A stretch of DNA of 64,000 nt, from NCBI RefSeq assembly GCF_014874095.1, contig NZ_JADBEB010000001.1, positions 6,510,001-6,574,000 of the forward strand, written 5' to 3'. Below the pieces are notes generated by a model. That model had not been told where the DNA came from. It saw only the letters and a program-made list of their open reading frames with translations, and did not search any database. This document shows, in pieces, positions 1 to 64,000 of the stretch. The DNA comes from Plantactinospora soyae (GTDB lineage Bacteria > Actinomycetota > Actinomycetes > Mycobacteriales > Micromonosporaceae). A program made the translations under genes and the position numbers. Within the stretch, counting starts at the first letter, position 1; each line of letters opens with the position of its first letter.

Positions 1-2
1 GG

Positions 3-851
3 CTGGCGTACGGGATCGGGTGGCTGTTCTGCTACCGCGCGCTGCGGGTACGGATCGGGATGCGCCGGGTCCGGTACGCCGCCTCCGGTGCCGCCCCGAT
101 CGCCCCCGACGTGCTGCGGTTCTTCATGGGGATCGGCATCCGGATGCACGAGGTGTACGGGATGACCGAGAACACCGCCGTGGCCACCGGCAACCGGCCC
201 GGCCGGATCCGGCTCGGTACGGTCGGCGAGCCGCAGCCCGGGATCGAGCTGCGGATCGACGAGGCGACCGGGGAGATCCTGACCCGGCATCCCGGCGTCT
301 TCACCGGCTACTACCGCGATCCGGCGGCCACTGCGGCGGCGTTCGCGCAGGACGGCTGGCTGCGGACCGGTGACATCGGCGAGTGGATCGACGGCACACA
401 CGTCAGGATCACCGACCGGGCCAAGGACATCATGATCACAGCGGGTGGCAAGAACGTCGCTCCGTCCGAGATCGAGAACGCGCTGAAGGCGTCGCCGTAC
501 CTGAAGGAGGCCATCCTGGTCGGCGACCGCCGGCCCTACCTGACCGCGCTGATCGGAATCGAGCTGGAGACGGTGGGGGAGTGGGCGCAGCGCCGGGGCC
601 TGCCGTACACCACCTATCGGGACCTGTCGGAGAAGCCGGAGGTACGGGCCCTGGTCGACGAGGTGGTCGAAGCGGTGAACGCCCGGCACGCCCCGGTCGA
701 GCAGGTCCGGCGGTACGCGCTGCTGCCCAAGGAACTCGACCACACCGACGGTGAACTGACCGCGACCCAGAAGGTACGCCGGTCCGCCGTCGCCGACCGC
801 TTCGCCGAGCTGGTCGAAGAGCTGTACGCGCGTCGGGACCCGGCGCCGTGA
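3..851 (+). CDS. Long-chain acyl-CoA synthetase (AMP-forming), 3' part
   Basis: The frame is open from base 3, so the 5' end lies outside the window; about 282 residues remain. This is the C-terminal half of an ANL-superfamily ligase that activates fatty acids to acyl-CoA through an acyl-adenylate. Visible motifs are the A5-type EVYGMTENTAVATGN, the hinge-region GWLRTGDIGEW, the RAKDIMITAGGKNVAPSEIEN segment that leads into the small C-terminal domain, and a terminal LTATQKVRR. The long-chain FadD15/FACL subgroup fits best. It sits 48 bp upstream of livH and is probably co-transcribed, which suggests that the transporter's substrate may feed acyl-CoA metabolism (inference). Confidence 0.9.
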   Translation: MAYGIGWLFCYRALRVRIGMRRVRYAASGAAPIAPDVLRFFMGIGIRMHEVYGMTENTAVATGNRPGRIRLGTVGEPQPGIELRIDEATGEILTRHPGVFTGYYRDPAATAAAFAQDGWLRTGDIGEWIDGTHVRITDRAKDIMITAGGKNVAPSEIENALKASPYLKEAILVGDRRPYLTALIGIELETVGEWAQRRGLPYTTYRDLSEKPEVRALVDEVVEAVNARHAPVEQVRRYALLPKELDHTDGELTATQKVRRSAVADRFAELVEELYARRDPAP

Positions 852-873
852 CCGCGCCCGGCGGGGAAGCGGC

Positions 874-903
874 ATGACCGAGCGCAGCGGGGAGGTGGCA
901 TGA
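874..903 (+). other. Nine-residue bridging micro-ORF ahead of livH
   Basis: ATG at 874 encodes MTERSGEVA and stops at TGA 901-903, which overlaps the livH ATG at 900 as ATGA. The micro-ORF itself contains the GGGGAGG that serves livH as a ribosome-binding site. A very similar reading start (MTERSEV) bridges two hopanoid genes at 11639. It may act in translational coupling rather than encode a functional peptide. Confidence 0.35.
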
Positions 904-1790
904 CCGAGTTGCTGGAGAGCGTGTTGCGCGGGCTCGGCACCGGCAGCGTGTACGCCCTGCTGGCCCTCGGCTTCGTCATCATCTACAAGGCGACCCGGGT
1001 GATCAGCTTCGCCCAGCCCGCGTTCATGCTGGCCGGCGCGGTACTGGTCACCTACCTCGCCGGGCCGGTCGGGTTCTGGCTCGCGGTGCCGGTCGCCGCG
1101 CTGCTCACCGCCGGGCTGGCGCTCGGGGTGGAACGGGTCGCGGTCCGCCCGATGGTCGGCCGCCCGGCGTTCGTGGTCGCCATCATCACTCTCGGGGTCG
1201 ACGTCGCGGTCCGGGTCGTGGTCAACGGGTTCATCGGGCTGGACGTCCGGCACGTCGGCGACCCGTGGGGGCTGCGTACCGTGGCCATCCCCGGCACCGG
1301 CGTCGACCTGCAACAGCGGCACCTCGGCGCGCTGCTGGCCACCACGGTGCTGATCGCGGCCCTGTTCGCCTTCTTCCGGTTCACCCGGATGGGCCTGGCG
1401 ATGCGGGCGGCAGCCTACGACCAGGAGGCGGCGCTGGCCCAGGGCGTGTCGGTCGGCGCGGTCTTCGCGCTCGCCTGGGGGCTGGCCGGTGGGCTGGCCG
1501 CCGTCGCCGGAACCTTCGCCGCCGCCGGGGCGAGCGTCGACGCGGGGTTGTGGCTGATCGCGCTGACCGCCCTGCCGGTGATCATCCTGGGTGGACTGGA
1601 CTCGCTGCCCGGCGCGGTGGTCGGCGGGCTGGCCGTCGGCATGATCCAGGAACTCGCCGCCACCTATCAGCAGCACGCGCCCTGGCTCGGCGGCAACGTC
1701 TCGGTGATCACCCCGTACGTGCTGATGCTGCTGGTTCTGCTGGTCCGGCCGTACGGGCTGTTCGGCACCAGGGAGGTGGAACGGGTATGA
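900..1790 (+). CDS. livH: Branched-chain amino acid-type ABC transporter permease (LivH family)
   Basis: The 296-residue integral membrane protein matches the LivH inner-membrane permease family in length and in its run of hydrophobic helices. The N-terminal segment LGTGSVYALLALGFVIIYKATRVI and the C-terminal ITPYVLMLLVLLVRPYGLFG are typical. It would form the channel with LivM and take substrate from the LivK-type lipoprotein encoded downstream. GGGGAGG lies eight bases upstream of the ATG. The stop overlaps the livM start as ATGA. No LivG or LivF ATPase gene is in the window; they may lie upstream of the acyl-CoA ligase. The substrate is not certain, because this family also carries amides, urea and acyl compounds. 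Confidence 0.9.
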   Translation: MTELLESVLRGLGTGSVYALLALGFVIIYKATRVISFAQPAFMLAGAVLVTYLAGPVGFWLAVPVAALLTAGLALGVERVAVRPMVGRPAFVVAIITLGVDVAVRVVVNGFIGLDVRHVGDPWGLRTVAIPGTGVDLQQRHLGALLATTVLIAALFAFFRFTRMGLAMRAAAYDQEAALAQGVSVGAVFALAWGLAGGLAAVAGTFAAAGASVDAGLWLIALTALPVIILGGLDSLPGAVVGGLAVGMIQELAATYQQHAPWLGGNVSVITPYVLMLLVLLVRPYGLFGTREVERV

Positions 1791-2914
1791 GCGCCACCGG
1801 ACGGCGTACCCGGCTGCGGGGGCGGCCACTGCTGCACACCTCGTACGCCAGCGACCTGGCCCTGTTCGACACCCCGGCCAAGCGGACCTCGGTGGGGGCG
1901 CTGCTGGTCCTCGCCGTGGGCCTGCCCTTCCTGCTGCCCGACGAGGTGCTGCAACTGCTCGCCGTCTGCTGTGTGGCGGCGATCGGGGCGGTCGGGCTCG
2001 GCCTGGTCACCGGGTACGCCGGTCAGGTGTCCCTGGGCCACGCGTTCTTCCTGGCCATCGGCGCGTACACGGCGGCGGCGATCAGCGGCGACCCGGACGG
2101 CCGGGTGATCGGCCTCGGAGTCACCAACATCCTGGTCTGGCTGCCCGCCGCCGGTCTGCTCGCCGGACTGGCCGGGGTGCTGGTGGCCCCGCTCGCCACC
2201 CGGCTGCGCGGGCTGTACCTGGCGATCGTCACCCTCGGTCTGGTCTTCATCGGCCAGCACGTCTTCAGCGAATGGTCGGCGCTGACCGGCGGGGCGGGCG
2301 TCGGCCGGCCGGCGGCCACCCTGGAGTTCTTCGGCCAGCCGCTCGCCGCCACCGGGGCGCTCGGCACCCGCGACCAGAAGCTCTACTGGCTGATGCTGCT
2401 GTTCCTGCTGGTCTTCGCGCTGGCCGCGGCCAACCTGGCCCGGTCCAAGGTCGGGCGGGCGTTCACCGCGATCCGGGACCGGGACATCGCGGCCGGGGTG
2501 ATCGGGGTCAACCTGGCCCGGTACAAGACGATCGCCTTCGCCGTCTCGTCGGCGTACGCGGGCTGCGCGGGCGCCCTGCTCTACACCGTGACCGGCTTCT
2601 TCGACCCGAGTTCGTTCAGCCTGCTGCTGTCGGTGCAGTACATCGCAATGGTGCTGATCGGTGGTGCGGGCACCATCTCCGGCGCGATCGCCGGGGCGTT
2701 CTTCATCACCCTGCTGCCCCGGCTGACCCGGGAGATGCAGGCGTGGGTGCCGTTCCTCAGCGCCCAGCCGAACGAGGTGCCCAACGTCTTCCAGGTGGAG
2801 ACGATCCTCTACGGCGTACTCATCATCGTCTTCCTCATCTTCGAGCCCCGGGGCCTGTTCGGGATCTGGGTCCGGGTCCGCAACTACTGGAAGGCATGGC
2901 CGTTCTCCTACTGA
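1787..2914 (+). CDS. livM: Branched-chain amino acid-type ABC transporter permease (LivM family)
   Basis: The 375-residue second permease of the HAAT-type importer starts at the ATG overlapping the livH stop; the frame is open further upstream only as a shadow of livH. Recognisable segments are GLGLVTGYAGQVSLGHAFFLAIGAY near residue 75, RGLYLAIVTLGLVFI, and the coupling-helix region KVGRAFTAIRDRDIAAGVIGVN around residue 220, which contacts the ATPase in this family. It ends with IFEPRGLFGIW, the usual LivM C terminus. It pairs with LivH in the membrane. The N-terminal 40 residues are hydrophilic and somewhat longer than in E. coli LivM. Confidence 0.9.
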   Translation: MSATGRRTRLRGRPLLHTSYASDLALFDTPAKRTSVGALLVLAVGLPFLLPDEVLQLLAVCCVAAIGAVGLGLVTGYAGQVSLGHAFFLAIGAYTAAAISGDPDGRVIGLGVTNILVWLPAAGLLAGLAGVLVAPLATRLRGLYLAIVTLGLVFIGQHVFSEWSALTGGAGVGRPAATLEFFGQPLAATGALGTRDQKLYWLMLLFLLVFALAAANLARSKVGRAFTAIRDRDIAAGVIGVNLARYKTIAFAVSSAYAGCAGALLYTVTGFFDPSSFSLLLSVQYIAMVLIGGAGTISGAIAGAFFITLLPRLTREMQAWVPFLSAQPNEVPNVFQVETILYGVLIIVFLIFEPRGLFGIWVRVRNYWKAWPFSY

Positions 2915-2944
2915 GCTGCTCCCTACTGACCCTGTGAGGTAGCC

Positions 2945-4261
2945 ATGGGAAGGCACAGATCGTCCGCCGCCGTCGTACGCCGGATCGCCTCCGGAACCAT
3001 CGCCCTGCTGCTCTGCGGCGCGGCCGTCGCCTGCCGGGGCGGCGACACCGAGACCGACGAGTCCGGACTGAAGACCGACGTCGGCGTCGCCTCCGAGCCG
3101 TGCCCGGAGGCGGTGGACAAGAACAAGGGCTGCATCTACCTGGGCATCATCTCCGACCTCACCGAGGGCCCGTTCCGGGCGCTCGCGGTGCCGATCACCG
3201 ATGCGCAGAAGGCGTTCTGGAAGCGGGTGAACACCGCCGGCGGAATCGGCGACTACGAGGTCGACGTGACCCGGTACATCCGGGACAACAAGTACAACCC
3301 ACAGACCCACAACCAGGTGTACCAGGAGATGAAGCCGAACGTGCTCGCCCTGGCCCAGACCCTCGGCTCACCGACCACGGCCGCGATCCTGGCCGACATG
3401 AAGGCCAGCAACGTGGTCGCGGCCCCGGCGGCGTGGACCTCGGCGTACGCCTTCGAGGACGTCATCATCGAGTCCGGCGCCAACTACTGCCTGGAGTCGA
3501 TGAACGCGCTCGACTACGCCAAGGAGGCGCACGGCGTGAAATCGGTGCTCGCGGTGCACCTCGCCGGAGACTACGGCGACGACGCCGCGGCCGGGGCGAA
3601 ACTCGCCGCGCAGAGCCTCGGGTTGACCTTCAACGCGGTGAAGACCGACTCGGGTGCGGACAAGCAGGCCGGCGCGATCCAGGCCATCCTGTCCGGTCGG
3701 CCCGATCTGGTGGTCCTCACGATGGGGCCGGCCGACGCGGCGTCGATCGTCGGACAGGCCGCCGCCCGGGGCTTCGCCGGCCGGTTCATCGGTACCAGCC
3801 CGACCTGGAATCCCGCGCTGTTGCAGAGCGCCGCCGCGCCCGCCCTGCTCTCCCGGTACGAGCAGACCTCGCCGTGGGACTCCTGGGGCACCGACACGCC
3901 CGGTCACCAGGCGCTGCGGGCGGCGCTGGGCGGGGTGACCCCGAACGACGGGTACACCTCGGGTTGGGTGTGGTCGTACCCGATGAAGGCCGCGCTGACC
4001 AAGGCGGTGGCCGACGGTGATCTCACCCGGGCCGGGTTGCTCGCCGCGGTCAAGTCCCTGACCTCGGTGGACTACGAGGGGATGCTGCCCTCGGGGGCGG
4101 GCAACTACGCCGCCGGCCCGAACGACGGGGCGGTACGGGTGTCCGCCGTCTACCGCCCGGACCGGGCCGCCCCGACCGGGGTGAGCCAGGTACGGCCGTT
4201 GTCCGCCGGCCCGACCGCGAAGGCGTACGCCCTGGACGGACCGTGCTACGCGAAGCTCTGA
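2945..4261 (+). CDS. ABC transporter substrate-binding lipoprotein (LivK/Leu-Ile-Val family)
   Basis: The 438-residue extracellular binding protein has an arginine-rich N terminus, a hydrophobic stretch and a lipobox ending AAVAC near residue 30, so it should be lipid-anchored outside the membrane. The mature part has periplasmic-binding type I organisation: the first lobe contains IYLGIISDLTEGPFRAL and the linker region contains SGRPDLVVLTMGPADAASIVGQAAARG. It follows livM by 30 bp on the same strand and should deliver substrate to LivHM. The ligand cannot be told from the sequence. In family terms it resembles the larger actinobacterial paralogues more than classical LivJ. Confidence 0.88.
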   Translation: MGRHRSSAAVVRRIASGTIALLLCGAAVACRGGDTETDESGLKTDVGVASEPCPEAVDKNKGCIYLGIISDLTEGPFRALAVPITDAQKAFWKRVNTAGGIGDYEVDVTRYIRDNKYNPQTHNQVYQEMKPNVLALAQTLGSPTTAAILADMKASNVVAAPAAWTSAYAFEDVIIESGANYCLESMNALDYAKEAHGVKSVLAVHLAGDYGDDAAAGAKLAAQSLGLTFNAVKTDSGADKQAGAIQAILSGRPDLVVLTMGPADAASIVGQAAARGFAGRFIGTSPTWNPALLQSAAAPALLSRYEQTSPWDSWGTDTPGHQALRAALGGVTPNDGYTSGWVWSYPMKAALTKAVADGDLTRAGLLAAVKSLTSVDYEGMLPSGAGNYAAGPNDGAVRVSAVYRPDRAAPTGVSQVRPLSAGPTAKAYALDGPCYAKL

Positions 4262-4328
4262 GGTTCCCGCCACGATCACCCGGCCCGGCGGCGCGGTACA
4301 CCGTCGCCGACCCGCCGGGATGAGCCGG

Positions 4329-4368
4329 CCGCGGTCGACCGGTCAACGGGCCAGCCGGTCGACCGCGG
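4329..4368. terminator. Perfect 14-bp inverted repeat between convergent genes
   Basis: CCGCGGTCGACCGG at 4329-4342 is matched exactly by its reverse complement at 4355-4368, with a 12-base loop. It lies between the convergent ends of the livK-type gene and the glycosyltransferase. The loop contains the glycosyltransferase stop codon, so one arm is coding. No T-run follows, which is common for actinobacterial terminators. A bidirectional terminator is the likely role. Confidence 0.55.
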
Positions 4369-5674
4369 TCACCACCGCACCCGCACCGTCCTCGGCGGCC
4401 AACCGGTCGGCGAGGAGCCGGGCCCGGTGCCGGAAGGCCGGCTCGGTCACCGCGGCCCGGATCGCGGTACCGAGCCGGTCGGAGGTGAGCCGGTGGAACG
4501 GGATCACCTCCGGGCTGACCCCGAGCGCGGCCAGCCGGGCGGCCCAGAACGGCTGGTCGGCCAGGATCGGCACCGGCACCGCCGGTACTCCGGCCCGGAG
4601 ACCGGCGGCGGCGGTACCGCAACCGGCGTGGTGGACCAGGGCGGCCATCCGGGGGAAGAGCCAGCCGTGCGGCACGTCCCCGACGGTCAGCACCTGATCC
4701 GATCCGGTCCCCGACTCCGGGCCGACCACACCCGCCGGGTCGCCGTCGGCCAGCGGTCCGGTGCCGATGCCCGGCACCGCACCGCCGCCCGGCTCCGGCC
4801 CGGCGCCGATTCCCTGCACGACACCGCGTACTCCGGCGCGGCGGAGCGCGCGGATGACCAGGGTGTGCAGCTCCCCACCGGTGTCGGCGAGGCTGCCGAA
4901 GCCGACGTATACCGGTGGCGGGCCGGCGGCGAGGAAATCGAGCAGCGCGGCGGGTGGCCGCCAGTCCGGCGCGGACAGCGGCCACCAGTAGCCGACCACG
5001 TCCAGGCCGGAGCGCCAGTCCGGCGGCCGGGGCAGCACGGCCGGGCTGAAGCCGTGGCTGATCGGCCAGCCGGTGGTCTCGGCGTGCCGCTCCAGGCCGG
5101 CGATGTCGGCCGGCGGCAGGCCCAGGCGGGCGCGGAGCCGTCGCGAGGCGTCGGCGTAGATCCGGCGACCCAGCCGTTGGCCGAGCCAGCCGGCGGCCCG
5201 GTTGCCCCAGTTGCCGAGCGACCGTACGCCGAGCAGGATCGGCGGAAACGCGCCGGTCGGGGAGAGCGGCTGGAGGAAGACGCCGAGGCTGGGAATGCCG
5301 TGGTGCTCCGCCACGGAGTAGCCCAGCGGCGCGGTGGTGCTGGAGAGCAGCAGCAGGTCGGTGCCGTCCTCGGCGGCGGTGGCGATGCCGGTGCCGAGGT
5401 CGCCGACGAACCGGCCGCCGAGCCGGAGGAACTCGACCAGTCCCGGTGCGCCGGGCAGGGACGACGGTCGCCGTCGCCCGGAGGCGGCGGTCCGGAGCGC
5501 CGGAAGGTCGCCGGGGATCGGCCGGAACTCCAGCCCGCTTCCGGCCACCAGACCCGCGTACCGGGGCGGCGCGGCGAGCGTCACCCGGTGGCCGGCGGTC
5601 CGCAGCCGGGCACCGAGGCCGGTGTACGGGGCGACGTCCCCCAGGGAACCGGCGGTGACGATCAGAACCCGCAT
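4343..5674 (-). CDS. UGT/MGT-type glycosyltransferase (GT1, GT-B fold)
   Basis: The 443-residue enzyme begins with MRVLIVTAGSLGDVAPYTGL, the GT1 acceptor-domain start seen in sterol glucosyltransferases and macrolide glycosyltransferases. The donor-binding signature HHAGCGTAAAGLRAGVPAV lies near residue 345, followed by PILADQPFWAARLAALGV, as in EryCIII-like C-terminal domains. It should transfer a sugar from an NDP-sugar to a hydrophobic acceptor in the cytoplasm. It diverges from a second, MGDG-synthase-like glycosyltransferase and lies 2.8 kb from the hopanoid operon, so a hopanoid or polyprenol-derived acceptor is conceivable. The acceptor cannot be read from the sequence. Confidence 0.85.
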   Translation of the reverse strand: MRVLIVTAGSLGDVAPYTGLGARLRTAGHRVTLAAPPRYAGLVAGSGLEFRPIPGDLPALRTAASGRRRPSSLPGAPGLVEFLRLGGRFVGDLGTGIATAAEDGTDLLLLSSTTAPLGYSVAEHHGIPSLGVFLQPLSPTGAFPPILLGVRSLGNWGNRAAGWLGQRLGRRIYADASRRLRARLGLPPADIAGLERHAETTGWPISHGFSPAVLPRPPDWRSGLDVVGYWWPLSAPDWRPPAALLDFLAAGPPPVYVGFGSLADTGGELHTLVIRALRRAGVRGVVQGIGAGPEPGGGAVPGIGTGPLADGDPAGVVGPESGTGSDQVLTVGDVPHGWLFPRMAALVHHAGCGTAAAGLRAGVPAVPVPILADQPFWAARLAALGVSPEVIPFHRLTSDRLGTAIRAAVTEPAFRHRARLLADRLAAEDGAGAVVTAVDRLAR

Positions 5675-5931
5675 CCGGACCTCCCGGCGGGCCGAAGAGG
5701 TGTTCGCTGGTGGCCCGGAGAATGTCCGATTCCGCTGGTGAACCCGGGGTATCCGGAGTCTACGCCGGGTCGTCCCCGTTGGTCGGCGTCGACGCGAACC
5801 GGGGCAGCGGGCAGAGCACTCCGGTCGGCGGGTGGCCCCCGGGCGGGTCGGCGGGTGGGCTCGGGGGTCGAAAAGTGGCAGGACGGCGGTGCCCCGAGGA
5901 TTCTTCGCACTTTCTCCGGGTAGATGGCCGG

Positions 5932-7320
5932 ATGACGTTCAGTCCCGGGCGGTACCAGGTCAGCCGTAAGGAGGCGTCCGAGCCGCCGAGCGGCGGTTCG
6001 GGAGGGCGACGTCCACGCGTGATGATCATCTACGCCAGCGCGGGCGCCGGGCATGACGGTGCGAGCCGCGAACTCGCCCGCCGGCTCCGTGAGCGCGGGC
6101 TACGGGCGGACTGCGTGGACCTGGCCGACATCTTCCCGTGGGGACTCGGACGACTGCTCCGGGGCACCTACCACGGCATGTTGAGCCGGCTGCCCTGGAT
6201 CTACGGGCTGCTCTTCTCCATCGGGGGCAACTTCAGCCGGGCCGCGCCGATCACCCGGGCGTTGCTGCGACCGGTGTGGCCACGGGTACTCCGGATGCTG
6301 CCGCCGGACACCCGGGCGGTGGTCTCGACGTACCCGGTGGTCAGCCAGATCGTCGGGCCGCTGCGCCGCGAGGGCCGGCTCGCCGTACCGGTGATCACCT
6401 ATCTGACCGACTTCGCGGTCAACCCGATCTGGGTGTCCCCGGGCATCGACGTGCACTGCGCCGCGCACGACACCACCCGGGCCGAGGCGCGGGCGCTCGG
6501 TGCGGGCGAGGTCCGGGTGGCCGGCCGGCTGGTCTCCGCCGGCTTCCGTCCCGGGGCCGAGGAGGACAAGCGGCGTGCCCGCGAACGGCTCGGACTGCCC
6601 CTGGACGCGCGGCTGGCCCTGCTGGTCGCCGGCTCCTGGGGAGTCGGCGCGGTGGCGCGGACGGCAGCCGAGATCGCCCGGACCGGGGTCGCGGTCCCGG
6701 TGGTGGTCTGCGGTCGGAACACCGCGCTGTACCGCCGGCTGACGCGCAAGCGGATCGGGCCCGTCTTCGGCTGGGTCGACGACATGCCCGAGCTGCTCCG
6801 GGCGGCGGACGTGCTGGTGGAGAACGCCGGCGGACTCACCGCGCTGGAGGCGATGGCCTGCGGACTGCCGGTGGTCACCTATCGACCCATTCCCGGCCAC
6901 GGCAGGGCGAACGCCGGCACCATGACCCGGGCCGGGGTGGCGACCTGGGTACGGCGCTCCGCCGACCTGGGCCCGGCCCTGGTCCGACTCGCCGACGGTG
7001 CCGAGGGCCAGCGGCAGCGGGCGGCCGGGCTCGCGCTCTTCGACACCGACCCGGCGGCGGTGGTCGCCGACGTCGCCCACGGCGTCGAGGCAGTCTCGTC
7101 GGCCAGGAAGCCGGTGCCGGTCGACGATCCGGCGTTGGTCGAGAACCCGGTGGCGGTGCCGGCCGAGGTCACGACGGGGCTCGCCGCCGCGCCGCCGCGC
7201 CGGACGCTGACCCGCTGGGTGGGGCTGCGGGCGAGCATGGCGAAGAAACGGATCGGCGCGGACGAACCAGGGGCCGATGGTGGCAACCGCCCGGCCAACC
7301 GACCGGACCGGCAAGGCTGA
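5932..7320 (+). CDS. MGDG synthase/UgtP-like lipid glycosyltransferase
   Basis: Start ATG 5932 gives 462 residues. In-frame GTG codons lie upstream (from 5710), but that stretch is proline/glycine-rich and falls in the divergent promoter region. The N-terminal domain (about residues 25-200) matches the monogalactosyldiacylglycerol synthase family with YASAGAGHDGASRELARRL and STYPVVSQIVGPLRREGRL. The C-terminal GT-B donor domain carries VENAGGLTALEAMACGLPV near residue 300. Family members transfer a hexose to diacylglycerol or act as MurG-like membrane glycosyltransferases. The C-terminal 60 residues are charged and low in complexity. Together with its divergent GT1 neighbour it suggests glycolipid synthesis; the exact lipid is unknown. 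Confidence 0.83.
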   Translation: MTFSPGRYQVSRKEASEPPSGGSGGRRPRVMIIYASAGAGHDGASRELARRLRERGLRADCVDLADIFPWGLGRLLRGTYHGMLSRLPWIYGLLFSIGGNFSRAAPITRALLRPVWPRVLRMLPPDTRAVVSTYPVVSQIVGPLRREGRLAVPVITYLTDFAVNPIWVSPGIDVHCAAHDTTRAEARALGAGEVRVAGRLVSAGFRPGAEEDKRRARERLGLPLDARLALLVAGSWGVGAVARTAAEIARTGVAVPVVVCGRNTALYRRLTRKRIGPVFGWVDDMPELLRAADVLVENAGGLTALEAMACGLPVVTYRPIPGHGRANAGTMTRAGVATWVRRSADLGPALVRLADGAEGQRQRAAGLALFDTDPAAVVADVAHGVEAVSSARKPVPVDDPALVENPVAVPAEVTTGLAAAPPRRTLTRWVGLRASMAKKRIGADEPGADGGNRPANRPDRQG

Positions 7321-7419
7321 GGTGCGGGTCGCGGGCGCACACCCCGTCCCCGGCGGCGACGGGACCAGGGCGGTGTTCCGCCGGTCCGGCGTTCCGTCCC
7401 CGGTGCCGGAGGTGGCGCG

Positions 7420-8262
7420 GTGAACACCCTCGCCATCGTCCTGGGGTTGGCCTCGGCCGCCTGCTTCGCGGTGAGTTCGGTGCTGGAGCAGCGTGCCGCC
7501 AAGCGGGAGCGGCCGACCCGGACCATCGACCCCCGACTGCTGATCCGGCTGCTGCACCGCCGGCTGTGGCTGCTCGGCTGGATCCCGGACGCCTTCGGCA
7601 CCCTCCTGCAGGCGTTCGCACTGCGCTTCGGTGCGCTCGCCCTGGTCGAACCGCTCCTGGTCAGCGGGCTCTTCATGGCGATCCCGCTGGAGGCGGCGCT
7701 CGAGCGCCGCCGGCCGCACCGGCGGGACATGCTGGTGGTGGTCATCGGGGTCATCGGCCTCACCGGCTTCCTGGTCGCCGCCAACCCACGGGGCGGCGTG
7801 CAGGAGCCGAAGGCGTTGGCCTGGATCGGCGTCGGCGTCGCCATCGGCGTACTGGTGACGATCTGTCTGCTGGTCGCCTGGCGTACCCAGGCGGCGACCC
7901 GGGGACTGATGCTGGGAATCGCCACCGGCCTGCTCTACGCCGCCGCCGCGGCCCTGCTCAAGAGCGTCATCGAGAAGCTGCCGGACCATCCGGCCGAGGT
8001 CTTCACGGACTGGCACCTCTACGCCCTGGTGGTGGTCGGCGGCGCGGCGTTGACCCTCAACCAGAACGCCTTCCAGGGCGGCCCGATCGCCGCTCCGCTG
8101 ACCGCGATCGCGCTGCTCGACCCGTTCACCAGCGTGCTGATCGGCGTCACCGCGTTCGAGGAGGACCTCTCGCTCCAGGGGCCACGCCTGATCGTCGGCC
8201 TGGTCGCGGTGGCGGCGATGTGCACCGGCATCTGGATGGCCCGGCGTACCCAGTCAAGCTGA
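7420..8262 (+). CDS. DMT-superfamily (EamA-like) membrane protein
   Basis: The 280-residue protein has about nine or ten hydrophobic segments and starts at GTG 7420, preceded by GGAGG with an eight-base spacer. FAVSSVLEQRAAKRE in the first helix region and LRFGALALVEPLLVSGLFMAIPLEA are typical of actinobacterial DMT proteins. A small-molecule or lipid export role is the usual guess for this family. It lies between the lipid glycosyltransferase and the hopanoid operon on the same strand, so a link with envelope lipids is possible but unproven. Confidence 0.8.
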   Translation: MNTLAIVLGLASAACFAVSSVLEQRAAKRERPTRTIDPRLLIRLLHRRLWLLGWIPDAFGTLLQAFALRFGALALVEPLLVSGLFMAIPLEAALERRRPHRRDMLVVVIGVIGLTGFLVAANPRGGVQEPKALAWIGVGVAIGVLVTICLLVAWRTQAATRGLMLGIATGLLYAAAAALLKSVIEKLPDHPAEVFTDWHLYALVVVGGAALTLNQNAFQGGPIAAPLTAIALLDPFTSVLIGVTAFEEDLSLQGPRLIVGLVAVAAMCTGIWMARRTQSS

Positions 8263-8268
8263 CACGCC

Positions 8269-8294
8269 GGCCGGGCATGGGTGGCCGCCCGGCC
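8269..8294. terminator. Hairpin after the DMT gene
   Basis: GGCCGGGC at 8269-8276 pairs with GCCCGGCC at 8287-8294 across a ten-base loop, seven bases after the stop codon. There is no T-run. It separates the DMT gene from the hopanoid operon, whose promoter should lie in the remaining ~200 bp upstream of 8492. Confidence 0.4.
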
Positions 8295-8491
8295 CGGCCC
8301 GACCCGGCGGGGGCGCTGGTCATCAAGGGGGCGAACACGCCGAGAGGAATTCGGCGGCCCGCACCGCCGAGGGTGGGAAGTTGGGTACGCTCGGTGAAGA
8401 TTACTTAGCGCGAGCGATGGGTTACTACCAATCCGGCGCGGCGGTCTGGCTGGGCTCGGGCTGACAGATTGACCTCGCGAGAGGCGGCAGG

Positions 8492-9421
8492 GTGCTTGAT
8501 CTGACCGACGATGTTCCCGGCCGTCCATCCGCGGATCGGCCGGGCGGACGCCGCCAGCCGGACACCGTGGTGACCGGGGAGAACTTTCCGGTCGCGCTCC
8601 GGGTCCTACCGGCGCGGATCCGTCGGCACCTGCTCGCCCTCTACGGCTACGCCCGGTTCGTCGACGACCTCGGCGACGAGCCGGACGACACCGGTCGGGA
8701 CGAGCCCCCCGCCGTCCGACTCGCCGCACTCGACCGGTTCGAACGCCAGGTACGCGCGCTCTACGCCGGCCATCCGCCACGGCATCCGGTACTTGTCCGA
8801 CTGGCGCCGACCGTGGTCGACCGGCGGCTGCCGATCGACCCGCTGCTCCGGCTGATCGAGGCGAACCGCCGCGACCAGGCGGTGACCCGCTATCCGACGT
8901 TCGGCGCCCTGGTCGAGTACTGCCACTTCTCCGCCGACCCGGTCGGCGAACTGGTGCTGCATGTCTTCGACTCTCCGACACCGGCCCGGATCCAACTGTC
9001 CAACCGGGTCTGCACGGCGCTACAGATCATCGAGCACCTCCAGGACGTGGCCGAGGACCGGCGCCGGGGCCGGATCTACCTGCCGACCCAGGACCTTGTG
9101 GCCGTGAAGGTGTCGGAGGAGGACCTGGACGCGCCCCGGGCCGGTGCGGGGCTGCGCACCGTCGTGCGCCGGCAGGCCGTACGGGCGGAGGAACTGCTCG
9201 ACACCGGCTCGGCGGTGGTCGGCGAACTCTCCGGCTGGGCCCGGCTCGCGGTCGGCGGGTACGTCGCCGGTGGCCGCGCCGCCCTCGCCGCCCTCGCCCG
9301 TGCCGACTACGACCCGCTGCCAGGTCCACCCCGGCCGACCCGTGCCGGAATCGCCACGGCATGGCTCAGGACCTGGCTGGCACCACCGGCCGCCCCGGCC
9401 CGGAGCGGAGTACGGCGATGA
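8492..9421 (+). CDS. hpnC: Hydroxysqualene synthase HpnC (squalene/phytoene synthase family)
   Basis: The 309-residue trans-prenyltransferase starts at GTG 8492 with GAGGCGG upstream. The first Asp-rich motif is FVDDLGDEPDD near residue 55 and the second is DVAEDRRRGRIYLP near residue 185. In the three-enzyme bacterial squalene route, HpnD makes presqualene diphosphate, HpnC converts it to hydroxysqualene, and HpnE reduces that to squalene. Here hpnC is the first gene of the operon and overlaps hpnD by ATGA, the usual gene order. The N-terminal 30 residues are a disordered extension. Confidence 0.92.
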   Translation: MLDLTDDVPGRPSADRPGGRRQPDTVVTGENFPVALRVLPARIRRHLLALYGYARFVDDLGDEPDDTGRDEPPAVRLAALDRFERQVRALYAGHPPRHPVLVRLAPTVVDRRLPIDPLLRLIEANRRDQAVTRYPTFGALVEYCHFSADPVGELVLHVFDSPTPARIQLSNRVCTALQIIEHLQDVAEDRRRGRIYLPTQDLVAVKVSEEDLDAPRAGAGLRTVVRRQAVRAEELLDTGSAVVGELSGWARLAVGGYVAGGRAALAALARADYDPLPGPPRPTRAGIATAWLRTWLAPPAAPARSGVRR

Positions 9422-10296
9422 GTGGCGACGACGAGCTGGGGCGCGCGTACCGGGAGTGTGCCCGGGTCACCCGCAGCCAGGCGCGCAACTTCTCGTACGG
9501 CATCCGGCTGCTCCGCCCCGACCGGCGCGCCGCCCTCTGCGCCGTGTACGCGGTCGCCCGGCGCATCGACGACATCGGCGACGGTGACCTGCCGGCCGCC
9601 ACCAAGCTGGCCCGGCTGGACCAGATCCGGGCCGCCCTGCACCGGCTTCCGGACGCCGGGACCGATCCGGTGCTGGTGGCGCTGGCCGACGCCGCGGCCC
9701 GGCTGCCGATTCCGCTGGCCGCCCTGGACGAACTGGTGGACGGCTGCGTCGCCGACGTCCGGGGCACCCGGTACGACACGTTCTCCGAACTCGTCGGCTA
9801 CTGCCGCTGCGTCGCGGGGTCGATCGGCCGGCTCTCCCTCGGCGTGTTCGACCTGCGGGCATCGGCGGACCGGAGCACGGCCGGCGAACTCGCCGACACT
9901 CTCGGCATCGCGTTGCAGCTGACCAACATCCTCCGCGACATCGTCGAGGACCGCGGGATCGGGCGGATCTACCTGCCCCGACATGACCTGGACCGGTTCG
10001 GGTGCGGCCTGGAGGTCGGCGCCGACGGCGGGTTCACCGATCCGCCGGACCGGCTGGCCGCGCTGGTGCGCTGGCAGGCCCAGCGCGCCGAACGGTACTA
10101 CCAGAGCGGGCTGCGGCTGCTGCCGCTGCTGGACCGGCGCAGCGCGGCGTGCGTGGCGGCGATGGCCGGGATCTACCACCGGCTGCTGGCCAGGATGGTC
10201 GCCGACCCGATGGCGGTCACCCGGCGCCGGATGTCCCTGCCCGGCTGGGAGAAGGCGTACGTCGCCGCGCGGGCGATGACCCGGAGCGCACCATGA
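9418..10296 (+). CDS. hpnD: Presqualene diphosphate synthase HpnD
   Basis: Start ATG 9418 overlaps the hpnC stop and gives 292 residues; an in-frame ATG at 9361 lies inside hpnC and is not preferred. The two Mg-binding motifs are RRIDDIGDGD (near residue 45) and LTNILRDIVEDRGIGRIYLP (near residue 165). The second is strongly conserved in HpnD and precedes RHDLDRFG. The enzyme should condense two farnesyl diphosphates to presqualene diphosphate at the membrane surface. It is coupled by ATGA to both hpnC and hpnE, so the three squalene-forming proteins should be made together. Confidence 0.92.
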   Translation: MSGDDELGRAYRECARVTRSQARNFSYGIRLLRPDRRAALCAVYAVARRIDDIGDGDLPAATKLARLDQIRAALHRLPDAGTDPVLVALADAAARLPIPLAALDELVDGCVADVRGTRYDTFSELVGYCRCVAGSIGRLSLGVFDLRASADRSTAGELADTLGIALQLTNILRDIVEDRGIGRIYLPRHDLDRFGCGLEVGADGGFTDPPDRLAALVRWQAQRAERYYQSGLRLLPLLDRRSAACVAAMAGIYHRLLARMVADPMAVTRRRMSLPGWEKAYVAARAMTRSAP

Positions 10297-11642
10297 CCAC
10301 CGAACGGGTCTGCGTCGTCGGTGGTGGCCTGGCCGGTATCGCCTCGGCGGTACGCCTGCTCGACGCCGGACACCAGGTGACCCTGGTCGAGGCCCGCCCG
10401 GCCCTCGGCGGCGCCACCTACTCGTTCCGGCGCGGCGAGCTCACGGTCGACACCGGCCAGCACGTCTTCCTCCGCTGCTACCAGCAGTATCGGGAACTGC
10501 TGGTCCGGCTCGGCAGCGCCGACCGGGCCGCCGTCCAGGACTGCTTCGCGGTGCCGATCCTGCGGGTCGGCGCGCCGCCGCACGTACTCGCCCGGAACCG
10601 CCGGCTGCCCGCCCCGGCCCACCTGCTGCCGGCACTGCTCAACTACCGCCCGCTGCGCTTCGGGCAGCGGCTCTCGGCGGTCCGGGCCGCCGCCGCGCTG
10701 CGTGGTGTCGAGCCGGACGATCCGGCCGCCGACCGGGTCAGCTTCGGTGCCTGGCTGGCCGCACACGGTCAGGACGCGCCGACGATCCGACGGCTGTGGG
10801 AGCTGATCTGCATCGCGGCGCTCAACGCACCGCCGGACCAGGCCTCGCTCGCGCTCGCCGCCCGGGTGTTCCGGACCGGGCTGCTCGATCGGGCCGATGC
10901 CGCCGACATCGGCCGGCCCACCGCGCCCCTGGGCGAACTGCACGGCTCCCCGGCCGCCGCCCTGCTACGGCAACGCGGCGCCTCGGTCCGCACGGGGGTA
11001 CGCGTCCAGGGGATCCGGGTCGACCAGGGACGGTTCCGCGTGGTGGGCGAGGGCGTCGACCTGACCGCCGATGCCGTGGTGCTGGCGGTACCACATCCGC
11101 AGGCGGCCCGGTTGGTACCCGTGGAGGCCGCCCCGGACCGGGCCCGCTGGGCGCGGCTGGGCGCGGCGCCGATCGTCAACGTGCACGTCCACTACCAGCA
11201 GCGGATCACCGAGTTGGAGTTCGCCGCGGGGCTGGACACGCCGGTCCAGTGGGTGTTCGACCGCACGCCGCCCGGCGCGTCCGGCCAGTACCTGGTGGTG
11301 TCCATCTCCGCCGCCGAGCAGGTGCTGGCGGTCCGGGCGGGCACTCTGCTGCGGACCTACCTGGCCGCGCTGGCGGAGGTCTTTCCGGCGGCCCGGCAGA
11401 CCCGGGTCCGGGACGCGTTCGTCACCCGGGAGCCCCGGGCGACGTTCCGGCAGGGTCCCGGCTCACGTCTGGCCCGGCCACCGGCCCAGACCCGGTCACC
11501 CGGGCTGGCCCTGGCCGGCGCATGGACCGACACAGGGTGGCCGGACACGATGGAGGGCGCGGTACGCAGCGGCCAGCGGGCCGCCGACGTCGTACTCGCC
11601 CACCTCGGGTCGACTTCGAGCGCGACGGAGGCGACGACATGA
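10293..11642 (+). CDS. hpnE: Hydroxysqualene dehydroxylase HpnE (FAD-dependent)
   Basis: The 449-residue flavoprotein of the amine-oxidase/phytoene-desaturase superfamily starts at ATG 10293, overlapping the hpnD stop. The dinucleotide-binding motif VCVVGGGLAGIASAVRL is at residues 4-20. A substrate-domain segment reads FSFGAWLAAHGQD-like as RVSFGAWLAAHGQDAP, and the C-terminal FAD contact LAGAWTDTGWPDTMEGAVRSG is diagnostic of HpnE-type proteins. It completes squalene formation by removing the hydroxyl of hydroxysqualene. Its stop overlaps the start of a 26-residue bridging micro-ORF. Confidence 0.9.
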   Translation: MTTERVCVVGGGLAGIASAVRLLDAGHQVTLVEARPALGGATYSFRRGELTVDTGQHVFLRCYQQYRELLVRLGSADRAAVQDCFAVPILRVGAPPHVLARNRRLPAPAHLLPALLNYRPLRFGQRLSAVRAAAALRGVEPDDPAADRVSFGAWLAAHGQDAPTIRRLWELICIAALNAPPDQASLALAARVFRTGLLDRADAADIGRPTAPLGELHGSPAAALLRQRGASVRTGVRVQGIRVDQGRFRVVGEGVDLTADAVVLAVPHPQAARLVPVEAAPDRARWARLGAAPIVNVHVHYQQRITELEFAAGLDTPVQWVFDRTPPGASGQYLVVSISAAEQVLAVRAGTLLRTYLAALAEVFPAARQTRVRDAFVTREPRATFRQGPGSRLARPPAQTRSPGLALAGAWTDTGWPDTMEGAVRSGQRAADVVLAHLGSTSSATEATT

Positions 11643-11719
11643 CGGAGCGGAGCGAGGTCATCGGCAGGCTCGGTCGACCAGGTCACGGCGACGACGAGCG
11701 GAGCGAGGAGACGACATGA
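11639..11719 (+). other. 26-residue bridging micro-ORF between hpnE and the prenyl synthase gene
   Basis: ATG 11639 overlaps the hpnE stop (ATGA) and runs MTERSEVIGRLGRPGHGDDE onward to TGA 11717-11719, which overlaps the next gene's ATG 11716 (ATGA). The 74-bp gap is therefore completely translated in phase with both neighbours. The DNA contains two GAGCGGAGCGAGG copies, the second near the position of a ribosome-binding site. Its first residues match the micro-ORF at 874. It may serve as a translational relay or be part of a dispersed intergenic repeat. Confidence 0.4.
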
Positions 11720-12753
11720 CCACGATGCTGCCCAGCGTCCTCTCCCAGGTGGACGAGCTCGTCCAGCCCGAGATCCGGGTGGCGCTCGAGCGGATCGACG
11801 AGCGCACCCGGCTGGTCGCCGGATACCAGTTGGGCTACTGGGACGCGACGGGCGAGCCCACCGGCCGGAGCGGAAAGGGGCTGCGGCCGGCTCTGGCGCT
11901 GCTCTCGGCCCGGGCTGCCGGCCAGGACGTACGGCGTGGGCTGCCCGCCGCGGTCGCGGTGGAACTGGTGCACAACTTCTCACTGCTGCACGACGACGTC
12001 ATCGACGGTGACCTGGAACGCCGGCACCGGCCGACCGCCTGGGCCGCGTTCGGGATCGGACCGGCGATCCTGGCCGGTGACGCGATGCTCAGCCTCGCCG
12101 ACGAGGTGCTGTCGACCGGATCCGACCTGGACCTGGTCCCGGGACTGTCCACCCTGCACACGGCGATCCGGCGGCTGATCGCCGGGCAGGCGGCCGACGT
12201 GGCGTTCGAGGCCCGCGCCGACGTGACCCTCGACGAGTGCCTGGCGATGGCGCGGGACAAGACGGCGGCGCTGCTGGCCTGCTCCGCGACGCTCGGCGCG
12301 GTGCTCTGTGGTGCCCCGCCGACGGTGGTCGACGGCCTGGCCCGGTACGGCGAACGCCTCGGCCTGGCCTTCCAGCTCGTCGACGACCTGCTCGGCATCT
12401 GGGGCGAGCCGGCGGTGACCGGCAAACCGGTGCTGTCCGACCTGCGGGCCCGGAAGAAGTCGGTGCCGGTGGTCCGGGCCCTCACCTCGGGCGGCCCGGC
12501 CGGTGACCAGCTCGCCGACCTGTACGCGAGCCCCGGTGAACTGTCCCCCACGGACCTGGCCCTGGCCGCCACCCTGATCGAGGAGACCGGCGCCCGGGAC
12601 TGGACCGAGAAGCAGGCCGACCGGCTGCTCACCGAGGCGCTGGCCGAACTGGACCAGCTGGGCGAGCCGGGTACGGCCACCGGGACCGACCTGTCCGAGG
12701 TGCACGCCGACCTGGTGGCGATCGCGCACTTCATGACGGGACGGGACCACTGA
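11716..12753 (+). CDS. Polyprenyl diphosphate synthase (probable farnesyl diphosphate synthase)
   Basis: Start ATG 11716 gives 345 residues. It is an all-alpha trans-isoprenyl diphosphate synthase with first Asp-rich motif LLHDDVIDGDLERR near residue 92 and second motif FQLVDDLLGIWG near residue 220, followed by GKPVLSDLRARKKSVPVV. The family condenses isopentenyl diphosphate with allylic diphosphates. In this operon its likely product is farnesyl diphosphate for HpnD, though chain length cannot be read with confidence. The stop TGA shares one base with the shc ATG, so expression should be coupled to the cyclase. Confidence 0.88.
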   Translation: MTTMLPSVLSQVDELVQPEIRVALERIDERTRLVAGYQLGYWDATGEPTGRSGKGLRPALALLSARAAGQDVRRGLPAAVAVELVHNFSLLHDDVIDGDLERRHRPTAWAAFGIGPAILAGDAMLSLADEVLSTGSDLDLVPGLSTLHTAIRRLIAGQAADVAFEARADVTLDECLAMARDKTAALLACSATLGAVLCGAPPTVVDGLARYGERLGLAFQLVDDLLGIWGEPAVTGKPVLSDLRARKKSVPVVRALTSGGPAGDQLADLYASPGELSPTDLALAATLIEETGARDWTEKQADRLLTEALAELDQLGEPGTATGTDLSEVHADLVAIAHFMTGRDH

Positions 12754-14702
12754 TGGCCCGCCTCCTCTCCACCGACGGGCATCGGTTAGCCGGGGGCCCT
12801 TCATCTACCGAAGGCGATAACAAGGGGCCCTTCCTTGCGGCCCGGGCGGCGCTGGACCGCGCGCGCGACCTGTTGCTGTCGCGGCAGGATCCGGCGGGGT
12901 GGTGGCAGGGCGAGCTGGAGACCAACGTCACGATGGAGGCCGAGGACCTGCTGATGCGGGAGTTCCTGGGCATCCGTACCTCGGTGGAGACCGAGCCGAC
13001 GGCCCGGTGGATCCGGTCGAAGCAGGGCGCGGACGGCGCCTGGGCGAACTTCCACGGCGGTCCCGGCGACCTCTCCACCACCATCGAGGCGTACGCGGCG
13101 CTGCGGCTGGCCGGCGACCCGGCCGAGGCGGAACACCTGTGCCGGGCCCGGAAGTTCGTGCTCGCCCACGGTGGTATCGAGCGGAGCCGGGTCTTCACCC
13201 GACTCTGGCTGGCGCTGTTCGGCGAGTGGCCGTGGCAGCGGCTGCCGGCGATCCCGCCCGAGGTGGTGCTGCTGCCCTCGTGGTTTCCGCTCAACGTCTA
13301 CGACTTCGCCTGCTGGGCCCGGCAGACCATCGTCCCGCTCTCCATCGTCCGGTCGCTGCGCCCGGTACGTCCGCTCGGCTTCTCGCTCGGCGAACTGCGT
13401 ACCGGCCGGCCACCGGCACCGGCACAGTCGCTGCGTCGGCGCGGCGGTTGGATGCACCGGCTCGACGGAGCGTTGCGCGGGTACGAGCGCCATCCGGTCG
13501 GCCCCCTCCGGCGCAACGCGCTGCGTCGGGCCGCGGAGTGGATCGTGGCCCGTCAGGAGGCCGACGGCTCGTGGGGCGGGATCCAGCCGCCCTGGGTCTA
13601 CTCGCTGATCGCGTTGCACCTGCTCGGTTATCCGCTGTCCCATCCCGTGCTGCGCAGTGGACTGGCCGGACTGGAGCGGTTCACCGTCCGCGAGGAGACT
13701 CCGGACGGCCCGGTACGCCGGTTGGAGGCGTGCCAGTCCCCGGTCTGGGACACCGCCCTCGCGATGGTCGCCCTCGCCGACGCGGGGCTGCCGGCCGAGC
13801 ATCCGGCCCTGGCCAGCGCGGCCGATTGGCTGCTGACCGAGGAGATCAGGGTGCCCGGGGACTGGGCGGTACGCCGACCGGGCCTGCCACCGGGCGGTTG
13901 GGCCTTCGAGTTCGACAACGACGGCTACCCGGACACCGACGACACCGCGGAGGTGTTGCTGGCGCTGCGACGTACCGGCGCGGATCCGGCGGTCCGGGGG
14001 GCGATGGAACGCGGCGTCGCCTGGCTGCGCGGGATGCAGTCGCGGGACGGCGGCTGGGCCGCCTTCGACGCGGACAACACCCGGGCGATCGCCCGCAGCC
14101 TGCCGTTCTGCGACTTCGGCGAGGTGATCGACCCGCCGAGCGCGGACGTCACCGCGCACGTCGTGGAGGCGCTCTGTGCCGAGGGGCTGACCGGCTCGGC
14201 GACGGTGCGCCGGGGAGTGGGCTGGCTGCTGCGCAACCAGGAGGCGGACGGCTCCTGGTTCGGCCGGTGGGGTGCGAACCACGTCTACGGGACCGGCGCG
14301 GCGGTGCCGGCGCTGATCGCCGCCGGGATGCGGCCGGAGCACCCGGCGATCGTCCGGGCGGTGTGCTGGCTGCACCGCCGGCAGAACCCGGACGGCGGCT
14401 GGGGCGAGGACATGCGCTCGTACCGCGATCCGGCCTGGCGCGGGCAGGGTGTCTCCACCGCATCCCAGACCGCCTGGGCGTTGCTGGCCCTGCACGCGGC
14501 CCGGTCCGACGACGCGGCCTCGGTCGGGCGGGGGATCGGGTGGCTGGCCCGGACCCAACGCCCGGACGGGGGCTGGGACGAGCCGCAGTTCACCGGCACG
14601 GGCTTCCCCGGCGACTTCTACATCAACTACCACCTGTACCGGCTGGTGTTCCCGATCAGCGCCCTCGGTCGGCTGCTGCGAGACTCGGACGCGTCCCGTT
14701 GA
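12753..14702 (+). CDS. shc: Squalene-hopene cyclase
   Basis: The 649-residue class II triterpene cyclase has the catalytic acid motif DTDDTAE near residue 395 and repeated QW motifs: [41 protein letters not shown] and QRPDGGWDE. It protonates squalene to form hopene/hopanol in a monotopic membrane position. The true cyclase fold starts near residue 28 ([24 protein letters not shown]). Residues 11-29 are encoded by a copy of the palindromic repeat also found at 17303 and 61938, so the N-terminal peptide [19 protein letters not shown] is of repeat origin. Start ATG 12753 is set by the one-base overlap with the upstream stop; no later ATG precedes the cyclase domain. Confidence 0.95.
12785..12842. 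repeat. Palindromic repeat copy A, inside the shc reading frame
   Basis: Hand alignment without gaps to copy C (61938-61995) gives about 41 of 55 identical bases, starting GTTAG and ending CCTT. The conserved loop part CGATAA and right arm AAGGGGCCCTTCCTT are intact; the left arm is degraded (CCGGGGGCCCTTC). It encodes residues 11-29 of Shc without breaking the frame. Confidence 0.75.
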
Positions 14703-16213
14703 ACGACGCCGACTGGGTGCTCTTCGCACCGATGCGAGTCGAGGCCCGGGCGCTGCGCCGGGGCCTGCCGCCGGACGCCCCGCTGCGGCGTACCGGTCGG
14801 GGACCGGCCCGGGCCACCCGGGTCGCCGCCGGCTACCGCGACACCGCCGCGCTGGCGGTGGCCGGGATCGCCGGCGGCCTGGTGCCGACGCTGCGCACCG
14901 GGGACGTGGTGGTGGCCACCGAGGTACGTCGGGCCGGCGTGCAGGGCGGTGCCCCGGTGTTCTGTCCGGCGGCCCCGATGATCGCCGAGGCCCTTCGCCG
15001 ACGCGGCCTGACCGTCCACACCGGACCCGTGGTCACCAGCCGGCGGCTGGTCGACGGCCGGATGCGGGACCGGTTGGCGGCCACCGGCGCCTTGGCGGTG
15101 GACACCGAGTCGGCGGCGTTGCTGGCCGGAGCGGCCGGCCGGCCCACCGCCTGCGTCCGGGTGGTCGCCGACGTGCCGCCGCATCCGCTCTACCGGCCCG
15201 CGACCCTGGGCCGGGTCGCCGCCGCCCTCCGGGTCCTTCCGGAAATCGCCCCGGCGCTCGTCGAATGGGCCGAGGCGACCACCGCCCGGCAGGTGGTTCT
15301 GGCCTCGCCGCGCTCGTTCTGCGCCGGAGTGGAGCGGGCGATCAGCACGGTGGAGCAGGCGCTGGACCGGCACGGCCCACCGGTCTACGTGCGCAAGCAG
15401 ATCGTGCACAACGCGCACGTCATCGCCGACCTCCAGCGCCGGGGCGCGGTCTTCGTCGACGAGCTGACCGAGATCCCCGAGGGTGCGCTCACGGTCTTCT
15501 CCGCGCACGGGGTGGCACCCGCGGTCCGGGGCGCCGCCGCCGAGCGGGGACTGCCGGTCATCGACGCCACCTGCCCGCTGGTGAGCAAGGTGCACAGCGA
15601 GGCCCGCCGGTTCGCCGGGCGGGGCAACACCGTGCTGCTGATCGGACACGCCGGCCACGAGGAGACCGAGGGCACCCTCGGCGAGGCGCCGGGCCGGATC
15701 GCCCTGGTCGAGACCGTCCGGGACGCGGAACGGATCGAGGTCGCCGACCCGGACCGGGTCTCGTACCTGGTGCAGACCACCCTCGCGGTCGATGAGGTCG
15801 CCGGGGTCCTGGACGTGCTCCGGCGCCGCTTCCCGGCGCTGACCGGGCCGTCCTCCGACGACATCTGCTACGCCACCACGAACCGGCAGGCGGCGTTGCG
15901 CGAGGTGGCCGCCGTCGCCGACGTGGTGCTGGTACTCGGCTCGGAGAACTCCTCGAACTCCCGGCGGCTGGTGGAGGTGACCGAGCGCGGCGGGACCCCG
16001 GCGTACCTGGTCGACGACGTCGACGCGGTCGACCTCCGCTGGCTCGCCGGGGTACGGACGATCGGCGTGACCGCCGGTGCCTCGGCGCCGCCCCGACTGG
16101 TCGACCAGACCGTCGCGGCGTTGACCGGGCTCGGCGCCGACTCGGTACGGGAGCACACCACCCGTACCGAGGACGTGCATTTCACCCTTCCCAAGGAGAT
16201 CCGAACGCCATGA
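14699..16213 (+). CDS. ispH: HpnG-type nucleosidase/phosphorylase fused to IspH (HMBPP reductase)
   Basis: One uninterrupted frame encodes about 504 residues. Residues 1-195 resemble HpnG and the MTA/SAH nucleosidase fold: [16 protein letters not shown], a GDVVVATEV strand and [11 protein letters not shown], the usual catalytic acid region. In hopanoid synthesis HpnG releases adenine from adenosylhopane. From residue 198 a complete IspH follows: the three [4Fe-4S] cysteines in SFCAGV (Cys208), DATCPLV (Cys292) and [11 protein letters not shown] (Cys390), plus [23 protein letters not shown] and SENSSNS. IspH makes IPP and DMAPP at the end of the MEP pathway. TTG 14699 overlaps the shc stop as TTGA; ATG 14732 is the alternative start but would trim the first strand. 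The fusion joins precursor supply and tailoring in one polypeptide. Confidence 0.9.
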
Positions 16214-16293
16214 CGGGGAGCATTCGGCAGGGCATTTCATCAGATCGCATGACCGGCGGCAGGGCGGCCGGACCGACCGGGACGGGGTGCTGA
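16210..16293 (+). other. 27-residue bridging micro-ORF between ispH fusion and hpnH
   Basis: ATG 16210 overlaps the fusion gene's TGA (ATGA) and reads [20 protein letters not shown] onward to TGA 16291-16293, one base before the hpnH ATG at 16295. It fills the only gap between the two genes in a translated frame. The peptide has no recognisable domain. It could couple translation, or be chance. Confidence 0.25.
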
Positions 16294-16294
16294 G

Positions 16295-17299
16295 ATGGGT
16301 ATGCCACTGCGGCAGAGCATTCGGGTGGGCCGCTATCTGCTGGAGCAGAAGCTGCGCCGCCGGACCCACTTCCCGTTGCTCGTCGAACTGGAACCACTCT
16401 TCGCCTGCAACCTCGCCTGCGCCGGCTGCGGCAAGATCCAGCATCCGGCGGACGTACTGAAGCGGCGGATGCCGGTGGAGCAGGCGCTCGCGGCGATCGA
16501 GGAGTGCGGGGCGCCGATGGTCTCGATCGCCGGCGGCGAACCGCTGATGCATCCGGACATCGACAAGCTGGTCGCCGAACTGGTCCGGCGTCGCAAGTAC
16601 GTCTTCCTCTGCACGAACGCGGCGCTGCTGCGCAAGAAGCTGCACAAGTTCACCCCGTCCCGCTACTTCTCCTTCGCCGTGCACATCGACGGCCTGCGGG
16701 AGCGGCACGACGCGTCGGTCTGCAAGGACGGCGTCTTCGACGAGGCGGTGGAGGCGGTACGCGAGGCGAAACGGAAGGGCTTCCGGGTCACCAGCAACAC
16801 GACCTTCTTCTCCACCGACACCCCGCAGACCGTGATCGAGGTGCTCGACTACCTCAACGACGATCTCGGCGTCGACCAGATGATGCTCTCCCCGGCGTAC
16901 GCCTACGACAAGGCGCCGGACCAGGAGCACTTCCTGGGGGTGACGGAGACCCGGGCGATGTTCAAGAAGGCGTTCGCCGAGGGGCGCCGGAAGAAGTGGC
17001 GGCTGAACCACTCGCCGCTGTTCCTGGACTTCCTCGAGGGCCGGATCGACTTCAAGTGCACCGCCTGGGCCATCCCGTCGTACTCCCTGTTCGGCTGGCA
17101 GCGTCCCTGCTACCTGCTCGGGGACGGGTACGCGCAGTCGTACAAGGAGTTGGTCGAGACCACCGAGTGGTCGGCGTACGGCCGGGGCAAGGATCCGCGC
17201 TGCGCCAACTGCATGGCCCACTGCGGGTACGAGCCGACGGCGGTGCTGGCCACGATGTCCTCGCTCCGGGAGTCACTCCGCGCGGTCCGCGCCAACTGA
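16295..17299 (+). CDS. hpnH: Adenosyl-hopene transferase HpnH (radical SAM)
   Basis: The 334-residue radical SAM enzyme has the cluster motif CNLACAGC near residue 43 (CxxxCxxC), the SAM-binding GGEPLMHPDI near residue 80, and a C-terminal cysteine-containing region (DPRCANCMAHCGYEPTAVL). The start MGMPLRQSIRVGRYLLEQKL is characteristic of HpnH. It adds the 5'-deoxyadenosyl group to hopene to give adenosylhopane, the precursor of all C35 side chains. GTG/ATG ambiguity is minor: a second ATG follows at codon 3. It is the last gene of the hopanoid operon and is followed at once by palindromic repeat copy B. Confidence 0.95.
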   Translation: MGMPLRQSIRVGRYLLEQKLRRRTHFPLLVELEPLFACNLACAGCGKIQHPADVLKRRMPVEQALAAIEECGAPMVSIAGGEPLMHPDIDKLVAELVRRRKYVFLCTNAALLRKKLHKFTPSRYFSFAVHIDGLRERHDASVCKDGVFDEAVEAVREAKRKGFRVTSNTTFFSTDTPQTVIEVLDYLNDDLGVDQMMLSPAYAYDKAPDQEHFLGVTETRAMFKKAFAEGRRKKWRLNHSPLFLDFLEGRIDFKCTAWAIPSYSLFGWQRPCYLLGDGYAQSYKELVETTEWSAYGRGKDPRCANCMAHCGYEPTAVLATMSSLRESLRAVRAN

Positions 17300-17302
17300 G
17301 GG

Positions 17303-17360
17303 GTGTAAGGAAGGGCCCCCTATTAGCGTTTTCAGTAGAAGAAGGGCCCCTTCCTAACAC
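17303..17360. repeat. Palindromic repeat copy B (reverse orientation), possible bidirectional terminator
   Basis: The reverse complement of this 58-base stretch aligns to copy C with about 49 of 58 identical bases and no gaps. The arms are built on GGAAGGG(G)CCC and its complement; the central loop retains GAAAACGCTAA in copy C orientation. It begins four bases after the hpnH stop and ends nine bases before the stop of the convergent SDR gene, so the hairpin could terminate transcription from both sides. Confidence 0.75.
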
Positions 17361-17368
17361 ATCCGCCC

Positions 17369-18130
17369 TCAGCCGAACCGGTCGGCGAGCCGCCGGTAGG
17401 TGGCCGGCAGGGTGGCCCGGACGGCGATCGGCAGGTACATCCAGCGCGGTAGGCACACCTCGTGCCGGCCGCTGAGCATCCCACCGACCAGGGCGGCGGC
17501 GGCACGGTCCGGTGGTACGGGCCGGGGACGTCGACGTGGGTACGGGCGACCCCGGCGAAGGAAGAACGGGGTGTCCACGACCGCCGGAACGAGTTCGGTG
17601 ACCACGATTCCCCGACCGGTCACCTCCTTGCGCAGGCTGTCGGCGAAGACGCTGAGTCCCGCCTTCGTGCCCGCGTACACCGCCTCTTCGCGTACCCCGA
17701 GTCGGCCGGCGATCGAGCCGACGAAGCCGAGATGGCCGGTGCCCCGGGACAGCATGCCGGGCAGCACGGCCCGGGACAGCAGCATCGGGGCGGTCAGGTT
17801 CGCGGCGACCAGGGACTGGATCTCGGCGTCGGTCATCCCGGTGATCGGACCGGCCCAGCCCTGGCCCGCGTTGTTGACCAGGATGTCCACCCGACCGGCG
17901 AGGTCGAGGACCCGGGCGGCCAGGTCGGCGGTCCGGTCCGGGTCGGTGAGGTCGCAGGGGATCGCCGTACCGCCGGAGAGTTCGGCGGCCTCCGCGAGGC
18001 GCTCGGCGTCCCGGCCGCTGAGGTAGACCCGCGCGCCGGCATCGGCCAGTCGTCGGGCCGCCGCCGCGCCGATCCCGGACGAGGCGCCGGTGACCAGGGC
18101 GACGGCACCGTCGAGCCGGCGCGATTTCAT
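17369..18130 (-). CDS. Short-chain dehydrogenase/reductase
   Basis: The chosen start ATG 18130 gives 253 residues; ATG 18148 is possible, and the frame is open still further upstream but reads through repeats. It is a classical SDR with the NAD(P) motif VTGASSGIGAAAARRL, NNAGQG, the catalytic serine in GFVGSIAGRLGV and the YxxxK pair in VYAGTKAGLSVFADSL. A hydrophobic C-terminal region suggests membrane association. The substrate is unknown. It is convergent with hpnH, so although it adjoins the hopanoid operon it is not part of it. Confidence 0.88.
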   Translation of the reverse strand: MKSRRLDGAVALVTGASSGIGAAAARRLADAGARVYLSGRDAERLAEAAELSGGTAIPCDLTDPDRTADLAARVLDLAGRVDILVNNAGQGWAGPITGMTDAEIQSLVAANLTAPMLLSRAVLPGMLSRGTGHLGFVGSIAGRLGVREEAVYAGTKAGLSVFADSLRKEVTGRGIVVTELVPAVVDTPFFLRRGRPYPRRRPRPVPPDRAAAALVGGMLSGRHEVCLPRWMYLPIAVRATLPATYRRLADRFG

Positions 18131-18185
18131 ACCGGTAGTGTGGCCCATCCGGTGCCGGCGTACGCCTCGGAGCGCCGAATGCGCC

Positions 18186-18302
18186 CGGACGGCATCGGGC
18201 CGGACGGCATCCCGCCGCGCCGGACCCTCGGGGTTTGCTCGGACGGCATCCGCTTGGTGCGCCCGGGCGGTAGCCGGGTGTTGCTGCGCCCCGGACGGCA
18301 TC
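18186..18302. repeat. Four copies of CGGACGGCATC upstream of the SDR gene
   Basis: Identical 11-mers start at 18186, 18201, 18240 and 18292, each embedded in related GC-rich text. They lie in the 185-bp gap between the start of the SDR gene and the 3' end of the Scr1-type regulator. The spacing is irregular, so this is not a CRISPR array; it could be a protein-binding cluster or a slippage product. Confidence 0.5.
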
Positions 18303-18333
18303 CGGTTGTTGCTATGCCGGCAGACGGCGTTGG

Positions 18334-19314
18334 TCAGGAGCCGGTGGATTCCAGGGCGCGCTGGGTGGCCCGGAGGAACGTCGGGGTGTCGGCCGGCGAG
18401 TTGGCCTCGACGCACAGCCGCTCCATCGCCGCGGCGTAGTAGTCCACGTCGTCGCGCTTGTCGAGGTAGAGCGCGCTGGTGAGCTGTTCCATGTAGACCA
18501 CGTCGGGCAGTTCCTGGTCGGGGAACCGGAGCAGGCTGAACGCGCCTCCGGCCGCGGCGTGCCCACCGGCCAGGAAGGGGATCACCTGCACGGTGACGTT
18601 GGGCAGCTTGGCTACCTCGATGAGGTGCGCGATCTGGCCCCGCATCACGTCGAGGCCGCCGATCGGTCGGCGCAGCGCCGCCTCGTCCACCACGACCCAC
18701 AGTTGCGGGGCGCCGGGTCGGATCAGCACCTTCTGCCGGTCCATCCGCAGCTCGACCCGACGGTTGATCTCCTCTTCCGGGGCGCCGTCGTGGGCGAGCA
18801 GCACCACGGCACGGGCGTACTCCCGGGTCTGGAGCAGACCGGGGATGTACTGGACCTCGTACGTCCGGATCAGGGCGGCCGAGGCCTCCAGCCCGAGGTA
18901 CGACTGGAACCAGTGCGGCAGGACGTCGCCGTACCGGTGCCACCATCCCGGGGTGTTGGCCTGGCGGGCGAGGGCGAGCAGCGAGGCCCGCTCGGCCTCG
19001 TCGGTGACCTGGTAGAGGGTCAGCAGGTCCGCGACGTCGCGCTCCTTGAATCCCACGCGGCCCAGCTCCATCCGGCTGATCTTGGAACCGGACGAGCGGA
19101 TTTCCCAGCCCGCGTCGTCGCGGCTGACGCCTCGGGCCTCACGCAACTTGCGTAGCTGGCTGCCGAGCAGGATGCGCAGCACGGTCGGGCCGCCGGCCAT
19201 CGCGGCGTCGGCGGCAGCCCCACCCGCATAGACCGGCCCGTCGCCGAGGGCTGACGCGGTGTCGGCCACCTCGCCGTCCGGGACGGAACCATGGCCGGAT
19301 GGAGCCATTGTCAC
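18334..19314 (-). CDS. XRE-family regulator with DUF5753 (Scr1/WhiJ-like)
   Basis: The start GTG at 19314 has GGAGG six bases upstream and is better placed than the ATG at 19308; it gives 326 residues. A helix-turn-helix occupies about residues 45-100 (LGSQLRKLREARGVSRDDAG and EIRSSGSKISRMELGR). The DUF5753 domain follows with LPHWFQSYLGLEASA, IPGLLQTREYARAV and the C-terminal TSALYLDKRDDVDYYA. Such proteins usually pair with a small DUF397 protein, as here 210 bp upstream. The partners modulate development or act like a toxin-antitoxin pair in streptomycetes; the role here is not established. Confidence 0.9.
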   Translation of the reverse strand: MTMAPSGHGSVPDGEVADTASALGDGPVYAGGAAADAAMAGGPTVLRILLGSQLRKLREARGVSRDDAGWEIRSSGSKISRMELGRVGFKERDVADLLTLYQVTDEAERASLLALARQANTPGWWHRYGDVLPHWFQSYLGLEASAALIRTYEVQYIPGLLQTREYARAVVLLAHDGAPEEEINRRVELRMDRQKVLIRPGAPQLWVVVDEAALRRPIGGLDVMRGQIAHLIEVAKLPNVTVQVIPFLAGGHAAAGGAFSLLRFPDQELPDVVYMEQLTSALYLDKRDDVDYYAAAMERLCVEANSPADTPTFLRATQRALESTGS

Positions 19315-19523
19315 GTGTTGCCTCCGCATGCTCGACGCAGCCCGCCGGGGGCTGGGCCCAAATCCGTCGGTAAGCATGCCATGGCATGACGGTGAGGAGG
19401 GTAGACCGACCGCGCTATTTTTCTCGACCGTCGTCCAGCCGGTGGGCCTGAAGGTGTGGAGTAGAACGGGGCCGGTGTCGGCGGCCGGGGTGCGGGGGCA
19501 CCCTGGACGCCGAGGAACCGGCG

Positions 19524-19763
19524 CTACTGGATGAGGTGATCGAAGTCGCCGTCCCGGGCGCCGAGGATGAAGGCGGCGATCTCGTCGGTCGTGTAGATCA
19601 GCGCCGGTCCGTCGGGGTCGCGCGAGTTCCGGATGGCGATGCCGGCGCCGCCGGGCAGCTCGGCCATCTCGACGCAGTTTCCGCTTGGGTTGCTGCGCCG
19701 GCTCTTCTTCCACGCGACAGCGGGTAGCTCGCCGGTGGACATGCCGTTGTAGGTCTGATTCAT
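19524..19763 (-). CDS. DUF397 small protein
   Basis: The 79-residue protein matches the DUF397 pattern: AVAWKKSRRSNPSGNCVEMA near the start, then IAIRNSRDPDGPALIYTTDE and FILGARDGDFDH. The family is actinobacterial and is nearly always next to an XRE/DUF5753 gene, as in the whiJ locus. The start ATG 19763 is used; a second in-frame ATG at 19742 gives the more usual N terminus. No clear ribosome-binding site precedes either one. Confidence 0.88.
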   Translation of the reverse strand: MNQTYNGMSTGELPAVAWKKSRRSNPSGNCVEMAELPGGAGIAIRNSRDPDGPALIYTTDEIAAFILGARDGDFDHLIQ

Positions 19764-20225
19764 CGGAGTCTTTCTGGAGATCCCGGATGGCTGGTGGTGG
19801 GCGTCGCGTAGGCCCGGCTGTGCAGATCCCTCCCCGTGGACGCGTCCTCAGCCGTGACGGTGGGTGGCACCGTCGTCAGGCCACGTCTGCATGACCATCT
19901 GCACGTGCATTCGCTCTTGCGCCTGCACCTGACAGCGAGCATGATAGCGCTTGTAAGGGTGTGTCCGTTTGTTCACTTTTCGTGACGGAGGCGGGGAGCC
20001 ATTGCCAGCGCAGCGGCAGTGTTGGAGAGCAGGTGGGAGCGCCTTTATGCCCGCCGGCCTGGGCAGATGGTCGCCAACACATCGCAACGAAGCGGTTCCG
20101 GCCCGTGCTGGGGTAGGCGAACTTCGATCACGGACAGTCATGAACGCGACCCCGCTACCAGCCTTCGGACAGGGTGGCGGTCCGTCCCGCGACCCGTCCC
20201 GGGCCTCCTGAAGGGACACACCACA
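19764..20225. other. 462-bp divergent intergenic region
   Basis: This is the gap between the DUF397 gene and the GGDEF gene. It has lower GC around 19935-19990 (GCATGATAGCGCTTGTAAGG, then GTTTGTTCACTTTTCGTGAC), where divergent promoters are likely. Frames open through it into the GGDEF gene have no ribosome-binding site and unnatural composition. No RNA gene or repeat was recognised. Confidence 0.4.
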
Positions 20226-21014
20226 GTGGACCCCTTCACCCTCGCGGCCGGCGCTGCCGCGGTAGCGGGATTCGGCGCGGCCTGGCGGATGCGCAGCCGG
20301 GTCCGGACGGCAGAGGCCGAGGTGGTGCGACTCCGCGAGGAACTCCAGGCGGAGCGGCACGCGGCCAGCCACGATCCGCTGACCGGGCTGCCGAACCGAC
20401 GGGCCTTCTACCAGATCGGTGCCGCCCTGGTCGCCGACCCCGGCCGGCCGCCACTGGTCGCGGTGGTCCTCGACCTCGACGACTTCAAGCAGATCAACGA
20501 CCGCTTCGGCCACGCCGCCGGCGACCAGGTGCTGATCGCGGTCGCCTGGCGATTCGCCGCGTACGCCGGCAACGACAACCTGGTCGCCCGGCTCGGCGGC
20601 GACGAGTTCGCCGGACTGCTGACCGGGGTCCGGAGCGACGGGCGCTGGCTGCACCAGGCCGCGCGACGGTTGGCCGAGGTCGTGTCGGCGCCGATCCAAC
20701 TCGCCGAACGGGATCTGCGGGTGACGGCCTCGATCGGCCTCGCCCCGGTGCACGGTTGTGCCCAACTGGCCGAGGCGCTGAACCTGGCCGACGCCGCGAT
20801 GTACCGGGTGAAGACCGGCCGGGGCCGGCTGTCCCGGGTCGACGACAGCGGCTCGGTCGCCGTCCGGGCCGCCGGGCCGCTGCCATCCCGCTGTGCGCCG
20901 GCCACCGCGCCGTTCAGCTTGCCGGGCACCCTGGCCGGCCGGCTACCGGGTACGTCAACCGTGCCGCGTGAACTGATTGAGACGACACCGGGCGCCGAGT
21001 CAGGAGGGCAGTGA
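20226..21014 (+). CDS. GGDEF-domain diguanylate cyclase
   Basis: GTG 20226, with GAAGGGA upstream, gives 262 residues. One N-terminal membrane helix (VDPFTLAAGAAAVAGFGAAW) is followed by a short coiled coil (VRTAEAEVVRLREELQAER) and a GGDEF domain from about residue 45: DPLTGLPNRRAFY, the metal-binding DLDDFKQINDRFGHAAGD and an intact LGGDEFAG active site. It should make cyclic di-GMP. The residues ahead of GGDEF (GNDNLVARL) do not form an RxxD inhibitory site, so product inhibition may be absent. No EAL domain is attached. It is coupled to the small gene that follows. Confidence 0.88.
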   Translation: MDPFTLAAGAAAVAGFGAAWRMRSRVRTAEAEVVRLREELQAERHAASHDPLTGLPNRRAFYQIGAALVADPGRPPLVAVVLDLDDFKQINDRFGHAAGDQVLIAVAWRFAAYAGNDNLVARLGGDEFAGLLTGVRSDGRWLHQAARRLAEVVSAPIQLAERDLRVTASIGLAPVHGCAQLAEALNLADAAMYRVKTGRGRLSRVDDSGSVAVRAAGPLPSRCAPATAPFSLPGTLAGRLPGTSTVPRELIETTPGAESGGQ

Positions 21015-21016
21015 AT

Positions 21017-21298
21017 ATGCCAGTACCCACCGTGGATCCGCACCGACGCGACCCGGCCGAAATCGATTCCGCCGCCAGTTACCGACCGACCGACCCGGTC
21101 TGGGTCTACCGGTCCGGCACCTGGCGGGCCGGCGTGGTCGAGGCCGCGTCGGCGCTCGCCGCCACGGTCACCTACCGACCGAACAGCGCCCGGGGAACCG
21201 GCGTCGACACGCTGACCGCCCAGTACATGATCCGCCGGGCCGACCCCGACCCGTTGCTCGACGGCGAGTCGAACATCCAGACCGTCGGGAGGCGCTGA
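21017..21298 (+). CDS. Small hypothetical protein
   Basis: AGGAGGG at 21002-21008 is eight bases from ATG 21017, which is therefore preferred over the GTG at 21011 that overlaps the GGDEF stop. The 93-residue product is soluble and has no recognised domain. Its middle part (DPVWVYRSGTWRAGVVEAAS, then ATVTYRPNSARGTGVDTL) looks like a small beta barrel of SH3 or Tudor type. Tight coupling to the diguanylate cyclase gene suggests a related role, but nothing in the sequence shows c-di-GMP binding. Confidence 0.65.
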   Translation: MPVPTVDPHRRDPAEIDSAASYRPTDPVWVYRSGTWRAGVVEAASALAATVTYRPNSARGTGVDTLTAQYMIRRADPDPLLDGESNIQTVGRR

Positions 21299-21328
21299 GC
21301 GGCGCGTCGTCGGGCGGCGGTACGGGCA

Positions 21329-21736
21329 TCAGCGTGCCCGGCGTCGCCGCCCCAGGAGAGCGCCGATCCCGGCCACCACGCCGGTACCGAACAGCGAACC
21401 GATCGCGACGAGTGCGGTGCCGATGGGCCAGAGCCCGTCGCTGTCCGCGTCGGTCGCGGCGTCCACTCCGAACGACACGGTGAGTACCACCGACACCACC
21501 AGGCTGGCCAGCAGGGGCCGGCCCCGTCGACCGGCCTCGAAGACGAGCAGGGCCAGCACCAGCCCGAGGCCGATGACCTGCCAGGCCTGATAGGGCCCGG
21601 TCTGCGCTCCCGTCACCGGATCGATGTCCTTGTGCTGGTCCCAGCCGAGAAACGCCCAGTAGACGAGCGCGGTGGCACCGGCGAGCGCCACCGTCCAGAG
21701 GGGCGCGGACGGGCGTGACTGCCGTACGTCGGTCAT
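21329..21736 (-). CDS. Hypothetical membrane protein
   Basis: ATG 21736 gives 135 residues with four hydrophobic segments (LWTVALAGATALVYWAFLGW, a helix around LGLVLALLVFEAG, LLASLVVSVVLTVSF, and IGSLFGTGVVAGIGALLG) and a basic C-terminal tail RRRRAR. No enzyme motif is visible. It is convergent with the small gene downstream of the GGDEF protein. The function is unknown. Confidence 0.65.
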   Translation of the reverse strand: MTDVRQSRPSAPLWTVALAGATALVYWAFLGWDQHKDIDPVTGAQTGPYQAWQVIGLGLVLALLVFEAGRRGRPLLASLVVSVVLTVSFGVDAATDADSDGLWPIGTALVAIGSLFGTGVVAGIGALLGRRRRAR

Positions 21737-21926
21737 GTCGTCGACTCTTACCCAACCCGGCCGTCCTGGCACGAGTACGCCTACTCAGCCTGAGCCCGTA
21801 GCGTTCGGCGTGAATCGTTTCATCACGCTCTAATAGGAATAATCCCCATCTTCTTGATGTATCGGGTGTTACGGTCCAACTCAGTAGCGCTCTCTGCATC
21901 GAGTCGAACCTGGGGAGAGGCCGGAC

Positions 21927-22868
21927 ATGCCTAGCCAAGAGGTCGCCCGAGACGTCAAATCTCCGTCCCGGACCAGAGGAAAGCGCCCCGATCCGACCTC
22001 CGGTGTATCAGTGCCGGATCTGGTCAGGTACCGGGCGGCGGTGGCGGATCTGCTGATCGAGGTGGCGGGACACGCCGGCCCCGACGACCTGCCCAAGCTC
22101 GAGACGATCCTGACCGACCGGATGACCGGTCCCGAACTCGGTACCGTGCTCGGCACCCTGCCCGGCGGTGCCGCCGAGGCCGCCGCGCGGCTGCGCCTCG
22201 AGGTCCGCGACTACCGCCCGAACAACCGCAGCTCGGCCCGGGACCTGTCCGCCCTGATCAGGATCTACCTGCTGTCCCGGATCGACATCATGTGGTGGGG
22301 ACACCTGCCGGGCTACCCGACCGACGCCACGCTCTGGAACTCGCCGGACCTGGTCGACCTCGACGCGCTGCGACGCAGCGGACTGCTCCGGTTCCGGTAC
22401 CGCCGGCAGGCCGAGGGACTGGTCAGCCGGGCTGCCCGGGCGGTGGAACGCCGGGTCTGGCCGCACCGGACACCACACACGGCGGGACTCCGGTTCGCCC
22501 GTACCCGTCCGGAGGTGGTCGCCCTGCTGAACCAGCTCGCGGTCGACTTCGCCCGACGACGTACCGGCCGTACGCCGCCGCTCTGGGTGACCAGCCTCGC
22601 GCGCAGCCTCGAACACCAGCACCGGCTCCGCGCACTCGGGTACGCGGCGATGCTGCCGAGTGGACACTGCCTTGGCTACGCGGTGGACATCGAGATGTCG
22701 TGGTTCCGCCGGTTCGACGCACACGGACTGCTGGCCGCCCTACTGCTGGAACGGCAGGGCTGGGGCGACGTGAACGTGATCGACGAGGGACAGGCCTGGC
22801 ACGTCTGTGTCAGCCCGCGCGCCGCCAGCCGGCTCCGGCGCGACTTCCGTACCGCACTGGGGGGTTGA
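21927..22868 (+). CDS. M15/DUF5715-like peptidase-fold protein
   Basis: The 313-residue protein lacks a signal peptide. Residues 246-257 read SGHCLGYAVDIE, matching the SxHxxGxAxD zinc site of D-Ala-D-Ala carboxypeptidase-type (M15) proteins, and WHVCVS near residue 291 could supply the second histidine. The N-terminal 190 residues are helical and basic and not assigned. DUF5715 proteins share this pattern. It is five bases upstream of an asparagine synthetase gene and so in an operon with it. A cytoplasmic M15-like hydrolase is unusual: either it acts on precursors inside the cell, or it is exported by a route not visible here. Confidence 0.65.
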   Translation: MPSQEVARDVKSPSRTRGKRPDPTSGVSVPDLVRYRAAVADLLIEVAGHAGPDDLPKLETILTDRMTGPELGTVLGTLPGGAAEAAARLRLEVRDYRPNNRSSARDLSALIRIYLLSRIDIMWWGHLPGYPTDATLWNSPDLVDLDALRRSGLLRFRYRRQAEGLVSRAARAVERRVWPHRTPHTAGLRFARTRPEVVALLNQLAVDFARRRTGRTPPLWVTSLARSLEHQHRLRALGYAAMLPSGHCLGYAVDIEMSWFRRFDAHGLLAALLLERQGWGDVNVIDEGQAWHVCVSPRAASRLRRDFRTALGG

Positions 22869-22873
22869 TCGTC

Positions 22874-24457
22874 ATGTGTGGACTCGCCCTCGTCCTCGGC
22901 CCCGGCGCCGACCGGCCCACCTTCCACCGGATGATGGCGGCGCTCGCGCCGCGCGGAGACCTGGCGGAGACCCGGCTCGACAGCGATCTGCTGGCCGGGG
23001 TCCAGCGGTTGCGAATCGTCGACCGGGAGCACGCGGTGCAGCCCTGGCGCTCGGCGGACGGCCGCTGGCTGCTCTGCTACAACGGCGAGATCTTCAACCA
23101 CCGCGAACTCGCCGCCGAACTCGACCGGCTCGGCCGCCCGCTGCGGACCGCGAGCGACACCGAGGTCGTCCTGGAAGCCTTCCTGGCCTGGGGGCCGGAC
23201 GCGGTCACCCGGTTGCGCGGCGAGTTCGCCTTCGCGATCGCGGACACCGCGACCGCACGGGTCTACCTGGCCCGCGACACGCTGGGAGTGAAACCGCTCT
23301 ACTGGTCACGCCACCTCCGTCGGCTGCACGTCGCCTCCGAGGTCAAGGCCCTGGTGCCGGTCGGCGCCCCGATCACCGAGGTGCCACCGGGGCACCACGG
23401 CTGGGCCGACGCCGTCGCCGGGCCGGACCTGGTGCCCTACGTGGACCTGTCCCGGCTCGGCTCGGGACCACGGATCAGCGATCCCGAGGAGGCGGCCGGG
23501 CTGGTCCGCGAGGCCCTGGCGGAGAGCATCCGGGTCCGGGTCGACACCGACCTCACCGTCGGGGTGATCCTCTCCGGCGGGCTGGACAGCACCCTCGCGC
23601 TGCTGCACGTCCGGCAGATGCACCACGACTGCGTGGCGTTCACCATCGGCACCCCCGACAGCGAGGACCTGGGCTACGCCCGTCGGCTCACCGCCGACCT
23701 CGGGGTGCACCACGAGGTGATCGAGCTGAACCCCCGGACCATCCGGCTCGAAGAGGTCCGGGAGGCCATCCGGATCTCCGAACTCACCGAATACGGCGAC
23801 ATCATCAACGCGGTGGTCTCGGTGCCGCTGTTCCGGCGGGTGCGGGACCTCGGCGTCCGGGTGGTGCTCACCGGCGACGGCTCGGACGAACTCTTCGGCG
23901 GCTATCCGATGTACCACCAGGTCGGCCCCGAGGCGGCCCGCCGGCTCTTCCTCCACAAGATCCGCAACCTCTGTCGTACGGAGTTGCAGCGGGTCGACCG
24001 GGCCAGCCTCGGGCACGGGGTGGAGACCCGGGTACCGTTCCTCGACCCCGCGCTGGTGGAGTTGGCGATGCGGATGCCGGTCGACCTGAAGATGCGGGAC
24101 GGCCAGGAGAAGTGGATCCTCCGGCACGCCTTCGCCGACATGCTGCCGGACTACATCCGCGATCGGCCGAAGAATCCGATGTCGTACTCGTCGGGTCTGC
24201 ACGAGCGGGCCCGGCTCTACAAGCCGCTCTTCGCCCGCCAGTACCGCTCCTTCGGCTACGAACTGCTGGAGCCGGTACGCCGGGACTTCGACACCGTACT
24301 GATGCGCTGCGACCACGACCTGGACCGGGCCGTCGCCGAGGGGGCCGCCCGGCCGGACTACACGGTGTTCGAACACGCCCGGGACCTGGCCGGAGCGGCA
24401 AAGTGGAACGTCGCTCCGGCGCTGCGCCGGCTGACCGGCTCCGGCCGGCAGAGCTGA
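22874..24457 (+). CDS. asnB: Asparagine synthetase (glutamine-hydrolysing) family
   Basis: The 527-residue class II amidotransferase has Cys2 as nucleophile (MCGLALVLGP), the glutaminase motifs YNGEIFNHREL and LRGEFAFAIADTA, and the synthetase PP-loop SGGLDSTLALLHVRQ near residue 235, with GDGSDELFGGYPMYH and GVETRVPFLDPALVE later. Length fits AsnB (about 520-550). Homologues include true asparagine synthetases and amidases of cell-wall precursors (LtsA) and peptides. Coupling to an M15-like gene suggests a peptidoglycan or peptide substrate, but a plain asparagine synthetase cannot be excluded. Confidence 0.88.
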   Translation: MCGLALVLGPGADRPTFHRMMAALAPRGDLAETRLDSDLLAGVQRLRIVDREHAVQPWRSADGRWLLCYNGEIFNHRELAAELDRLGRPLRTASDTEVVLEAFLAWGPDAVTRLRGEFAFAIADTATARVYLARDTLGVKPLYWSRHLRRLHVASEVKALVPVGAPITEVPPGHHGWADAVAGPDLVPYVDLSRLGSGPRISDPEEAAGLVREALAESIRVRVDTDLTVGVILSGGLDSTLALLHVRQMHHDCVAFTIGTPDSEDLGYARRLTADLGVHHEVIELNPRTIRLEEVREAIRISELTEYGDIINAVVSVPLFRRVRDLGVRVVLTGDGSDELFGGYPMYHQVGPEAARRLFLHKIRNLCRTELQRVDRASLGHGVETRVPFLDPALVELAMRMPVDLKMRDGQEKWILRHAFADMLPDYIRDRPKNPMSYSSGLHERARLYKPLFARQYRSFGYELLEPVRRDFDTVLMRCDHDLDRAVAEGAARPDYTVFEHARDLAGAAKWNVAPALRRLTGSGRQS

Positions 24458-24497
24458 CGCCCCACCGGCCGGAGTACGTCCCGACAGGACCGACCGC

Positions 24498-25910
24498 TCA
24501 GTCCTCGTCCCAGTTGTCGATCTCGCCGCTGGGCGCCCCTGGGTCGGCGATCTCGCCGGTGCCGAGGATCGCCCCGGTGCCGTCCACCGCCTCCAGGACC
24601 AGCCCATCGGCGCCCGGCACCGTCAACTGCACGCCCCCGTCCCGCACCTGGACCCGGGACACCTCGCGGCCGTCGCGCATGGCGCGTACCTCGGTGGCTC
24701 CGGACGGGGCGACGACCAGCAGTCTGGTGCTGTCCCGCCCGGGTGCCGGTTCCTGGTCGAGGTGGACCCCGAGCACCCGGCCCGCGCCGCCGGGGTCGGT
24801 CCGGGCGTGGAAGTGCACCGTACTGGTGATGACGCCGTCGGGCGTCGGCGCGTCGTGGACGACCGCGACCAGGCCCAGCCATCCGCCACCGACCGCCGGG
24901 GCGGTCAGCACCATGGTGTCGCCCTCGCCGGCACCACCGACTCCGGTCGTCCGGCCGATCCAGAGCACGGTGGGCAGTGCGGTGACGGTGTATCCCCAAC
25001 TGCCGACGGCGCTGCTCAACTCTCCCCGGGCCTTCGCCTCGTCCATCTTTCCCCGGACCCGGGACATCGCGGTCGCGAACTGCTCGTCGGTGACACCCTC
25101 CGGCGCCGTCGAGCCGGGACTGGGAAACTGCTGTCGGATCACGCCGTCGCAACTCACCCGGAACCACTCCGGCCGCACCGCACCGGGAGGTCGGACCAGG
25201 TAGGAGCCGGTCGGTTCCGGTGTCCAGGTATCCAACGAGGTCATCGGGGCGGCGGCGAGGACACAGCCCTCGGGTGCGACGCCGACGTATCCCAACTCGT
25301 CCGGCTTGTCGAGAAAGCCGAGCGTGAGGCTCTCGTAGGGTGCCAACCCGTCGCCAGCACCCCGCTCGGCGGCGGTCCGGCCGAGCTCCTGCGCACCGGC
25401 ACCCTGGTCCGCCACCATCCAGGTCAGGTCGTTCGGCCAGTCGCCGCGGGGTACGGGCTCGGCCCGGACGAACGCGGCGAGCGCGACCCGGTGTGGGCCC
25501 ACGTCGTCGACGAACAGCACCCGTACCTCCTGGACCGGTTCGGTCAGCCGGTCGAACCGGCCGGCGCGCTGCTCTGCCATCAGGGTGTCGGCGAGTGTCG
25601 CGACGTAGCCGGCGTCGGCGCCGACCGTACCGCGCGGTTCGGACCGGGCCAGCCGATCTCCCCAGGCCAGCGTGTTCTCCCAGGGCTCCTGGGTGGCGGC
25701 CGGCGGTGCGTCGGACCAGCCGCCCGGCCCGGTACCGGCAATGGCCACCCCGGTGGCCGCGACCAGGACCACCGCGCAGAACGTACCGGTGATCGCCCGC
25801 CGCCGGCCCCGGCGGTGCCGGGCCAGCACCCGGCCGTACGGATCCGGTCGCGGTGTCAGGTCCTCGGTCATCTCGGTCAACAGCCGACCGATCCGCTGGT
25901 CAGGCACCAT
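24498..25910 (-). CDS. Single-pass membrane protein, putative sigma-factor partner
   Basis: The 470-residue protein has a basic cytoplasmic N terminus (about 40 residues), one helix (ITGTFCAVVLVAATGVAIAG) and a long extracytoplasmic domain of beta character without a recognised fold. Its ATG at 25910 overlaps the sigma-factor stop by 11 bases. The arrangement resembles SigE-family sigma factor/anti-sigma pairs, but the N terminus has no zinc-binding HxxxCxxC motif. It might instead be a membrane sensor regulated with the sigma factor. Confidence 0.7.
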   Translation of the reverse strand: MVPDQRIGRLLTEMTEDLTPRPDPYGRVLARHRRGRRRAITGTFCAVVLVAATGVAIAGTGPGGWSDAPPAATQEPWENTLAWGDRLARSEPRGTVGADAGYVATLADTLMAEQRAGRFDRLTEPVQEVRVLFVDDVGPHRVALAAFVRAEPVPRGDWPNDLTWMVADQGAGAQELGRTAAERGAGDGLAPYESLTLGFLDKPDELGYVGVAPEGCVLAAAPMTSLDTWTPEPTGSYLVRPPGAVRPEWFRVSCDGVIRQQFPSPGSTAPEGVTDEQFATAMSRVRGKMDEAKARGELSSAVGSWGYTVTALPTVLWIGRTTGVGGAGEGDTMVLTAPAVGGGWLGLVAVVHDAPTPDGVITSTVHFHARTDPGGAGRVLGVHLDQEPAPGRDSTRLLVVAPSGATEVRAMRDGREVSRVQVRDGGVQLTVPGADGLVLEAVDGTGAILGTGEIADPGAPSGEIDNWDED

Positions 25911-26430
25911 GATTCCCCCTTGCCGGCATTGCCGCGCCGTGCGGCACCACGTGCGGTGGTGTCTCCAACGCCGCGCGCAACCGGGCCAGTCCCCGGGACG
26001 CGCGGCTCTTGACCGAGCCGACGGAGCAGCCCAACGTCTCGGCGACCTCCGCCTCCGGCAGGTCGGCCACGTAACGCAGCACGATCACCGCCCTGGTACG
26101 CGGCGCCAGCGTCCGCATCGCCTGGTGCAGCGCGTGCCGCTCGGCGACCCCGTCCGCCAGGTCCCGTACCGGCCGATCCGGCAGTACGGCGGTGACCACC
26201 TCGCGGGCGCGGTACCGGCGCCACACGCTGATGTGCTGATTGACCATCACCCGGCGCAGGTAGGCCATCGGCTCGTCGACCCGCCGCCATCGGCGCATCA
26301 CCTTCACCAGGGCGGCCTGCACGAGGTCCTCCGCCTCGTCCGCCGACCCGGTCAGGTGGTACGCCATCCGCAACAGGTCCGGGTAGCGCGCGTCGACGAA
26401 CTCCCGGAATCCGTCGTCGTCCGATGCCAT
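25900..26430 (-). CDS. ECF sigma factor, SigE family (TIGR02983-like)
   Basis: The 176-residue protein has region 2 (FREFVDARYPDLLRMAYHLTG and EAEDLVQAALVKVMRRW) and region 4 (MRTLAPRTRAVIVLRYVADL, then EVAETLGCSVGSVKSRASRG). It should recruit RNA polymerase to stress-type promoters. The overlap with the downstream membrane gene means both are made together. The 142-bp upstream gap to the PLP aminotransferase contains nothing recognised. Confidence 0.92.
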   Translation of the reverse strand: MASDDDGFREFVDARYPDLLRMAYHLTGSADEAEDLVQAALVKVMRRWRRVDEPMAYLRRVMVNQHISVWRRYRAREVVTAVLPDRPVRDLADGVAERHALHQAMRTLAPRTRAVIVLRYVADLPEAEVAETLGCSVGSVKSRASRGLARLRAALETPPHVVPHGAAMPARGNHGA

Positions 26431-26572
26431 CTGTTCTCCGCTTCCGTCGACTACCCATCAGGACCCGGGCCAGGGGGCGAAGGTTGACCGGTGGCGACGA
26501 ATTTCTTCCCGGCCGATCAACCGGTACGGCTGGTCGAGCCGGACGGCGCGGAGGTCAGCCCGGGCGGCGAGG

Positions 26573-27772
26573 TCAGTCGGGCGGCGTGCCGGACCCGGAC
26601 CGCAGCCCGGCGGCCTGGTACGCCTCGCCGAGCCGGCGCACCCCGGCGGCCAGCGTCTCCGGATCGAACAGTGAGAAGGACAGCCGCAGGTGCTGGTGCC
26701 CGGTCTCGGCCACGAAGAACTGCCGTCCGGGCAGGTAGGAGACTCCGGCCGCCGCCGCGTAGGGCAGCAGTTCGGTGCCGCCCCTCGGCGCGGGAAGCCG
26801 TAGCCAGAGGAACCATCCGCCGCCCGGTACGGTGAACTCGGCCTGCGGCAGGTCCCGACGTACGGCGGTGACCAGCTCGTCGCGCTGTCGACGGTACCGG
26901 GACCGGATCGCCTCGACGTGTCGCCGGTACGAGCCGGCTGCCGCGAACTCGGCCAGCGTCAGCGCGTTGGCGTGGTTGACCCCGCCGCCGCTGTGCACAT
27001 AACCCCGGGCCGCGAGCGCGTCGACGACCGGCGCGGCGGCGTTCAGCCAGCCGAGCCGGAGTCCGGGCGCGACGCTCTTGGCGAACGATCCGATCCGGAC
27101 CACGCTGCCGATCTCGGCGCTGCCGAACAGCGAGGCCGGCGCCGGCGCCGGGTACGCGAGCTCCCGGTAGGTGTCGTCCTCCACCAGCGTCATTCCGGTC
27201 CGTTGGGCCGCCGTGACCAGCGCGGACCGGCGTTCGGCCGGCAGCGACCGCCCGGTCGGGTTGTTGAACGTCGGCACCAGGTAGAGCATCGGCACCCGCC
27301 GTCCCTGCCGGCCGATGGCCCGGACCAGTTCGGCGGTGGCGGCCGGATCGATGCCGTCCGAGTCGACCGGGGCCGGCACGATGTCGACCCGATGGTCCGC
27401 GATGACCCGCAGGGCGAGGTGGTAGGTCGGCGAGTCGACCAGGACGACGTCCCCCGGTCGGCAGAGGATGGACGCGATCAGGTCGAGCGCGTGCGACGCG
27501 CCCGCGGTGACGAACGTCTGGGTGGGATCGGGTGCGGCGGTGTCCACCTCGCCGAGCCGCCCGCACAACCACTCGATCAACGGCCCCGGCCCGGTCGGAT
27601 GGCCGTAGGTCAGCGCCGATGCGCCGTACCGGCGGAGCGCGGCCCCGGTCGCCTCGCCCCAGGCGTCGACGGGCAACGAGGCCGGATGTGGATGCCCCCA
27701 GCCGAGGTCGATCGTGCCATCGCCGGTCCGGAACTGCACAGTGGGCAGTGTCGTCGGGCCCGGTGCCGTCAT
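26573..27772 (-). CDS. PLP-dependent aminotransferase (class I/II, MocR-type without DNA-binding domain)
   Basis: ATG 27772 gives 399 residues. The aminotransferase fold is clear: TFVTAGASHALDLIASIL, VPTFNNPTGRSLPAERR, the acidic EDDTYRELAYP and the Schiff-base lysine in IGSFAKSVAPGLRLGW. The C terminus ends HLRLSFSLFDPETLAAGVRR. It belongs to the 2-aminoadipate/valine-pyruvate-like group that is related to MocR regulators but has no winged helix here. The amino-acid substrate is unknown. No operon partner is evident. Confidence 0.87.
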   Translation of the reverse strand: MTAPGPTTLPTVQFRTGDGTIDLGWGHPHPASLPVDAWGEATGAALRRYGASALTYGHPTGPGPLIEWLCGRLGEVDTAAPDPTQTFVTAGASHALDLIASILCRPGDVVLVDSPTYHLALRVIADHRVDIVPAPVDSDGIDPAATAELVRAIGRQGRRVPMLYLVPTFNNPTGRSLPAERRSALVTAAQRTGMTLVEDDTYRELAYPAPAPASLFGSAEIGSVVRIGSFAKSVAPGLRLGWLNAAAPVVDALAARGYVHSGGGVNHANALTLAEFAAAGSYRRHVEAIRSRYRRQRDELVTAVRRDLPQAEFTVPGGGWFLWLRLPAPRGGTELLPYAAAAGVSYLPGRQFFVAETGHQHLRLSFSLFDPETLAAGVRRLGEAYQAAGLRSGSGTPPD

Positions 27773-27964
27773 CCGACCACCATAGCCAGACGTCGGTGGA
27801 CGGAGCCGGTCCGCCGAACCCCGACGGTCGGCGAGGACACGTGAGTGAACGGGGCGCTCACCGGTGCTCCCGCGAGCCGGAGGACGCCGCACCGCGTGCG
27901 GCGTGATAAACACTGCGTTACGATTTCGTTCCTGTCCGCCTATTCGAGGGAGCGCCTTCGCGAG

Positions 27965-29347
27965 ATGGCCGCGGTGACAGCAGTCCGGCGCGTGCCGGGT
28001 TCGGCCTGGCCGAGCCCGGCGGTACGCCTCCTCCGGCTGCTCGCCCGGCTGGCCCTGCTCGGCGGCGGTGCGCTCGTCGGATACGTCGTGCTCACCATGC
28101 TGGACGGCCCGGCGTTCGCGGACGGCCGCAGTGGTCCGGAGAGCCGGCCGGGACTGCTCGGCTCGCTGGCCGGAGCAGAGTCACCGCTGCCGCGCAGCCC
28201 CCTGGGCGATCACACTCCGTCCGGTGCGAAGGCGCCGCCGGTACGGGACCGGCTGGCCGCCCGCCCCGAGCGAACGTCGACCCGCCCCGAGCGAACGTCG
28301 ACCCGCCCCGAGCGAACGTCGACCCGCCCCGAGCGAACGTCGAACGGACCGGACCGGACGGCACGGGGCCGGACCACTCCGGATCGGACCGCTCCGAGCC
28401 GGGTCGAGCCGATCCGGACCGCTGCGCGCGGGGCCGACCGGACCCGGAGCGTTCCGAGCCCCGTCGACCAGGTCCGGTCCATCGCGGATCAGCACGTTCG
28501 GGACCGGAAGACTCCTGTCCGGACGGTGCCGGCCCGGGGCGGACCGGATCGGGTCGTTCCCCTCCGGGCGGCCGCCGTTCGGGCACTACCGGACCAGCGC
28601 ACGTCCGCCCGGGACCCGGCGACGCCGGAACGGTTGCTGGACGTGGTTCCGGCGGTCGTGGGCCAGCTGCCGACGGCCCGGGGTGTGGCTCCGGCGCTCG
28701 TGGAGCGGGCGCCCGTCGCCGCGGCGGCGTTGCCGGACCTGGCCGGGGCGCTGCCCGAGGCGCTGCCGGCCGCGGTCGAGGCGCTGCCGGCCGCGGCCGG
28801 GGCAGTGCCCGAGATCATCGGTCGGGTGCCGCCGCTGGCGGGTGCGGTACCCGGCGTGGTCGAGACCGTCCCGGCGGTGATGAACGTCGTGCCCGAGCGC
28901 AGGAGCGGCGGTGCGGTGTTCCCGTCGACGGCGCGGACGGCGCAGCCCGTACATCCGCTCCCGCTGACCGATCCGGCGCCGTCCCAGCCCCCACTGCCAG
29001 GGTCGGATCTGGCGGCGACGGCCGTACCGGCCCTGACTCCCGCGTCCGGCCCGACGGGCTCACCGGCACCGGAGGGCGATCGGATCTTCGAGACCGGAGC
29101 GGCGAGGGCCACGAGCCGAAGTGCCGCCCGGGTCGCCGACCCCACTCCGCCGTTCGGGCCCAGTCCGCCGTACGGCACCGGGCCGGCGGGTCAGCAGGCG
29201 ACCCCGGTGCTCGTGCACAGCGGCCAGTCGATCACCATTCCGGCCGCGGTCGCCTGGCAGTCCCCTTCTCGGTTCCACCCGACGTTCTCCTCCGGGGACG
29301 TCCTCCGCGCCGGCCGTTGGCCCGGCGTGCCGGCTCTGCCCGGCTGA
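27965..29347 (+). CDS. Membrane-anchored low-complexity protein with heptad repeats
   Basis: ATG 27965 gives 460 residues; upstream in-frame codons from 27845 lie in an unlikely extension. A basic N terminus and one helix (LLARLALLGGGALVGYVVLT) suggest a signal anchor. The outer part is rich in Arg, Pro, Thr and Ala. It contains four tandem RPERTST-type heptads encoded by a near-perfect 21-bp repeat, then PDRTAPSR-like motifs, then degenerate ALPAAVEALPAAAGAVPEI repeats. No catalytic domain is seen. A wall-spanning or surface function is the best guess. Confidence 0.65.
   Translation: MAAVTAVRRVPGSAWPSPAVRLLRLLARLALLGGGALVGYVVLTMLDGPAFADGRSGPESRPGLLGSLAGAESPLPRSPLGDHTPSGAKAPPVRDRLAARPERTSTRPERTSTRPERTSTRPERTSNGPDRTARGRTTPDRTAPSRVEPIRTAARGADRTRSVPSPVDQVRSIADQHVRDRKTPVRTVPARGGPDRVVPLRAAAVRALPDQRTSARDPATPERLLDVVPAVVGQLPTARGVAPALVERAPVAAAALPDLAGALPEALPAAVEALPAAAGAVPEIIGRVPPLAGAVPGVVETVPAVMNVVPERRSGGAVFPSTARTAQPVHPLPLTDPAPSQPPLPGSDLAATAVPALTPASGPTGSPAPEGDRIFETGAARATSRSAARVADPTPPFGPSPPYGTGPAGQQATPVLVHSGQSITIPAAVAWQSPSRFHPTFSSGDVLRAGRWPGVPALPG
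28261..28344. repeat. 21-bp tandem repeat, four copies
   Basis: The unit begins CCGCCCCGAGCGAACGTCGA followed by C, and starts at 28261, 28282, 28303 and 28324; the fourth copy differs only at its last base. It encodes consecutive RPERTST heptads in the surface-type protein. High identity between units points to recent slippage and possible length variation among strains. Confidence 0.9.
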
Positions 29348-29588
29348 CCCCACTCCGTCGGCCTGTTCTCCAGGCCATTCTCGGCTCCCGTCGGGTCCGT
29401 TCCCTGCCTGGGCGGCCGACGGAAGCCTCCCGTCGGTCCATTCCACCGTCGCCGTGCTCGCCGAGACACGGCGCCCGGGTGGCTGACGGTGCCGTACTCA
29501 ATCGTGCTCGTGATCGGATTCGGTCGGGTACTTCCGGCCGGACGCCGAGGTTGTCGTTGAGTTGTGTACCCGAGATCGGAGTGACTTC

Positions 29589-30194
29589 GTGATCCGCATT
29601 GTGATCGTGGAGGAGATGGGTTTGTTACGGGGGGCCCTGCGCGCGGTGCTGTCGAGTGAGGACGACCTGGACGTGGTGGCCGACCTTCACGAGTCCGGCG
29701 AACTCGTGGCGGTCGCCCGGGCGCGGCGACCCGATGTCGTCGTCGTCGACCTGGAACTACCGGGCGTCGACATGCTCGCCGTGGTCGCCCAGCTTGCCGA
29801 GGTGGCACCCCGTAGTGCGGTACTGGCGCTGAGCACGCAGCTCACGCCGGAGGCCCTGCAACGGGCCATCAGAGCCGGGGCGCGGGGATTCGTGGACAAG
29901 AACCTGCCGCCGGCGGAACTGGCCCGGCTCGTCCGCGCGGTGGCGGTCGGGGAGCGGGTGTTCGACCCGACGGCCGCCGTCGCCGCGCTCAACCCGCCGG
30001 ACAGTCCGTTGACCGGCCGTGAACTGGAGGTGTTGCGGATCGTCGCCGAGGGCCTTCCGCTGAAGGAGATCGCCCGGCGGCTCTTCCTGGCGCACGGCAC
30101 CGTGCGGAACCACCTGTCGGTGATCATGCGCAAGACCGGAACGCGTAACCGGTTGGAGGCGGTGCGGCAGGCCCAACGTGCCGGTTGGCTCTGA
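29589..30194 (+). CDS. LuxR-family response regulator
   Basis: GTG 29589 gives 201 residues. The receiver domain has an acidic pair read as EE (IVIVEEMGLL), a phospho-acceptor Asp in VVVVDLELPG, the switch Ser/Thr in LALSTQ and the lysine in GFVDKNLP. The C-terminal LuxR domain reads LTGRELEVLRIVAEGLPLKE and LAHGTVRNHLSVIMRKTGTR. No histidine kinase gene is adjacent. The size matches RamR-type orphan regulators, and a SapB-like cluster lies about 8 kb downstream; a regulatory link is inference only. Confidence 0.88.
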   Translation: MIRIVIVEEMGLLRGALRAVLSSEDDLDVVADLHESGELVAVARARRPDVVVVDLELPGVDMLAVVAQLAEVAPRSAVLALSTQLTPEALQRAIRAGARGFVDKNLPPAELARLVRAVAVGERVFDPTAAVAALNPPDSPLTGRELEVLRIVAEGLPLKEIARRLFLAHGTVRNHLSVIMRKTGTRNRLEAVRQAQRAGWL

Positions 30195-30296
30195 GTGACT
30201 GCCAATCATTGACAGTGCCAACCGTTCGTTCGGCTCCCAGATGGCCGAACCCACCCCTCGGCACCCCGTTCGACCAGGGGTCGGAGCCCCGCTCGC

Positions 30297-30331
30297 GGTG
30301 CCGTCGGCGCGTTAGCCGCGCCGACGGCACC
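30297..30331. terminator. Perfect 15-bp inverted repeat between the two LuxR genes
   Basis: GGTGCCGTCGGCGCG at 30297-30311 and its exact complement at 30317-30331 enclose a five-base loop TTAGC. It lies 103 bp after the first regulator's stop and 86 bp before the second's start. No T-run follows. It probably separates the two transcription units. Confidence 0.6.
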
Positions 30332-30416
30332 GGCCGCTTCAACGGGCGTACTCGGCGGGTTCGTGTTTGAATGTTCACGCGGGGTGATCTAGCGATGACG
30401 TGTAGCAGGGGGGAAC

Positions 30417-31016
30417 GTGATTCGGACGCTGCTCGCTCTGAACGGCGCTCTCATCCGTGGCGCTCTGGCCTTCGTGCTGACCACTCAGGAGGACATCGAG
30501 GTCGTGGCGGAGGTCGAACGGGCCGAGGACATCGGTACGGCGTTGCGGACGCAGCGGCCCGACGTGGCCGTTGCCGACGCCAAGCTCTTCGGGGCCGGCG
30601 TGCTCTCCGCCGGGGACGCGCCCTCGGGCCCGCCCCCGGTGCTCGTGCTGGTGGACCCGCGTCGTCCGAAGGCGCTCGGTGACGCGTTGCGGGCCCGGTG
30701 CCAGCGGCTCGGCTTTCTGGGCAGCGACGTCGCACCGGAGCGGGTGGTCGAGGCCGTACGCCGGCTCGCCCACGGCGGCTCCGTAGTGGACGCCGACCTG
30801 GTGGTCGCGGCGCTCAACCGCGACAACCCGTTGACCGTACGGGAGGTGGATGTGCTGGAGATCGCCGCCGAGGGATGGCCGGTGGTGGACATCGCCAGCA
30901 AGCTCTCGCTGTCGCCCGGAACCGTGCGGAACCACCTCTGCCGGATCGCGGGCAAGACCGGTGCCCGGACCCGGATCGAGGCGGTCCGGATCGCCCGCGA
31001 GCGCGGCTGGATCTGA
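30417..31016 (+). CDS. LuxR-family regulator with degenerate receiver
   Basis: GTG 30417, preceded by CAGGGGGGAA, gives 199 residues. The C-terminal helix-turn-helix is normal (LTVREVDVLEIAAEGWPVVD, LSPGTVRNHLCRIAGKTGAR). The receiver lost key residues: the acidic pair is replaced (TLLALNGALI) and the region of the conserved lysine reads FLGSDVAPE. An Asp remains in VAVADAKLF. It is probably not controlled by phosphorylation, like the atypical regulators known from streptomycete development. It resembles its upstream neighbour and may be a diverged duplicate. Confidence 0.85.
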   Translation: MIRTLLALNGALIRGALAFVLTTQEDIEVVAEVERAEDIGTALRTQRPDVAVADAKLFGAGVLSAGDAPSGPPPVLVLVDPRRPKALGDALRARCQRLGFLGSDVAPERVVEAVRRLAHGGSVVDADLVVAALNRDNPLTVREVDVLEIAAEGWPVVDIASKLSLSPGTVRNHLCRIAGKTGARTRIEAVRIARERGWI

Positions 31017-31161
31017 CCGGTCCGGCCGTGGACCCTTCTCGCGGCCCCGCTGGTCGCTGTTCCGGACCGATCGCCGGGCGGCCGGCGGGCGAGGTCCGAC
31101 CATCGGGTCGGACACCGTGTCTGGGGAACTGCCGCCTGGTCCGCGACCTAGACTTCCTGGC

Positions 31162-31794
31162 ATGCCATCGGTAACCCGGCGTCGTGCCCCGAACCCTGAT
31201 CATCGCGCCTCGGTCGAGGCCCAGGTGCTGGCCGCGACCGAGCGGCTCCTGGTCGAGGGGGCGAGTTTCACCGACCTCGGGGTGCAGCGGATCGCCGCCG
31301 AGGCCGGCGTGGCCCGGTCGACCTTCTACACCCACTTCAAGGACAAGTCCGAACTGCTCATCCGGCTGGCCGGCACGATGCGGACGGCGGGCTTCGACAT
31401 CGCGAGCGCCTGGGAGCCGGTCACCGGGCCCGGTGCCCTGACGGAGGCCTTCGGACAGGTCGTCGGGATCTACCGGCAGTACGCCGCCGTGCTCGCGGCG
31501 GTCAACGAGGTCGCCGCCTACGACGCCGCCGTACGGGAATTCTGGCGGAACGGGCTCAACCGGTTCATCGAGAACACGGCCCGGGTACTGACCGCCGAGC
31601 AGCGCTCCGGTCGCGCTCCGGCCGACGTGAACGTCGTACATGCCAGTCGGGTGATCGTGATCGGCGGCGATGTCGCCATCGCGGACCACGTCGCGACGTT
31701 TCCCGACGACACCAGCGGCGACGCGGCGTTCGCCCGTGAACTGGCGGCGATCTGGTGGCACGGGGTGTACCGGCGGGACCTTCCGACCGGTTGA
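31162..31794 (+). CDS. TetR-family transcriptional regulator
   Basis: ATG 31162 gives 210 residues. The N-terminal helix-turn-helix covers LAATERLLVEGASFTDLGVQ and RIAAEAGVARSTFYTHFKDK; the rest is an unassigned ligand-binding domain. Its target and ligand are unknown. It is transcribed toward the convergent carbamoyltransferase gene and has no close partner on its own strand. No clear palindromic operator was seen just upstream. Confidence 0.88.
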   Translation: MPSVTRRRAPNPDHRASVEAQVLAATERLLVEGASFTDLGVQRIAAEAGVARSTFYTHFKDKSELLIRLAGTMRTAGFDIASAWEPVTGPGALTEAFGQVVGIYRQYAAVLAAVNEVAAYDAAVREFWRNGLNRFIENTARVLTAEQRSGRAPADVNVVHASRVIVIGGDVAIADHVATFPDDTSGDAAFARELAAIWWHGVYRRDLPTG

Positions 31795-31834
31795 CCGCGC
31801 GGGCGCTGCCAGCTCACCGGCGAACGCCGGGGGT

Positions 31835-33316
31835 TCAGAGCACGGGCACACCCGTCCGGGCACTGAACCGGGCGGCGTCGTCCCGGTCGTTGACCAGTGG
31901 CTCACCCTTGAGGTTGAGGCTGGTGTTGAGCAGCATCGGACAGCCGGTACGCCGTTCGTACTCCCGGAGCAGGTCGTACAGGCCCGGGTGCTGGGCGCGG
32001 GTCACCGTCTGGACCCGACTCGTTTCGTCCACGTGCACGATGCCGGGGAACGAACGGGGATCCCGGCACCGGGCGGTGAACTGCATGTAGGGCGACGCGC
32101 CGACCGGCATGTCGAAGTACCGGGCAGCGACCTCCTGGCGGACCACCGGAGCGAACGGCCGGAACGGTTCCCGCCCCTTCACCCGGTTGACCCGGTCCCG
32201 GCTGTCCGGGCCGCGCGGGTCGGCCAGCAGCGACCGGTTGCCCAGCGCGCGGGGACCGAACTCGGCCCGTCCCCGGGCCACCCCGACCACCCTGCCGGCC
32301 GCCAGCGCCTCGGCCAGGCCCGCGACCGGGTAGTCACCCCGGATTCGGGTGCCCAGGTACGGCCCGGTCCAGTTGAGCTGACGACCGAGTACGGCCGCGG
32401 CCGCCCCGAGGCTCGACCCGGCGTCCCCGGGGTTCGGCAGCAGGGTGATCCGGTCGAAGCCGCTGCGCCGGGCGAGCAGCTCGTTGGCGACACAGTTCAG
32501 GCCCAGCCCGCCCATCACGGTCAGGGTCGAGGTGTCGCCGACCCGGGTGCGCAGCCAGCGCGCCGCCGCGAGCAGCACCTCCTCCGTCACCACCTGGATG
32601 CTGGCCGCCAGGTCGGCGAGGTCGGCGTGGGGCTGCCAGTCGCCGATGCCCCGATGGACGTTGCGGCGGAGCCGGAAGGTGGGCGGGGTGAACTCGATCA
32701 GTTCGCTCCTGATCTGGTCGACGTACCGGGGGCGGCCGAGTGCGGCCAGCCCCATCAGGATGTACTCCTCCTCGTTGGGGGTGAAGCCGCACCGCCGGGT
32801 GAACGCGCTGTAGAGCAGCCCGAGACTGTGCGGATAGCGGCAGCGGTCGAAGACCCGGTAGCGGCCGTCCCGGAACTCGCCGAGCGTCAACGTCTCGAAC
32901 TCGCCGATCGCGTCGGCGGTGAGGACGGCGGTGGTCCGCTCGCCGCTGGTGAAGTGGCCGGCTGCGGCGTGCGAGTGGTGGTGGCCGACGTACCGGATCG
33001 GTACGCCCCGCAACTCGGGCAGGTCGAGCCGGGCCAGGTAGCGCCGGGGCAGGTCGTCGATCGCCGTCGCGTGCCGGTACTGCCCGGCCCGGAGGTGCCG
33101 GAGTTTCTTGCGCAGCGGGTGCTCGTACCAGGCGATCAGGTCCGGCCGGCCCCAGGAGAGCGCCTCGGCGAGCAGGCCGCCGCTGAGTTCGGGATCGTTC
33201 TTCCGTCGCGAGTACCGTTCCGCGTGCCCGGCGAAGAGGATCTCGTCACCCCGTACGACGCACGCGGACGCGTCGTGCGACAGCGCGCTGAGTCCGAGAA
33301 CATGCCTGGCCACCAT
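31835..33316 (-). CDS. Carbamoyltransferase (NodU/CmcH family)
   Basis: ATG 33316 gives 493 residues; the frame is open upstream but reads into the divergent GtrA gene. The N terminus MVARHVLGLSALSHDASACV and the conserved GHHHSHAAAGHF (near residue 108), YPHSLGLLYSAFTRRCGFT and MGGLGLNCVAN mark the actin-like YrdC/TsaD-type fold. The C-terminal lobe has FGPRALGNRSLLADPRG, PFAPVVRQEV and MLLNTSLNLKGEPLVN. Such enzymes carbamoylate sugars or antibiotics from carbamoyl phosphate. No acceptor pathway lies beside it; the nearby GtrA protein hints at an envelope sugar. Confidence 0.88.
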   Translation of the reverse strand: MVARHVLGLSALSHDASACVVRGDEILFAGHAERYSRRKNDPELSGGLLAEALSWGRPDLIAWYEHPLRKKLRHLRAGQYRHATAIDDLPRRYLARLDLPELRGVPIRYVGHHHSHAAAGHFTSGERTTAVLTADAIGEFETLTLGEFRDGRYRVFDRCRYPHSLGLLYSAFTRRCGFTPNEEEYILMGLAALGRPRYVDQIRSELIEFTPPTFRLRRNVHRGIGDWQPHADLADLAASIQVVTEEVLLAAARWLRTRVGDTSTLTVMGGLGLNCVANELLARRSGFDRITLLPNPGDAGSSLGAAAAVLGRQLNWTGPYLGTRIRGDYPVAGLAEALAAGRVVGVARGRAEFGPRALGNRSLLADPRGPDSRDRVNRVKGREPFRPFAPVVRQEVAARYFDMPVGASPYMQFTARCRDPRSFPGIVHVDETSRVQTVTRAQHPGLYDLLREYERRTGCPMLLNTSLNLKGEPLVNDRDDAARFSARTGVPVL

Positions 33317-33427
33317 CGAGGACACTCTATCTATTCGCCGTCCGGGCGGGGCAACCGGCGGGCCATTTTCTTCGGCTCCGACCTGCGGAAATGTGCTCTG
33401 TCGCCGCCGTGATCTAGGCTGGCTGGA

Positions 33428-34000
33428 ATGTGGCTCACCGGTTTGTTGCGCAAACACCATGAAGCGGCGAAGTTCCTCGTGGTGGGCGGTGTCTGTTTTG
33501 TGGCGACAACCGGTGTCAACTACACGCTCAAGTTGACCGTCCTGCACCAGAAGCCGGTCACCGCGCTCGCTGTGGCCACGATCGTCAGCACGGTCCTGTC
33601 GTACGTGCTCAACCGCGAGTGGTCGTTCCGGACCCGGGGCGGTCGGGAACGACATCACGAGGCGGCCCTGTTCTTCTCGGTCAGCGCGGTCGGCATCGTG
33701 CTCAACCTCATTCCGCTCTACGCCTCCCGGTACGTGTTCCTGCTCCGGGTCCCCGACGTGAGCCGGCCGGTGCAGGAGGTCGCCGACTTCGTCAGCGGCA
33801 TCATCGTCGGCACATTGATCGCGATGTGTTTCCGGCTCTGGGCGTTCAAGCGGTTCGTCTTCCCCCAGCCGGAGGCGCGCCCGCGCAGTCGCGGGCGACG
33901 GGCGGGGGCGGGACCGCGCAGCCGGGTGGTGCAGCACGAGTCCGTGCCCGCGCCGTCCCTGACCGCCAGGCCGGCGACCCGGACGGATCCGCGCGAGTGA
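33428..34000 (+). CDS. GtrA-like membrane protein
   Basis: The 190-residue protein has four membrane helices in the GtrA pattern: AAKFLVVGGVCFVATTGVNY, a second helix after LHQKPVTALAVATIV, ALFFSVSAVGIVLNLIPLYA and SGIIVGTLIAMCFRLWAFKRFVF. GtrA proteins help move undecaprenyl-linked sugars or take part in wall polysaccharide synthesis. The basic, arginine-rich C-terminal 45 residues are an extension. It is divergent from the carbamoyltransferase gene, with 111 bp between starts. Confidence 0.87.
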   Translation: MWLTGLLRKHHEAAKFLVVGGVCFVATTGVNYTLKLTVLHQKPVTALAVATIVSTVLSYVLNREWSFRTRGGRERHHEAALFFSVSAVGIVLNLIPLYASRYVFLLRVPDVSRPVQEVADFVSGIIVGTLIAMCFRLWAFKRFVFPQPEARPRSRGRRAGAGPRSRVVQHESVPAPSLTARPATRTDPRE

Positions 34001-34067
34001 CGGGGCGCGAATCGCGGCGTTGCCGGGCGCACTGGTTCACCTCCACCCGTCGCCGGTCCGGCGGGGG

Positions 34068-35822
34068 TTATCCGCCCAACGGCAACGGTCGGGCCGGCTG
34101 GGCGGTCGCGGGTTCGCCCCGCCAGTGGCCGACCAGTTCCCGGTAGGTCGCCGAGCGGGCGAGCAGCTCCTCGTGCCGGCCCAGCATCGGGCGACCGTCC
34201 GCGAGGATCAGCACCTGCCGGGCGCGCAGTGCCGAACTGATCCGGTGCGCGACCACCACCAGGCAGCCCGGCCGGGCGGCGAAGGCGAGTTCGACGGTCG
34301 CCTCGGCCGTCGGGTCCAGATGACAGGTCGCCTCGTCCAGGATCGCCAGCGGGGCGGGGGAGAGGTAGGCGCGGACCGCCGCGACGAGCTGCCGTTCCCC
34401 GGCGGAGAGCGCGCCCGGCTCCAGCGTCGCGGCAAGACCGCCGAGCCGGTACGCCAACGGGCCCAGGCCCAGTCGCTCCACCGCCGCCGCCACCCGGTGC
34501 TCGTCGGCATCCGGACACAGGTAGCGCAGGTTGTCCAGGAGCGTGCCGGTGAAGACGTACGCCTCCTGCGGGATCAGCACCCGGTGCCCGGCCAGTACGG
34601 CGGGATCGCCGTCGACCGGTACGCCACCGAGCCGGACCGTACCCGCCTGTGGCTGGAGCAGTCCGGCCAGCAGCGCGGCGAGGGTCGACTTCCCGGCCCC
34701 GCTCGGCCCCACCACGGCCAGATGCGTCCCGTCGGACAGGGTGAGGTCGAAGTCGTCGAGGACCGGCCGGGCCTGGGGCCCGTACCGGAAGGTGACCCCA
34801 CGCAACCGGGCGCGCGCCGGGTCCGCCTGGGCCGCCACCGCGCGGGGCGGGGACACACCCCCGGGCGGTGGCGGAAGTGCGGTGGAACTCAGGATCCGGT
34901 CCAGGGTCACCGCGAAGCGCAGGCCGCCACCTGCCACGCCCTGCACCAGCGCGTGCAGCGCAGGTTGCAGCCCGGTGGCGACGTACACCAGGGCGCCGAG
35001 CACGGCACCGGCGGTGAGCCCGCGCCGGACCAGCCACGGGGCGGTCAGCAGCAGTACGGCCAGCGGCAGCCAACCACCGACGGCGAGACTCAGGCTGCGT
35101 AGCGCGGCCATCCTGGCCAGGGCCCGCTCGGCGGCGGCCTGCCGGTCCACCTGCCGGCCCACCTGGTCCGCGACAACCTCCTGCGCGCCGCAGGCCACCA
35201 CGTCCCGGTGTCCGGTCAGCGCGGCGCTGGCCGTCTCGCCCAGCCGTTCGTCGGCCCGTACGTAGCTCCGCTGCCGGTCGACCATTGCCGGCAGCGCGGC
35301 GGCGAACAGGATCAGCCCGGCGGCCAGCGGCACCGCGACCACGCCGGCCACGACCGGGGTCAGGGAGAAGAGTCCGAGCAGCGCCGCCCCGGCGGTGAAC
35401 AGGAATCCCCGGACGACCATGACGAGGCCGGCGAAGGTGTCCCGGATGATCTCCACCTGGTGGGTCAGCCGGGCCACGGCGGCCGTGTCCGGCCGGGCCC
35501 CGGCGGCCGTCGAGCGGTGCAGTGCCCCGCTCACGACCCGGTCCGCCAACTCGTCGCGGAAGGGCTCGACGACGTCGCCGAGCCGGGCGTACGCCCGACC
35601 GGTGCCGATCGCACCGATCACGACCGCGCCGGCCAGCCCGCCGAGCCAGGCCAGCCCGACCTCTGGCCGGCCGGCCAGGAAACCGTCGTCCAGGGCGCGG
35701 GCGGTCAGTTGACCGGCGAGCAGCGCCGGCAGCGCCTCGGCGGCGGACCATCCGGCGAGCCGGCCGAGTGGGCGGGCCCGGCGGCGCAGTGCGGCAGCGG
35801 TGAACCGGACGACGGCCTTCAC
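34068..35822 (-). CDS. Lanthipeptide-type ABC exporter, second half-transporter (RamB-like)
   Basis: GTG 35822 overlaps the upstream ABC gene's stop as GTGA and gives 584 residues. A six-helix transmembrane domain (about residues 1-310) is fused to an ATPase: Walker A VGPSGAGKSTL, signature LSAGERQLVAAVRAYL, Walker B LAILDEATCHLD with the catalytic Glu, and the H-loop VVVAHRISS. Paired with the previous gene it forms a heterodimeric exporter. In the ram locus the two ABC genes follow ramC and ramS, as here, and are proposed to export SapB. Confidence 0.9.
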   Translation of the reverse strand: MKAVVRFTAAALRRRARPLGRLAGWSAAEALPALLAGQLTARALDDGFLAGRPEVGLAWLGGLAGAVVIGAIGTGRAYARLGDVVEPFRDELADRVVSGALHRSTAAGARPDTAAVARLTHQVEIIRDTFAGLVMVVRGFLFTAGAALLGLFSLTPVVAGVVAVPLAAGLILFAAALPAMVDRQRSYVRADERLGETASAALTGHRDVVACGAQEVVADQVGRQVDRQAAAERALARMAALRSLSLAVGGWLPLAVLLLTAPWLVRRGLTAGAVLGALVYVATGLQPALHALVQGVAGGGLRFAVTLDRILSSTALPPPPGGVSPPRAVAAQADPARARLRGVTFRYGPQARPVLDDFDLTLSDGTHLAVVGPSGAGKSTLAALLAGLLQPQAGTVRLGGVPVDGDPAVLAGHRVLIPQEAYVFTGTLLDNLRYLCPDADEHRVAAAVERLGLGPLAYRLGGLAATLEPGALSAGERQLVAAVRAYLSPAPLAILDEATCHLDPTAEATVELAFAARPGCLVVVAHRISSALRARQVLILADGRPMLGRHEELLARSATYRELVGHWRGEPATAQPARPLPLGG

Positions 35823-37609
35823 CGTACCGCCTCGACCGGGTCGCCGGCCGGCGCGTACCCGGGCACCGCCGACGGCTGGAAGACGGCCCGGTAGTCCGGG
35901 TCCCGCCACAGGTCCCGGTGCCGCCCCACGCCGCGCAACCGGCCGCCGTCCAACCACGCGACCAGGTCGGCGTCGGCGGCGGTGGCCACCCGGTGGGTCA
36001 CGATCATTCGGGTACGCCGGTCCGCGTGCGCCGCGATCGCTCCGGCGATCCGGTGTTCGGTGGCGGTGTCCACGCTGGACGTCGCGTCGTCGAGGATGAG
36101 CAGCCGTCCGGCGTGCAGCGCGCGGGCCAGGCCCAGCCGCTGCGTCTCACCGCCGGACATCGGCGCGGCGTCGAGCCGGGTCCGGTATCCGTCCGGCAAC
36201 CGCTCGACGAACTCGTCGATCGCCGCCGCCCGAGCCGCCGTCACGAGTTCGCGCGGAACCGCGACGTCCGGTGGGACTGCGACGTCCGGCGGATCCGCTA
36301 CGTCCGGCGGGACTGCTACCGGCTCGGCGGACCGGCCCAGTGCGATCACCTCTGCGATGGTGTCACCGATCAGAATCGGTCGCTCGAAGCCGTACCCGAC
36401 GGCGTTCCGCAGGGCGGTCCGGCTCAGCCGGCGCAGGGGGACGCCGTCGAGCAGCACCTCGCCCGCGTCCGGGTCGCGGAGCCGGCCGGCGACCGCCGCG
36501 AGGGAGGACTTGCCGGATCCGGACGGGCCGACGACGGCGATCGTGGCGCCGGCGGGTACCCGCAGGTCGACTCCGTCCAAGACCGGCCGCCCGTCGTCGG
36601 CCCGTACGGTCACGCCGCACAGCACCAGCCGGCCGGTACCGGGGGGCAGCGTCGCCCCGCCGTACGTCCGGACCGGTTCGGCGAGCGCGGCGGCGACCCG
36701 TTGCGCACCGGCCCGGGTCCGGACCAGCCGGTTGAGCGTCGCGAGCACGGCGCCGAGACCGGCGCCGAGCGCGGCGTACTGCACGGCGGCGAAGAGCTGC
36801 CCCGGGGTGAGCCGTCCCTCGGTCACCGACCAGCCGCCGACCGCGACGATCGTCAGTTGCAGCATGGGTGCCACGGCGGCGGTCCGGGCCGAGGCGCGGG
36901 CCAGGGTGGTCCAGGTGCGGGTGCCGTGCGTACGCAGCTGGGGCAGCGGGGCCAGGATCCGGCCGATCTCGGCGGCTACGGTACCGGCGGCGGCGATGGT
37001 CCGGGCCCCGTGCAGCGCCTCGGCCAGCCGTCCGGCGATCCGCCCCTGTACGCCGAGGTAGTCCGAGGCGGCGGCGGAGGCGTCGGTCACGAAGGCGCGC
37101 ATCAGGACGGCGAGCAGCAGCAGCCCGACGCCGAAGGTGACGGCGAGGCGCCAGTCGAGCAGCAGGAGGGCGAGCACACTACCCACCGAGGGGAGTACGG
37201 CGGTCAGCCCGAGTACGACGGTGGCGCCGGCCTGACCCGCGTCGGCGGCCTGCCCGACCAGCCGTCCGATCAGGTCGCCCACCGGACGCCGGGCGGCGTG
37301 CCGCGGGTCGAGGGCGAGCAGGTGCCGCAGCAGTTGGTGCCGGAGCCGGGCGGTGGTCCGGGCGGTGCCGGTCCCGCTGGCCAGGGTGGCCAGGGTGTCG
37401 GTGGCGACGATCACCACCACGAGTCCGCAGGCGGCCACCGGCCACCAGGGGTCGGCGCCGCCGAGGGCCGCGTCCACGGAGAGTCCGAGCGCGGCCGGAA
37501 GGAGCAGTTCGGCGACCGCGCCGAGCAGCGCGGCGGCCCCGAGGACGATGGTCCAGCCGCCGCCGTAGGTGATCGCCTGTCGGAGTAGCCGGTCGCCGTC
37601 GGCGGGCAC
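35819..37609 (-). CDS. Lanthipeptide-type ABC exporter, first half-transporter (RamA-like)
   Basis: AGGAGGG lies eight bases before GTG 37609, giving 596 residues; GTG 37630 is a weaker option. Transmembrane domain and ATPase are fused: Walker A VGPSGSGKSSL, signature MSGGETQRLGLARAL, H-loop MIVTHRVAT. The Walker B region reads LLILDDATSSVD, with Asp in place of the catalytic Glu, so this half probably forms the degenerate site of an asymmetric pair. Three PPDVA-containing hexapeptides encoded by an 18-bp repeat are inserted before the signature helix. It lies 80 bp after the precursor peptide gene. Confidence 0.9.
   Translation of the reverse strand: MPADGDRLLRQAITYGGGWTIVLGAAALLGAVAELLLPAALGLSVDAALGGADPWWPVAACGLVVVIVATDTLATLASGTGTARTTARLRHQLLRHLLALDPRHAARRPVGDLIGRLVGQAADAGQAGATVVLGLTAVLPSVGSVLALLLLDWRLAVTFGVGLLLLAVLMRAFVTDASAAASDYLGVQGRIAGRLAEALHGARTIAAAGTVAAEIGRILAPLPQLRTHGTRTWTTLARASARTAAVAPMLQLTIVAVGGWSVTEGRLTPGQLFAAVQYAALGAGLGAVLATLNRLVRTRAGAQRVAAALAEPVRTYGGATLPPGTGRLVLCGVTVRADDGRPVLDGVDLRVPAGATIAVVGPSGSGKSSLAAVAGRLRDPDAGEVLLDGVPLRRLSRTALRNAVGYGFERPILIGDTIAEVIALGRSAEPVAVPPDVADPPDVAVPPDVAVPRELVTAARAAAIDEFVERLPDGYRTRLDAAPMSGGETQRLGLARALHAGRLLILDDATSSVDTATEHRIAGAIAAHADRRTRMIVTHRVATAADADLVAWLDGGRLRGVGRHRDLWRDPDYRAVFQPSAVPGYAPAGDPVEAVR
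36261..36314. repeat. 18-bp tandem repeat, three copies, inside the first exporter gene
   Basis: Units start at 36261, 36279 and 36297, of the form GCGACGTCCGGCGGGACT with a few base changes. On the coding (minus) strand they encode repeated (V/D)PPDVA in the helical subdomain of the ATPase. Likely a slippage expansion tolerated in a surface loop. Confidence 0.85.
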
Positions 37610-37688
37610 GGGCACCACCCTCCTGATCACACGGGGTTGCCCTGGGTGAGGACGTCTGCCCACCCAGGGCCCCGGATTACTGACCTGA

Positions 37689-37814
37689 TCAGTTACAGGT
37701 CGTCACGGACAGCGAGCTGTCGCCGCAGAGCAGCAGGCTCGCCCGGCTGCCACCGCCGCCACCACCACCGGTGCGGTCGGCCAGCTCCATCCCCTGAAGG
37801 TCGAGAAGCGCCAT
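37689..37814 (-). CDS. SapB/RamS-like class III lanthipeptide precursor
   Basis: The 41-residue peptide begins MALLDLQGMELADRT, continues with seven glycines, and ends SRASLLLCGDSSLSVTTCN. The leader keeps the LLDLQxME recognition motif of class III lanthipeptides. The core has two S-x2-S-x3-C blocks (Ser23/Ser26/Cys30 and Ser33/Ser36/Cys40), as in SapB; from memory, the published SapB core differs over this stretch only by Ile for Val37. It is preceded by AGGAGGAGGT with a seven-base spacer, lies 15 bp after the synthetase gene and ahead of two ABC exporter genes. The product should be a surface-active morphogen. The polyglycine spacer between leader and core is unusual. Confidence 0.95.
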   Translation of the reverse strand: MALLDLQGMELADRTGGGGGGGSRASLLLCGDSSLSVTTCN

Positions 37815-37821
37815 GTTGTTC

Positions 37822-37831
37822 ACCTCCTCCT
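37822..37831 (-). promoter_or_regulatory. Strong ribosome-binding site of the lanthipeptide precursor
   Basis: On the minus strand AGGAGGAGGT lies seven bases ahead of the precursor ATG and begins within the TAG stop region of the synthetase gene. The extended complementarity to 16S rRNA would give many precursor molecules per transcript compared with the enzyme. Confidence 0.8.
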
Positions 37832-40634
37832 AGTTCTTGGTCCGATAAGCCCCACGCGGCAGCGAGGGGAGCTTTGTCGCGCCGGAGAGCGGCGCGAGGA
37901 AGGGCAGGGTCACCGGCTCGTCGTGCAGGGCCGCACCCGTGGCGAGCAGGACGCCCGCCGTACCGGTGGCCAGGTCCATCGACAGCCGCAGCAGCTGCTC
38001 GCCGGGGAAGGCGAGGAAGCCGCGGTACGGCAGCGCGTGCCAGGCCAGTCGCGACACCTGGACGGCCAGTTCGGCGCGGTCGGCGTCCCGGGACGCCCCG
38101 TCGGGGTCCTCGGCCGGGCCGTCGGAGCCGTCGGTCGCCCGCGCGGCGAGGTACGCGATGATGCCGGCCCGGCCGGCGAAGAGGCCGGACTGCGCGTAGA
38201 AGGGTGCCCGGGCGCCGCGCCGGATCGCCGCCGCCGCCTCGGCGAGTTCGGCGTCCGGCCGGTGCCGGAGATACTGGTCGAGTACGAGTCCGATGCCGAC
38301 ACTGCCGTGTGCCAGGTACGGCATGGTCCGCCAGCCCTCGTTGACCTCCAGCGCCCCGTCCGGCCGCAGTACGCAGCGGCGCAGGTCCTGCCGCAGCGCG
38401 TCGGCGGCCCGGTCGAGCAGCGCGCCGTCGCCGGTCAGCTCGTAGAGCCGGAGGAACATCAGGGCGGGACCGCTGCGGCCACGGGTGAGTCCGGCGTACG
38501 GGTGCGTCCCGCCGCTGATCTCCGACCCGGACCCAAGGGTCGCGGGGCCGCCGTCGCCGTTTCCGGCCGGCGTCCGGTCGCCGGCCAGCCGGTCGGCGAC
38601 CAGCTCCGCGGCCCGCCAGGCGGCCTGCCGCAGGGTTGGTTCGCCGGTCCGGCCGGCCAGCTCGGCGAGGTTGAGCGCGATCCCGGGCAGCCCACTGACC
38701 AGGTCCTCGCCGAGATCCTCCCAGGGTTCGCGGAGGCAGATGTCGAGTACGTCGAGGGCGTCGGACCGGCGGCCGAGGCAGTCCAGCGCGAAGGCGACGC
38801 CGTGCAGTCCGTCGTAGAAGCCGCAGCGGGTTCCGGACGGCGGGTCGAGGGCCCGCTTCACCAGCCAGTCCTCGTGGTCCGGGAACCGGCCCGCCCCGGT
38901 GGCGTGCAGCGCGTGGAGTACCCCCGCGGCGCCGTACCCGAGGTTGAGCCCGCCGGTGCGGAACTGGTCGATGTCGCCGGGGAACAACCGGTCGTCCCGC
39001 TCCGGCGTGGCGGTGCGGAGGATCGCGCCGGCGAGCTGGTTCCGCAGCCGTGGCCAGGCCGACCGGCCGGCGGCGAAGTCGGCCGTGCCCGCGATCGGGT
39101 CCGCCGTGCCGCTGCGCCGGGTGCCGGCACTGGCGACCCGTCGGGTCCCGGTGCTCACGGCAACGGCGGCAGCGGGTCCGGTAGCGCCGGACTCGGCACG
39201 GTCGGCGGTGGCACCGCCGGCCAGGGCGTCGCCACGGATCTCGGCGACGGCGGGCAGGAGGAAGTCGCGCGGCACCGGGAAGTGCGCGGCGATGACGTCG
39301 GCGAGGTGGGCCGCCTTGGCCGGGGCCAGCCGGACCATCTGGGTCAGCGGCAGGAACAGGGCCAGGCGCAGGCAGGCCAGGGCGTACCGGTCCACGGCGA
39401 GGCCGGTCCGGTCGCGCGGCGCGGCGAACGCCTGGTTGCGGAGCGCGGGTCGGCTCGCGTCGGCGACCGGGGCGGCCACCTCGAAGTCGACCAGGGTGAC
39501 CCGGTCGTCGGGGCCGACCATCACGTTGAACAGGTGCAGGTCGCCGTAGACGATGCCACGGTCGGCGATCGCGCCGATGATCTGCTCCACCTGCTCGTGG
39601 ATCCGCATCGCCCAGGCGGTGTACCCGGACAGCTCGGCGGGGGTGGCGTCGGCGTCGATCAGCGGGTACCGCTCGACCAGCACCTTGTTGAGCGCCTGGC
39701 CCTCGATGAACTCCAGGGCGAGGAAGTGGTGGTCGCCGAGGACGAACTGGTCGTGGACCTGGGCCACCTGCGGCACGTCGGCGAGCTGGCGCAGCACCTC
39801 GGCCTCGCGGGTCAGCCGGGTGATCGCGTCGGCGCCGGTGGCGTCCAGACCGGCGTGCGGGCGGGCCTCCTTGAGCACGACCTGGGTGTCGGTACGGGTG
39901 TCCCGGCCGACGTAGAGTCCGCCGCCGTTGGAGAAGTGGATCACCCGTTCGATCCGGTACGGCAGGTCGGTGGTGGTGGTGGCGTTGCGGGCGTCGAGAT
40001 GCGGGCGGAGGAACTCGGGCAGGGCCACCCAGTCCGGTACGTGGAAGATCGGGTCGCGCCGGTCCGGTACCAGGGTGCCGTTGTCGTCCTCGACGGCCGG
40101 CACCACCTGGCCGTCACCGCTGACGCAGTAGCGGGCCGCGAAGCCGCCGTAGCGGACGTAGACCGGGCCGGCGCCGTACCGCAGGTCGCTCAGGATGTAC
40201 GGTCCCGCCTCGCCCTCCAGCCGGTCCGAGAGTTCCTTGCAGGCGAGCTCGAGTTCGGCCTCGTCCCGGGGGTAGATGGTGACGAACTTGCCGCTGGAAC
40301 CCCGGCGGGCGTACTTCGAGTTGCGCATCAGCAGCATCCGGGGGCCGCGGAGGAACTTGAAGGAGATCCCTCGCGGTATGCAGTAGTCCCACACCGTTCC
40401 CAGGACCCGCTCCGCGTTGTCCAGACAGGCCGAAATGTGGATCTTCCAGCCCTGCTGCGGGAGCTTGCCGTCCTCGGGGCCGTAGATCAGCCAGTCGTCG
40501 TTCGGTTCGCGTTCCCAGCCGGTCGGCAGGGGACGGTCGGCTGCGGTGAACCCGGTGGCGGGGGCGGAGACGTTGGTGAGCGAATCGTAGAACAGCGGAT
40601 CGACTGCGCAGTACGCGTCGTAGCGTTCGTCCAT
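37830..40634 (-). CDS. Class III lanthipeptide synthetase (LanKC, RamC-like)
   Basis: The 934-residue enzyme has three parts. Residues 1-225 form the phosphoserine lyase-like N-terminal domain (YCIPRGISFKFLRGPRMLLM, SSGKFVTIYPRD). Residues about 230-500 form a Ser/Thr kinase: VVLKEARPHAG for the ATP lysine, IVYGDLHLFNVMV for the catalytic loop and DFE for the metal motif. Residues 520-934 form a LanC-like cyclase with GLHGVAFALDCLG, SGLPGIALNLAEL, YAGLTRGRSGPALMFL and LAHGSVGIGLVLDQY. The zinc-binding Cys-Cys-His set of LanC is missing, as in RamC. GAGGAG lies eight bases before ATG 40634. It phosphorylates, eliminates and cyclises the adjacent SapB-like precursor. Confidence 0.95.
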   Translation of the reverse strand: MDERYDAYCAVDPLFYDSLTNVSAPATGFTAADRPLPTGWEREPNDDWLIYGPEDGKLPQQGWKIHISACLDNAERVLGTVWDYCIPRGISFKFLRGPRMLLMRNSKYARRGSSGKFVTIYPRDEAELELACKELSDRLEGEAGPYILSDLRYGAGPVYVRYGGFAARYCVSGDGQVVPAVEDDNGTLVPDRRDPIFHVPDWVALPEFLRPHLDARNATTTTDLPYRIERVIHFSNGGGLYVGRDTRTDTQVVLKEARPHAGLDATGADAITRLTREAEVLRQLADVPQVAQVHDQFVLGDHHFLALEFIEGQALNKVLVERYPLIDADATPAELSGYTAWAMRIHEQVEQIIGAIADRGIVYGDLHLFNVMVGPDDRVTLVDFEVAAPVADASRPALRNQAFAAPRDRTGLAVDRYALACLRLALFLPLTQMVRLAPAKAAHLADVIAAHFPVPRDFLLPAVAEIRGDALAGGATADRAESGATGPAAAVAVSTGTRRVASAGTRRSGTADPIAGTADFAAGRSAWPRLRNQLAGAILRTATPERDDRLFPGDIDQFRTGGLNLGYGAAGVLHALHATGAGRFPDHEDWLVKRALDPPSGTRCGFYDGLHGVAFALDCLGRRSDALDVLDICLREPWEDLGEDLVSGLPGIALNLAELAGRTGEPTLRQAAWRAAELVADRLAGDRTPAGNGDGGPATLGSGSEISGGTHPYAGLTRGRSGPALMFLRLYELTGDGALLDRAADALRQDLRRCVLRPDGALEVNEGWRTMPYLAHGSVGIGLVLDQYLRHRPDAELAEAAAAIRRGARAPFYAQSGLFAGRAGIIAYLAARATDGSDGPAEDPDGASRDADRAELAVQVSRLAWHALPYRGFLAFPGEQLLRLSMDLATGTAGVLLATGAALHDEPVTLPFLAPLSGATKLPSLPRGAYRTKN

Positions 40635-40759
40635 CGTCGCGGCTCCTCGGGTGTCCCTGAGCGACCGTGCCTCATCGATGCATCCGAGTCTCCTTTCAGA
40701 TCCGAGGTGTTACTAGTGTGTTAAGTCATCCCCTACGGTGCGTCGCGCACGGGTACTTA

Positions 40760-40771
40760 TGACAAATGTCA
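40760..40771. promoter_or_regulatory. Palindrome TGACA-AA-TGTCA
   Basis: The five-base arms are perfect. It lies 126 bp upstream of the lanKC start on the minus strand side of the divergent region. A second TGTCATGACA palindrome sits at 41063. Either could be an operator; there is no independent support. Confidence 0.3.
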
Positions 40772-40830
40772 GGGCCGGACGGCGCTTGACAGCCATCTAT
40801 ATGGCTATATCCGGATGTACGAATGGCCGA

Positions 40831-40856
40831 TGTCCGGGCGAGGTTTGTCCCGGACA
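40831..40856. promoter_or_regulatory. Inverted repeat TGTCCGGG-N10-CCCGGACA
   Basis: Perfect eight-base arms with a ten-base spacer (18 bp centre to centre) in the divergent region. The geometry suits a dimeric regulator binding two major grooves. Which operon it would serve is unclear. Confidence 0.35.
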
Positions 40857-41062
40857 GATCCGGGCTGAGAACCGCGATCCGACCGGCCCGCGCGGCACGG
40901 TCGGGCCGGCCGTGACCGCGCGGACGGACGAGCGTCGACAGCCCCGACCCCGACCGGACGGGACGACCGGGGCCGCCCCGGCACGGAACCCGAGCACGGC
41001 ACCAGCCAGGCCGGATCCCGGTTACCGGCGGATTTCGTAAAGATCTATTTACGTCGTCAGGC

Positions 41063-41072
41063 TGTCATGACA
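41063..41072. promoter_or_regulatory. Palindrome TGTCATGACA upstream of the sugar operon
   Basis: A perfect ten-base palindrome 53 bp before the binding-protein ATG, close to where a promoter for the sugar operon would be expected. It shares the TGTCA/TGACA half-site with 40760-40771. It could bind a LacI- or GntR-type repressor, but no such gene is in the operon. Confidence 0.3.
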
Positions 41073-41124
41073 TTCTGCCAAAGGTGAGTCTCTTCGAGAT
41101 CGATCGTTCCGAAGGGAAGCAGAC

Positions 41125-42522
41125 ATGTCAGTTCGACGCACGCGCACGGGAGGCGCGCTCGCCGCGGTGGCCACGCTGGTGCTGGCCGCCACCGCCTGCG
41201 GGGACTCCGCGGAGCCGGCGGGCCGGGACGCCAAGGACATCACCCTGACCATCAGCGACAACGCGATCGCCGGTGGCAAGAACTCCCGCAGTGCCGACTG
41301 GATTCAGAACTGGGTGATCCCGAAGTTCGTCGAGGCACAGAAGGCCAAGGGCGTCACCGCGAAGGTGACCTTCGTGCCCAGTGGGGTCGACGACGAGCAG
41401 TACAAGACCAAGCTCGCCCTGGACCTGCGGGCCAGGTCCGGCAGCGACGTGATCTCCATCGACGGCATCTGGGTGGGCGAGTTCGCCCAGGCCGGCTACC
41501 TGAAGCCACTGTCCGAGGTGGCCGGTGCCGAAACCGACGGCTGGGCGGGCTGGGCCCAGATCCCGGAGACGGTGCAGGGGCTGGGCAGCTTCGAGGAGAA
41601 GCGGTACGCCATCCCGATCGGCACCGACGGCCGGCTGCTGTACTACAACAAGAAGCTCTTCGCCCAGGCCGGCCTGCCCGCCGACTGGCAACCGCGCAGT
41701 TGGCAGGAGATCCTCGACGCGGGCGCGAAGCTCAAGACACTGTCCGGCGTCACGCCGATCCAGATCAACGCCGGTACGGCGATGGGTGAGGCGACCAGCA
41801 TGCAGGGCGCGCTTCCCCTGCTGGCCGGGGCCGGCGGCGAGGTCTTCGCCAACGGCAAGTGGACCGGCGCCAGCCAGCCGACCCGGGACATGCTCGACTT
41901 CTACGCCAGGGTCTACGGCGGCGGGCTCGGCGACCCGCTGTTGCAACAGGAGGCGAAGGGGCGGGACAAGTCGTTCCAGCGGTTCGCCGAAGGCAAGATC
42001 GGCATCCTCGGCGAGGGTGACTACTTCTGGCGCAGCGTGATCGAGCCGAAGGCCGGGATCGCCAAGATGGCCGACCGGGACAGCGCGGTCGGGTACGCGC
42101 TGATTCCGGCCAGGACACCGGGCGCGGGCATCCGGGGCCAGGACTTCGTCAGCATGTCCGGCGGCAGCGTACGGACGCTGAACCCGAACTCCAAGTTCCC
42201 GCATCAGGCGTTCGAGCTGCTCAGCTTCATGCACTCGGCCGAGGCGGTGAAGGCCGAGTTGGGTGACGTACCCCGGCTCACCGCCCGGACCGACGTCAAC
42301 ACCGAGATGCTGGCCGGCGATCCGATGCTCCGGTTCGTGGCCGAGAAGATCCTGCCGATCACTGCCGCCCGGCCACCGCTGGCGGTCTATCCGCAGGTGT
42401 CGGTGGCGCTTCAGGAGGCCACCGCGGCGGTGGTCGGGGGCACGGCGCCGGACGCCGCGGCTGCCGCGTACCAGAAGAAGTTGGAGGGTCTGGTCGGTGG
42501 CGCGGACAACGTCACCTCCTGA
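41125..42522 (+). CDS. Sugar ABC transporter substrate-binding lipoprotein
   Basis: The 465-residue family 1 extracellular solute-binding protein has a signal peptide ending in a lipobox AATAC near residue 25. Conserved parts are SGSDVISIDGIWVGEFAQAG, RYAIPIGTDGRLLYYNKKLF and KFPHQAFELLSFMHSAEA. GAAGGGAAG lies eight bases upstream of the ATG. It is the first gene of an operon with two permeases and an ATPase. The downstream GH38 alpha-mannosidase and sugar enzymes suggest mannosides or manno-oligosaccharides as ligand. Confidence 0.9.
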   Translation: MSVRRTRTGGALAAVATLVLAATACGDSAEPAGRDAKDITLTISDNAIAGGKNSRSADWIQNWVIPKFVEAQKAKGVTAKVTFVPSGVDDEQYKTKLALDLRARSGSDVISIDGIWVGEFAQAGYLKPLSEVAGAETDGWAGWAQIPETVQGLGSFEEKRYAIPIGTDGRLLYYNKKLFAQAGLPADWQPRSWQEILDAGAKLKTLSGVTPIQINAGTAMGEATSMQGALPLLAGAGGEVFANGKWTGASQPTRDMLDFYARVYGGGLGDPLLQQEAKGRDKSFQRFAEGKIGILGEGDYFWRSVIEPKAGIAKMADRDSAVGYALIPARTPGAGIRGQDFVSMSGGSVRTLNPNSKFPHQAFELLSFMHSAEAVKAELGDVPRLTARTDVNTEMLAGDPMLRFVAEKILPITAARPPLAVYPQVSVALQEATAAVVGGTAPDAAAAAYQKKLEGLVGGADNVTS

Positions 42523-43471
42523 TCGGAGCACGGCGGCGGCGGACGAACTGCCGGCGCGCCCGGCGGACCCGGGCGCGCCGCTGGGCCGCCGGTCCGACGC
42601 CGCCGGTCTCGGCCGGGCCCGGGCGGGCGGGTTCGTCCTGCCCAGCCTGGTGCTCATCGTGCTGTTCCTGGTCGTACCGGCGGTGTGGACCCTCTACCTC
42701 GGGGTGACCAACTACCGGTTGACCGGGCTTGCCGCGGCCGATCCGCAGGTGGTCGGGTTGGACAACTACGTCGCCGCGCTCGGCGACGAGCGGTTCCACA
42801 CCTCGCTCTGGCTGACCCTCCAGTTCGTGCTCGGTTCGGCGGTGCTCGGCCAGGCCGGGCTGGGTTTCGCCATCGCCTGGTCGCTGCGGGACCGGCGCGG
42901 GCCGGTACGCCGGGTGGTGGAGGCCCTGGTGCTGCTGGCCTGGATCCTGCCCAGCTCGGTGGTCGCGTTCCTCTGGATCGCGCTGCTCGACCGCGACGCC
43001 GGCACCCTCAACGCGCTGCTCGGGCTGCCCGGGACGGCCTGGCTCCTCGATCATCCGATGCTCTCGGTCATCCTGTTCAACACCTGGCGGGGTACGGCGT
43101 TCTCGATGATGCTCTACGCCGCCGCACTGCAGAACGTGCCGCCGTCGCACCTGGAGACCGCCCGGCTGGCGGGGGCGTCCACCTGGCAGCAGCTCCGCGA
43201 TGTCGTCTTTCCGCGCATCCGGGGCCACATCCTGACCAACCTGCTGCTGATCAGCCTCTGGACGTTCAACGACTTCACCCCGTTCCTGATCACGGCGGGT
43301 GGCCCGGAGCAGCGCTCCGAGATCCTTCCGGTGTACGTCTACAAGATCGCCCTCTCCGGCGGTGAGCTCGGCTTCGGCGCCGCGATCTCGTTCCTGATGC
43401 TGTTGATCAACTTGGTCATCGCCCTGGTCTACCTGCGCACCCTCGGCGAGCGGCGGAAGGCCCGGCGATGA
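42497..43471 (+). CDS. Sugar ABC transporter permease (MalF-like)
   Basis: GTG 42497 is chosen because GGAGGG lies eight bases upstream; this gives 324 residues and a 26-base overlap with the binding-protein gene. The protein has about six membrane helices and the EAA coupling motif near the end of the permease domain (LETARLAGASTWQQLRDVVF). The first 50 residues are proline/arginine-rich and cytoplasmic. It pairs with the next permease. Confidence 0.88.
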   Translation: MARTTSPPDRSTAAADELPARPADPGAPLGRRSDAAGLGRARAGGFVLPSLVLIVLFLVVPAVWTLYLGVTNYRLTGLAAADPQVVGLDNYVAALGDERFHTSLWLTLQFVLGSAVLGQAGLGFAIAWSLRDRRGPVRRVVEALVLLAWILPSSVVAFLWIALLDRDAGTLNALLGLPGTAWLLDHPMLSVILFNTWRGTAFSMMLYAAALQNVPPSHLETARLAGASTWQQLRDVVFPRIRGHILTNLLLISLWTFNDFTPFLITAGGPEQRSEILPVYVYKIALSGGELGFGAAISFLMLLINLVIALVYLRTLGERRKARR

Positions 43472-44325
43472 CGGGTCCGGCGGCGGAGGGAGCGACCATG
43501 ACGGGCAGCTGGCGGGGTGCGCTGGCCCTGATCGGCCGCTACACCTTCGTCTCCGTGGTGCTCGGCTTCTTCGCCCTGCCGCTGCTCTGGCTGGCCACCG
43601 CACCGTTCGACCGGACACCGACGATCACCACCTCGCTGCCCGAGTTCACCCTGGACAACTTCCGGGCCCTGCTGGACAACCCGTACGCGGTCCGGTCCCT
43701 GTGGAACTCGATCGTGCTGGCCGGCGGTACGGCAATCCTGGTGGTGACGTTCGCGGCGCTGGCCGCGTACGCGCTGAGCCGGGTCCGGATACCGGGCCGG
43801 GACGCACTCCTGTACGGCCTGCTGCTGCTCTCCTCGATCGTCACCGGTACGGCGACCATGGTGCCGCTGTTCGAGCTGGCGTTCCGGCTGAACCTGATCG
43901 ACTCCCAGTTGGGCGTGATCCTGATCCTCAGCGGCGGGCTGCTGCCGGCGGCCATCTTCATCCTGAAGGACTTCATGGACTCGACCCCGACGTCGTACGA
44001 GGAGTCGGCCCGGGTCTTCGGGGCGAGCCCGTTGCAGATCGTCCGGCACATCGTGCTGCCGGTGGTCCGACCCGGCCTGGCCACGGTGGCGGTCTGGGCG
44101 GTGGCCGGCGTCTGGGGCAACTTCCTGGTGCCGTTCCTGCTGCTGCGTAGCCCGGACAAGGCTCCGGCAGCGGTGATCATGTACACCCTCTACACCGAGG
44201 GGGGCCAGGCGAATCTCGCGCTGCTCTCCACCTTCTCGCTGCTCTACTCGCTGCCGGTCGTGCTCATGTTCGTCTTCGTGAGCAGTCGGTACGGCTTCCG
44301 GTTCCACGGAGGGATCAAGCGCTGA
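43468..44325 (+). CDS. Sugar ABC transporter permease (MalG-like)
   Basis: ATG 43468 overlaps the previous stop (ATGA) and gives 285 residues. An in-frame ATG at 43498 has GGAGGG seven bases upstream and could equally be the start; the ten extra residues carry no motif. Six helices are present, with the EAA motif EESARVFGASPLQIVRHIVL. The C terminus SRYGFRFHGGIKR is typical of MalG-type permeases. Confidence 0.9.
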   Translation: MTGPAAEGATMTGSWRGALALIGRYTFVSVVLGFFALPLLWLATAPFDRTPTITTSLPEFTLDNFRALLDNPYAVRSLWNSIVLAGGTAILVVTFAALAAYALSRVRIPGRDALLYGLLLLSSIVTGTATMVPLFELAFRLNLIDSQLGVILILSGGLLPAAIFILKDFMDSTPTSYEESARVFGASPLQIVRHIVLPVVRPGLATVAVWAVAGVWGNFLVPFLLLRSPDKAPAAVIMYTLYTEGGQANLALLSTFSLLYSLPVVLMFVFVSSRYGFRFHGGIKR

Positions 44326-45446
44326 TGTCCGCGATCACCCTGAGTCGACTGACCAAGGTCTACCCGGGCGGCGTCCGGGCCCTGGACGCGCTGGACCTGT
44401 CCATCTCCGACGGCGAGTTCTTCGCGTTGCTCGGGCCGTCCGGCTGTGGCAAGACCACGTTGCTGCGGACGATCGCCGGCCTGGAGGTGGCCACTGGCGG
44501 GACCGTCGAGATCGGCGGGCGGAACGTCACCAACCTCCAACCGGGCGTCCGCGACGTGGCCATGGTCTTCCAGGACTACGCCCTGTTCCCGCACATGACG
44601 GTCCAGGACAACATCGCCTACCCGCTGCGGATCAAGAAGGTGGGCCGGGCCGCCCGGCAGGACAAGGCCGCCGAGACCGCCGCCGAACTGGGCCTGTCCG
44701 CACTGCTCGACCGGCGTCCCGCCCAGCTCTCCGGCGGTCAGCAGCAGCGGGTCGCGCTGGCCCGGGCGATGGCCTGCCATCCGCAGGTGTTCCTGCTCGA
44801 CGAGCCGTTGTCCAACCTGGACGCCCGGCTCCGGCTGGAGGCCCGGACCTTTCTCAAGCGGTTGCAGCGGGAACTCGGGGTCACCTGCGTCTTCGTCACC
44901 CACGACCAGGCCGAGGCGCTGGCCTTGGCCGACCGGATCGCGGTGATGGACGGCGGCCGGATCCGTCAGGTCGGCACCCCGGTCGAGGTGTTCCGGCGGC
45001 CGGCGAACACCTTCGTGGCCGGGTTCATCGGCTCCACCCCGATGAACCTGCTCGACGCCGAGGTGACCGGCGACGGGATCACCGTCGCCGGGGTCCGGCT
45101 CGCCGTGCCCGAGGCGGCCCGTGGCCTGGTCGCCGACGGCGACCAGGTCGTCTACGGAGTACGCCCGGAGTACCTCGACCTGCACGCCGAGGCGGTGGAC
45201 GGCGCCCTGGCCGGCCAGGTCGTAGTGGTGGAGAACCTGGGCAGCAGCTCGCTGGTCTCGCTGGACCTTCCCGGTGCCGACGGATCGGCCGGCGTCAGCT
45301 GTCAGGTCGTGGTGCCGGAGGGCCGGGAACCGTCGCTCGGGGCCACCGGCTGGGTGCTGCCCCGGGAGGGACGTTCGCTGCTCTACCGGGACGGGGAACT
45401 CCTCGGTGCGCCCCGACCGGCTCCGGTGGCCGGGGTGCCGGCGTGA
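44325..45446 (+). CDS. Sugar ABC transporter ATPase (UgpC/MsmK-like)
   Basis: The 373-residue ATPase has Walker A GPSGCGKTTLLRTIAGL, Q-loop MVFQDYALFPHMTVQDN, signature LSGGQQQRVALARAM, Walker B VFLLDEPLSNLDARLR and H-loop VFVTHDQAEAL. A TOBE regulatory domain follows from about residue 240. Its one-base overlap with the permease and GTGA overlap with the PHP gene show that it belongs to this operon; many actinobacterial sugar operons lack their own ATPase, so its presence suggests a self-contained transporter. Confidence 0.92.
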   Translation: MSAITLSRLTKVYPGGVRALDALDLSISDGEFFALLGPSGCGKTTLLRTIAGLEVATGGTVEIGGRNVTNLQPGVRDVAMVFQDYALFPHMTVQDNIAYPLRIKKVGRAARQDKAAETAAELGLSALLDRRPAQLSGGQQQRVALARAMACHPQVFLLDEPLSNLDARLRLEARTFLKRLQRELGVTCVFVTHDQAEALALADRIAVMDGGRIRQVGTPVEVFRRPANTFVAGFIGSTPMNLLDAEVTGDGITVAGVRLAVPEAARGLVADGDQVVYGVRPEYLDLHAEAVDGALAGQVVVVENLGSSSLVSLDLPGADGSAGVSCQVVVPEGREPSLGATGWVLPREGRSLLYRDGELLGAPRPAPVAGVPA

Positions 45447-46648
45447 GCGCCCGGCGTACGGTGCACCGAGGGCGGTGGACCCTCGACGACCGGGCGGCCG
45501 AGGTGCTCCGGTCGGTGCCGGTGGAGGTCCCGGCCGGTACGGCTGCCCTGACGGTACGGCTGGACTATCCGCGTACCGCCGGAGTCCTGGATCTCGGCTG
45601 CCAGGGAGCGGCGGGCTTCCGGGGCTGGTCGGGCGGCGCCCGGGACGGCTACACCGTGGCCGTGGACTGGGCGACCCCCGGCTACCTGCCCGGCGCCCTG
45701 GAGCCTGGGCAGTGGCAGGTGCTGCTGCGGCTGCACCGGATCCCGCCGGAGGGCCTGGCGTACGAGCTGACCGTGACGACCGATCCGGATCGCCCGGCGC
45801 CACCCGAGGTCCCCGCCGTGCCGCCCGTCCCCGATCGCCCGGCCGGCCGGTCACTTCCGACCGTCGACGGGCTGCGCTGGCTCGCCGGCGACCTGCACGC
45901 GCACACCGTGCACAGCGACGGGACCAGCACCGTTCCCGAACTCGCCGCGCTGGCCGCCGGCCGGGGACTGGACTTCCTGGCGGTCACCGACCACAACACG
46001 GTGAGCCACCATCCGGAACTACCTCCGGCCGGCGCCCGATACGGCATCACGCTGCTGCCCGGCCAGGAGGTGACCACGGACCGGGGTCACGCCAACGTCT
46101 TCGGGCCGGTGGGCTGGATCGACTTCCGGGAGCCGCCGGACGAGTGGGTGGTCGCGGCGGAGCGGGGCGGCGGGGCGATCTCCATCAACCATCCGCTCGG
46201 CGCCGACTGCGCGTGGCGGCATCCGCTGCAGAACCGGCCCCGGCTGGCCGAGGTCTGGCACTCCGGCTGGTGGGACCGGACCTGGGGTGCGCCGTTGGCC
46301 TGGGCCCAGTCCTGGCGGCCCGATGTCGTACCGGTGGGCGGCAGCGACTTTCACCGTCCCGGGGACGGTCCGGTGATCGGCTCGCCCACCACCTGGCTGC
46401 TGGCCGAGCCCGACGACCTGCTCGGCGGGGTGCGGGCCGGTCGTACCGCCGTGTCGGCCGGGCCGGACGCACCGCTGCTGCTGCGGGTCGGCGACGAGTT
46501 TCTCGCGCTGGACGCCGACGGCACCGTCCTGGTACGCCCCGACGGCGGTCGCCGGGTGGTGCACGGTGACCGGGTGCTGCTGCCCGGGGCCGACGGGTTG
46601 CACCTGCTCGAGTCGTACCGGACGGAGGTGGTCGCGCTGTGCGCGTGA
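45443..46648 (+). CDS. PHP-domain metal-dependent hydrolase (CehA/McbA-like)
   Basis: The 401-residue protein has an N-terminal beta-rich domain (about residues 1-140) and a PHP phosphoesterase domain starting WLAGDLHAHTVHSDGTSTVP near residue 150. Further metal ligands are in VTDHNTVSHH, ISINHPLG and VGGSDFHRPG. PHP proteins cleave phosphate esters using two or three metal ions; CehA/McbA members act in related hydrolyses. In this operon a sugar phosphate or phosphodiester is a reasonable substrate. GTG start overlaps the ATPase stop as GTGA. Confidence 0.83.
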   Translation: MSARRTVHRGRWTLDDRAAEVLRSVPVEVPAGTAALTVRLDYPRTAGVLDLGCQGAAGFRGWSGGARDGYTVAVDWATPGYLPGALEPGQWQVLLRLHRIPPEGLAYELTVTTDPDRPAPPEVPAVPPVPDRPAGRSLPTVDGLRWLAGDLHAHTVHSDGTSTVPELAALAAGRGLDFLAVTDHNTVSHHPELPPAGARYGITLLPGQEVTTDRGHANVFGPVGWIDFREPPDEWVVAAERGGGAISINHPLGADCAWRHPLQNRPRLAEVWHSGWWDRTWGAPLAWAQSWRPDVVPVGGSDFHRPGDGPVIGSPTTWLLAEPDDLLGGVRAGRTAVSAGPDAPLLLRVGDEFLALDADGTVLVRPDGGRRVVHGDRVLLPGADGLHLLESYRTEVVALCA

Positions 46649-47691
46649 CGACGGACGTGCCGGAGCCCGGCGACCGACTGGTGGCCTTCGGCGCCTCGAC
46701 CCCGGGCGCCCGCGGATCCGGTGCCGTACCGGCGATCGACATGCCGGTTCCGCTGGCTTCGGCGAGGCCCGTTCCGGTGGCTTCCGACTGGCGGGTCCGG
46801 GTCGCGAACGCACCGGTCAGCTTCGGCATCTACCGGGCGGACTCGGCACCGCTGGGCCCGGAAGACCTGCTCGCCGGACTCGCCGGGGCGGGATACCGGG
46901 GCGTCGACAGTGGACCGATCGGCTACCTCGGCACCGGCGTACGGCTCGCCCGGCGGCTGGACCGGGCCGGGCTCGGCCTGGCCGGTGGCTGGGTCGACCT
47001 GCGGTTCGCCGATCCGGACGGGTTCGCCGCCGACCTGCCCGGCCTGGACGCCGCGCTGGACGTCTTCGCCGCCGTGCCCGTCGACGACGACCGGTTCGCG
47101 CCCCGGCCGACGCTGGCCTGCCCCGGCACTCCGGCCCGGTTCGCCCGGCCCGGCCTTCCGGTCGACCCGGCCCTGGCCCTGCCGGCCGGGATGTGGCCGG
47201 ACTTCGCCACCCGGGTGCAACGGGCCGCCGACCGGTGCCGGGAGCGCGGGTTCGAGCCGGTGTTCCACTACCACCTCGGCACCGACGTGGAGACCGGGGC
47301 GGAGGCGGACCGGCTGCTGGAGCTGACCGACGTCTCGGTGTGCCTGGACACCGGTCACCTCTGGTTGGCCGGCGGCGACCCGGTGGCGGCGGTACGTCGC
47401 TGGGGCGCACGGATCCGCCAGGTGCACGTCAAGGACGCCGATCGGACCACGCACGGCCGGGTCCGGGCGGCCGGCGGTGGACTGGCCGAGGTGGTGGCGG
47501 CCGGCGGGTTCTGCCGGCTGGGCGCGGGCGGGGTGGACGTCGCCGGAGTGCTCGCCGCGCTGCGCGAGGTCGGCTACACCGGCTGGCTGGTGGTGGAGCA
47601 GGATGCTCCGGCGGGGCGCCCCGACGTGCCCGCGATGCTGGCCGAGCAGCGGGCCAACCGGGCGTACCTGCGCGGGCTGGGCCTGCCATGA
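46639..47691 (+). CDS. Sugar phosphate isomerase/epimerase (IolE-like TIM barrel)
   Basis: GTG 46639 overlaps the PHP gene by ten bases and gives 350 residues; ATG 46741 is possible because the barrel begins only near residue 53 (WRVRVANAPVSFGIYRA). AP-endonuclease-2-type features include VFHYHLGTDVETG, the metal-site VCLDTGHLWLAGG and RQVHVKDADR. Family members include inosose dehydratase and hydroxypyruvate or sugar isomerases. Paired with the Gfo/Idh/MocA gene it could process an imported sugar or inositol-like compound. Confidence 0.82.
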   Translation: MRVTTDVPEPGDRLVAFGASTPGARGSGAVPAIDMPVPLASARPVPVASDWRVRVANAPVSFGIYRADSAPLGPEDLLAGLAGAGYRGVDSGPIGYLGTGVRLARRLDRAGLGLAGGWVDLRFADPDGFAADLPGLDAALDVFAAVPVDDDRFAPRPTLACPGTPARFARPGLPVDPALALPAGMWPDFATRVQRAADRCRERGFEPVFHYHLGTDVETGAEADRLLELTDVSVCLDTGHLWLAGGDPVAAVRRWGARIRQVHVKDADRTTHGRVRAAGGGLAEVVAAGGFCRLGAGGVDVAGVLAALREVGYTGWLVVEQDAPAGRPDVPAMLAEQRANRAYLRGLGLP

Positions 47692-48857
47692 CCTCGGCGG
47701 AGCGGATCAGGGTGGCGGTGGCCGGGCTGGGCGTGATCGCGCGGACGGTGCATCTGCCACTGCTGGAACGCCGCCGCGACCTGTTCGACCTGGTGGCCGT
47801 CGCCGACCTGTCGGCGCAGCGCACCCGGGAGCTGGGCCAGCGCTACGGCGTACCGGCGGAGCGCCGCTTCCGGGACGGCGCCGAACTGCTCGACGCCGGT
47901 GGATTCGACGGGCTGCTGCTGCTCACCTCGGGCTCGCACGGAGCGCTCGCCGCGGCGGCGCTGCGCCGGGGCGTACCGGTGTGCTGCGAGAAGCCGCTCG
48001 CGTACACCCGGGCCGAGACGGTCGAGCTGGCGGCGCTGACCGAGCCGGCCGGTCCGGCCGGCAGCGCCGAACGACCCGGGTTGATGGTCGGCTACATGAA
48101 GCAGTACGACCCGGCCGTCGCCGAACTGGCACGCCGGCTCGACGATCTGGGCGGCGCGGCGGCGGTGCACTCGGTCGAGGTGACGGTGCTGCATCCGAGC
48201 GGGGAGCGGCAGCTCGACTACCGCCGGCTGCCACCGTCGCCGGCCGACGTGGACCCGGACCGGGTCCGGGCGCTCCGCGACGCCGCCGACGGGCTGTTGC
48301 GGGCCGCGGTCGGGTCGGATCCGTCCGCCCAGGCGCTGTACCGGATCATGATCAACAGCATCTCGCACGACCTGTCACTGCTCCGGCTGCTCACCGGCGG
48401 CCCGTCCACGGTGGACCACGTGGCGCTCTGGCCGGCCGAGCCGGCGCCGGGGCGGGAGCCGTCGGTGGAGATCAGTGGTCGGCTGCCGGCCGGCGGGCGG
48501 TACGCCATCCGCTGGTTGTACCTGCCGGAGCATCCGGAGTACCGGGAGACGTTCACCCTGCACCACGCCGGGGGCTCGGCCGAACTGGTCTTCGGAACGC
48601 CGTACCGGTTCGACCTGCCGACCACCCTGACGCTGCGGGACGGGACCGACGGCGTGCGGCAACGGTCCGGATTCCCGGGTACGGCCTCGGGGTTCGAGCG
48701 GGAACTGGTCGCCTTCCACGCGATGGTCACGGCCGGCACGCCGCCCCGGACCGGTGTGGCCGGCGGCGCGGCCGACATCGCGACGAGTCAGCAGGTGGTC
48801 CGTCGGTTCGGGGAAGGAACTCCGGCGGCGGTGGGCGGAGAGGCGGCGAGCGGATGA
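47688..48857 (+). CDS. Gfo/Idh/MocA-family oxidoreductase
   Basis: The 389-residue protein has a Rossmann start (RVAVAGLGVIARTVHLPLL) and the family motif CEKPLAYTRAETVEL near residue 105, containing the conserved EKP lysine. The C-terminal half is the usual alpha/beta substrate domain, here with a helical insertion around SPADVDPDRVRALRDAADGL. It oxidises or epimerises sugar derivatives using NAD(P). ATGA overlaps bind it to both neighbours, so it acts in the same pathway as the isomerase and mannosidase. Confidence 0.88.
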   Translation: MTSAERIRVAVAGLGVIARTVHLPLLERRRDLFDLVAVADLSAQRTRELGQRYGVPAERRFRDGAELLDAGGFDGLLLLTSGSHGALAAAALRRGVPVCCEKPLAYTRAETVELAALTEPAGPAGSAERPGLMVGYMKQYDPAVAELARRLDDLGGAAAVHSVEVTVLHPSGERQLDYRRLPPSPADVDPDRVRALRDAADGLLRAAVGSDPSAQALYRIMINSISHDLSLLRLLTGGPSTVDHVALWPAEPAPGREPSVEISGRLPAGGRYAIRWLYLPEHPEYRETFTLHHAGGSAELVFGTPYRFDLPTTLTLRDGTDGVRQRSGFPGTASGFERELVAFHAMVTAGTPPRTGVAGGAADIATSQQVVRRFGEGTPAAVGGEAASG

Positions 48858-51769
48858 CGGCGGAGAGACGGGCGACGGCGGCCGAGCGGCTGACCATCGT
48901 GGTGGTGCCGCACACCCACTGGGACCGGGAGTGGTACGAGCCCTTCCAGCGCTTCCGGCTTCGGCTGGTCGCCCTGCTCGACGAGGTGTTCGAGCGGATG
49001 GAACGCGACCCGCGCCAGCGGTTCACCCTGGACGGGCAACTGGCCGCGGTCGACGACTACCTGGAGGTACGTCCGGAGCGGCGGGACCAGGTCGCCGCCC
49101 TGGTCGCCGACGGCCGGCTGGCGGTCGGACCGTGGCAGATCCTGCTGGACGAGTTCCTCTGCTCCGGCGAGAACATCGTCCGCAACCTGGAACTCGGGTT
49201 GCGCCGGTCGGCCGGGTTCGGCGGCGCCATGCCGGTCGGCTACCTGCCCGACATGTTCGGTCACGTCGCCCAGATGCCGCAGATCCTGGCCGGTGCCGGG
49301 CTGGCCCATGCCTGCGTCTGGCGGGGCGTTCCGGAGCGGGTCCGTACCTCCGCCTTCGCCTGGATCTCGCCGGACGGCACGGCGATCCGGACCGAGTACC
49401 TGCACGGCGGCTACGGCAACGCCGCCGGCCTGGTGGACAACCCGGCGCTGGTGACCCGACGCGCCGCCGAACTGGCCGAACGGCTGTCCGGTTGGCGGCC
49501 CGAGGGCGGCTCGGCGACCCCGATGCTGGCGATGTACGGCGCCGACCACGGCGCCCCGGCGGCGAACACCCCCGACCTGCTCGCCGGGGCGGCCGAGCAG
49601 ACCGGCCTGCGCCTGCGGGTCGGCACCCTGGCCGAGTACTTCGCCGACCAGCCGACGGAGGTGACCGGCCTGCCGGAGGTACGCGGCGAACTGCGCTCGC
49701 ACGCCCGGGCCAACATCCTGCCCGGGGTCTACTCGGTCCGGGCACACCTGAAGCAGGCGATGGGCCGGGCCGAGCGGTGTGTCGAGCGGTACGCGGAGCC
49801 GATGGCCGCACTCTGGTACGACTCCTCCGCGCAGCGCTTCCTGGACATGGCCTGGGTACGGCTGATCGAGGCGAGCTGCCACGACTCGGTGACCGGCTGC
49901 GGTTGCGACGAGACGGCCGAGCAGGTGGCCACCCGGATCGCCGAGGCGGAACAGCTCGGCCGGGCGGTGCACGACCTGGTCGGCGCCCGGCGTGCGGCCC
50001 AAACTCCCCGGGACGGCCACCTCGTGTTCAATCCGACGCCCCGGCCCCGGACCGCCCTGGTCCGACTGGACGTGGCGCTGCCCTCGGTCGGGGCACCGGT
50101 GGCGTTGGAGACCGGGGCCGGTGCGGTCGTACCCACCCAGCGGCTCGGGGTGACGCCCACGGTGCTCGCCGACGACTGGTACGACGAGCCGGCCCTGCCG
50201 ATGGTGCTGGCCCGGGTACACGGCGTCGAGCTGTACGGACAGGAGATCACCAGGTGGTCGGTGTCGTCGCCGGAGGAGGAGAACGCCGGCAGCCCGGCTT
50301 CCCCGCACCCGGCCTCGTCGAGCGGCCGCCCTCCCCGGTCCGGAACGCTCACCTTCCACGTCGCCAGCCACGGCGACCCGGAGTTCGACGTCGCCCAGGT
50401 GCGCGCCGCACTGGCCGCCGCCACGGCGGCCCCGGACGGTGCCGCCCGGGACGAGGTGTCCGGTCCGGACCGCGGCGTGCCCGGCCGGGACCGGCGCTGG
50501 CGGGTACGGATCCTCGCCGAGCCACGGGCGGCGGTCGCCGCCCTGGTCGAGCTGCCCGCGCTGGGTTGGACCAGCGTACGACCGGTGCCGGTGCCCGCAT
50601 CGATCATCGCTTCGCCGTCGTCGGTGGTCGCCCGGGGGCGGATGCTGGACAACGGCCTGCTCCGCGTCGACGTGGCCGACGACGGCACCCTGCTGCTGCG
50701 CACGCCGGACGGGCTGCGGGTCGACGGGATCGGTCGGATCGTGGACGGTGGCGACGTCGGAGACAGCTACAACTACGCGGCACCGGCGACGGACGCGCTG
50801 ATCGACAAGCCACAGTCGGTCCGGACCGCGATCCTGCACGAGGGGCCGATCGTCGCGGTGCTGGACGTGCTGCGTACCTACCGGTGGCCGGTGGGCGCGG
50901 AGCCGGCGGCGGGGACCCGGTCGGTGCGTACCGAGTCGGTCACCGTGGCCACCCGGCTGGAACTGCGGGCGGGTGAGCCGTTCCTGCGGGTGGCGACGAG
51001 TTTCGACAACCGGTCGGAGGACCATCGGGTACGGCTGCACCTGCCGCTGCCGTCCCGGGCCGACACGTCGTACGCCCAGGGGCAGTTCGCGGTCGTCGCC
51101 CGGGGACTGACCAGCGAGGGCGGGGGTGGTGAGGTGCCGTTGCCGACCTATCCGGCGGCCGGGTTCGTGGCGGCCGGCGGACCGGACGGCTCGCTGGCGG
51201 TGCTGTTGACCCAGCCGAGCGAGTACGAGTTGGTCGACGGCGGACGTGAACTGGCGCTGACCCTGCTGCGGTCGATCGGCATGCTGTCCCGGAACCGGAA
51301 CGCGATGCGGGACGAGCCGGCCGGGCCACAACTGCCGACGCCGTTGGCGCAGTGCCGGGGGGAGCGGACCGCCGAGTTCGCCCTGCTGCCGTTCCGGGGA
51401 GGCTGGCACGCCGCGGGGGTGTCGGCGGCGGCCGAGGCGTACCGGCACGAGGTGCTGGCGTTCGCCGGTGCCGGACCAGCGGGTGGGGAGCTTCCGCCCG
51501 ACCGCGCCGGCCTGTGGGTGGACGGCGACGGCGTGGTGCTGACCAGCGTCCGGGACCGGGACGGCCGGGTCGAGGTACGGGTGGTGGCGGAGCATCCCCG
51601 GGACACGACGGCGATCGTCGGCGCCGGTCGCCGGCTGTCGGCGGCGCGCCGGGCCGACCTGTTGGGTCGACCCGGCGCGATCCTGCCGATCGGTGCCGAC
51701 GGCGCGGTACGACTGCCGCTACGGGCCTGGGAGATCGCCACCGTGCAGCTCGATCTCGACGCGCCGTAG
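48854..51769 (+). CDS. GH38 alpha-mannosidase
   Basis: The 971-residue glycoside hydrolase family 38 enzyme has the zinc-binding VVPHTHWDREWYEPFQRF near residue 20 and the nucleophile Asp133 in GYLPDMFGHVAQMPQIL. Later zinc or substrate residues are in MYGADHGAP and the central helical domain (AALWYDSSAQRFLDMAW, ASCHDSVTGCGCDET). The C-terminal beta-sandwich domains follow. No signal peptide is present, so it should act in the cytoplasm on imported mannosides. It is the last gene of the sugar operon. Confidence 0.92.
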   Translation: MTAERRATAAERLTIVVVPHTHWDREWYEPFQRFRLRLVALLDEVFERMERDPRQRFTLDGQLAAVDDYLEVRPERRDQVAALVADGRLAVGPWQILLDEFLCSGENIVRNLELGLRRSAGFGGAMPVGYLPDMFGHVAQMPQILAGAGLAHACVWRGVPERVRTSAFAWISPDGTAIRTEYLHGGYGNAAGLVDNPALVTRRAAELAERLSGWRPEGGSATPMLAMYGADHGAPAANTPDLLAGAAEQTGLRLRVGTLAEYFADQPTEVTGLPEVRGELRSHARANILPGVYSVRAHLKQAMGRAERCVERYAEPMAALWYDSSAQRFLDMAWVRLIEASCHDSVTGCGCDETAEQVATRIAEAEQLGRAVHDLVGARRAAQTPRDGHLVFNPTPRPRTALVRLDVALPSVGAPVALETGAGAVVPTQRLGVTPTVLADDWYDEPALPMVLARVHGVELYGQEITRWSVSSPEEENAGSPASPHPASSSGRPPRSGTLTFHVASHGDPEFDVAQVRAALAAATAAPDGAARDEVSGPDRGVPGRDRRWRVRILAEPRAAVAALVELPALGWTSVRPVPVPASIIASPSSVVARGRMLDNGLLRVDVADDGTLLLRTPDGLRVDGIGRIVDGGDVGDSYNYAAPATDALIDKPQSVRTAILHEGPIVAVLDVLRTYRWPVGAEPAAGTRSVRTESVTVATRLELRAGEPFLRVATSFDNRSEDHRVRLHLPLPSRADTSYAQGQFAVVARGLTSEGGGGEVPLPTYPAAGFVAAGGPDGSLAVLLTQPSEYELVDGGRELALTLLRSIGMLSRNRNAMRDEPAGPQLPTPLAQCRGERTAEFALLPFRGGWHAAGVSAAAEAYRHEVLAFAGAGPAGGELPPDRAGLWVDGDGVVLTSVRDRDGRVEVRVVAEHPRDTTAIVGAGRRLSAARRADLLGRPGAILPIGADGAVRLPLRAWEIATVQLDLDAP

Positions 51770-51788
51770 CCGGCCTCCGCTGGCAGGG

Positions 51789-51995
51789 TCACTTCGAGGG
51801 TTGGGGCACGTCACACTCGAGTTCGGGGTTCAGGCCGACGTAGTTCAGCGGGCCCGCGATGACCGTCACGACGGTGGTGCCGACCTCGGCGCAGTTGTCG
51901 TTGTCCCGATCGAAGTATCCGCGTTGTCCGGCCGCGATCGCGCCGATGATCAGCCAGATCAATACGATGACGCCGCCTACCGATCCGTACCGCAT
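51789..51995 (-). CDS. Small membrane protein
   Basis: The 68-residue protein has one N-terminal helix (VGGVIVLIWLIIGAIAAGQR) followed by an acidic segment with FDRDNDNCAEVG and a second hydrophobic stretch (GTTVVTVIAGPLNYVGLNP). Two cysteines lie outside the first helix. Proteins of this pattern occur widely in actinobacteria without assigned function. GGGAGGC is suitably placed before the ATG. Confidence 0.72.
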   Translation of the reverse strand: MRYGSVGGVIVLIWLIIGAIAAGQRGYFDRDNDNCAEVGTTVVTVIAGPLNYVGLNPELECDVPQPSK

Positions 51996-52116
51996 GAGAG
52001 CCTCCCAGCTAGGGAATGGGTTCGAGCCCGGCGTGGGGATCCACCGGGTTCGAGGACCCTGATACCCATTCCCGGATCACGCGCAAACGCCCGTAGCCGG
52101 CGGCGTCCGGTCCGGC

Positions 52117-52566
52117 TCAGCCGAGCCGGTGCGGCCCGGCCCCCTCCGTGCCGAGGACGTCCCGGGGGTTGACCAGTCCGCACTGCTCGAACGAGAGGCA
52201 GCCGCAGCCGATGCATTCGGTGAACAGGTCGCGCATCCGTTCCAGCCGGGCGATCCGGCCGTTGAGTTCGGTGCTCCAGCACTCGGAGGCGCGGAGCCAG
52301 AACTCCCGGGTGGGTGCGACGTCGTCGGGCAGGAAGCCGAGGACCTCCCCGATGACCGAGAGCGGGATGCCCACGCTCTGCGAGGCCCGGATGAAGGCGA
52401 CCTTGCGCAGCGTAGTGCGGTGGTAGCGCCGCTGGTTGCCGGAGGTACGCCGGCTGCCGATCAGCCCCTGCCGTTCGTAGAACCGCAGGGCCGACGCGGG
52501 TACGCCGCTGCGCTCGGCCAGTTCGCCGATCGTGAGCTCTTCCGCCCGCCAGGAAATTGTCGTCAC
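52117..52566 (-). CDS. soxR: SoxR-type redox-sensing MerR regulator
   Basis: The 149-residue protein has a MerR DNA-binding domain (LTIGELAERSGVPASALRFY) and a dimerisation helix. The C-terminal CIGCGCLSFEQC fits the [2Fe-2S] pattern of SoxR (C-x2-C-x-C-x5-C). It should activate transcription when its cluster is oxidised by redox-cycling compounds. It is divergent from an NmrA-SnoaL gene with a MerR-type operator between them, so that gene and the following reductase are likely targets. In actinobacteria SoxR usually controls a few oxidoreductase genes. Confidence 0.92.
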   Translation of the reverse strand: MTTISWRAEELTIGELAERSGVPASALRFYERQGLIGSRRTSGNQRRYHRTTLRKVAFIRASQSVGIPLSVIGEVLGFLPDDVAPTREFWLRASECWSTELNGRIARLERMRDLFTECIGCGCLSFEQCGLVNPRDVLGTEGAGPHRLG

Positions 52567-52583
52567 CGGTCCAGGCTAGCTTG

Positions 52584-52603
52584 ACTTGAACCTTTGTTTA
52601 AGT
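52584..52603. promoter_or_regulatory. MerR/SoxR-type operator between divergent genes
   Basis: ACTTGAAC-cttt-GTTTAAGT is an inverted repeat with seven of eight pairs matched and a further G/C pair outside. A plus-strand TTGACT (52581) starts just before it and could be the -35 element, placing the repeat in the spacer as MerR-family activators require. The reverse strand shows TTAAAC and TAGCCT 17 bases apart for soxR itself. Confidence 0.6.
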
Positions 52604-52679
52604 CCGAGCCTTGGGGTTGGTTCCGTCGGAACCAGCCGGCGACGGAAGAGCCGGCACCGTTCCCACAAGGGAGGAAACA

Positions 52680-53933
52680 GTGACGACCGAACGAGTCACG
52701 ATCCTGGTCACCGGGGCGACCGGCAACATCGGCCGACACGTGGTGCGCGGACTGCTGACGGCGGGTGTCGCCGTACGGGCGCTGGTGCGGGATCCGGGTG
52801 CTGCCGAGCTGCCCGACGGCGTCGAGTTGGTACGCGGCGACCTGACCCGCCCGGCAGAACTGGCCGCAGCGCTGGCCGGGGTCGACGCGGTGTTCCTGCT
52901 CTGGCCGTTCCCCACCGCCGAGGGCGCCGCGCCGGTGCTGGACGTGATCGCCGCGCACGCCGGACACGTCGTCTACGTCTCCTCGATGTCCGTTCGGGAC
53001 GACCAGGAGCCGGCCCTGAACGGCGTCTGGGGCGAGATCGAGCAACTGATCGAGAAGTCGGGGCTGACCTGGACCTTTCTCCGCCCCGGCGGCTTCGCCA
53101 CCAACACCCTGGAGTGGGCGGGTCAGATCCGCGCCGACGCGACGGTCCGCTGGGTGTACGGCGGCGCCGGCCGGTCGTTGATCCACGAGCGCGACATCGC
53201 GGAGGTGGCGGTCCGGGCGCTGACCGGGCCGGAACACCTCGGGATGCGGTACGTCCTCACCGGCCCGGAGGTGCTGACCCAGGAGGAACAGGTACGGATC
53301 ATCGGCGAGGTGATCGGCCGTCCGGTGCGTTGGCTGGAGATCCCGGTGGCGCAGGCGCGACAGATCCTCGTCGACGTGTGGGCAAATGCCGACTTCGTGG
53401 ACGGGGCGTTCGGGTACTGGGCGACGCTGGTCACCGATCCCGAGCCGGTGACCCGGACGGTCGAGGAGGTCACCGCAGTGCCGGCGCGGAGCTTCCGGGA
53501 CTGGGCCGTCGACCACGCCGACGAGTTCCGGCCGCTCTCCGTCCCACAGGTCGCGGACCGGTACGTGTCGCTGATCCGCAAGGGCCGGTTCGACCTCGTC
53601 GGCCAGTTGATGGCGCCGGACGTGCTGCGGGTCGCGCCGATGGAGACCGGGGGAGCGCCGGTCGAACTGCGCGGAATGACGTCGATCATGGACAATAGCC
53701 GGCGACTGACCGCCGACACCGAGATCCACCGCGTCGAGGTGGACGGTCCGTACCTGCGCGGCGACCGGTTCGCCGTCCGGTTCACCTTCGACGAGACGCA
53801 TCTGCCGACCGGGGTACGCGGCACGACCAGCAAGATGTCGCTCTACACGGTGAGCGGCGGACTGATCGGGCGGGAAGAGGTCTACTACCTCGACCCGCCG
53901 CGGATGTTCGGACAGCAGGGGAGGGGCGACTAG
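52680..53933 (+). CDS. NmrA-like NAD(P)-binding protein fused to a SnoaL-like domain
   Basis: GTG 52680, with GGGAGG five bases upstream, gives 417 residues. Residues 1-285 form an atypical SDR (NmrA family): ILVTGATGNIGRHVVRGLL, then VVYVSSMSVRD and LRPGGFATNTLEW. Residues about 300-417 form a SnoaL/NTF2-like domain (DRYVSLIRKGRFDLVGQLMA to EEVYYLDPP). The fusion is unusual. It is probably controlled by SoxR and lies directly before an F420-type reductase, suggesting detoxification of quinones or other redox-active molecules. Confidence 0.83.
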   Translation: MTTERVTILVTGATGNIGRHVVRGLLTAGVAVRALVRDPGAAELPDGVELVRGDLTRPAELAAALAGVDAVFLLWPFPTAEGAAPVLDVIAAHAGHVVYVSSMSVRDDQEPALNGVWGEIEQLIEKSGLTWTFLRPGGFATNTLEWAGQIRADATVRWVYGGAGRSLIHERDIAEVAVRALTGPEHLGMRYVLTGPEVLTQEEQVRIIGEVIGRPVRWLEIPVAQARQILVDVWANADFVDGAFGYWATLVTDPEPVTRTVEEVTAVPARSFRDWAVDHADEFRPLSVPQVADRYVSLIRKGRFDLVGQLMAPDVLRVAPMETGGAPVELRGMTSIMDNSRRLTADTEIHRVEVDGPYLRGDRFAVRFTFDETHLPTGVRGTTSKMSLYTVSGGLIGREEVYYLDPPRMFGQQGRGD

Positions 53934-54368
53934 GTGATCGAGGACGAGGTACGGGACAGTCCGACCGCGTGGGTCTCGGCGCACATCCGTCGGTACCTGG
54001 AGAGCGACGGGCGCGACGGGCACGACTACAACGGCTTTCCGACGCTACTGCTCACCACGCGGGGCCGGAAGTCCGGCACGCCGCGCAGGACCGCCCTGAT
54101 CTACGGTCGGGTCGACGACGACCGGTACGTCGTGGTGGCCTCGAACGGCGCCGCCGTAAACAACCCGCAGTGGTATCTGAACCTGACGGCGGATCCCGAG
54201 GTGCGGGTGCAGGTCAGGGCGGACCGGTTCACCGCCCGGGCCCGGCTCGCGGACCCCGACGAACGCCCCCGGCTCTGGGAGTTGATGGCCGGGATCTTCC
54301 CCACCTACCAGACGTACGCCGCCAAGGCACCCCGACAGATTCCGGTGGTGGTGCTGGAGCGCTCCTGA
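53934..54368 (+). CDS. Deazaflavin (F420)-dependent nitroreductase family protein
   Basis: The 144-residue protein matches the Ddn/split-barrel family: TLLLTTRGRKSGTPRRTALI with the F420-binding KSG, VVVASNGAAVNNPQWYLNL, and ELMAGIFPTYQTYAAKAPRQ. These enzymes reduce quinones, nitro compounds or unsaturated substrates with reduced F420. GTG 53934 follows the previous stop with no gap, so the two genes form a unit under the SoxR-type promoter. Confidence 0.9.
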   Translation: MIEDEVRDSPTAWVSAHIRRYLESDGRDGHDYNGFPTLLLTTRGRKSGTPRRTALIYGRVDDDRYVVVASNGAAVNNPQWYLNLTADPEVRVQVRADRFTARARLADPDERPRLWELMAGIFPTYQTYAAKAPRQIPVVVLERS

Positions 54369-54459
54369 GTCGATCCGCCGCCACGGCCGCTCCCCGTGTT
54401 TCGATGATTCCAGGCGGGCACGCCGGGGCTGTCGGGCCGGCGGAGACAGGGGAGGTGTG

Positions 54460-55251
54460 ATGGACGGTTCACCTTCCGGATCCGCCCCACGGACCGCGGA
54501 GGCGTACGGGCGGGCGGCCAATCGGCACCGCTACGGCGACGGGGCCGAGGTACGCCGGTACGTCGCCGATCCGTACCACCGGATCCGCCGGCAGATCGCC
54601 GTCCGGATGCTGCTCGACGGGGTCGCCCCGACCTCCCGGGCGAACCCGTCCGGCGTCGGTGGATCGGGGACGCCACCGGGCTGCCCGCCGCTGCTGGAGC
54701 TGGGTTGTGGCTCGGAGAGCATGCTGGCGGACGTACCCGATCCGCCCTGGCCGACCGTTGTCGCGGACCTGGCCCTCGACGCGTTGGACCTGGCCCGGCG
54801 GCCGTCGGTCGGGAGCCTCTGTCTGGACGCGACCCGGCCGCTGCCGTTCCGGGACCGCTCGCTCGGCGGTGTGCTGATGGGCGAACTGATCGAGCACGTC
54901 TACGATCCGGTCGCGCTGCTGCGGGAGTGCCGGCGGGTGCTCGCGCCGTCCGGCCTGCTGGTGCTGACCACGCCGAACCTCGCGGCCGTGCAGGACCGGG
55001 TCGGGTTCCTGGTCGGCCGGGCGCCACGGCAGGTGGATCCGTTGCACCCCTACCTCTGGCTGCACATCAGACCCTTCACGGTCTCGCTGCTCCGCGAGGT
55101 GTTGCGCCGGGCCGACCTGGAGCCGGTCCGGGTGCGGTCCAACTACGTCGGTTGGCGGCTGCGCGGGGGCCGGTGGGTGAAGTCGCGTACCCTGGCCCGG
55201 CTGTTGCCGGGTCTGGGTGGCTCGCTGGTGATCGCGGCACGACCCCGGTGA
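54460..55251 (+). CDS. SAM-dependent methyltransferase (class I)
   Basis: ATG 54460 is taken (GTG 54457 is too close to GGAGG) and gives 263 residues. Motif I is LLELGCGSESMLADVP near residue 78, motif II VVADLALDALDLARR and the post-motif MGELIEHVYDPVALLRECRR. The C terminus contains two hydrophobic stretches. Methyltransf_11-type proteins act on small molecules or lipids; the acceptor is unknown. It stands alone between the reductase and the three-gene unit downstream. Confidence 0.85.
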   Translation: MDGSPSGSAPRTAEAYGRAANRHRYGDGAEVRRYVADPYHRIRRQIAVRMLLDGVAPTSRANPSGVGGSGTPPGCPPLLELGCGSESMLADVPDPPWPTVVADLALDALDLARRPSVGSLCLDATRPLPFRDRSLGGVLMGELIEHVYDPVALLRECRRVLAPSGLLVLTTPNLAAVQDRVGFLVGRAPRQVDPLHPYLWLHIRPFTVSLLREVLRRADLEPVRVRSNYVGWRLRGGRWVKSRTLARLLPGLGGSLVIAARPR

Positions 55252-55331
55252 GGTCGTCCTCGATCCACATTGGCGGGTCTGATATCTACTTAGGGCTACT
55301 ATGAGCGAATCGCCGTCGGCGGGGAGTTGAA

Positions 55332-56339
55332 ATGGCACGCCTTCTCAGCTGGGTGGCCAGCAATCTCGATGCCGTCTTCGGGCTGGTCGTCGCGATCACC
55401 GTCAGCATCCTCGGGATAACCGACGATGCCAGTGAGGACGTGGTCAACAGCGCGATCCTGTTGATCCTCGCACTGCTGGCGCAGGCCCTGCTCCGCGAGC
55501 GGTGGCGCCGGGACAACGCCGAGAAGGCGACCCGGAAGATGCTGAACGAGAGCGCCGCCCGGATGGACGCGCTGCTGCCGCACCTCGCCGCGATCTCCGC
55601 CGAAGACGGCGTACTCGCCCGGGCCCGGACCGCGATCGACAGCGTGTCGATGGTACGGGTGCTCAACGGCGCCGAGGTCGGCCACGCACACGCCGAGGCC
55701 CGGTCCCAGACCGACCGATGGCAGTTCAAGGGCGGCACCGGCACCTTCACCCGGGCGGTCACCCTGCCGGAGTGCATCGAGCACGCCCGGCGGCGCAACG
55801 GCACCCTCGATTTCGGCATCGAGATCATCGACCCCACCGACGAGCAGGTGTGCGAGCGCTACGCGCAGTTCCGGCGCAGCCTGTCGCCCCGGTCCGACGT
55901 CGCCGGCGAGCGGTGGACGGTGGACCGGACCCGGAAGGAGGCGTTCGCGACCGTGCTCGCCGCCTGCTGGCACCAGCAGCGGTCCGGCCTGCTCAACATC
56001 GAGGTACGACTCTCCACTCAGATGAGTACGTTCCGCTTCGACCTGTCGTCGAGTTGCGTCATCATCACCCAGGAGAATCCGCAGACTCCGGCACTCCGGA
56101 TAGATCGCCGCGAAATCTACTACCATCGTTATAGCATCGAGTTGCAGTACAGCCGCGAGCAGAGCCGTCGGGTCCCGATCGAGCAGGCGAAGCAGGTGCC
56201 GCTGGATGACGAGCCGTCGGTCGAGCAGACCCGGAGACTCTTCGCGGCGCTCGGTGTCCCCCTACCGCGAGCCTATGGCGATCGGGAGGTATCGGACATC
56301 ATCGTCAAGGCGATCCAGGCGAGGAATCTGTACGAATGA
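55332..56339 (+). CDS. Two-TM membrane protein with unknown soluble domain
   Basis: The 335-residue protein has two N-terminal helices (LDAVFGLVVAITVSILGI and NSAILLILALLAQALL), then a basic linker and a 270-residue cytoplasmic domain. That domain holds WQFKGGTGTFTRAVTLPECI near residue 135 and a mixed alpha/beta pattern with no motif I can name. The architecture (two TMs plus a cytosolic sensor or effector) recalls S-2TM proteins of nucleotide-signalling defence systems, but no nucleotidyltransferase lies nearby. Its stop overlaps the next gene as ATGA. Confidence 0.7.
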   Translation: MARLLSWVASNLDAVFGLVVAITVSILGITDDASEDVVNSAILLILALLAQALLRERWRRDNAEKATRKMLNESAARMDALLPHLAAISAEDGVLARARTAIDSVSMVRVLNGAEVGHAHAEARSQTDRWQFKGGTGTFTRAVTLPECIEHARRRNGTLDFGIEIIDPTDEQVCERYAQFRRSLSPRSDVAGERWTVDRTRKEAFATVLAACWHQQRSGLLNIEVRLSTQMSTFRFDLSSSCVIITQENPQTPALRIDRREIYYHRYSIELQYSREQSRRVPIEQAKQVPLDDEPSVEQTRRLFAALGVPLPRAYGDREVSDIIVKAIQARNLYE

Positions 56340-56992
56340 TGAACTATCCCGAGCTCTACCGGGAGATCGGTCGCGGCACCGGGAGCCCCCTGGTGCACAC
56401 CTGGGTGATCGACGTACTGACCGAGATCGCCGAGGGTCGACGCCCGCTCAGGGCGGTACGCCACCCGCTCGGTTTCACCTGCCTGCCGGTGGACCGCAGC
56501 GGCGACGACGGCATCTGCGTACACCTGTGGGCGGCCGACCGTCCGGCCGCGCACCCGGTCACCTCGGCGATCCACTCACACAGCTGGGATCTGCTCAGTC
56601 AGGTGCTCTACGGCGAGGTACGCAACGAGATCATCGACGTGACCGACTCCTCCGCCGAACCGACGCACCGGATCCACGAGGTGCACAGCCGGGGTGACCT
56701 GGACGAGATCCGGCCGACCGCCCGGCTGGTCCGGGCCGGCGTCGGCACCGTGGAGCGGCATGCCGCCGGTGCCACCTACGCCCTCGGGGCCGGCAGCTTC
56801 CACACCTCCGAGGTGCCCGACGGGCGGGAGGCCGTCACCGTCGCGCTCGGCCGGACCGCGCCCGGCGCCTGGGACCTCAGTCTCGGGCCGCTGCGCGGGT
56901 GCACCGAGCAGTCGCGGCGGGATCGCTGCGACGCGGCCGAGACCGCCCGGGCGGCCCGGGCGATCGCTGAACGGGTGGCGGCACACGCATGA
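56336..56992 (+). CDS. Cupin-like hypothetical protein
   Basis: The 218-residue protein is translationally coupled to the membrane protein upstream. A metal-type histidine pair appears in SAIHSHSWDLLSQVLYGEV near residue 82 and a further histidine in GAGSFHTSEV near residue 160, arranged as in cupins. The C-terminal 30 residues are helical and alanine-rich. No enzyme class can be assigned. Its conserved histidines and position suggest an enzyme or sensor acting with the neighbouring phosphatase-like gene. Confidence 0.65.
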   Translation: MMNYPELYREIGRGTGSPLVHTWVIDVLTEIAEGRRPLRAVRHPLGFTCLPVDRSGDDGICVHLWAADRPAAHPVTSAIHSHSWDLLSQVLYGEVRNEIIDVTDSSAEPTHRIHEVHSRGDLDEIRPTARLVRAGVGTVERHAAGATYALGAGSFHTSEVPDGREAVTVALGRTAPGAWDLSLGPLRGCTEQSRRDRCDAAETARAARAIAERVAAHA

Positions 56993-57036
56993 CAGGTGAC
57001 GATCGGTAGTTACCGCGGAGAGCTGGAGGACTGGCG

Positions 57037-57951
57037 ATGGAGCGCACGTGGACCGTGGCGGGGACCTCGCTCGACCTCCGGGAGGCTCAGGGGTTCGCCG
57101 TGCAGGCGGCCGAGGCGGCGGGCCGGGTGCTCTGGGAGGGCTCCCGGGGCGACCTCAACATCCGGGTGAAGGGCAGCGCCGGTGACCTGGTCACCGATCT
57201 GGATCTCGCGGCCGAGCGGCTGATCGTGGACCGGATCCGGGGACGCTTTCCCGACCACGAGATATTCGCCGAGGAGGGCGGCCGGTACGCCGCCGAGGAC
57301 GGCGTCTGGACCTGGCTGGTCGACCCGCTCGACGGCACCAACAACATCGCGATCGGCCTGCCCGCGTACGTGGTGGGGCTGGCACTCTGCGCGGACCGGG
57401 TCCCGGTGCTCGGCGTGGTGCACGACCCCGTCTCCGGGCGGACCTGGTCGGCGGTGCGCGGCCACGGTGTCTCCGTGTACTCCGCCCCGGGCGCCGGTCC
57501 GGTGCCACTGCGGGTGCCGCCCCGTCCGGTGCCGGCGGCCCCGGTGCTGGCCTGGACCCAGGGACACGAGGTACGCCGGGACGACAGCACCCTGCGCGCG
57601 CTGAAGGTGGTACTGGACAGCACCGCCCGGCGGGTGCTGCAACTCTGGGCGCCGCTGCTCTCCTGGGTGATGCTGGCCCGGGGCGACATCGACGGGATCA
57701 TCGGCTACCGGCCGGAGGCGGTGGACCTGCCGGCCGGGGTGCTGCTCGCGACCGAGTCCGGCATGGTGGTGCGCAGCCTCGACGGTACCGAGTTCGATCC
57801 CCGGATCGGCAACCCGGCGGACCGGCGCAGCTTCGTGGCCGGCCCACCGGAGAGCATCGACCGACTGGTCAAACTCGTCACCGCCGCGCAGTGGATCGAG
57901 CCCGAGGTACGCCGGCTGACCCCGATCAGCCTCTCCAGCGTCGGCTGGTGA
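57037..57951 (+). CDS. Inositol monophosphatase-family phosphatase
   Basis: The 304-residue protein carries the family's metal-site motifs FAEEGGRYA near residue 80 and WLVDPLDGTNNIAIG near residue 95, with the second site around GYRPEAVDLPAGVLLATESG. Members hydrolyse inositol phosphates, fructose bisphosphate, histidinol phosphate or 3'-phosphoadenosine phosphate. A GGAGG lies upstream of ATG 57037. It is 44 bp after the cupin-like gene on the same strand and probably in the same operon. The substrate is unknown; PAP-like nucleotides are one possibility. Confidence 0.87.
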   Translation: MERTWTVAGTSLDLREAQGFAVQAAEAAGRVLWEGSRGDLNIRVKGSAGDLVTDLDLAAERLIVDRIRGRFPDHEIFAEEGGRYAAEDGVWTWLVDPLDGTNNIAIGLPAYVVGLALCADRVPVLGVVHDPVSGRTWSAVRGHGVSVYSAPGAGPVPLRVPPRPVPAAPVLAWTQGHEVRRDDSTLRALKVVLDSTARRVLQLWAPLLSWVMLARGDIDGIIGYRPEAVDLPAGVLLATESGMVVRSLDGTEFDPRIGNPADRRSFVAGPPESIDRLVKLVTAAQWIEPEVRRLTPISLSSVGW

Positions 57952-58122
57952 CCACTGCGGGACCGGCGGCCTGATCGGTCGACCGAATCGGCTCAGACGG
58001 CTGGTCGATCGGCACCTGAATCAGCGATGTCCTCGGGTTGGGCGACGCCACCGCACCTCCCGTGCACCTCGCTGGTCCCAATTTCCTCGTGCGTCACAGG
58101 AGACGACCACCACAGGTTGAAA

Positions 58123-58138
58123 CCAACTGTCTGGTTGG
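58123..58138. promoter_or_regulatory. TetR-type operator 1 (CCAACT-N4-GGTTGG)
   Basis: Imperfect 6-4-6 palindrome 112 bp upstream of the aldo/keto reductase start. It shares its half-sites with the perfect copy at 58171 and with the copy before the TetR gene at 60017. Confidence 0.65.
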
Positions 58139-58170
58139 CAACTGCTCGCTGGGCACCTACAGTTGGGAGC

Positions 58171-58186
58171 CCAACCATCCGGTTGG
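58171..58186. promoter_or_regulatory. TetR-type operator 2 (CCAACC-N4-GGTTGG)
   Basis: Perfect 6-4-6 palindrome 64 bp upstream of the aldo/keto reductase start, 48 bp from operator 1. Its position suits repression of that promoter by the TetR regulator encoded at 59417-59998. Confidence 0.7.
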
Positions 58187-58249
58187 ATTTATTGGCGCCC
58201 GTGGCACCACCGGCTTCGCCGAACCCCGACCCTGGAAGGCAACACCACC

Positions 58250-59299
58250 GTGAACCTGACCGACTTCCGCACCCTCGGACGTAGCGGCCTGCGGGTCAGC
58301 CCGCTGGCGCTGGGCACGATGACGTTCGGTGACCCGTCGTGGGGCGCCGACGAGCAGACGTCGACCGAGATCATGTCCCGCTACCTCGAGGCCGGCGGGA
58401 ACTTCATCGACACCGCCAACGCGTACATGGGTGGCCGTTCCGAGCAGGTGATCGGCTCGTACCTCGGCCGGCACCCGGGGCTGCGCGACCGTCTCGTCAT
58501 CGCGACCAAGTTCGCCCTGAGCATGGACCCGACCGACCCGAACAACGGCGGCACGGGCCGCAAGGCCATCCGGCGGCACGTCGACGGGTCGCTGAGCCGG
58601 CTCGGCACCGACTACATCGATCTCTACTGGCAGCACAACTGGGACCAGCACACGCCGCTGGAGGAGACCATCTCCACCCTGGACGACCTGGTCCGGGCGG
58701 GCAAGATCCGCTACGTCGGCCTCTCGGACACCCCGGCCTGGGCCGTGGCCCGGATGGCCACCCTCGCGCAGTGGCGCGGCTGGACCCCGATCGCCGCCAT
58801 CCAGGTCGAATACTCGCTGCTGGAACGCACCTCCGAGGGCGAGCTGTTCGGTGCCGCCCGGGAACTCGACCTCGGCGTTTTGCCGTGGAGTCCGCTCGCC
58901 AACGGCATGCTGACGGGCAAGTACACCCGCGACAACCAGACCCCGGCCGGATCCGGGCGGGGCATCTTCGTCGGCCAGCACCTCAACGAGCGCACCTTCC
59001 AGATCCTCGACGCGCTACGACGCATCGCCGACTCCCTCGGGGTCACCGTGGCCGGGGTCGCGCTGGCCTGGGTACGGCAGCAGCCGCTCGTCAGCTCGAC
59101 GATCATCGGTGCCCGTACGGTGGCGCAGTTCGAGGCCAACCTCGCCTCGCTCGACGTGAATCTCGGACCGGAGCACCTCGCCGAACTCGACGGGCTGACC
59201 GCCCCGACGCTCAACTTCCCGGCGGCCTTCCTGCGGAACTTCGGCGTACCCGCACAGCAGGGCGCCACGGTGATCAACGGCGTACGGGCCAGCGTCTGA
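58250..59299 (+). CDS. Aldo/keto reductase
   Basis: GTG 58250 is preceded by GGAAGG and gives 349 residues of TIM-barrel fold: LGRSGLRVSPLALGTMTFG, the catalytic DTANAYMGGRSEQVIG and ATKFALS, then LDLGVLPWSPLANGMLTGKY and STIIGARTVAQFEANL. It reduces aldehydes or ketones with NADPH. Two copies of the TetR operator lie upstream, and the matching TetR gene follows in convergent orientation past a terminator. Confidence 0.92.
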   Translation: MNLTDFRTLGRSGLRVSPLALGTMTFGDPSWGADEQTSTEIMSRYLEAGGNFIDTANAYMGGRSEQVIGSYLGRHPGLRDRLVIATKFALSMDPTDPNNGGTGRKAIRRHVDGSLSRLGTDYIDLYWQHNWDQHTPLEETISTLDDLVRAGKIRYVGLSDTPAWAVARMATLAQWRGWTPIAAIQVEYSLLERTSEGELFGAARELDLGVLPWSPLANGMLTGKYTRDNQTPAGSGRGIFVGQHLNERTFQILDALRRIADSLGVTVAGVALAWVRQQPLVSSTIIGARTVAQFEANLASLDVNLGPEHLAELDGLTAPTLNFPAAFLRNFGVPAQQGATVINGVRASV

Positions 59300-59315
59300 T
59301 CTGGTCCGTACGGCC

Positions 59316-59367
59316 GACCGCCGGCACCGCCTCCCGTCGTAGTACGCGGGGAGCGGTGCCGGCGGTC
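59316..59367. terminator. Strong bidirectional terminator
   Basis: GACCGCCGGCACCGC at 59316-59330 pairs exactly with 59353-59367, and the adjoining CTCCC/GGGAG can extend the stem. It lies between the convergent ends of the aldo/keto reductase and TetR genes, with GTTTCC following. Confidence 0.75.
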
Positions 59368-59416
59368 GTTTCCGGCGTTTCCGGATCGCGGCTTCCGCAC
59401 GGGGGAGCCGACATGA

Positions 59417-59998
59417 TCAGTTGTCGGCGGTGCGACTGGTGAGGGAATCGACGAGGGCGGCGACAGCGGCCACCACGACGGCGCGGTGGGCCCGCTGCCG
59501 CTTGGCGATGTCCTCGTCCCCGACCGCCTTCAGTTCGGGGACGATGTCGGTCCAGGCGCCGCTGATCGCGATCGTGATCTCCAGGACGTCGATCGCGGTC
59601 GCGTCGTCGGACAGGCCCATCGATGCCCGCAGCTCGCGCGCCTTCGTCAGGTGGGACTCGACCCCACCGGGCAGCGAGTCGTCACGCTCCAGCGCACGCC
59701 AGCGGGTCAACCGCATCAGCTCGGGCGTGGCGTGCAGCGCGTCGAACAACGCTCCCGCGTAGCCGGGCAGGTCGTCGGCGGTGAACGGTACGGACTCGAA
59801 CAGCATGCCCAGGCGGTCGCTCAGCATCGCGTCGAACAGCTCGTCCTTGGAGCCGAAGTAGGCGTAGATCGCCTGCTTGTTCGCCTGGGCGGCGGCCGCG
59901 ATCCGATCCACCCGAGCCCCGGCCAGCCCGCGCTCGGCGAACTCGTGGAACGCCGCGTCCATCAGACGGGCGCGGGTGGCGGCGGAGTCGTACGGCAC
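59417..59998 (-). CDS. TetR-family repressor of the aldo/keto reductase
   Basis: The 193-residue regulator has a helix-turn-helix in its first 50 residues (FAERGLAGARVDRIAAAAQA, NKQAIYAYFGSKDELFDAML). An operator of the same sequence as those before the reductase gene lies 19 bp upstream of its own start, so it probably represses both genes and is induced by a reducible aldehyde, ketone or quinone. The C-terminal domain is unassigned. Confidence 0.88.
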   Translation of the reverse strand: MPYDSAATRARLMDAAFHEFAERGLAGARVDRIAAAAQANKQAIYAYFGSKDELFDAMLSDRLGMLFESVPFTADDLPGYAGALFDALHATPELMRLTRWRALERDDSLPGGVESHLTKARELRASMGLSDDATAIDVLEITIAISGAWTDIVPELKAVGDEDIAKRQRAHRAVVVAAVAALVDSLTSRTADN

Positions 59999-60016
59999 GT
60001 CAGCCAGGATATCAAT

Positions 60017-60032
60017 CCAACCAGATGGTTGC
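60017..60032. promoter_or_regulatory. TetR-type operator 3 (CCAACC-N4-GGTTGC), autoregulatory
   Basis: Eleven of twelve half-site bases match operator 2. It lies 19 bp upstream of the TetR start codon, within the expected promoter. Confidence 0.65.
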
Positions 60033-60049
60033 CAACCGAGTGAACTCTT

Positions 60050-60085
<36 letters not shown>

Positions 60086-60112
60086 GACGCCGGTGATGGC
60101 GCGGGTGCCGCG

Positions 60113-61762
60113 TTACGCGGGCTGGATGGACAGCGCGTGCCGGAAGACGTTCCGGGGATCCCAACGGGACTTCGCCCGTTGCAGCCGGGGATAGTTCGCC
60201 CGGTAGTACAGGTCGGACCAGGGCACCCCGGAGGTGTTCCAGGCCGGGTCCGCCAGGTCGACGTCCGGATAGTTGATGTAGGAACCGTCGTTCGCGTCGT
60301 CCGCTACCGGTACCCCGCCGGTGTCGGCGTACATGTCCCGGTAGAACTCGCGGATCCAGGCCAGGTGCTGGGCGTCCTCGGCCGGATCGACCCAGCCGGC
60401 GAGGTAGAAGAGCTTGATCACCGAGTCGCGTTGGGCGGTGGCCGTCGCCGTCGACGGGACGGCGTTGATCCGCCCGCCATAGGTGTTGAGGCTGAGAGAG
60501 CCGGCCGGGTTGGCATAGTCGGGCCGGGTCAGGTGGTGGTAGGCGGCGGCGAGTTGCCGGTCGGTGAAGGCCCTGCGCAGGTACCCCGCCTTGGTCTTCA
60601 GCCGCCACCGCTTGCCGTCGTCGCCGTTGCCCCGGAGCACCGAGGCCAGCCACGGCAGGTCTTCCTGGGTACGGACCGGCGTGACGCCGACGCCCTCAGC
60701 CAGTGCCGCGACGTGCGCGTCGAGCAGCCGTACGGCATCGGCACCCCCGGCGACCTGGCCGATCAGCGAGTGGCTGCCGGCGGGGCGACGGGACAGCAAC
60801 AGTTCGCCGTACAGCCTGGCCTCGGGCGTACCGGGCCGGCCGTACCGTTCGCACCAGGTGCCGAAGTTCCGGGCCAGCCGGCGGAAACCCCGCTCGTCCA
60901 TGCCCTCCCACGGCCACTGGACGGTGAAGCTGAGCACCGACCCGGGCGGCCGGGGCAGCAGCTCGCCGGGATCGTTCCCCCGGGCTCCCGGCGACCGGAA
61001 CCAGTACCGGGTCACGATGCCGAAGTTCCCGCCGCCGCCACCGGTGTGCGCCCACCACAGTTCCCGGTTCGGGTCGGCCGGTTCCCGGCTCGCGAACACC
61101 GTACGGGCGGTACCCGATGGGTCCACCGTGACCACCTCGACGGCGTACAGATGGTCGACGATGAGCCCGTGCGACCGGGACAGCGGGCCGTAGCCGCCGC
61201 CCGCGACGTGCCCGCCGGCGCCCACTCCCGGGCATGAGCCGCCGGGGAGCGTCACGCCCCAGCCGAGATACAACCGGCGGTAGACCTCGCCCAGCGTGGC
61301 GCCGGCCTCCACTGCGAACGCGGCGCGGAGCGGGTCGTAGTAGACCCCGGTCATCCCGGACAGATCGATCACCATTCGGACCGCCGGGCCGTCCACGAAG
61401 TCCTCGAAGCAGTGGCCGCCACTCCGCACGGCGACCCGCCGCCCGGCCCGTACGGCGTCCTGCACGGCGGCGGCCACCTGCTCGGTGGAGCCCACCACCC
61501 GGATCTCGTCCGGCGTCCCCACGAACCGTCGGTTGCCACGTCGGGTCAGGTCCGGATAGCGCGGATCGTCCGGACCGACCCGCACCGGACCCAGCGGTGG
61601 CGGCCCGCCGGCGATCGGCGGGCTGCTGCTGATCGGCGGACCAGCGGTGATCGGTGGGCCAGCGACTGCGGGCCGGGGCCGGAGTCCTCGCTGGAGGGTC
61701 AGTCCGGCGGCCGTCACCGCGGCCGCGCCCAGCAGGACGTCTCGGCGGCTGTGTGCACTCAT
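60113..61762 (-). CDS. Tat-exported FAD-linked oxidase (berberine-bridge-enzyme type)
   Basis: ATG 61762 gives 549 residues beginning with a twin-arginine signal (SRRDVLLGAAAVTAAG). A short proline/isoleucine-rich spacer follows. The FAD domain has RSGGHCFEDFVDG with the flavin-linking His, and GSCPGVGAGGHVAGGGYG with the flavin-linking Cys, so the cofactor is probably bound at two residues. The C-terminal YYRANYPRLQRAKSRWDPRN is the usual BBE motif. It should oxidise sugars, alcohols or alkaloid-like compounds outside the cell. Confidence 0.9.
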   Translation of the reverse strand: MSAHSRRDVLLGAAAVTAAGLTLQRGLRPRPAVAGPPITAGPPISSSPPIAGGPPPLGPVRVGPDDPRYPDLTRRGNRRFVGTPDEIRVVGSTEQVAAAVQDAVRAGRRVAVRSGGHCFEDFVDGPAVRMVIDLSGMTGVYYDPLRAAFAVEAGATLGEVYRRLYLGWGVTLPGGSCPGVGAGGHVAGGGYGPLSRSHGLIVDHLYAVEVVTVDPSGTARTVFASREPADPNRELWWAHTGGGGGNFGIVTRYWFRSPGARGNDPGELLPRPPGSVLSFTVQWPWEGMDERGFRRLARNFGTWCERYGRPGTPEARLYGELLLSRRPAGSHSLIGQVAGGADAVRLLDAHVAALAEGVGVTPVRTQEDLPWLASVLRGNGDDGKRWRLKTKAGYLRRAFTDRQLAAAYHHLTRPDYANPAGSLSLNTYGGRINAVPSTATATAQRDSVIKLFYLAGWVDPAEDAQHLAWIREFYRDMYADTGGVPVADDANDGSYINYPDVDLADPAWNTSGVPWSDLYYRANYPRLQRAKSRWDPRNVFRHALSIQPA

Positions 61763-61937
61763 CTGATGGTCTTCCTTCGAGGTCGACTCGCCCTGCGAAC
61801 CAGGGCCGTCGATCACGGTAGGAAGATCTCGGCGCTCCCAGAATCCGGCTGGCAACCGGCTTCCGGGTCCGGCTGGCCGCCGAACCGTCCGGGGGACCTC
61901 CGCACCGACGAAAAGTAACCACCTCGCCGGCTCAGGG

Positions 61938-61995
61938 GTGTTAGGAAGGGCCCCTTCTTATACAAGAAACGATAAGAAGGGGCCCTTCCTTACAG
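61938..61995. repeat. Palindromic repeat copy C (best preserved)
   Basis: Arms of 21 bases (61941-61961 and 61972-61992) match at 20 of 21 positions around a ten-base loop ACAAGAAACG. Each arm contains an inner GGGCCC palindrome. It lies between the start of the oxidase gene and the end of the TetR gene at 62031, in gene-free DNA. Copies A and B align to it without gaps. Confidence 0.8.
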
Positions 61996-62030
61996 GCCAG
62001 GGCAGGTAGGCGGGCGAGTCGTTCGCGGTG

Positions 62031-62627
62031 CTACGCCGCCGGGGTCGCGCGGGCAGACTGGAGTAGGGCGAGCGCTGCCTGCTTGGCGAGGCGGGCGGCG
62101 TCGGCGTCGGCGTGGTGGTCGGCGAGGACCGTGGCGCCCACCCTGAGGGCCAGCATCTGCTTGGCGACGCTGACAGCGTCGGCGGCACCAGCACGGCGAG
62201 CGATACCGGTCAGCAGGTCGAGCTGGCGGTCCAGGTGCTGTCGGGCCACGGCGTTTGCCGGGCCGTCGTGGTGTTGGGCGGCCGCGTTGAGGATGGCACA
62301 GCCCCGGAAGGTGGGTTCGTCATGCCACCGTCCAAGCGCGTCGAAGACGGCGGCGAGCTGATCGATCGGTTCCTCGCCAGCCGCTGTGACGGCGTCGTGC
62401 AGCCAGCGCAGGATGCTGTCGCTGCGCGCCTCCAGAACCGCCTGCACCAGCCCGTCCTTCGAGCCGAAGTGGCGGTAGAGAGTTTCCTTGGACACGCCGA
62501 TCGTCGAACACAGCTCGGCCACCCCGATGCCGTCAAGGCCGCGCTGGTACAGCAGCCGGGTGGCCGCGCGCAGGATGCCGGCGCGAGTCTGGGCGGGATC
62601 GAGTGTCGCGCCTTTGGCAACGGGCAT
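62031..62627 (-). CDS. TetR-family regulator of the alpha/beta hydrolase
   Basis: ATG 62627 gives 198 residues. The DNA-binding domain reads RAATRLLYQRGLDGIGVAEL and CSTIGVSKETLYRHFGSKDG. The C-terminal domain resembles YxaF/LmrA-like regulators (ALGRWHDEPTFRGCAILNAA). It is divergent from the hydrolase gene, and two ACCGATCGGT palindromes fill the space between, so it likely represses both directions. Confidence 0.88.
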   Translation of the reverse strand: MPVAKGATLDPAQTRAGILRAATRLLYQRGLDGIGVAELCSTIGVSKETLYRHFGSKDGLVQAVLEARSDSILRWLHDAVTAAGEEPIDQLAAVFDALGRWHDEPTFRGCAILNAAAQHHDGPANAVARQHLDRQLDLLTGIARRAGAADAVSVAKQMLALRVGATVLADHHADADAARLAKQAALALLQSARATPAA

Positions 62628-62639
62628 GACGAAGATAGT

Positions 62640-62693
62640 ACCGATCGGTTCGAAGTATCTGCTAGCCTCTCGCCCAATCGAACCGATCGGTTC
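62640..62693. promoter_or_regulatory. Two ACCGATCGGT operators in a divergent promoter
   Basis: Perfect ten-base palindromes lie at 62640-62649 and 62682-62691; the second extends to a 14-base palindrome GAACCGATCGGTTC. They are 42 bases apart, four helical turns, allowing repressor dimers on the same face of the helix. TetR gene and hydrolase gene start on either side. Confidence 0.7.
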
Positions 62694-62709
62694 CATCTGC
62701 GAGGTGATC

Positions 62710-63552
62710 ATGACGGCCGACTTCCTGGTGACCGACCCCTTGAGTACCGCCCCGCCGGCCAGCACGCCAGCGGTGACGGTCACCAGCGGCGGCGAGGCGC
62801 TGCTGGGTGTGCTGCACATACCGGCAGGTGCCGGACCTCATCCGGTCGTGGTGCTGCTGAACGGGTTCCCGGGCAACGAACGCAACTTCGACCTCGCCCA
62901 GGCGCTACGACGCGCTGGATACGCGACGCTGGTGTTCCACTACCGCGGCTCGTGGGGCGTGGGTGGTTCCTGGTCGTGGCGCAACGTGCTCGACGACGCC
63001 ATCCGGGTGGTGGCCGCCGTCCGCGAGGACGCCTTCTCCATCGCCCACCGGCTGGACCCGCGGCGCTTGGCCGTGGTTGGGCACAGCCTCGGCGGGTTCG
63101 CGGCGCTGATGACCGCCGCCGCTGACCCGGGGGTGGGCGCGGTCGTCTCGGTGGCCGGATTCGACTTCGGCCCCGCGTCAGTGGCGAGCCTGGCCGACCC
63201 GGAGGTCCGATCCGCGTACGTGGAGGCGTGGGACGGCGAGCTGCTACCGCTGCGGGGCACCAGCGGCGAGGCGCTCGTCGCCGAGATGGAAGCCGCCGGG
63301 CAGGCGTGGAGTCTGGCCCGACTCGCACCGCGTCTGGCGGACCGGCCGGTGATGCTCGTCGGGACCGGCCGGGACACGGTCACTCCCGCCGACGTGCATC
63401 ACCGGCCGTTGGTAGAGGCGTACCAGGCGCACCCGGTGCATCGGCTGGAACACCGGCTCTTCCCGACCGACCACGCGCTGTCCGACCACCGGGTGGCGCT
63501 GGCCCGCACCATCGCGGACTTCCTCGACCGGCGCCTGCGGACACCGGTGTGA
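62710..63552 (+). CDS. Alpha/beta hydrolase
   Basis: ATG 62710 gives 280 residues, with the strand VVVLLNGFPGNERNFDLAQA, the nucleophile elbow VVGHSLGGFAALM, an acid in LVGTGRDTVTPAD and the catalytic histidine in FPTDHALSDH. It is a dienelactone-hydrolase/esterase-like enzyme without a signal peptide. GTGA overlap couples it to the MFS transporter gene, suggesting that both serve uptake or resistance for one compound sensed by the TetR regulator. Confidence 0.87.
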   Translation: MTADFLVTDPLSTAPPASTPAVTVTSGGEALLGVLHIPAGAGPHPVVVLLNGFPGNERNFDLAQALRRAGYATLVFHYRGSWGVGGSWSWRNVLDDAIRVVAAVREDAFSIAHRLDPRRLAVVGHSLGGFAALMTAAADPGVGAVVSVAGFDFGPASVASLADPEVRSAYVEAWDGELLPLRGTSGEALVAEMEAAGQAWSLARLAPRLADRPVMLVGTGRDTVTPADVHHRPLVEAYQAHPVHRLEHRLFPTDHALSDHRVALARTIADFLDRRLRTPV

Positions 63553-64000
63553 CCACGTGGCGGTGGCGGTCGGCGCGCCTCGCGCTGGGCACCGCGTCGG
63601 CGCTCGGCCTCGGCCGGTTCGCCTACGGGCTGGTGCTGCCGGCCATGGCCGAGCAACTGCGTTGGGATCTGGCCCGTGCCGGCGCGATGACCACCGCGAA
63701 CGGGCTCGGCTACCTCGTCGGGGCAACGGCCACCGCCGCGCTCGCCCGCCGGCTGGGCGTCGCGGCGACGTTCCGACTCGGCATGGTGCTCTGCACCGTC
63801 GCCCTCGCCGCGACCGCCATCAGTGCCCACTATCCCGCACTTCTCGCCGCCAGGGCGGTGGCCGGGTTCGCCGGAGCCATGGTGTTCATCGCCGGAGCGG
63901 TCCTTGCCCCGACCACGGTCTACTTCGCCGGTACCGGGCTCGGGATCGTGCTCAGTGGTGCGGTTATCCCGCCTCTGCTGGACCAGCATCCGCAACGCTG
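63549..64000 (+). CDS. MFS transporter, YbfB/YjiJ-like, 5' part
   Basis: GTG 63549 overlaps the hydrolase stop as GTGA. The frame stays open to the window end, giving 150 residues. The start LGTASALGLGRFAYGLVLPA is the conserved first helix of YbfB/YjiJ MFS proteins, followed by helices around ANGLGYLVGATATAALARRL and AVAGFAGAMVFIAGAV. The 3' end lies outside the window, so substrate and full length cannot be judged. Confidence 0.83.
   Translation, partial: MTTWRWRSARLALGTASALGLGRFAYGLVLPAMAEQLRWDLARAGAMTTANGLGYLVGATATAALARRLGVAATFRLGMVLCTVALAATAISAHYPALLAARAVAGFAGAMVFIAGAVLAPTTVYFAGTGLGIVLSGAVIPPLLDQHPQR

Follow-up and report, generated by a model that had tools for sequence, protein, structure and literature searches.

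SapB is taught as a surfactant of aerial growth that works beside the chaplins. An operon of the SapB family lies in Plantactinospora soyae, a member of a genus that is described with little or no aerial mycelium in the accessible text of PMC5968735, and this raises the question of where the operon came from, what its product does and how it is controlled. The preliminary description of this DNA had pointed to the same discord between a SapB cluster and scarce aerial growth; the puzzle exists, and it was already in print. An operon of this kind as such is already known, as SapB clusters without aerial hyphae have been published for Micromonospora, where the available part of the report finds them in almost half of the type-strain genomes (PMC5765111), and SapB-precursor matches in Micromonospora and Verrucosispora are listed in the portion of the SapT paper at hand (PMC9011353). 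The window, by which we mean the whole stretch of 64,000 nucleotides that was analyzed, belongs to a genome of 9.7 Mb in one contig. We consider it probable that its SapB/AmfS-type operon is a long resident of Micromonosporaceae, that the product is surface-active, and that transcription is set by two regulators, RR1 and RR2.

A SapB/AmfS-family operon in ram order

The minus strand of the window at 34068–40634 holds a class III lanthipeptide operon of the SapB/AmfS family. Its four genes stand in the order and on the strand given in the preliminary description, which is the ram order, and the SapB family was confirmed by NCBIfam and Pfam scores far beyond chance. The features of the operon are as follows.

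37830–40634, minus strand: lanKC, class III lanthionine synthetase of the RamC/AmfT type, 934 aa (NCBIfam, Pfam)
37689–37814, minus strand: lanA, SapB/AmfS-type precursor of 41 aa with a MALLDLQ leader and a seven-Gly linker, MALLDLQGMELADRTGGGGGGGSRASLLLCGDSSLSVTTCN (NCBIfam, Pfam)
37639–37670, minus strand: G+C-rich hairpin with a stem of 12 bp, in the gap that separates lanA from the exporter genes (RNA fold)
35819–37609, minus strand: ABC half-exporter 1, at the RamA position (Pfam ABC_tran and ABC_membrane)
34068–35822, minus strand: ABC half-exporter 2, at the RamB position (Pfam ABC_tran, reading frame)

LanKC matched the NCBIfam model for class III LanKC (NF038151) over residues 5–898 with 1094 bits against a cut-off of 575, and Pfam RamC_N with 279 bits; Pkinase and LANC_like were also matched, and by these models the lyase, kinase, and cyclase-like domains are all present. 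Solved structures of LanKC relatives exist, for example 9wop, 8sao, and 9ugq, which are titled LanKC, SalKC, or kinase-domain protein. The closest named relatives of LanKC came from Plantactinospora alkalitolerans, on two contig pieces (94% and 89%). The precursor scored 68.9 bits with NCBIfam SapB_AmfS (NF033212; cut-off 25) and 66.6 bits with Pfam RamS, and its start codon, ATG at 37814, is preceded by AGGAGG. Two ABC half-exporters sit behind the precursor, as clusters of the SapB/AmfS family require. The first appears to start at approximately 37609–37618, with a leeway of a few codons, and the second probably starts at GTG 35822, which gives a four-base overlap with the stop of half-exporter 1, and not at GTG 35957. 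The other six Plantactinospora loci also have a predicted hairpin after lanA, with energies between -34.5 and -43.4 kcal/mol for a folded length of 75 nt. Gene order was conserved across the compared loci, and the tested neighbor genes of the cluster included none for a leader protease. Adjoining the cluster, window 41125–51769 carries genes of a sugar-type ABC importer, a PHP-domain gene, and a GH38 alpha-mannosidase gene, and is perhaps a locus for mannoside use.

Conservation of the core peptide

The predicted core lies near the end of lanA and contains two tandem SxxSxxxC-like ring motifs, SRASLLLC and SSLSVTTC.

37692–37748, minus strand: core peptide SRASLLLCGDSSLSVTTCN with a tentative N-terminal end (core comparison, 40 copies from 32 of the 41 loci)

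The comparison comprised the window and 40 loci chosen for matching the SapB/AmfS model. A SapB-type core was present at 32 of these 41 loci, which by the choice of the loci is no unbiased frequency, in 40 copies that were near-invariant with synonymous changes present; 18 of the 40 were identical to the window core over its 19 residues. Different, strongly diverged class III cores were found at the remaining nine loci. The preliminary description had called the core nearly identical to that of SapB; it is near SapB, from which it presumably differs by Val for Ile, but it is not unusual, as the count of 32 loci indicates. Val in place of this Ile is seen among Streptomyces-type loci as well (f21, a label assigned from RamC, RamR, and 7–13 chaplins). 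In the SS pair of the core, the second Ser was encoded by TCG in 32/32 copies from Micromonosporaceae and by AGC in 8/8 copies from six Streptomyces-type loci and two loci of f19, a family taken as Streptosporangiaceae from the LanKC tree; a switch between these two codons takes two base changes. Nei-Gojobori values for the core (nonsynonymous, 0 to 0.19) are no formal test of selection, as the comparison covers 18 codons and switches between TCN and AGY serine codons make the nonsynonymous count too high. The linker consisted of seven to eight Gly in six Plantactinospora loci, was an interrupted run in G078, and was GGG in most Micromonospora copies, and Streptomyces-type loci had a longer leader. 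With four dehydrations, the predicted masses of the peptide are 1853.88, 1910.90, and 1967.92 Da for zero, one, and two extra Gly, respectively.

Distribution, chaplins, and the role of the product

The SapB/AmfS precursor model matched in all seven Plantactinospora genomes examined, in 124 of 300 sampled genomes of the family, and in 51 of 394 of the class. The chaplin domain (PF03777) gave no match in the seven Plantactinospora or the seven Micromonospora genomes, and 7–13 matches in each of the seven Streptomyces-type genomes; overall it was found in 21 of 41 genomes, including weak matches in some other Micromonosporaceae. The Plantactinospora genomes thus lack detected chaplins of the kind that the SapB-chaplin system of aerial growth has in the same genome, and because no chaplin match was obtained, the peptide seems to have been kept without its usual partner.

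The product could instead have another main role, as an antimicrobial, a signal, or a metal binder, with the surfactant reading wrongly carried over from Streptomyces. This would agree with the scarcity of aerial mycelium, with the absence of chaplin matches in Plantactinospora, and with the species-specific activity reported, in the accessible text of PMC13380574, for the relative durhapeptin. However, the core nearly equals the Streptomyces-type cores, in contrast to the other class III cores, found at 9 of the 41 loci and strongly diverged, and we regard such a role as unlikely. For a surfactant-like role at the surface the odds are moderate, because the core is close to SapB, yet neither its customary partner nor its customary growth form is present. 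The preliminary description had offered a conserved role and horizontal acquisition as explanations, and the former is favored. What gives the locus its interest is that nearly the same core is apparently kept by selection, without detected chaplins, in a genus of scarce aerial mycelium; because of this, its surface role is probably an older or a different one.

A pair of RamR-like regulators

The preliminary description had regarded the cluster as complete. The four operon genes are present, but the regulators had been overlooked, and the cluster extends left to 29589, with a GtrA-domain gene, a carbamoyltransferase gene, and a TetR gene between the regulators and the operon.

29589–30194, plus strand: RR1, RamR-like response regulator of the NarL/LuxR type whose receiver pocket is intact (EE, D, S, K) (43% to Streptomyces-type RamR, Pfam, tree)
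30417–31016, plus strand: RR2, RamR-like regulator with a degenerate receiver (Pfam GerE only, tree, receiver residues)
31162–31794, plus strand: TetR-family regulator, located between RR2 and the operon and doubtful as a cluster member (Pfam TetR_N; 4 of 7 Plantactinospora loci)
31835–33316, minus strand: carbamoyltransferase, likewise between RR2 and the operon and likewise doubtful as a member (Pfam Carbam_trans_N and Carbam_trans_C)

RR1 and RR2 are in tandem and both face the operon. The carbamoyltransferase gene was found at six of the seven Plantactinospora loci and at none of the other loci compared, and together with the TetR gene it occupies the interval from the regulator pair to the operon (window 31162–33316), an arrangement seen in Plantactinospora only. 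A plus-strand open reading frame of 580 aa at 31670–33412, initially taken as a marker of synteny, was not retained as a gene: it had no Pfam or NCBIfam match and a poor codon-position profile, and it lies opposite the carbamoyltransferase gene.

RR1 matched Pfam Response_reg with 60.8 bits (cut-off 30.2) and also GerE, while RR2 matched GerE only and gave no match to the Pfam receiver model; Streptomyces-type RamR reached 18.8 bits with the receiver model, under the same cut-off. The pocket residues of Plantactinospora RR1 were E-E, D, S, and K in five of six aligned copies, with Ala for Ser in G058, and the RR1 of G113, read by eye, agreed with the others. The RR2 pocket consisted of L-N or L-D, D, V, and S or N, that is, the acidic pair, the Thr/Ser, and the Lys were lost and the Asp was kept, and the pocket of Streptomyces-type RamR was H-x, D, A, and K in all seven. 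Beyond Plantactinospora the RR1 pocket was mixed, being intact in G008, G010, and G020 and altered in g7, G114, G210, G161, and others. Judged by these residues, RR1 would be phosphorylatable and RR2 a pseudo-receiver. According to the part of a review available to us, the importance of the Asp in RamR lies in dimer formation and not in phosphorylation (PMC12632262); the pair of an intact and a degenerate receiver offers a natural comparison for the route by which RamR came to work free of phosphorylation.

The order lanKC, lanA, exporters, RR2, RR1 was found at 21 of 28 Micromonosporaceae loci (seven Plantactinospora, seven Micromonospora, and seven from other genera; the pair of G113 was counted from coordinates and sequence), comprising all 21 loci in the main SapB group. 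Among the other seven loci, five had one regulator (G129, G011, G021, G075, and G181, the last at a contig end), one had a regulator on each side (G169), and none was found at G030. Streptomyces-type loci had a single regulator in 7/7 cases. Locus L118 of the Micromonosporaceae genome G010 (9427–10946) holds lanKC, lanA, and both regulators, with RR2 about 90 nt after lanA and no ABC exporter detected in 19 kb.

When a Streptomyces-type RamR (L107) was used as the query, the best match in the genome of the window was RR1 (29592–30191, 43%), with RR2 directly behind. A regulator tree was calculated from 95 rows after rows of less than 140 aa had been dropped, by which the RR1 of G278 and of G234, both seen by tblastn, were lost. 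Inside the group formed by the cluster-linked rows (99/96), RR1 (20 rows, 98/91) and RR2 (25 rows, 100/97) were separate clades, and the grouping stayed at 97/92 when eleven rows, mostly those with the longest branches, were removed. RR1, RR2, and RamR are likely to be co-orthologous, as suggested by the tree and synteny. We grade this as likely only, because the reciprocal best hit fails, the best matches of RR1 in seven Streptomyces-type genomes being other NarL-type regulators (up to 47% and 176 bits, versus 44% and 131 bits for RamR), because holding RamR with the paralogue group gave a borderline p-AU of 0.0505, and because the DNA-binding part alone was uninformative, the cluster-linked group being neither recovered nor rejected (alternative p 0.233).

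RR1 and RR2 might also be ordinary NarL-type paralogues that lie near the operon by chance and exert no control. The reverse best hits just mentioned would fit this, as would the up to three genes that separate the pair from the operon in Plantactinospora. On the other hand, the pair stands beside the operon at the 21 loci and directly adjoins it in Micromonospora; 52 of 55 cluster-linked rows, and one row of G549 that lies 4 kb from another SapB-family precursor, grouped apart from 39 genome paralogues; and holding RR1 with the paralogue group was rejected (p-AU 0.007). A chance neighborhood is accordingly quite improbable. The row of G549 comes from a Streptomyces-type genome (G549:C22:305183–309655) in which a second RamR-like regulator lies approximately 4 kb from a second, weak match to a SapB-family precursor.

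A survey by reciprocal hits, in the portion of its text at hand, placed ramR in streptomycetes only (PMC4255298), and the failure of the reciprocal best hit would explain how ramR-like genes were missed there. A limited literature search of titles and abstract openings returned no report on RamR-type regulators of Micromonosporaceae beyond that survey.

Conserved elements upstream of lanKC

Eleven upstream regions were aligned for a footprint, in which a base counted as kept when it was the same in at least 10 of the 11. At positions -140 to -61 relative to lanKC, 35 of 80 columns were kept, versus 5 of 120 at -260 to -141, and the kept bases read TGAC-T-TGTCA, GTGC-N5-GCA, and ATGACT-A-C-CACT-G. 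Two elements were defined.

40715–40750, minus strand: bipartite element GTGC-N5-GCAC ... ATGAC-N5-CACT, also in some Streptomyces-type ram promoters (footprint)
40760–40771, minus strand: inverted repeat TGACATTTGTCA, a candidate operator upstream of lanKC (single exact genome copy)

Of 39 upstream regions, 18 contained the bipartite pattern, which was composed after inspecting the sequences, and 21 had no match; the shuffled controls each gave at most 0.005. The pattern was present in 6/6 Plantactinospora, 5/7 Micromonospora, and 4/7 Streptomyces-type regions and in three others. A relaxed pattern for the inverted repeat was found in 11 of the 39 regions and in 0/7 of the Streptomyces-type ones. 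In the whole genome, TGACATTTGTCA had one exact copy, at the lanKC promoter, and seven more sites with one mismatch versus four for the reversed control pattern. These counts give no indication that the candidate operator serves a wider regulon.

History of the synthetase

The rooted LanKC tree contained 52 rows, the partial rows of G104 and G021 being left out. The window LanKC fell into a Micromonosporaceae group of 26 rows (99/94), all of which except G011 had a SapB-type core, and not among non-SapB families, a placement that the preliminary description had named as speaking against its reading. A Streptomyces-type RamC group comprised 11 rows (100/100), and a third group comprised nine rows (93/100) with cores that we take to be catenulipeptin-like. 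Identical groups were obtained without the outgroup. The union of the Streptomyces and Micromonosporaceae groups had a support of 75/29, and an alternative order of the three was not rejected (p 0.461). The window LanKC lies outside the Streptomyces RamC clade, which is not the position of an orthologous copy from the Streptomyces ram system.

The history of LanKC is not purely vertical. LanKC of Micromonospora was divided between two groups, whereas rpoB formed one, and the LanKC of two Micromonosporaceae genomes, G129 and G075, was in the third group. Among the Micromonospora loci L092–L098, one LanKC group had tandem precursor copies and the other single copies (G161, G210). The two f19 loci, L114 (G520) and L117 (G627), had SapB-type cores, a LanKC inside the Streptomyces-type clade, and Streptomyces-like serine codons; no RamR-like regulator was found in the stretch examined at either locus, and both are likely transfers.

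That the cluster came from Streptomyces and its product serves in the streptomycete role is very improbable, for although the core is only very few residues off the Streptomyces-type cores and the two f19 loci show that such transfers occur, a joint clade of Plantactinospora LanKC and Streptomyces-type RamC was rejected (p-AU 0.0001, log-likelihood 106 lower), the serine codons TCG and AGC are two base changes apart, and the precursor is present in 7/7 genomes of the genus. Because the joint clade was rejected, a recent transfer from Streptomyces, the form in which horizontal acquisition was considered here, is unsupported and largely refuted. Older transfers of the cluster may have occurred, and the operon looks old in Micromonosporaceae.

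Proposed pathway

Class III synthetases carry out dehydrations and ring closure. For the resident operon under RR1 and RR2, we infer the enzymatic product, its export, its surface role, and the regulator that binds each element as follows. LanKC would phosphorylate the Ser/Thr of the core and eliminate the phosphate, giving four dehydrations and two lanthionine (or labionin) rings, and the two half-transporters would export the product. Proteases encoded elsewhere would take off the leader and shorten the glycine linker; the glycine run could be a spacer that is trimmed by exopeptidases. The mature peptide would then be a surface-active molecule on hyphae or spores. RR1, phosphorylatable by sequence, and RR2, as a pseudo-receiver, would set transcription at the conserved elements 80–140 bp upstream of lanKC.

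More speculatively, Micromonosporaceae might possess a two-regulator form of the ram system. Its RamR-type regulators, one competent for phosphorylation and the other a pseudo-receiver, would descend from an ancient duplication and act on different elements of the promoter, and the SapB peptide, having lost both the chaplins as partners and its aerial role, would be made on a kinase signal for substrate hyphae or spores. We offer this tentatively, as a possibility rather than an expectation; if true, Streptomyces, with its one degenerate RamR, would have the derived form, freed from phosphorylation.

Comparison with known systems

The ramCSAB-ramR cluster of Streptomyces coelicolor, which specifies SapB, and the amf cluster of Streptomyces griseus share with the P. 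soyae locus the order of synthetase, precursor, and two half-exporters together with a convergent regulator, and a leader of the form MxLxDLQ is likewise common to them. Plantactinospora differs from Streptomyces ram in having two regulators, one of them with an intact receiver pocket, instead of one, a polyglycine linker instead of the longer leader, an extra inverted repeat in the promoter, and no detected chaplins in contrast to the Streptomyces hosts. No TTA codon occurs in the four operon genes of the window, whereas most Streptomyces amf-like clusters have TTA in ramR or ramC according to the accessible text of PMC4255298. The durhapeptin cluster of Streptomyces durhamensis is also of class III, with LanKC, precursor, transporter, and response regulator, but has a different core, and one regulator is described in the part of the report available (PMC13380574). 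The SapB-type clusters of Micromonospora belong to the same family as the P. soyae locus, have the same gene order, and are reported, in the available part of PMC5765111, from organisms that lack aerial hyphae. The seven Micromonospora (g4) loci examined here also have the tandem regulators, and five of the seven carry two to three precursor copies in tandem, whereas the Plantactinospora loci carry one.
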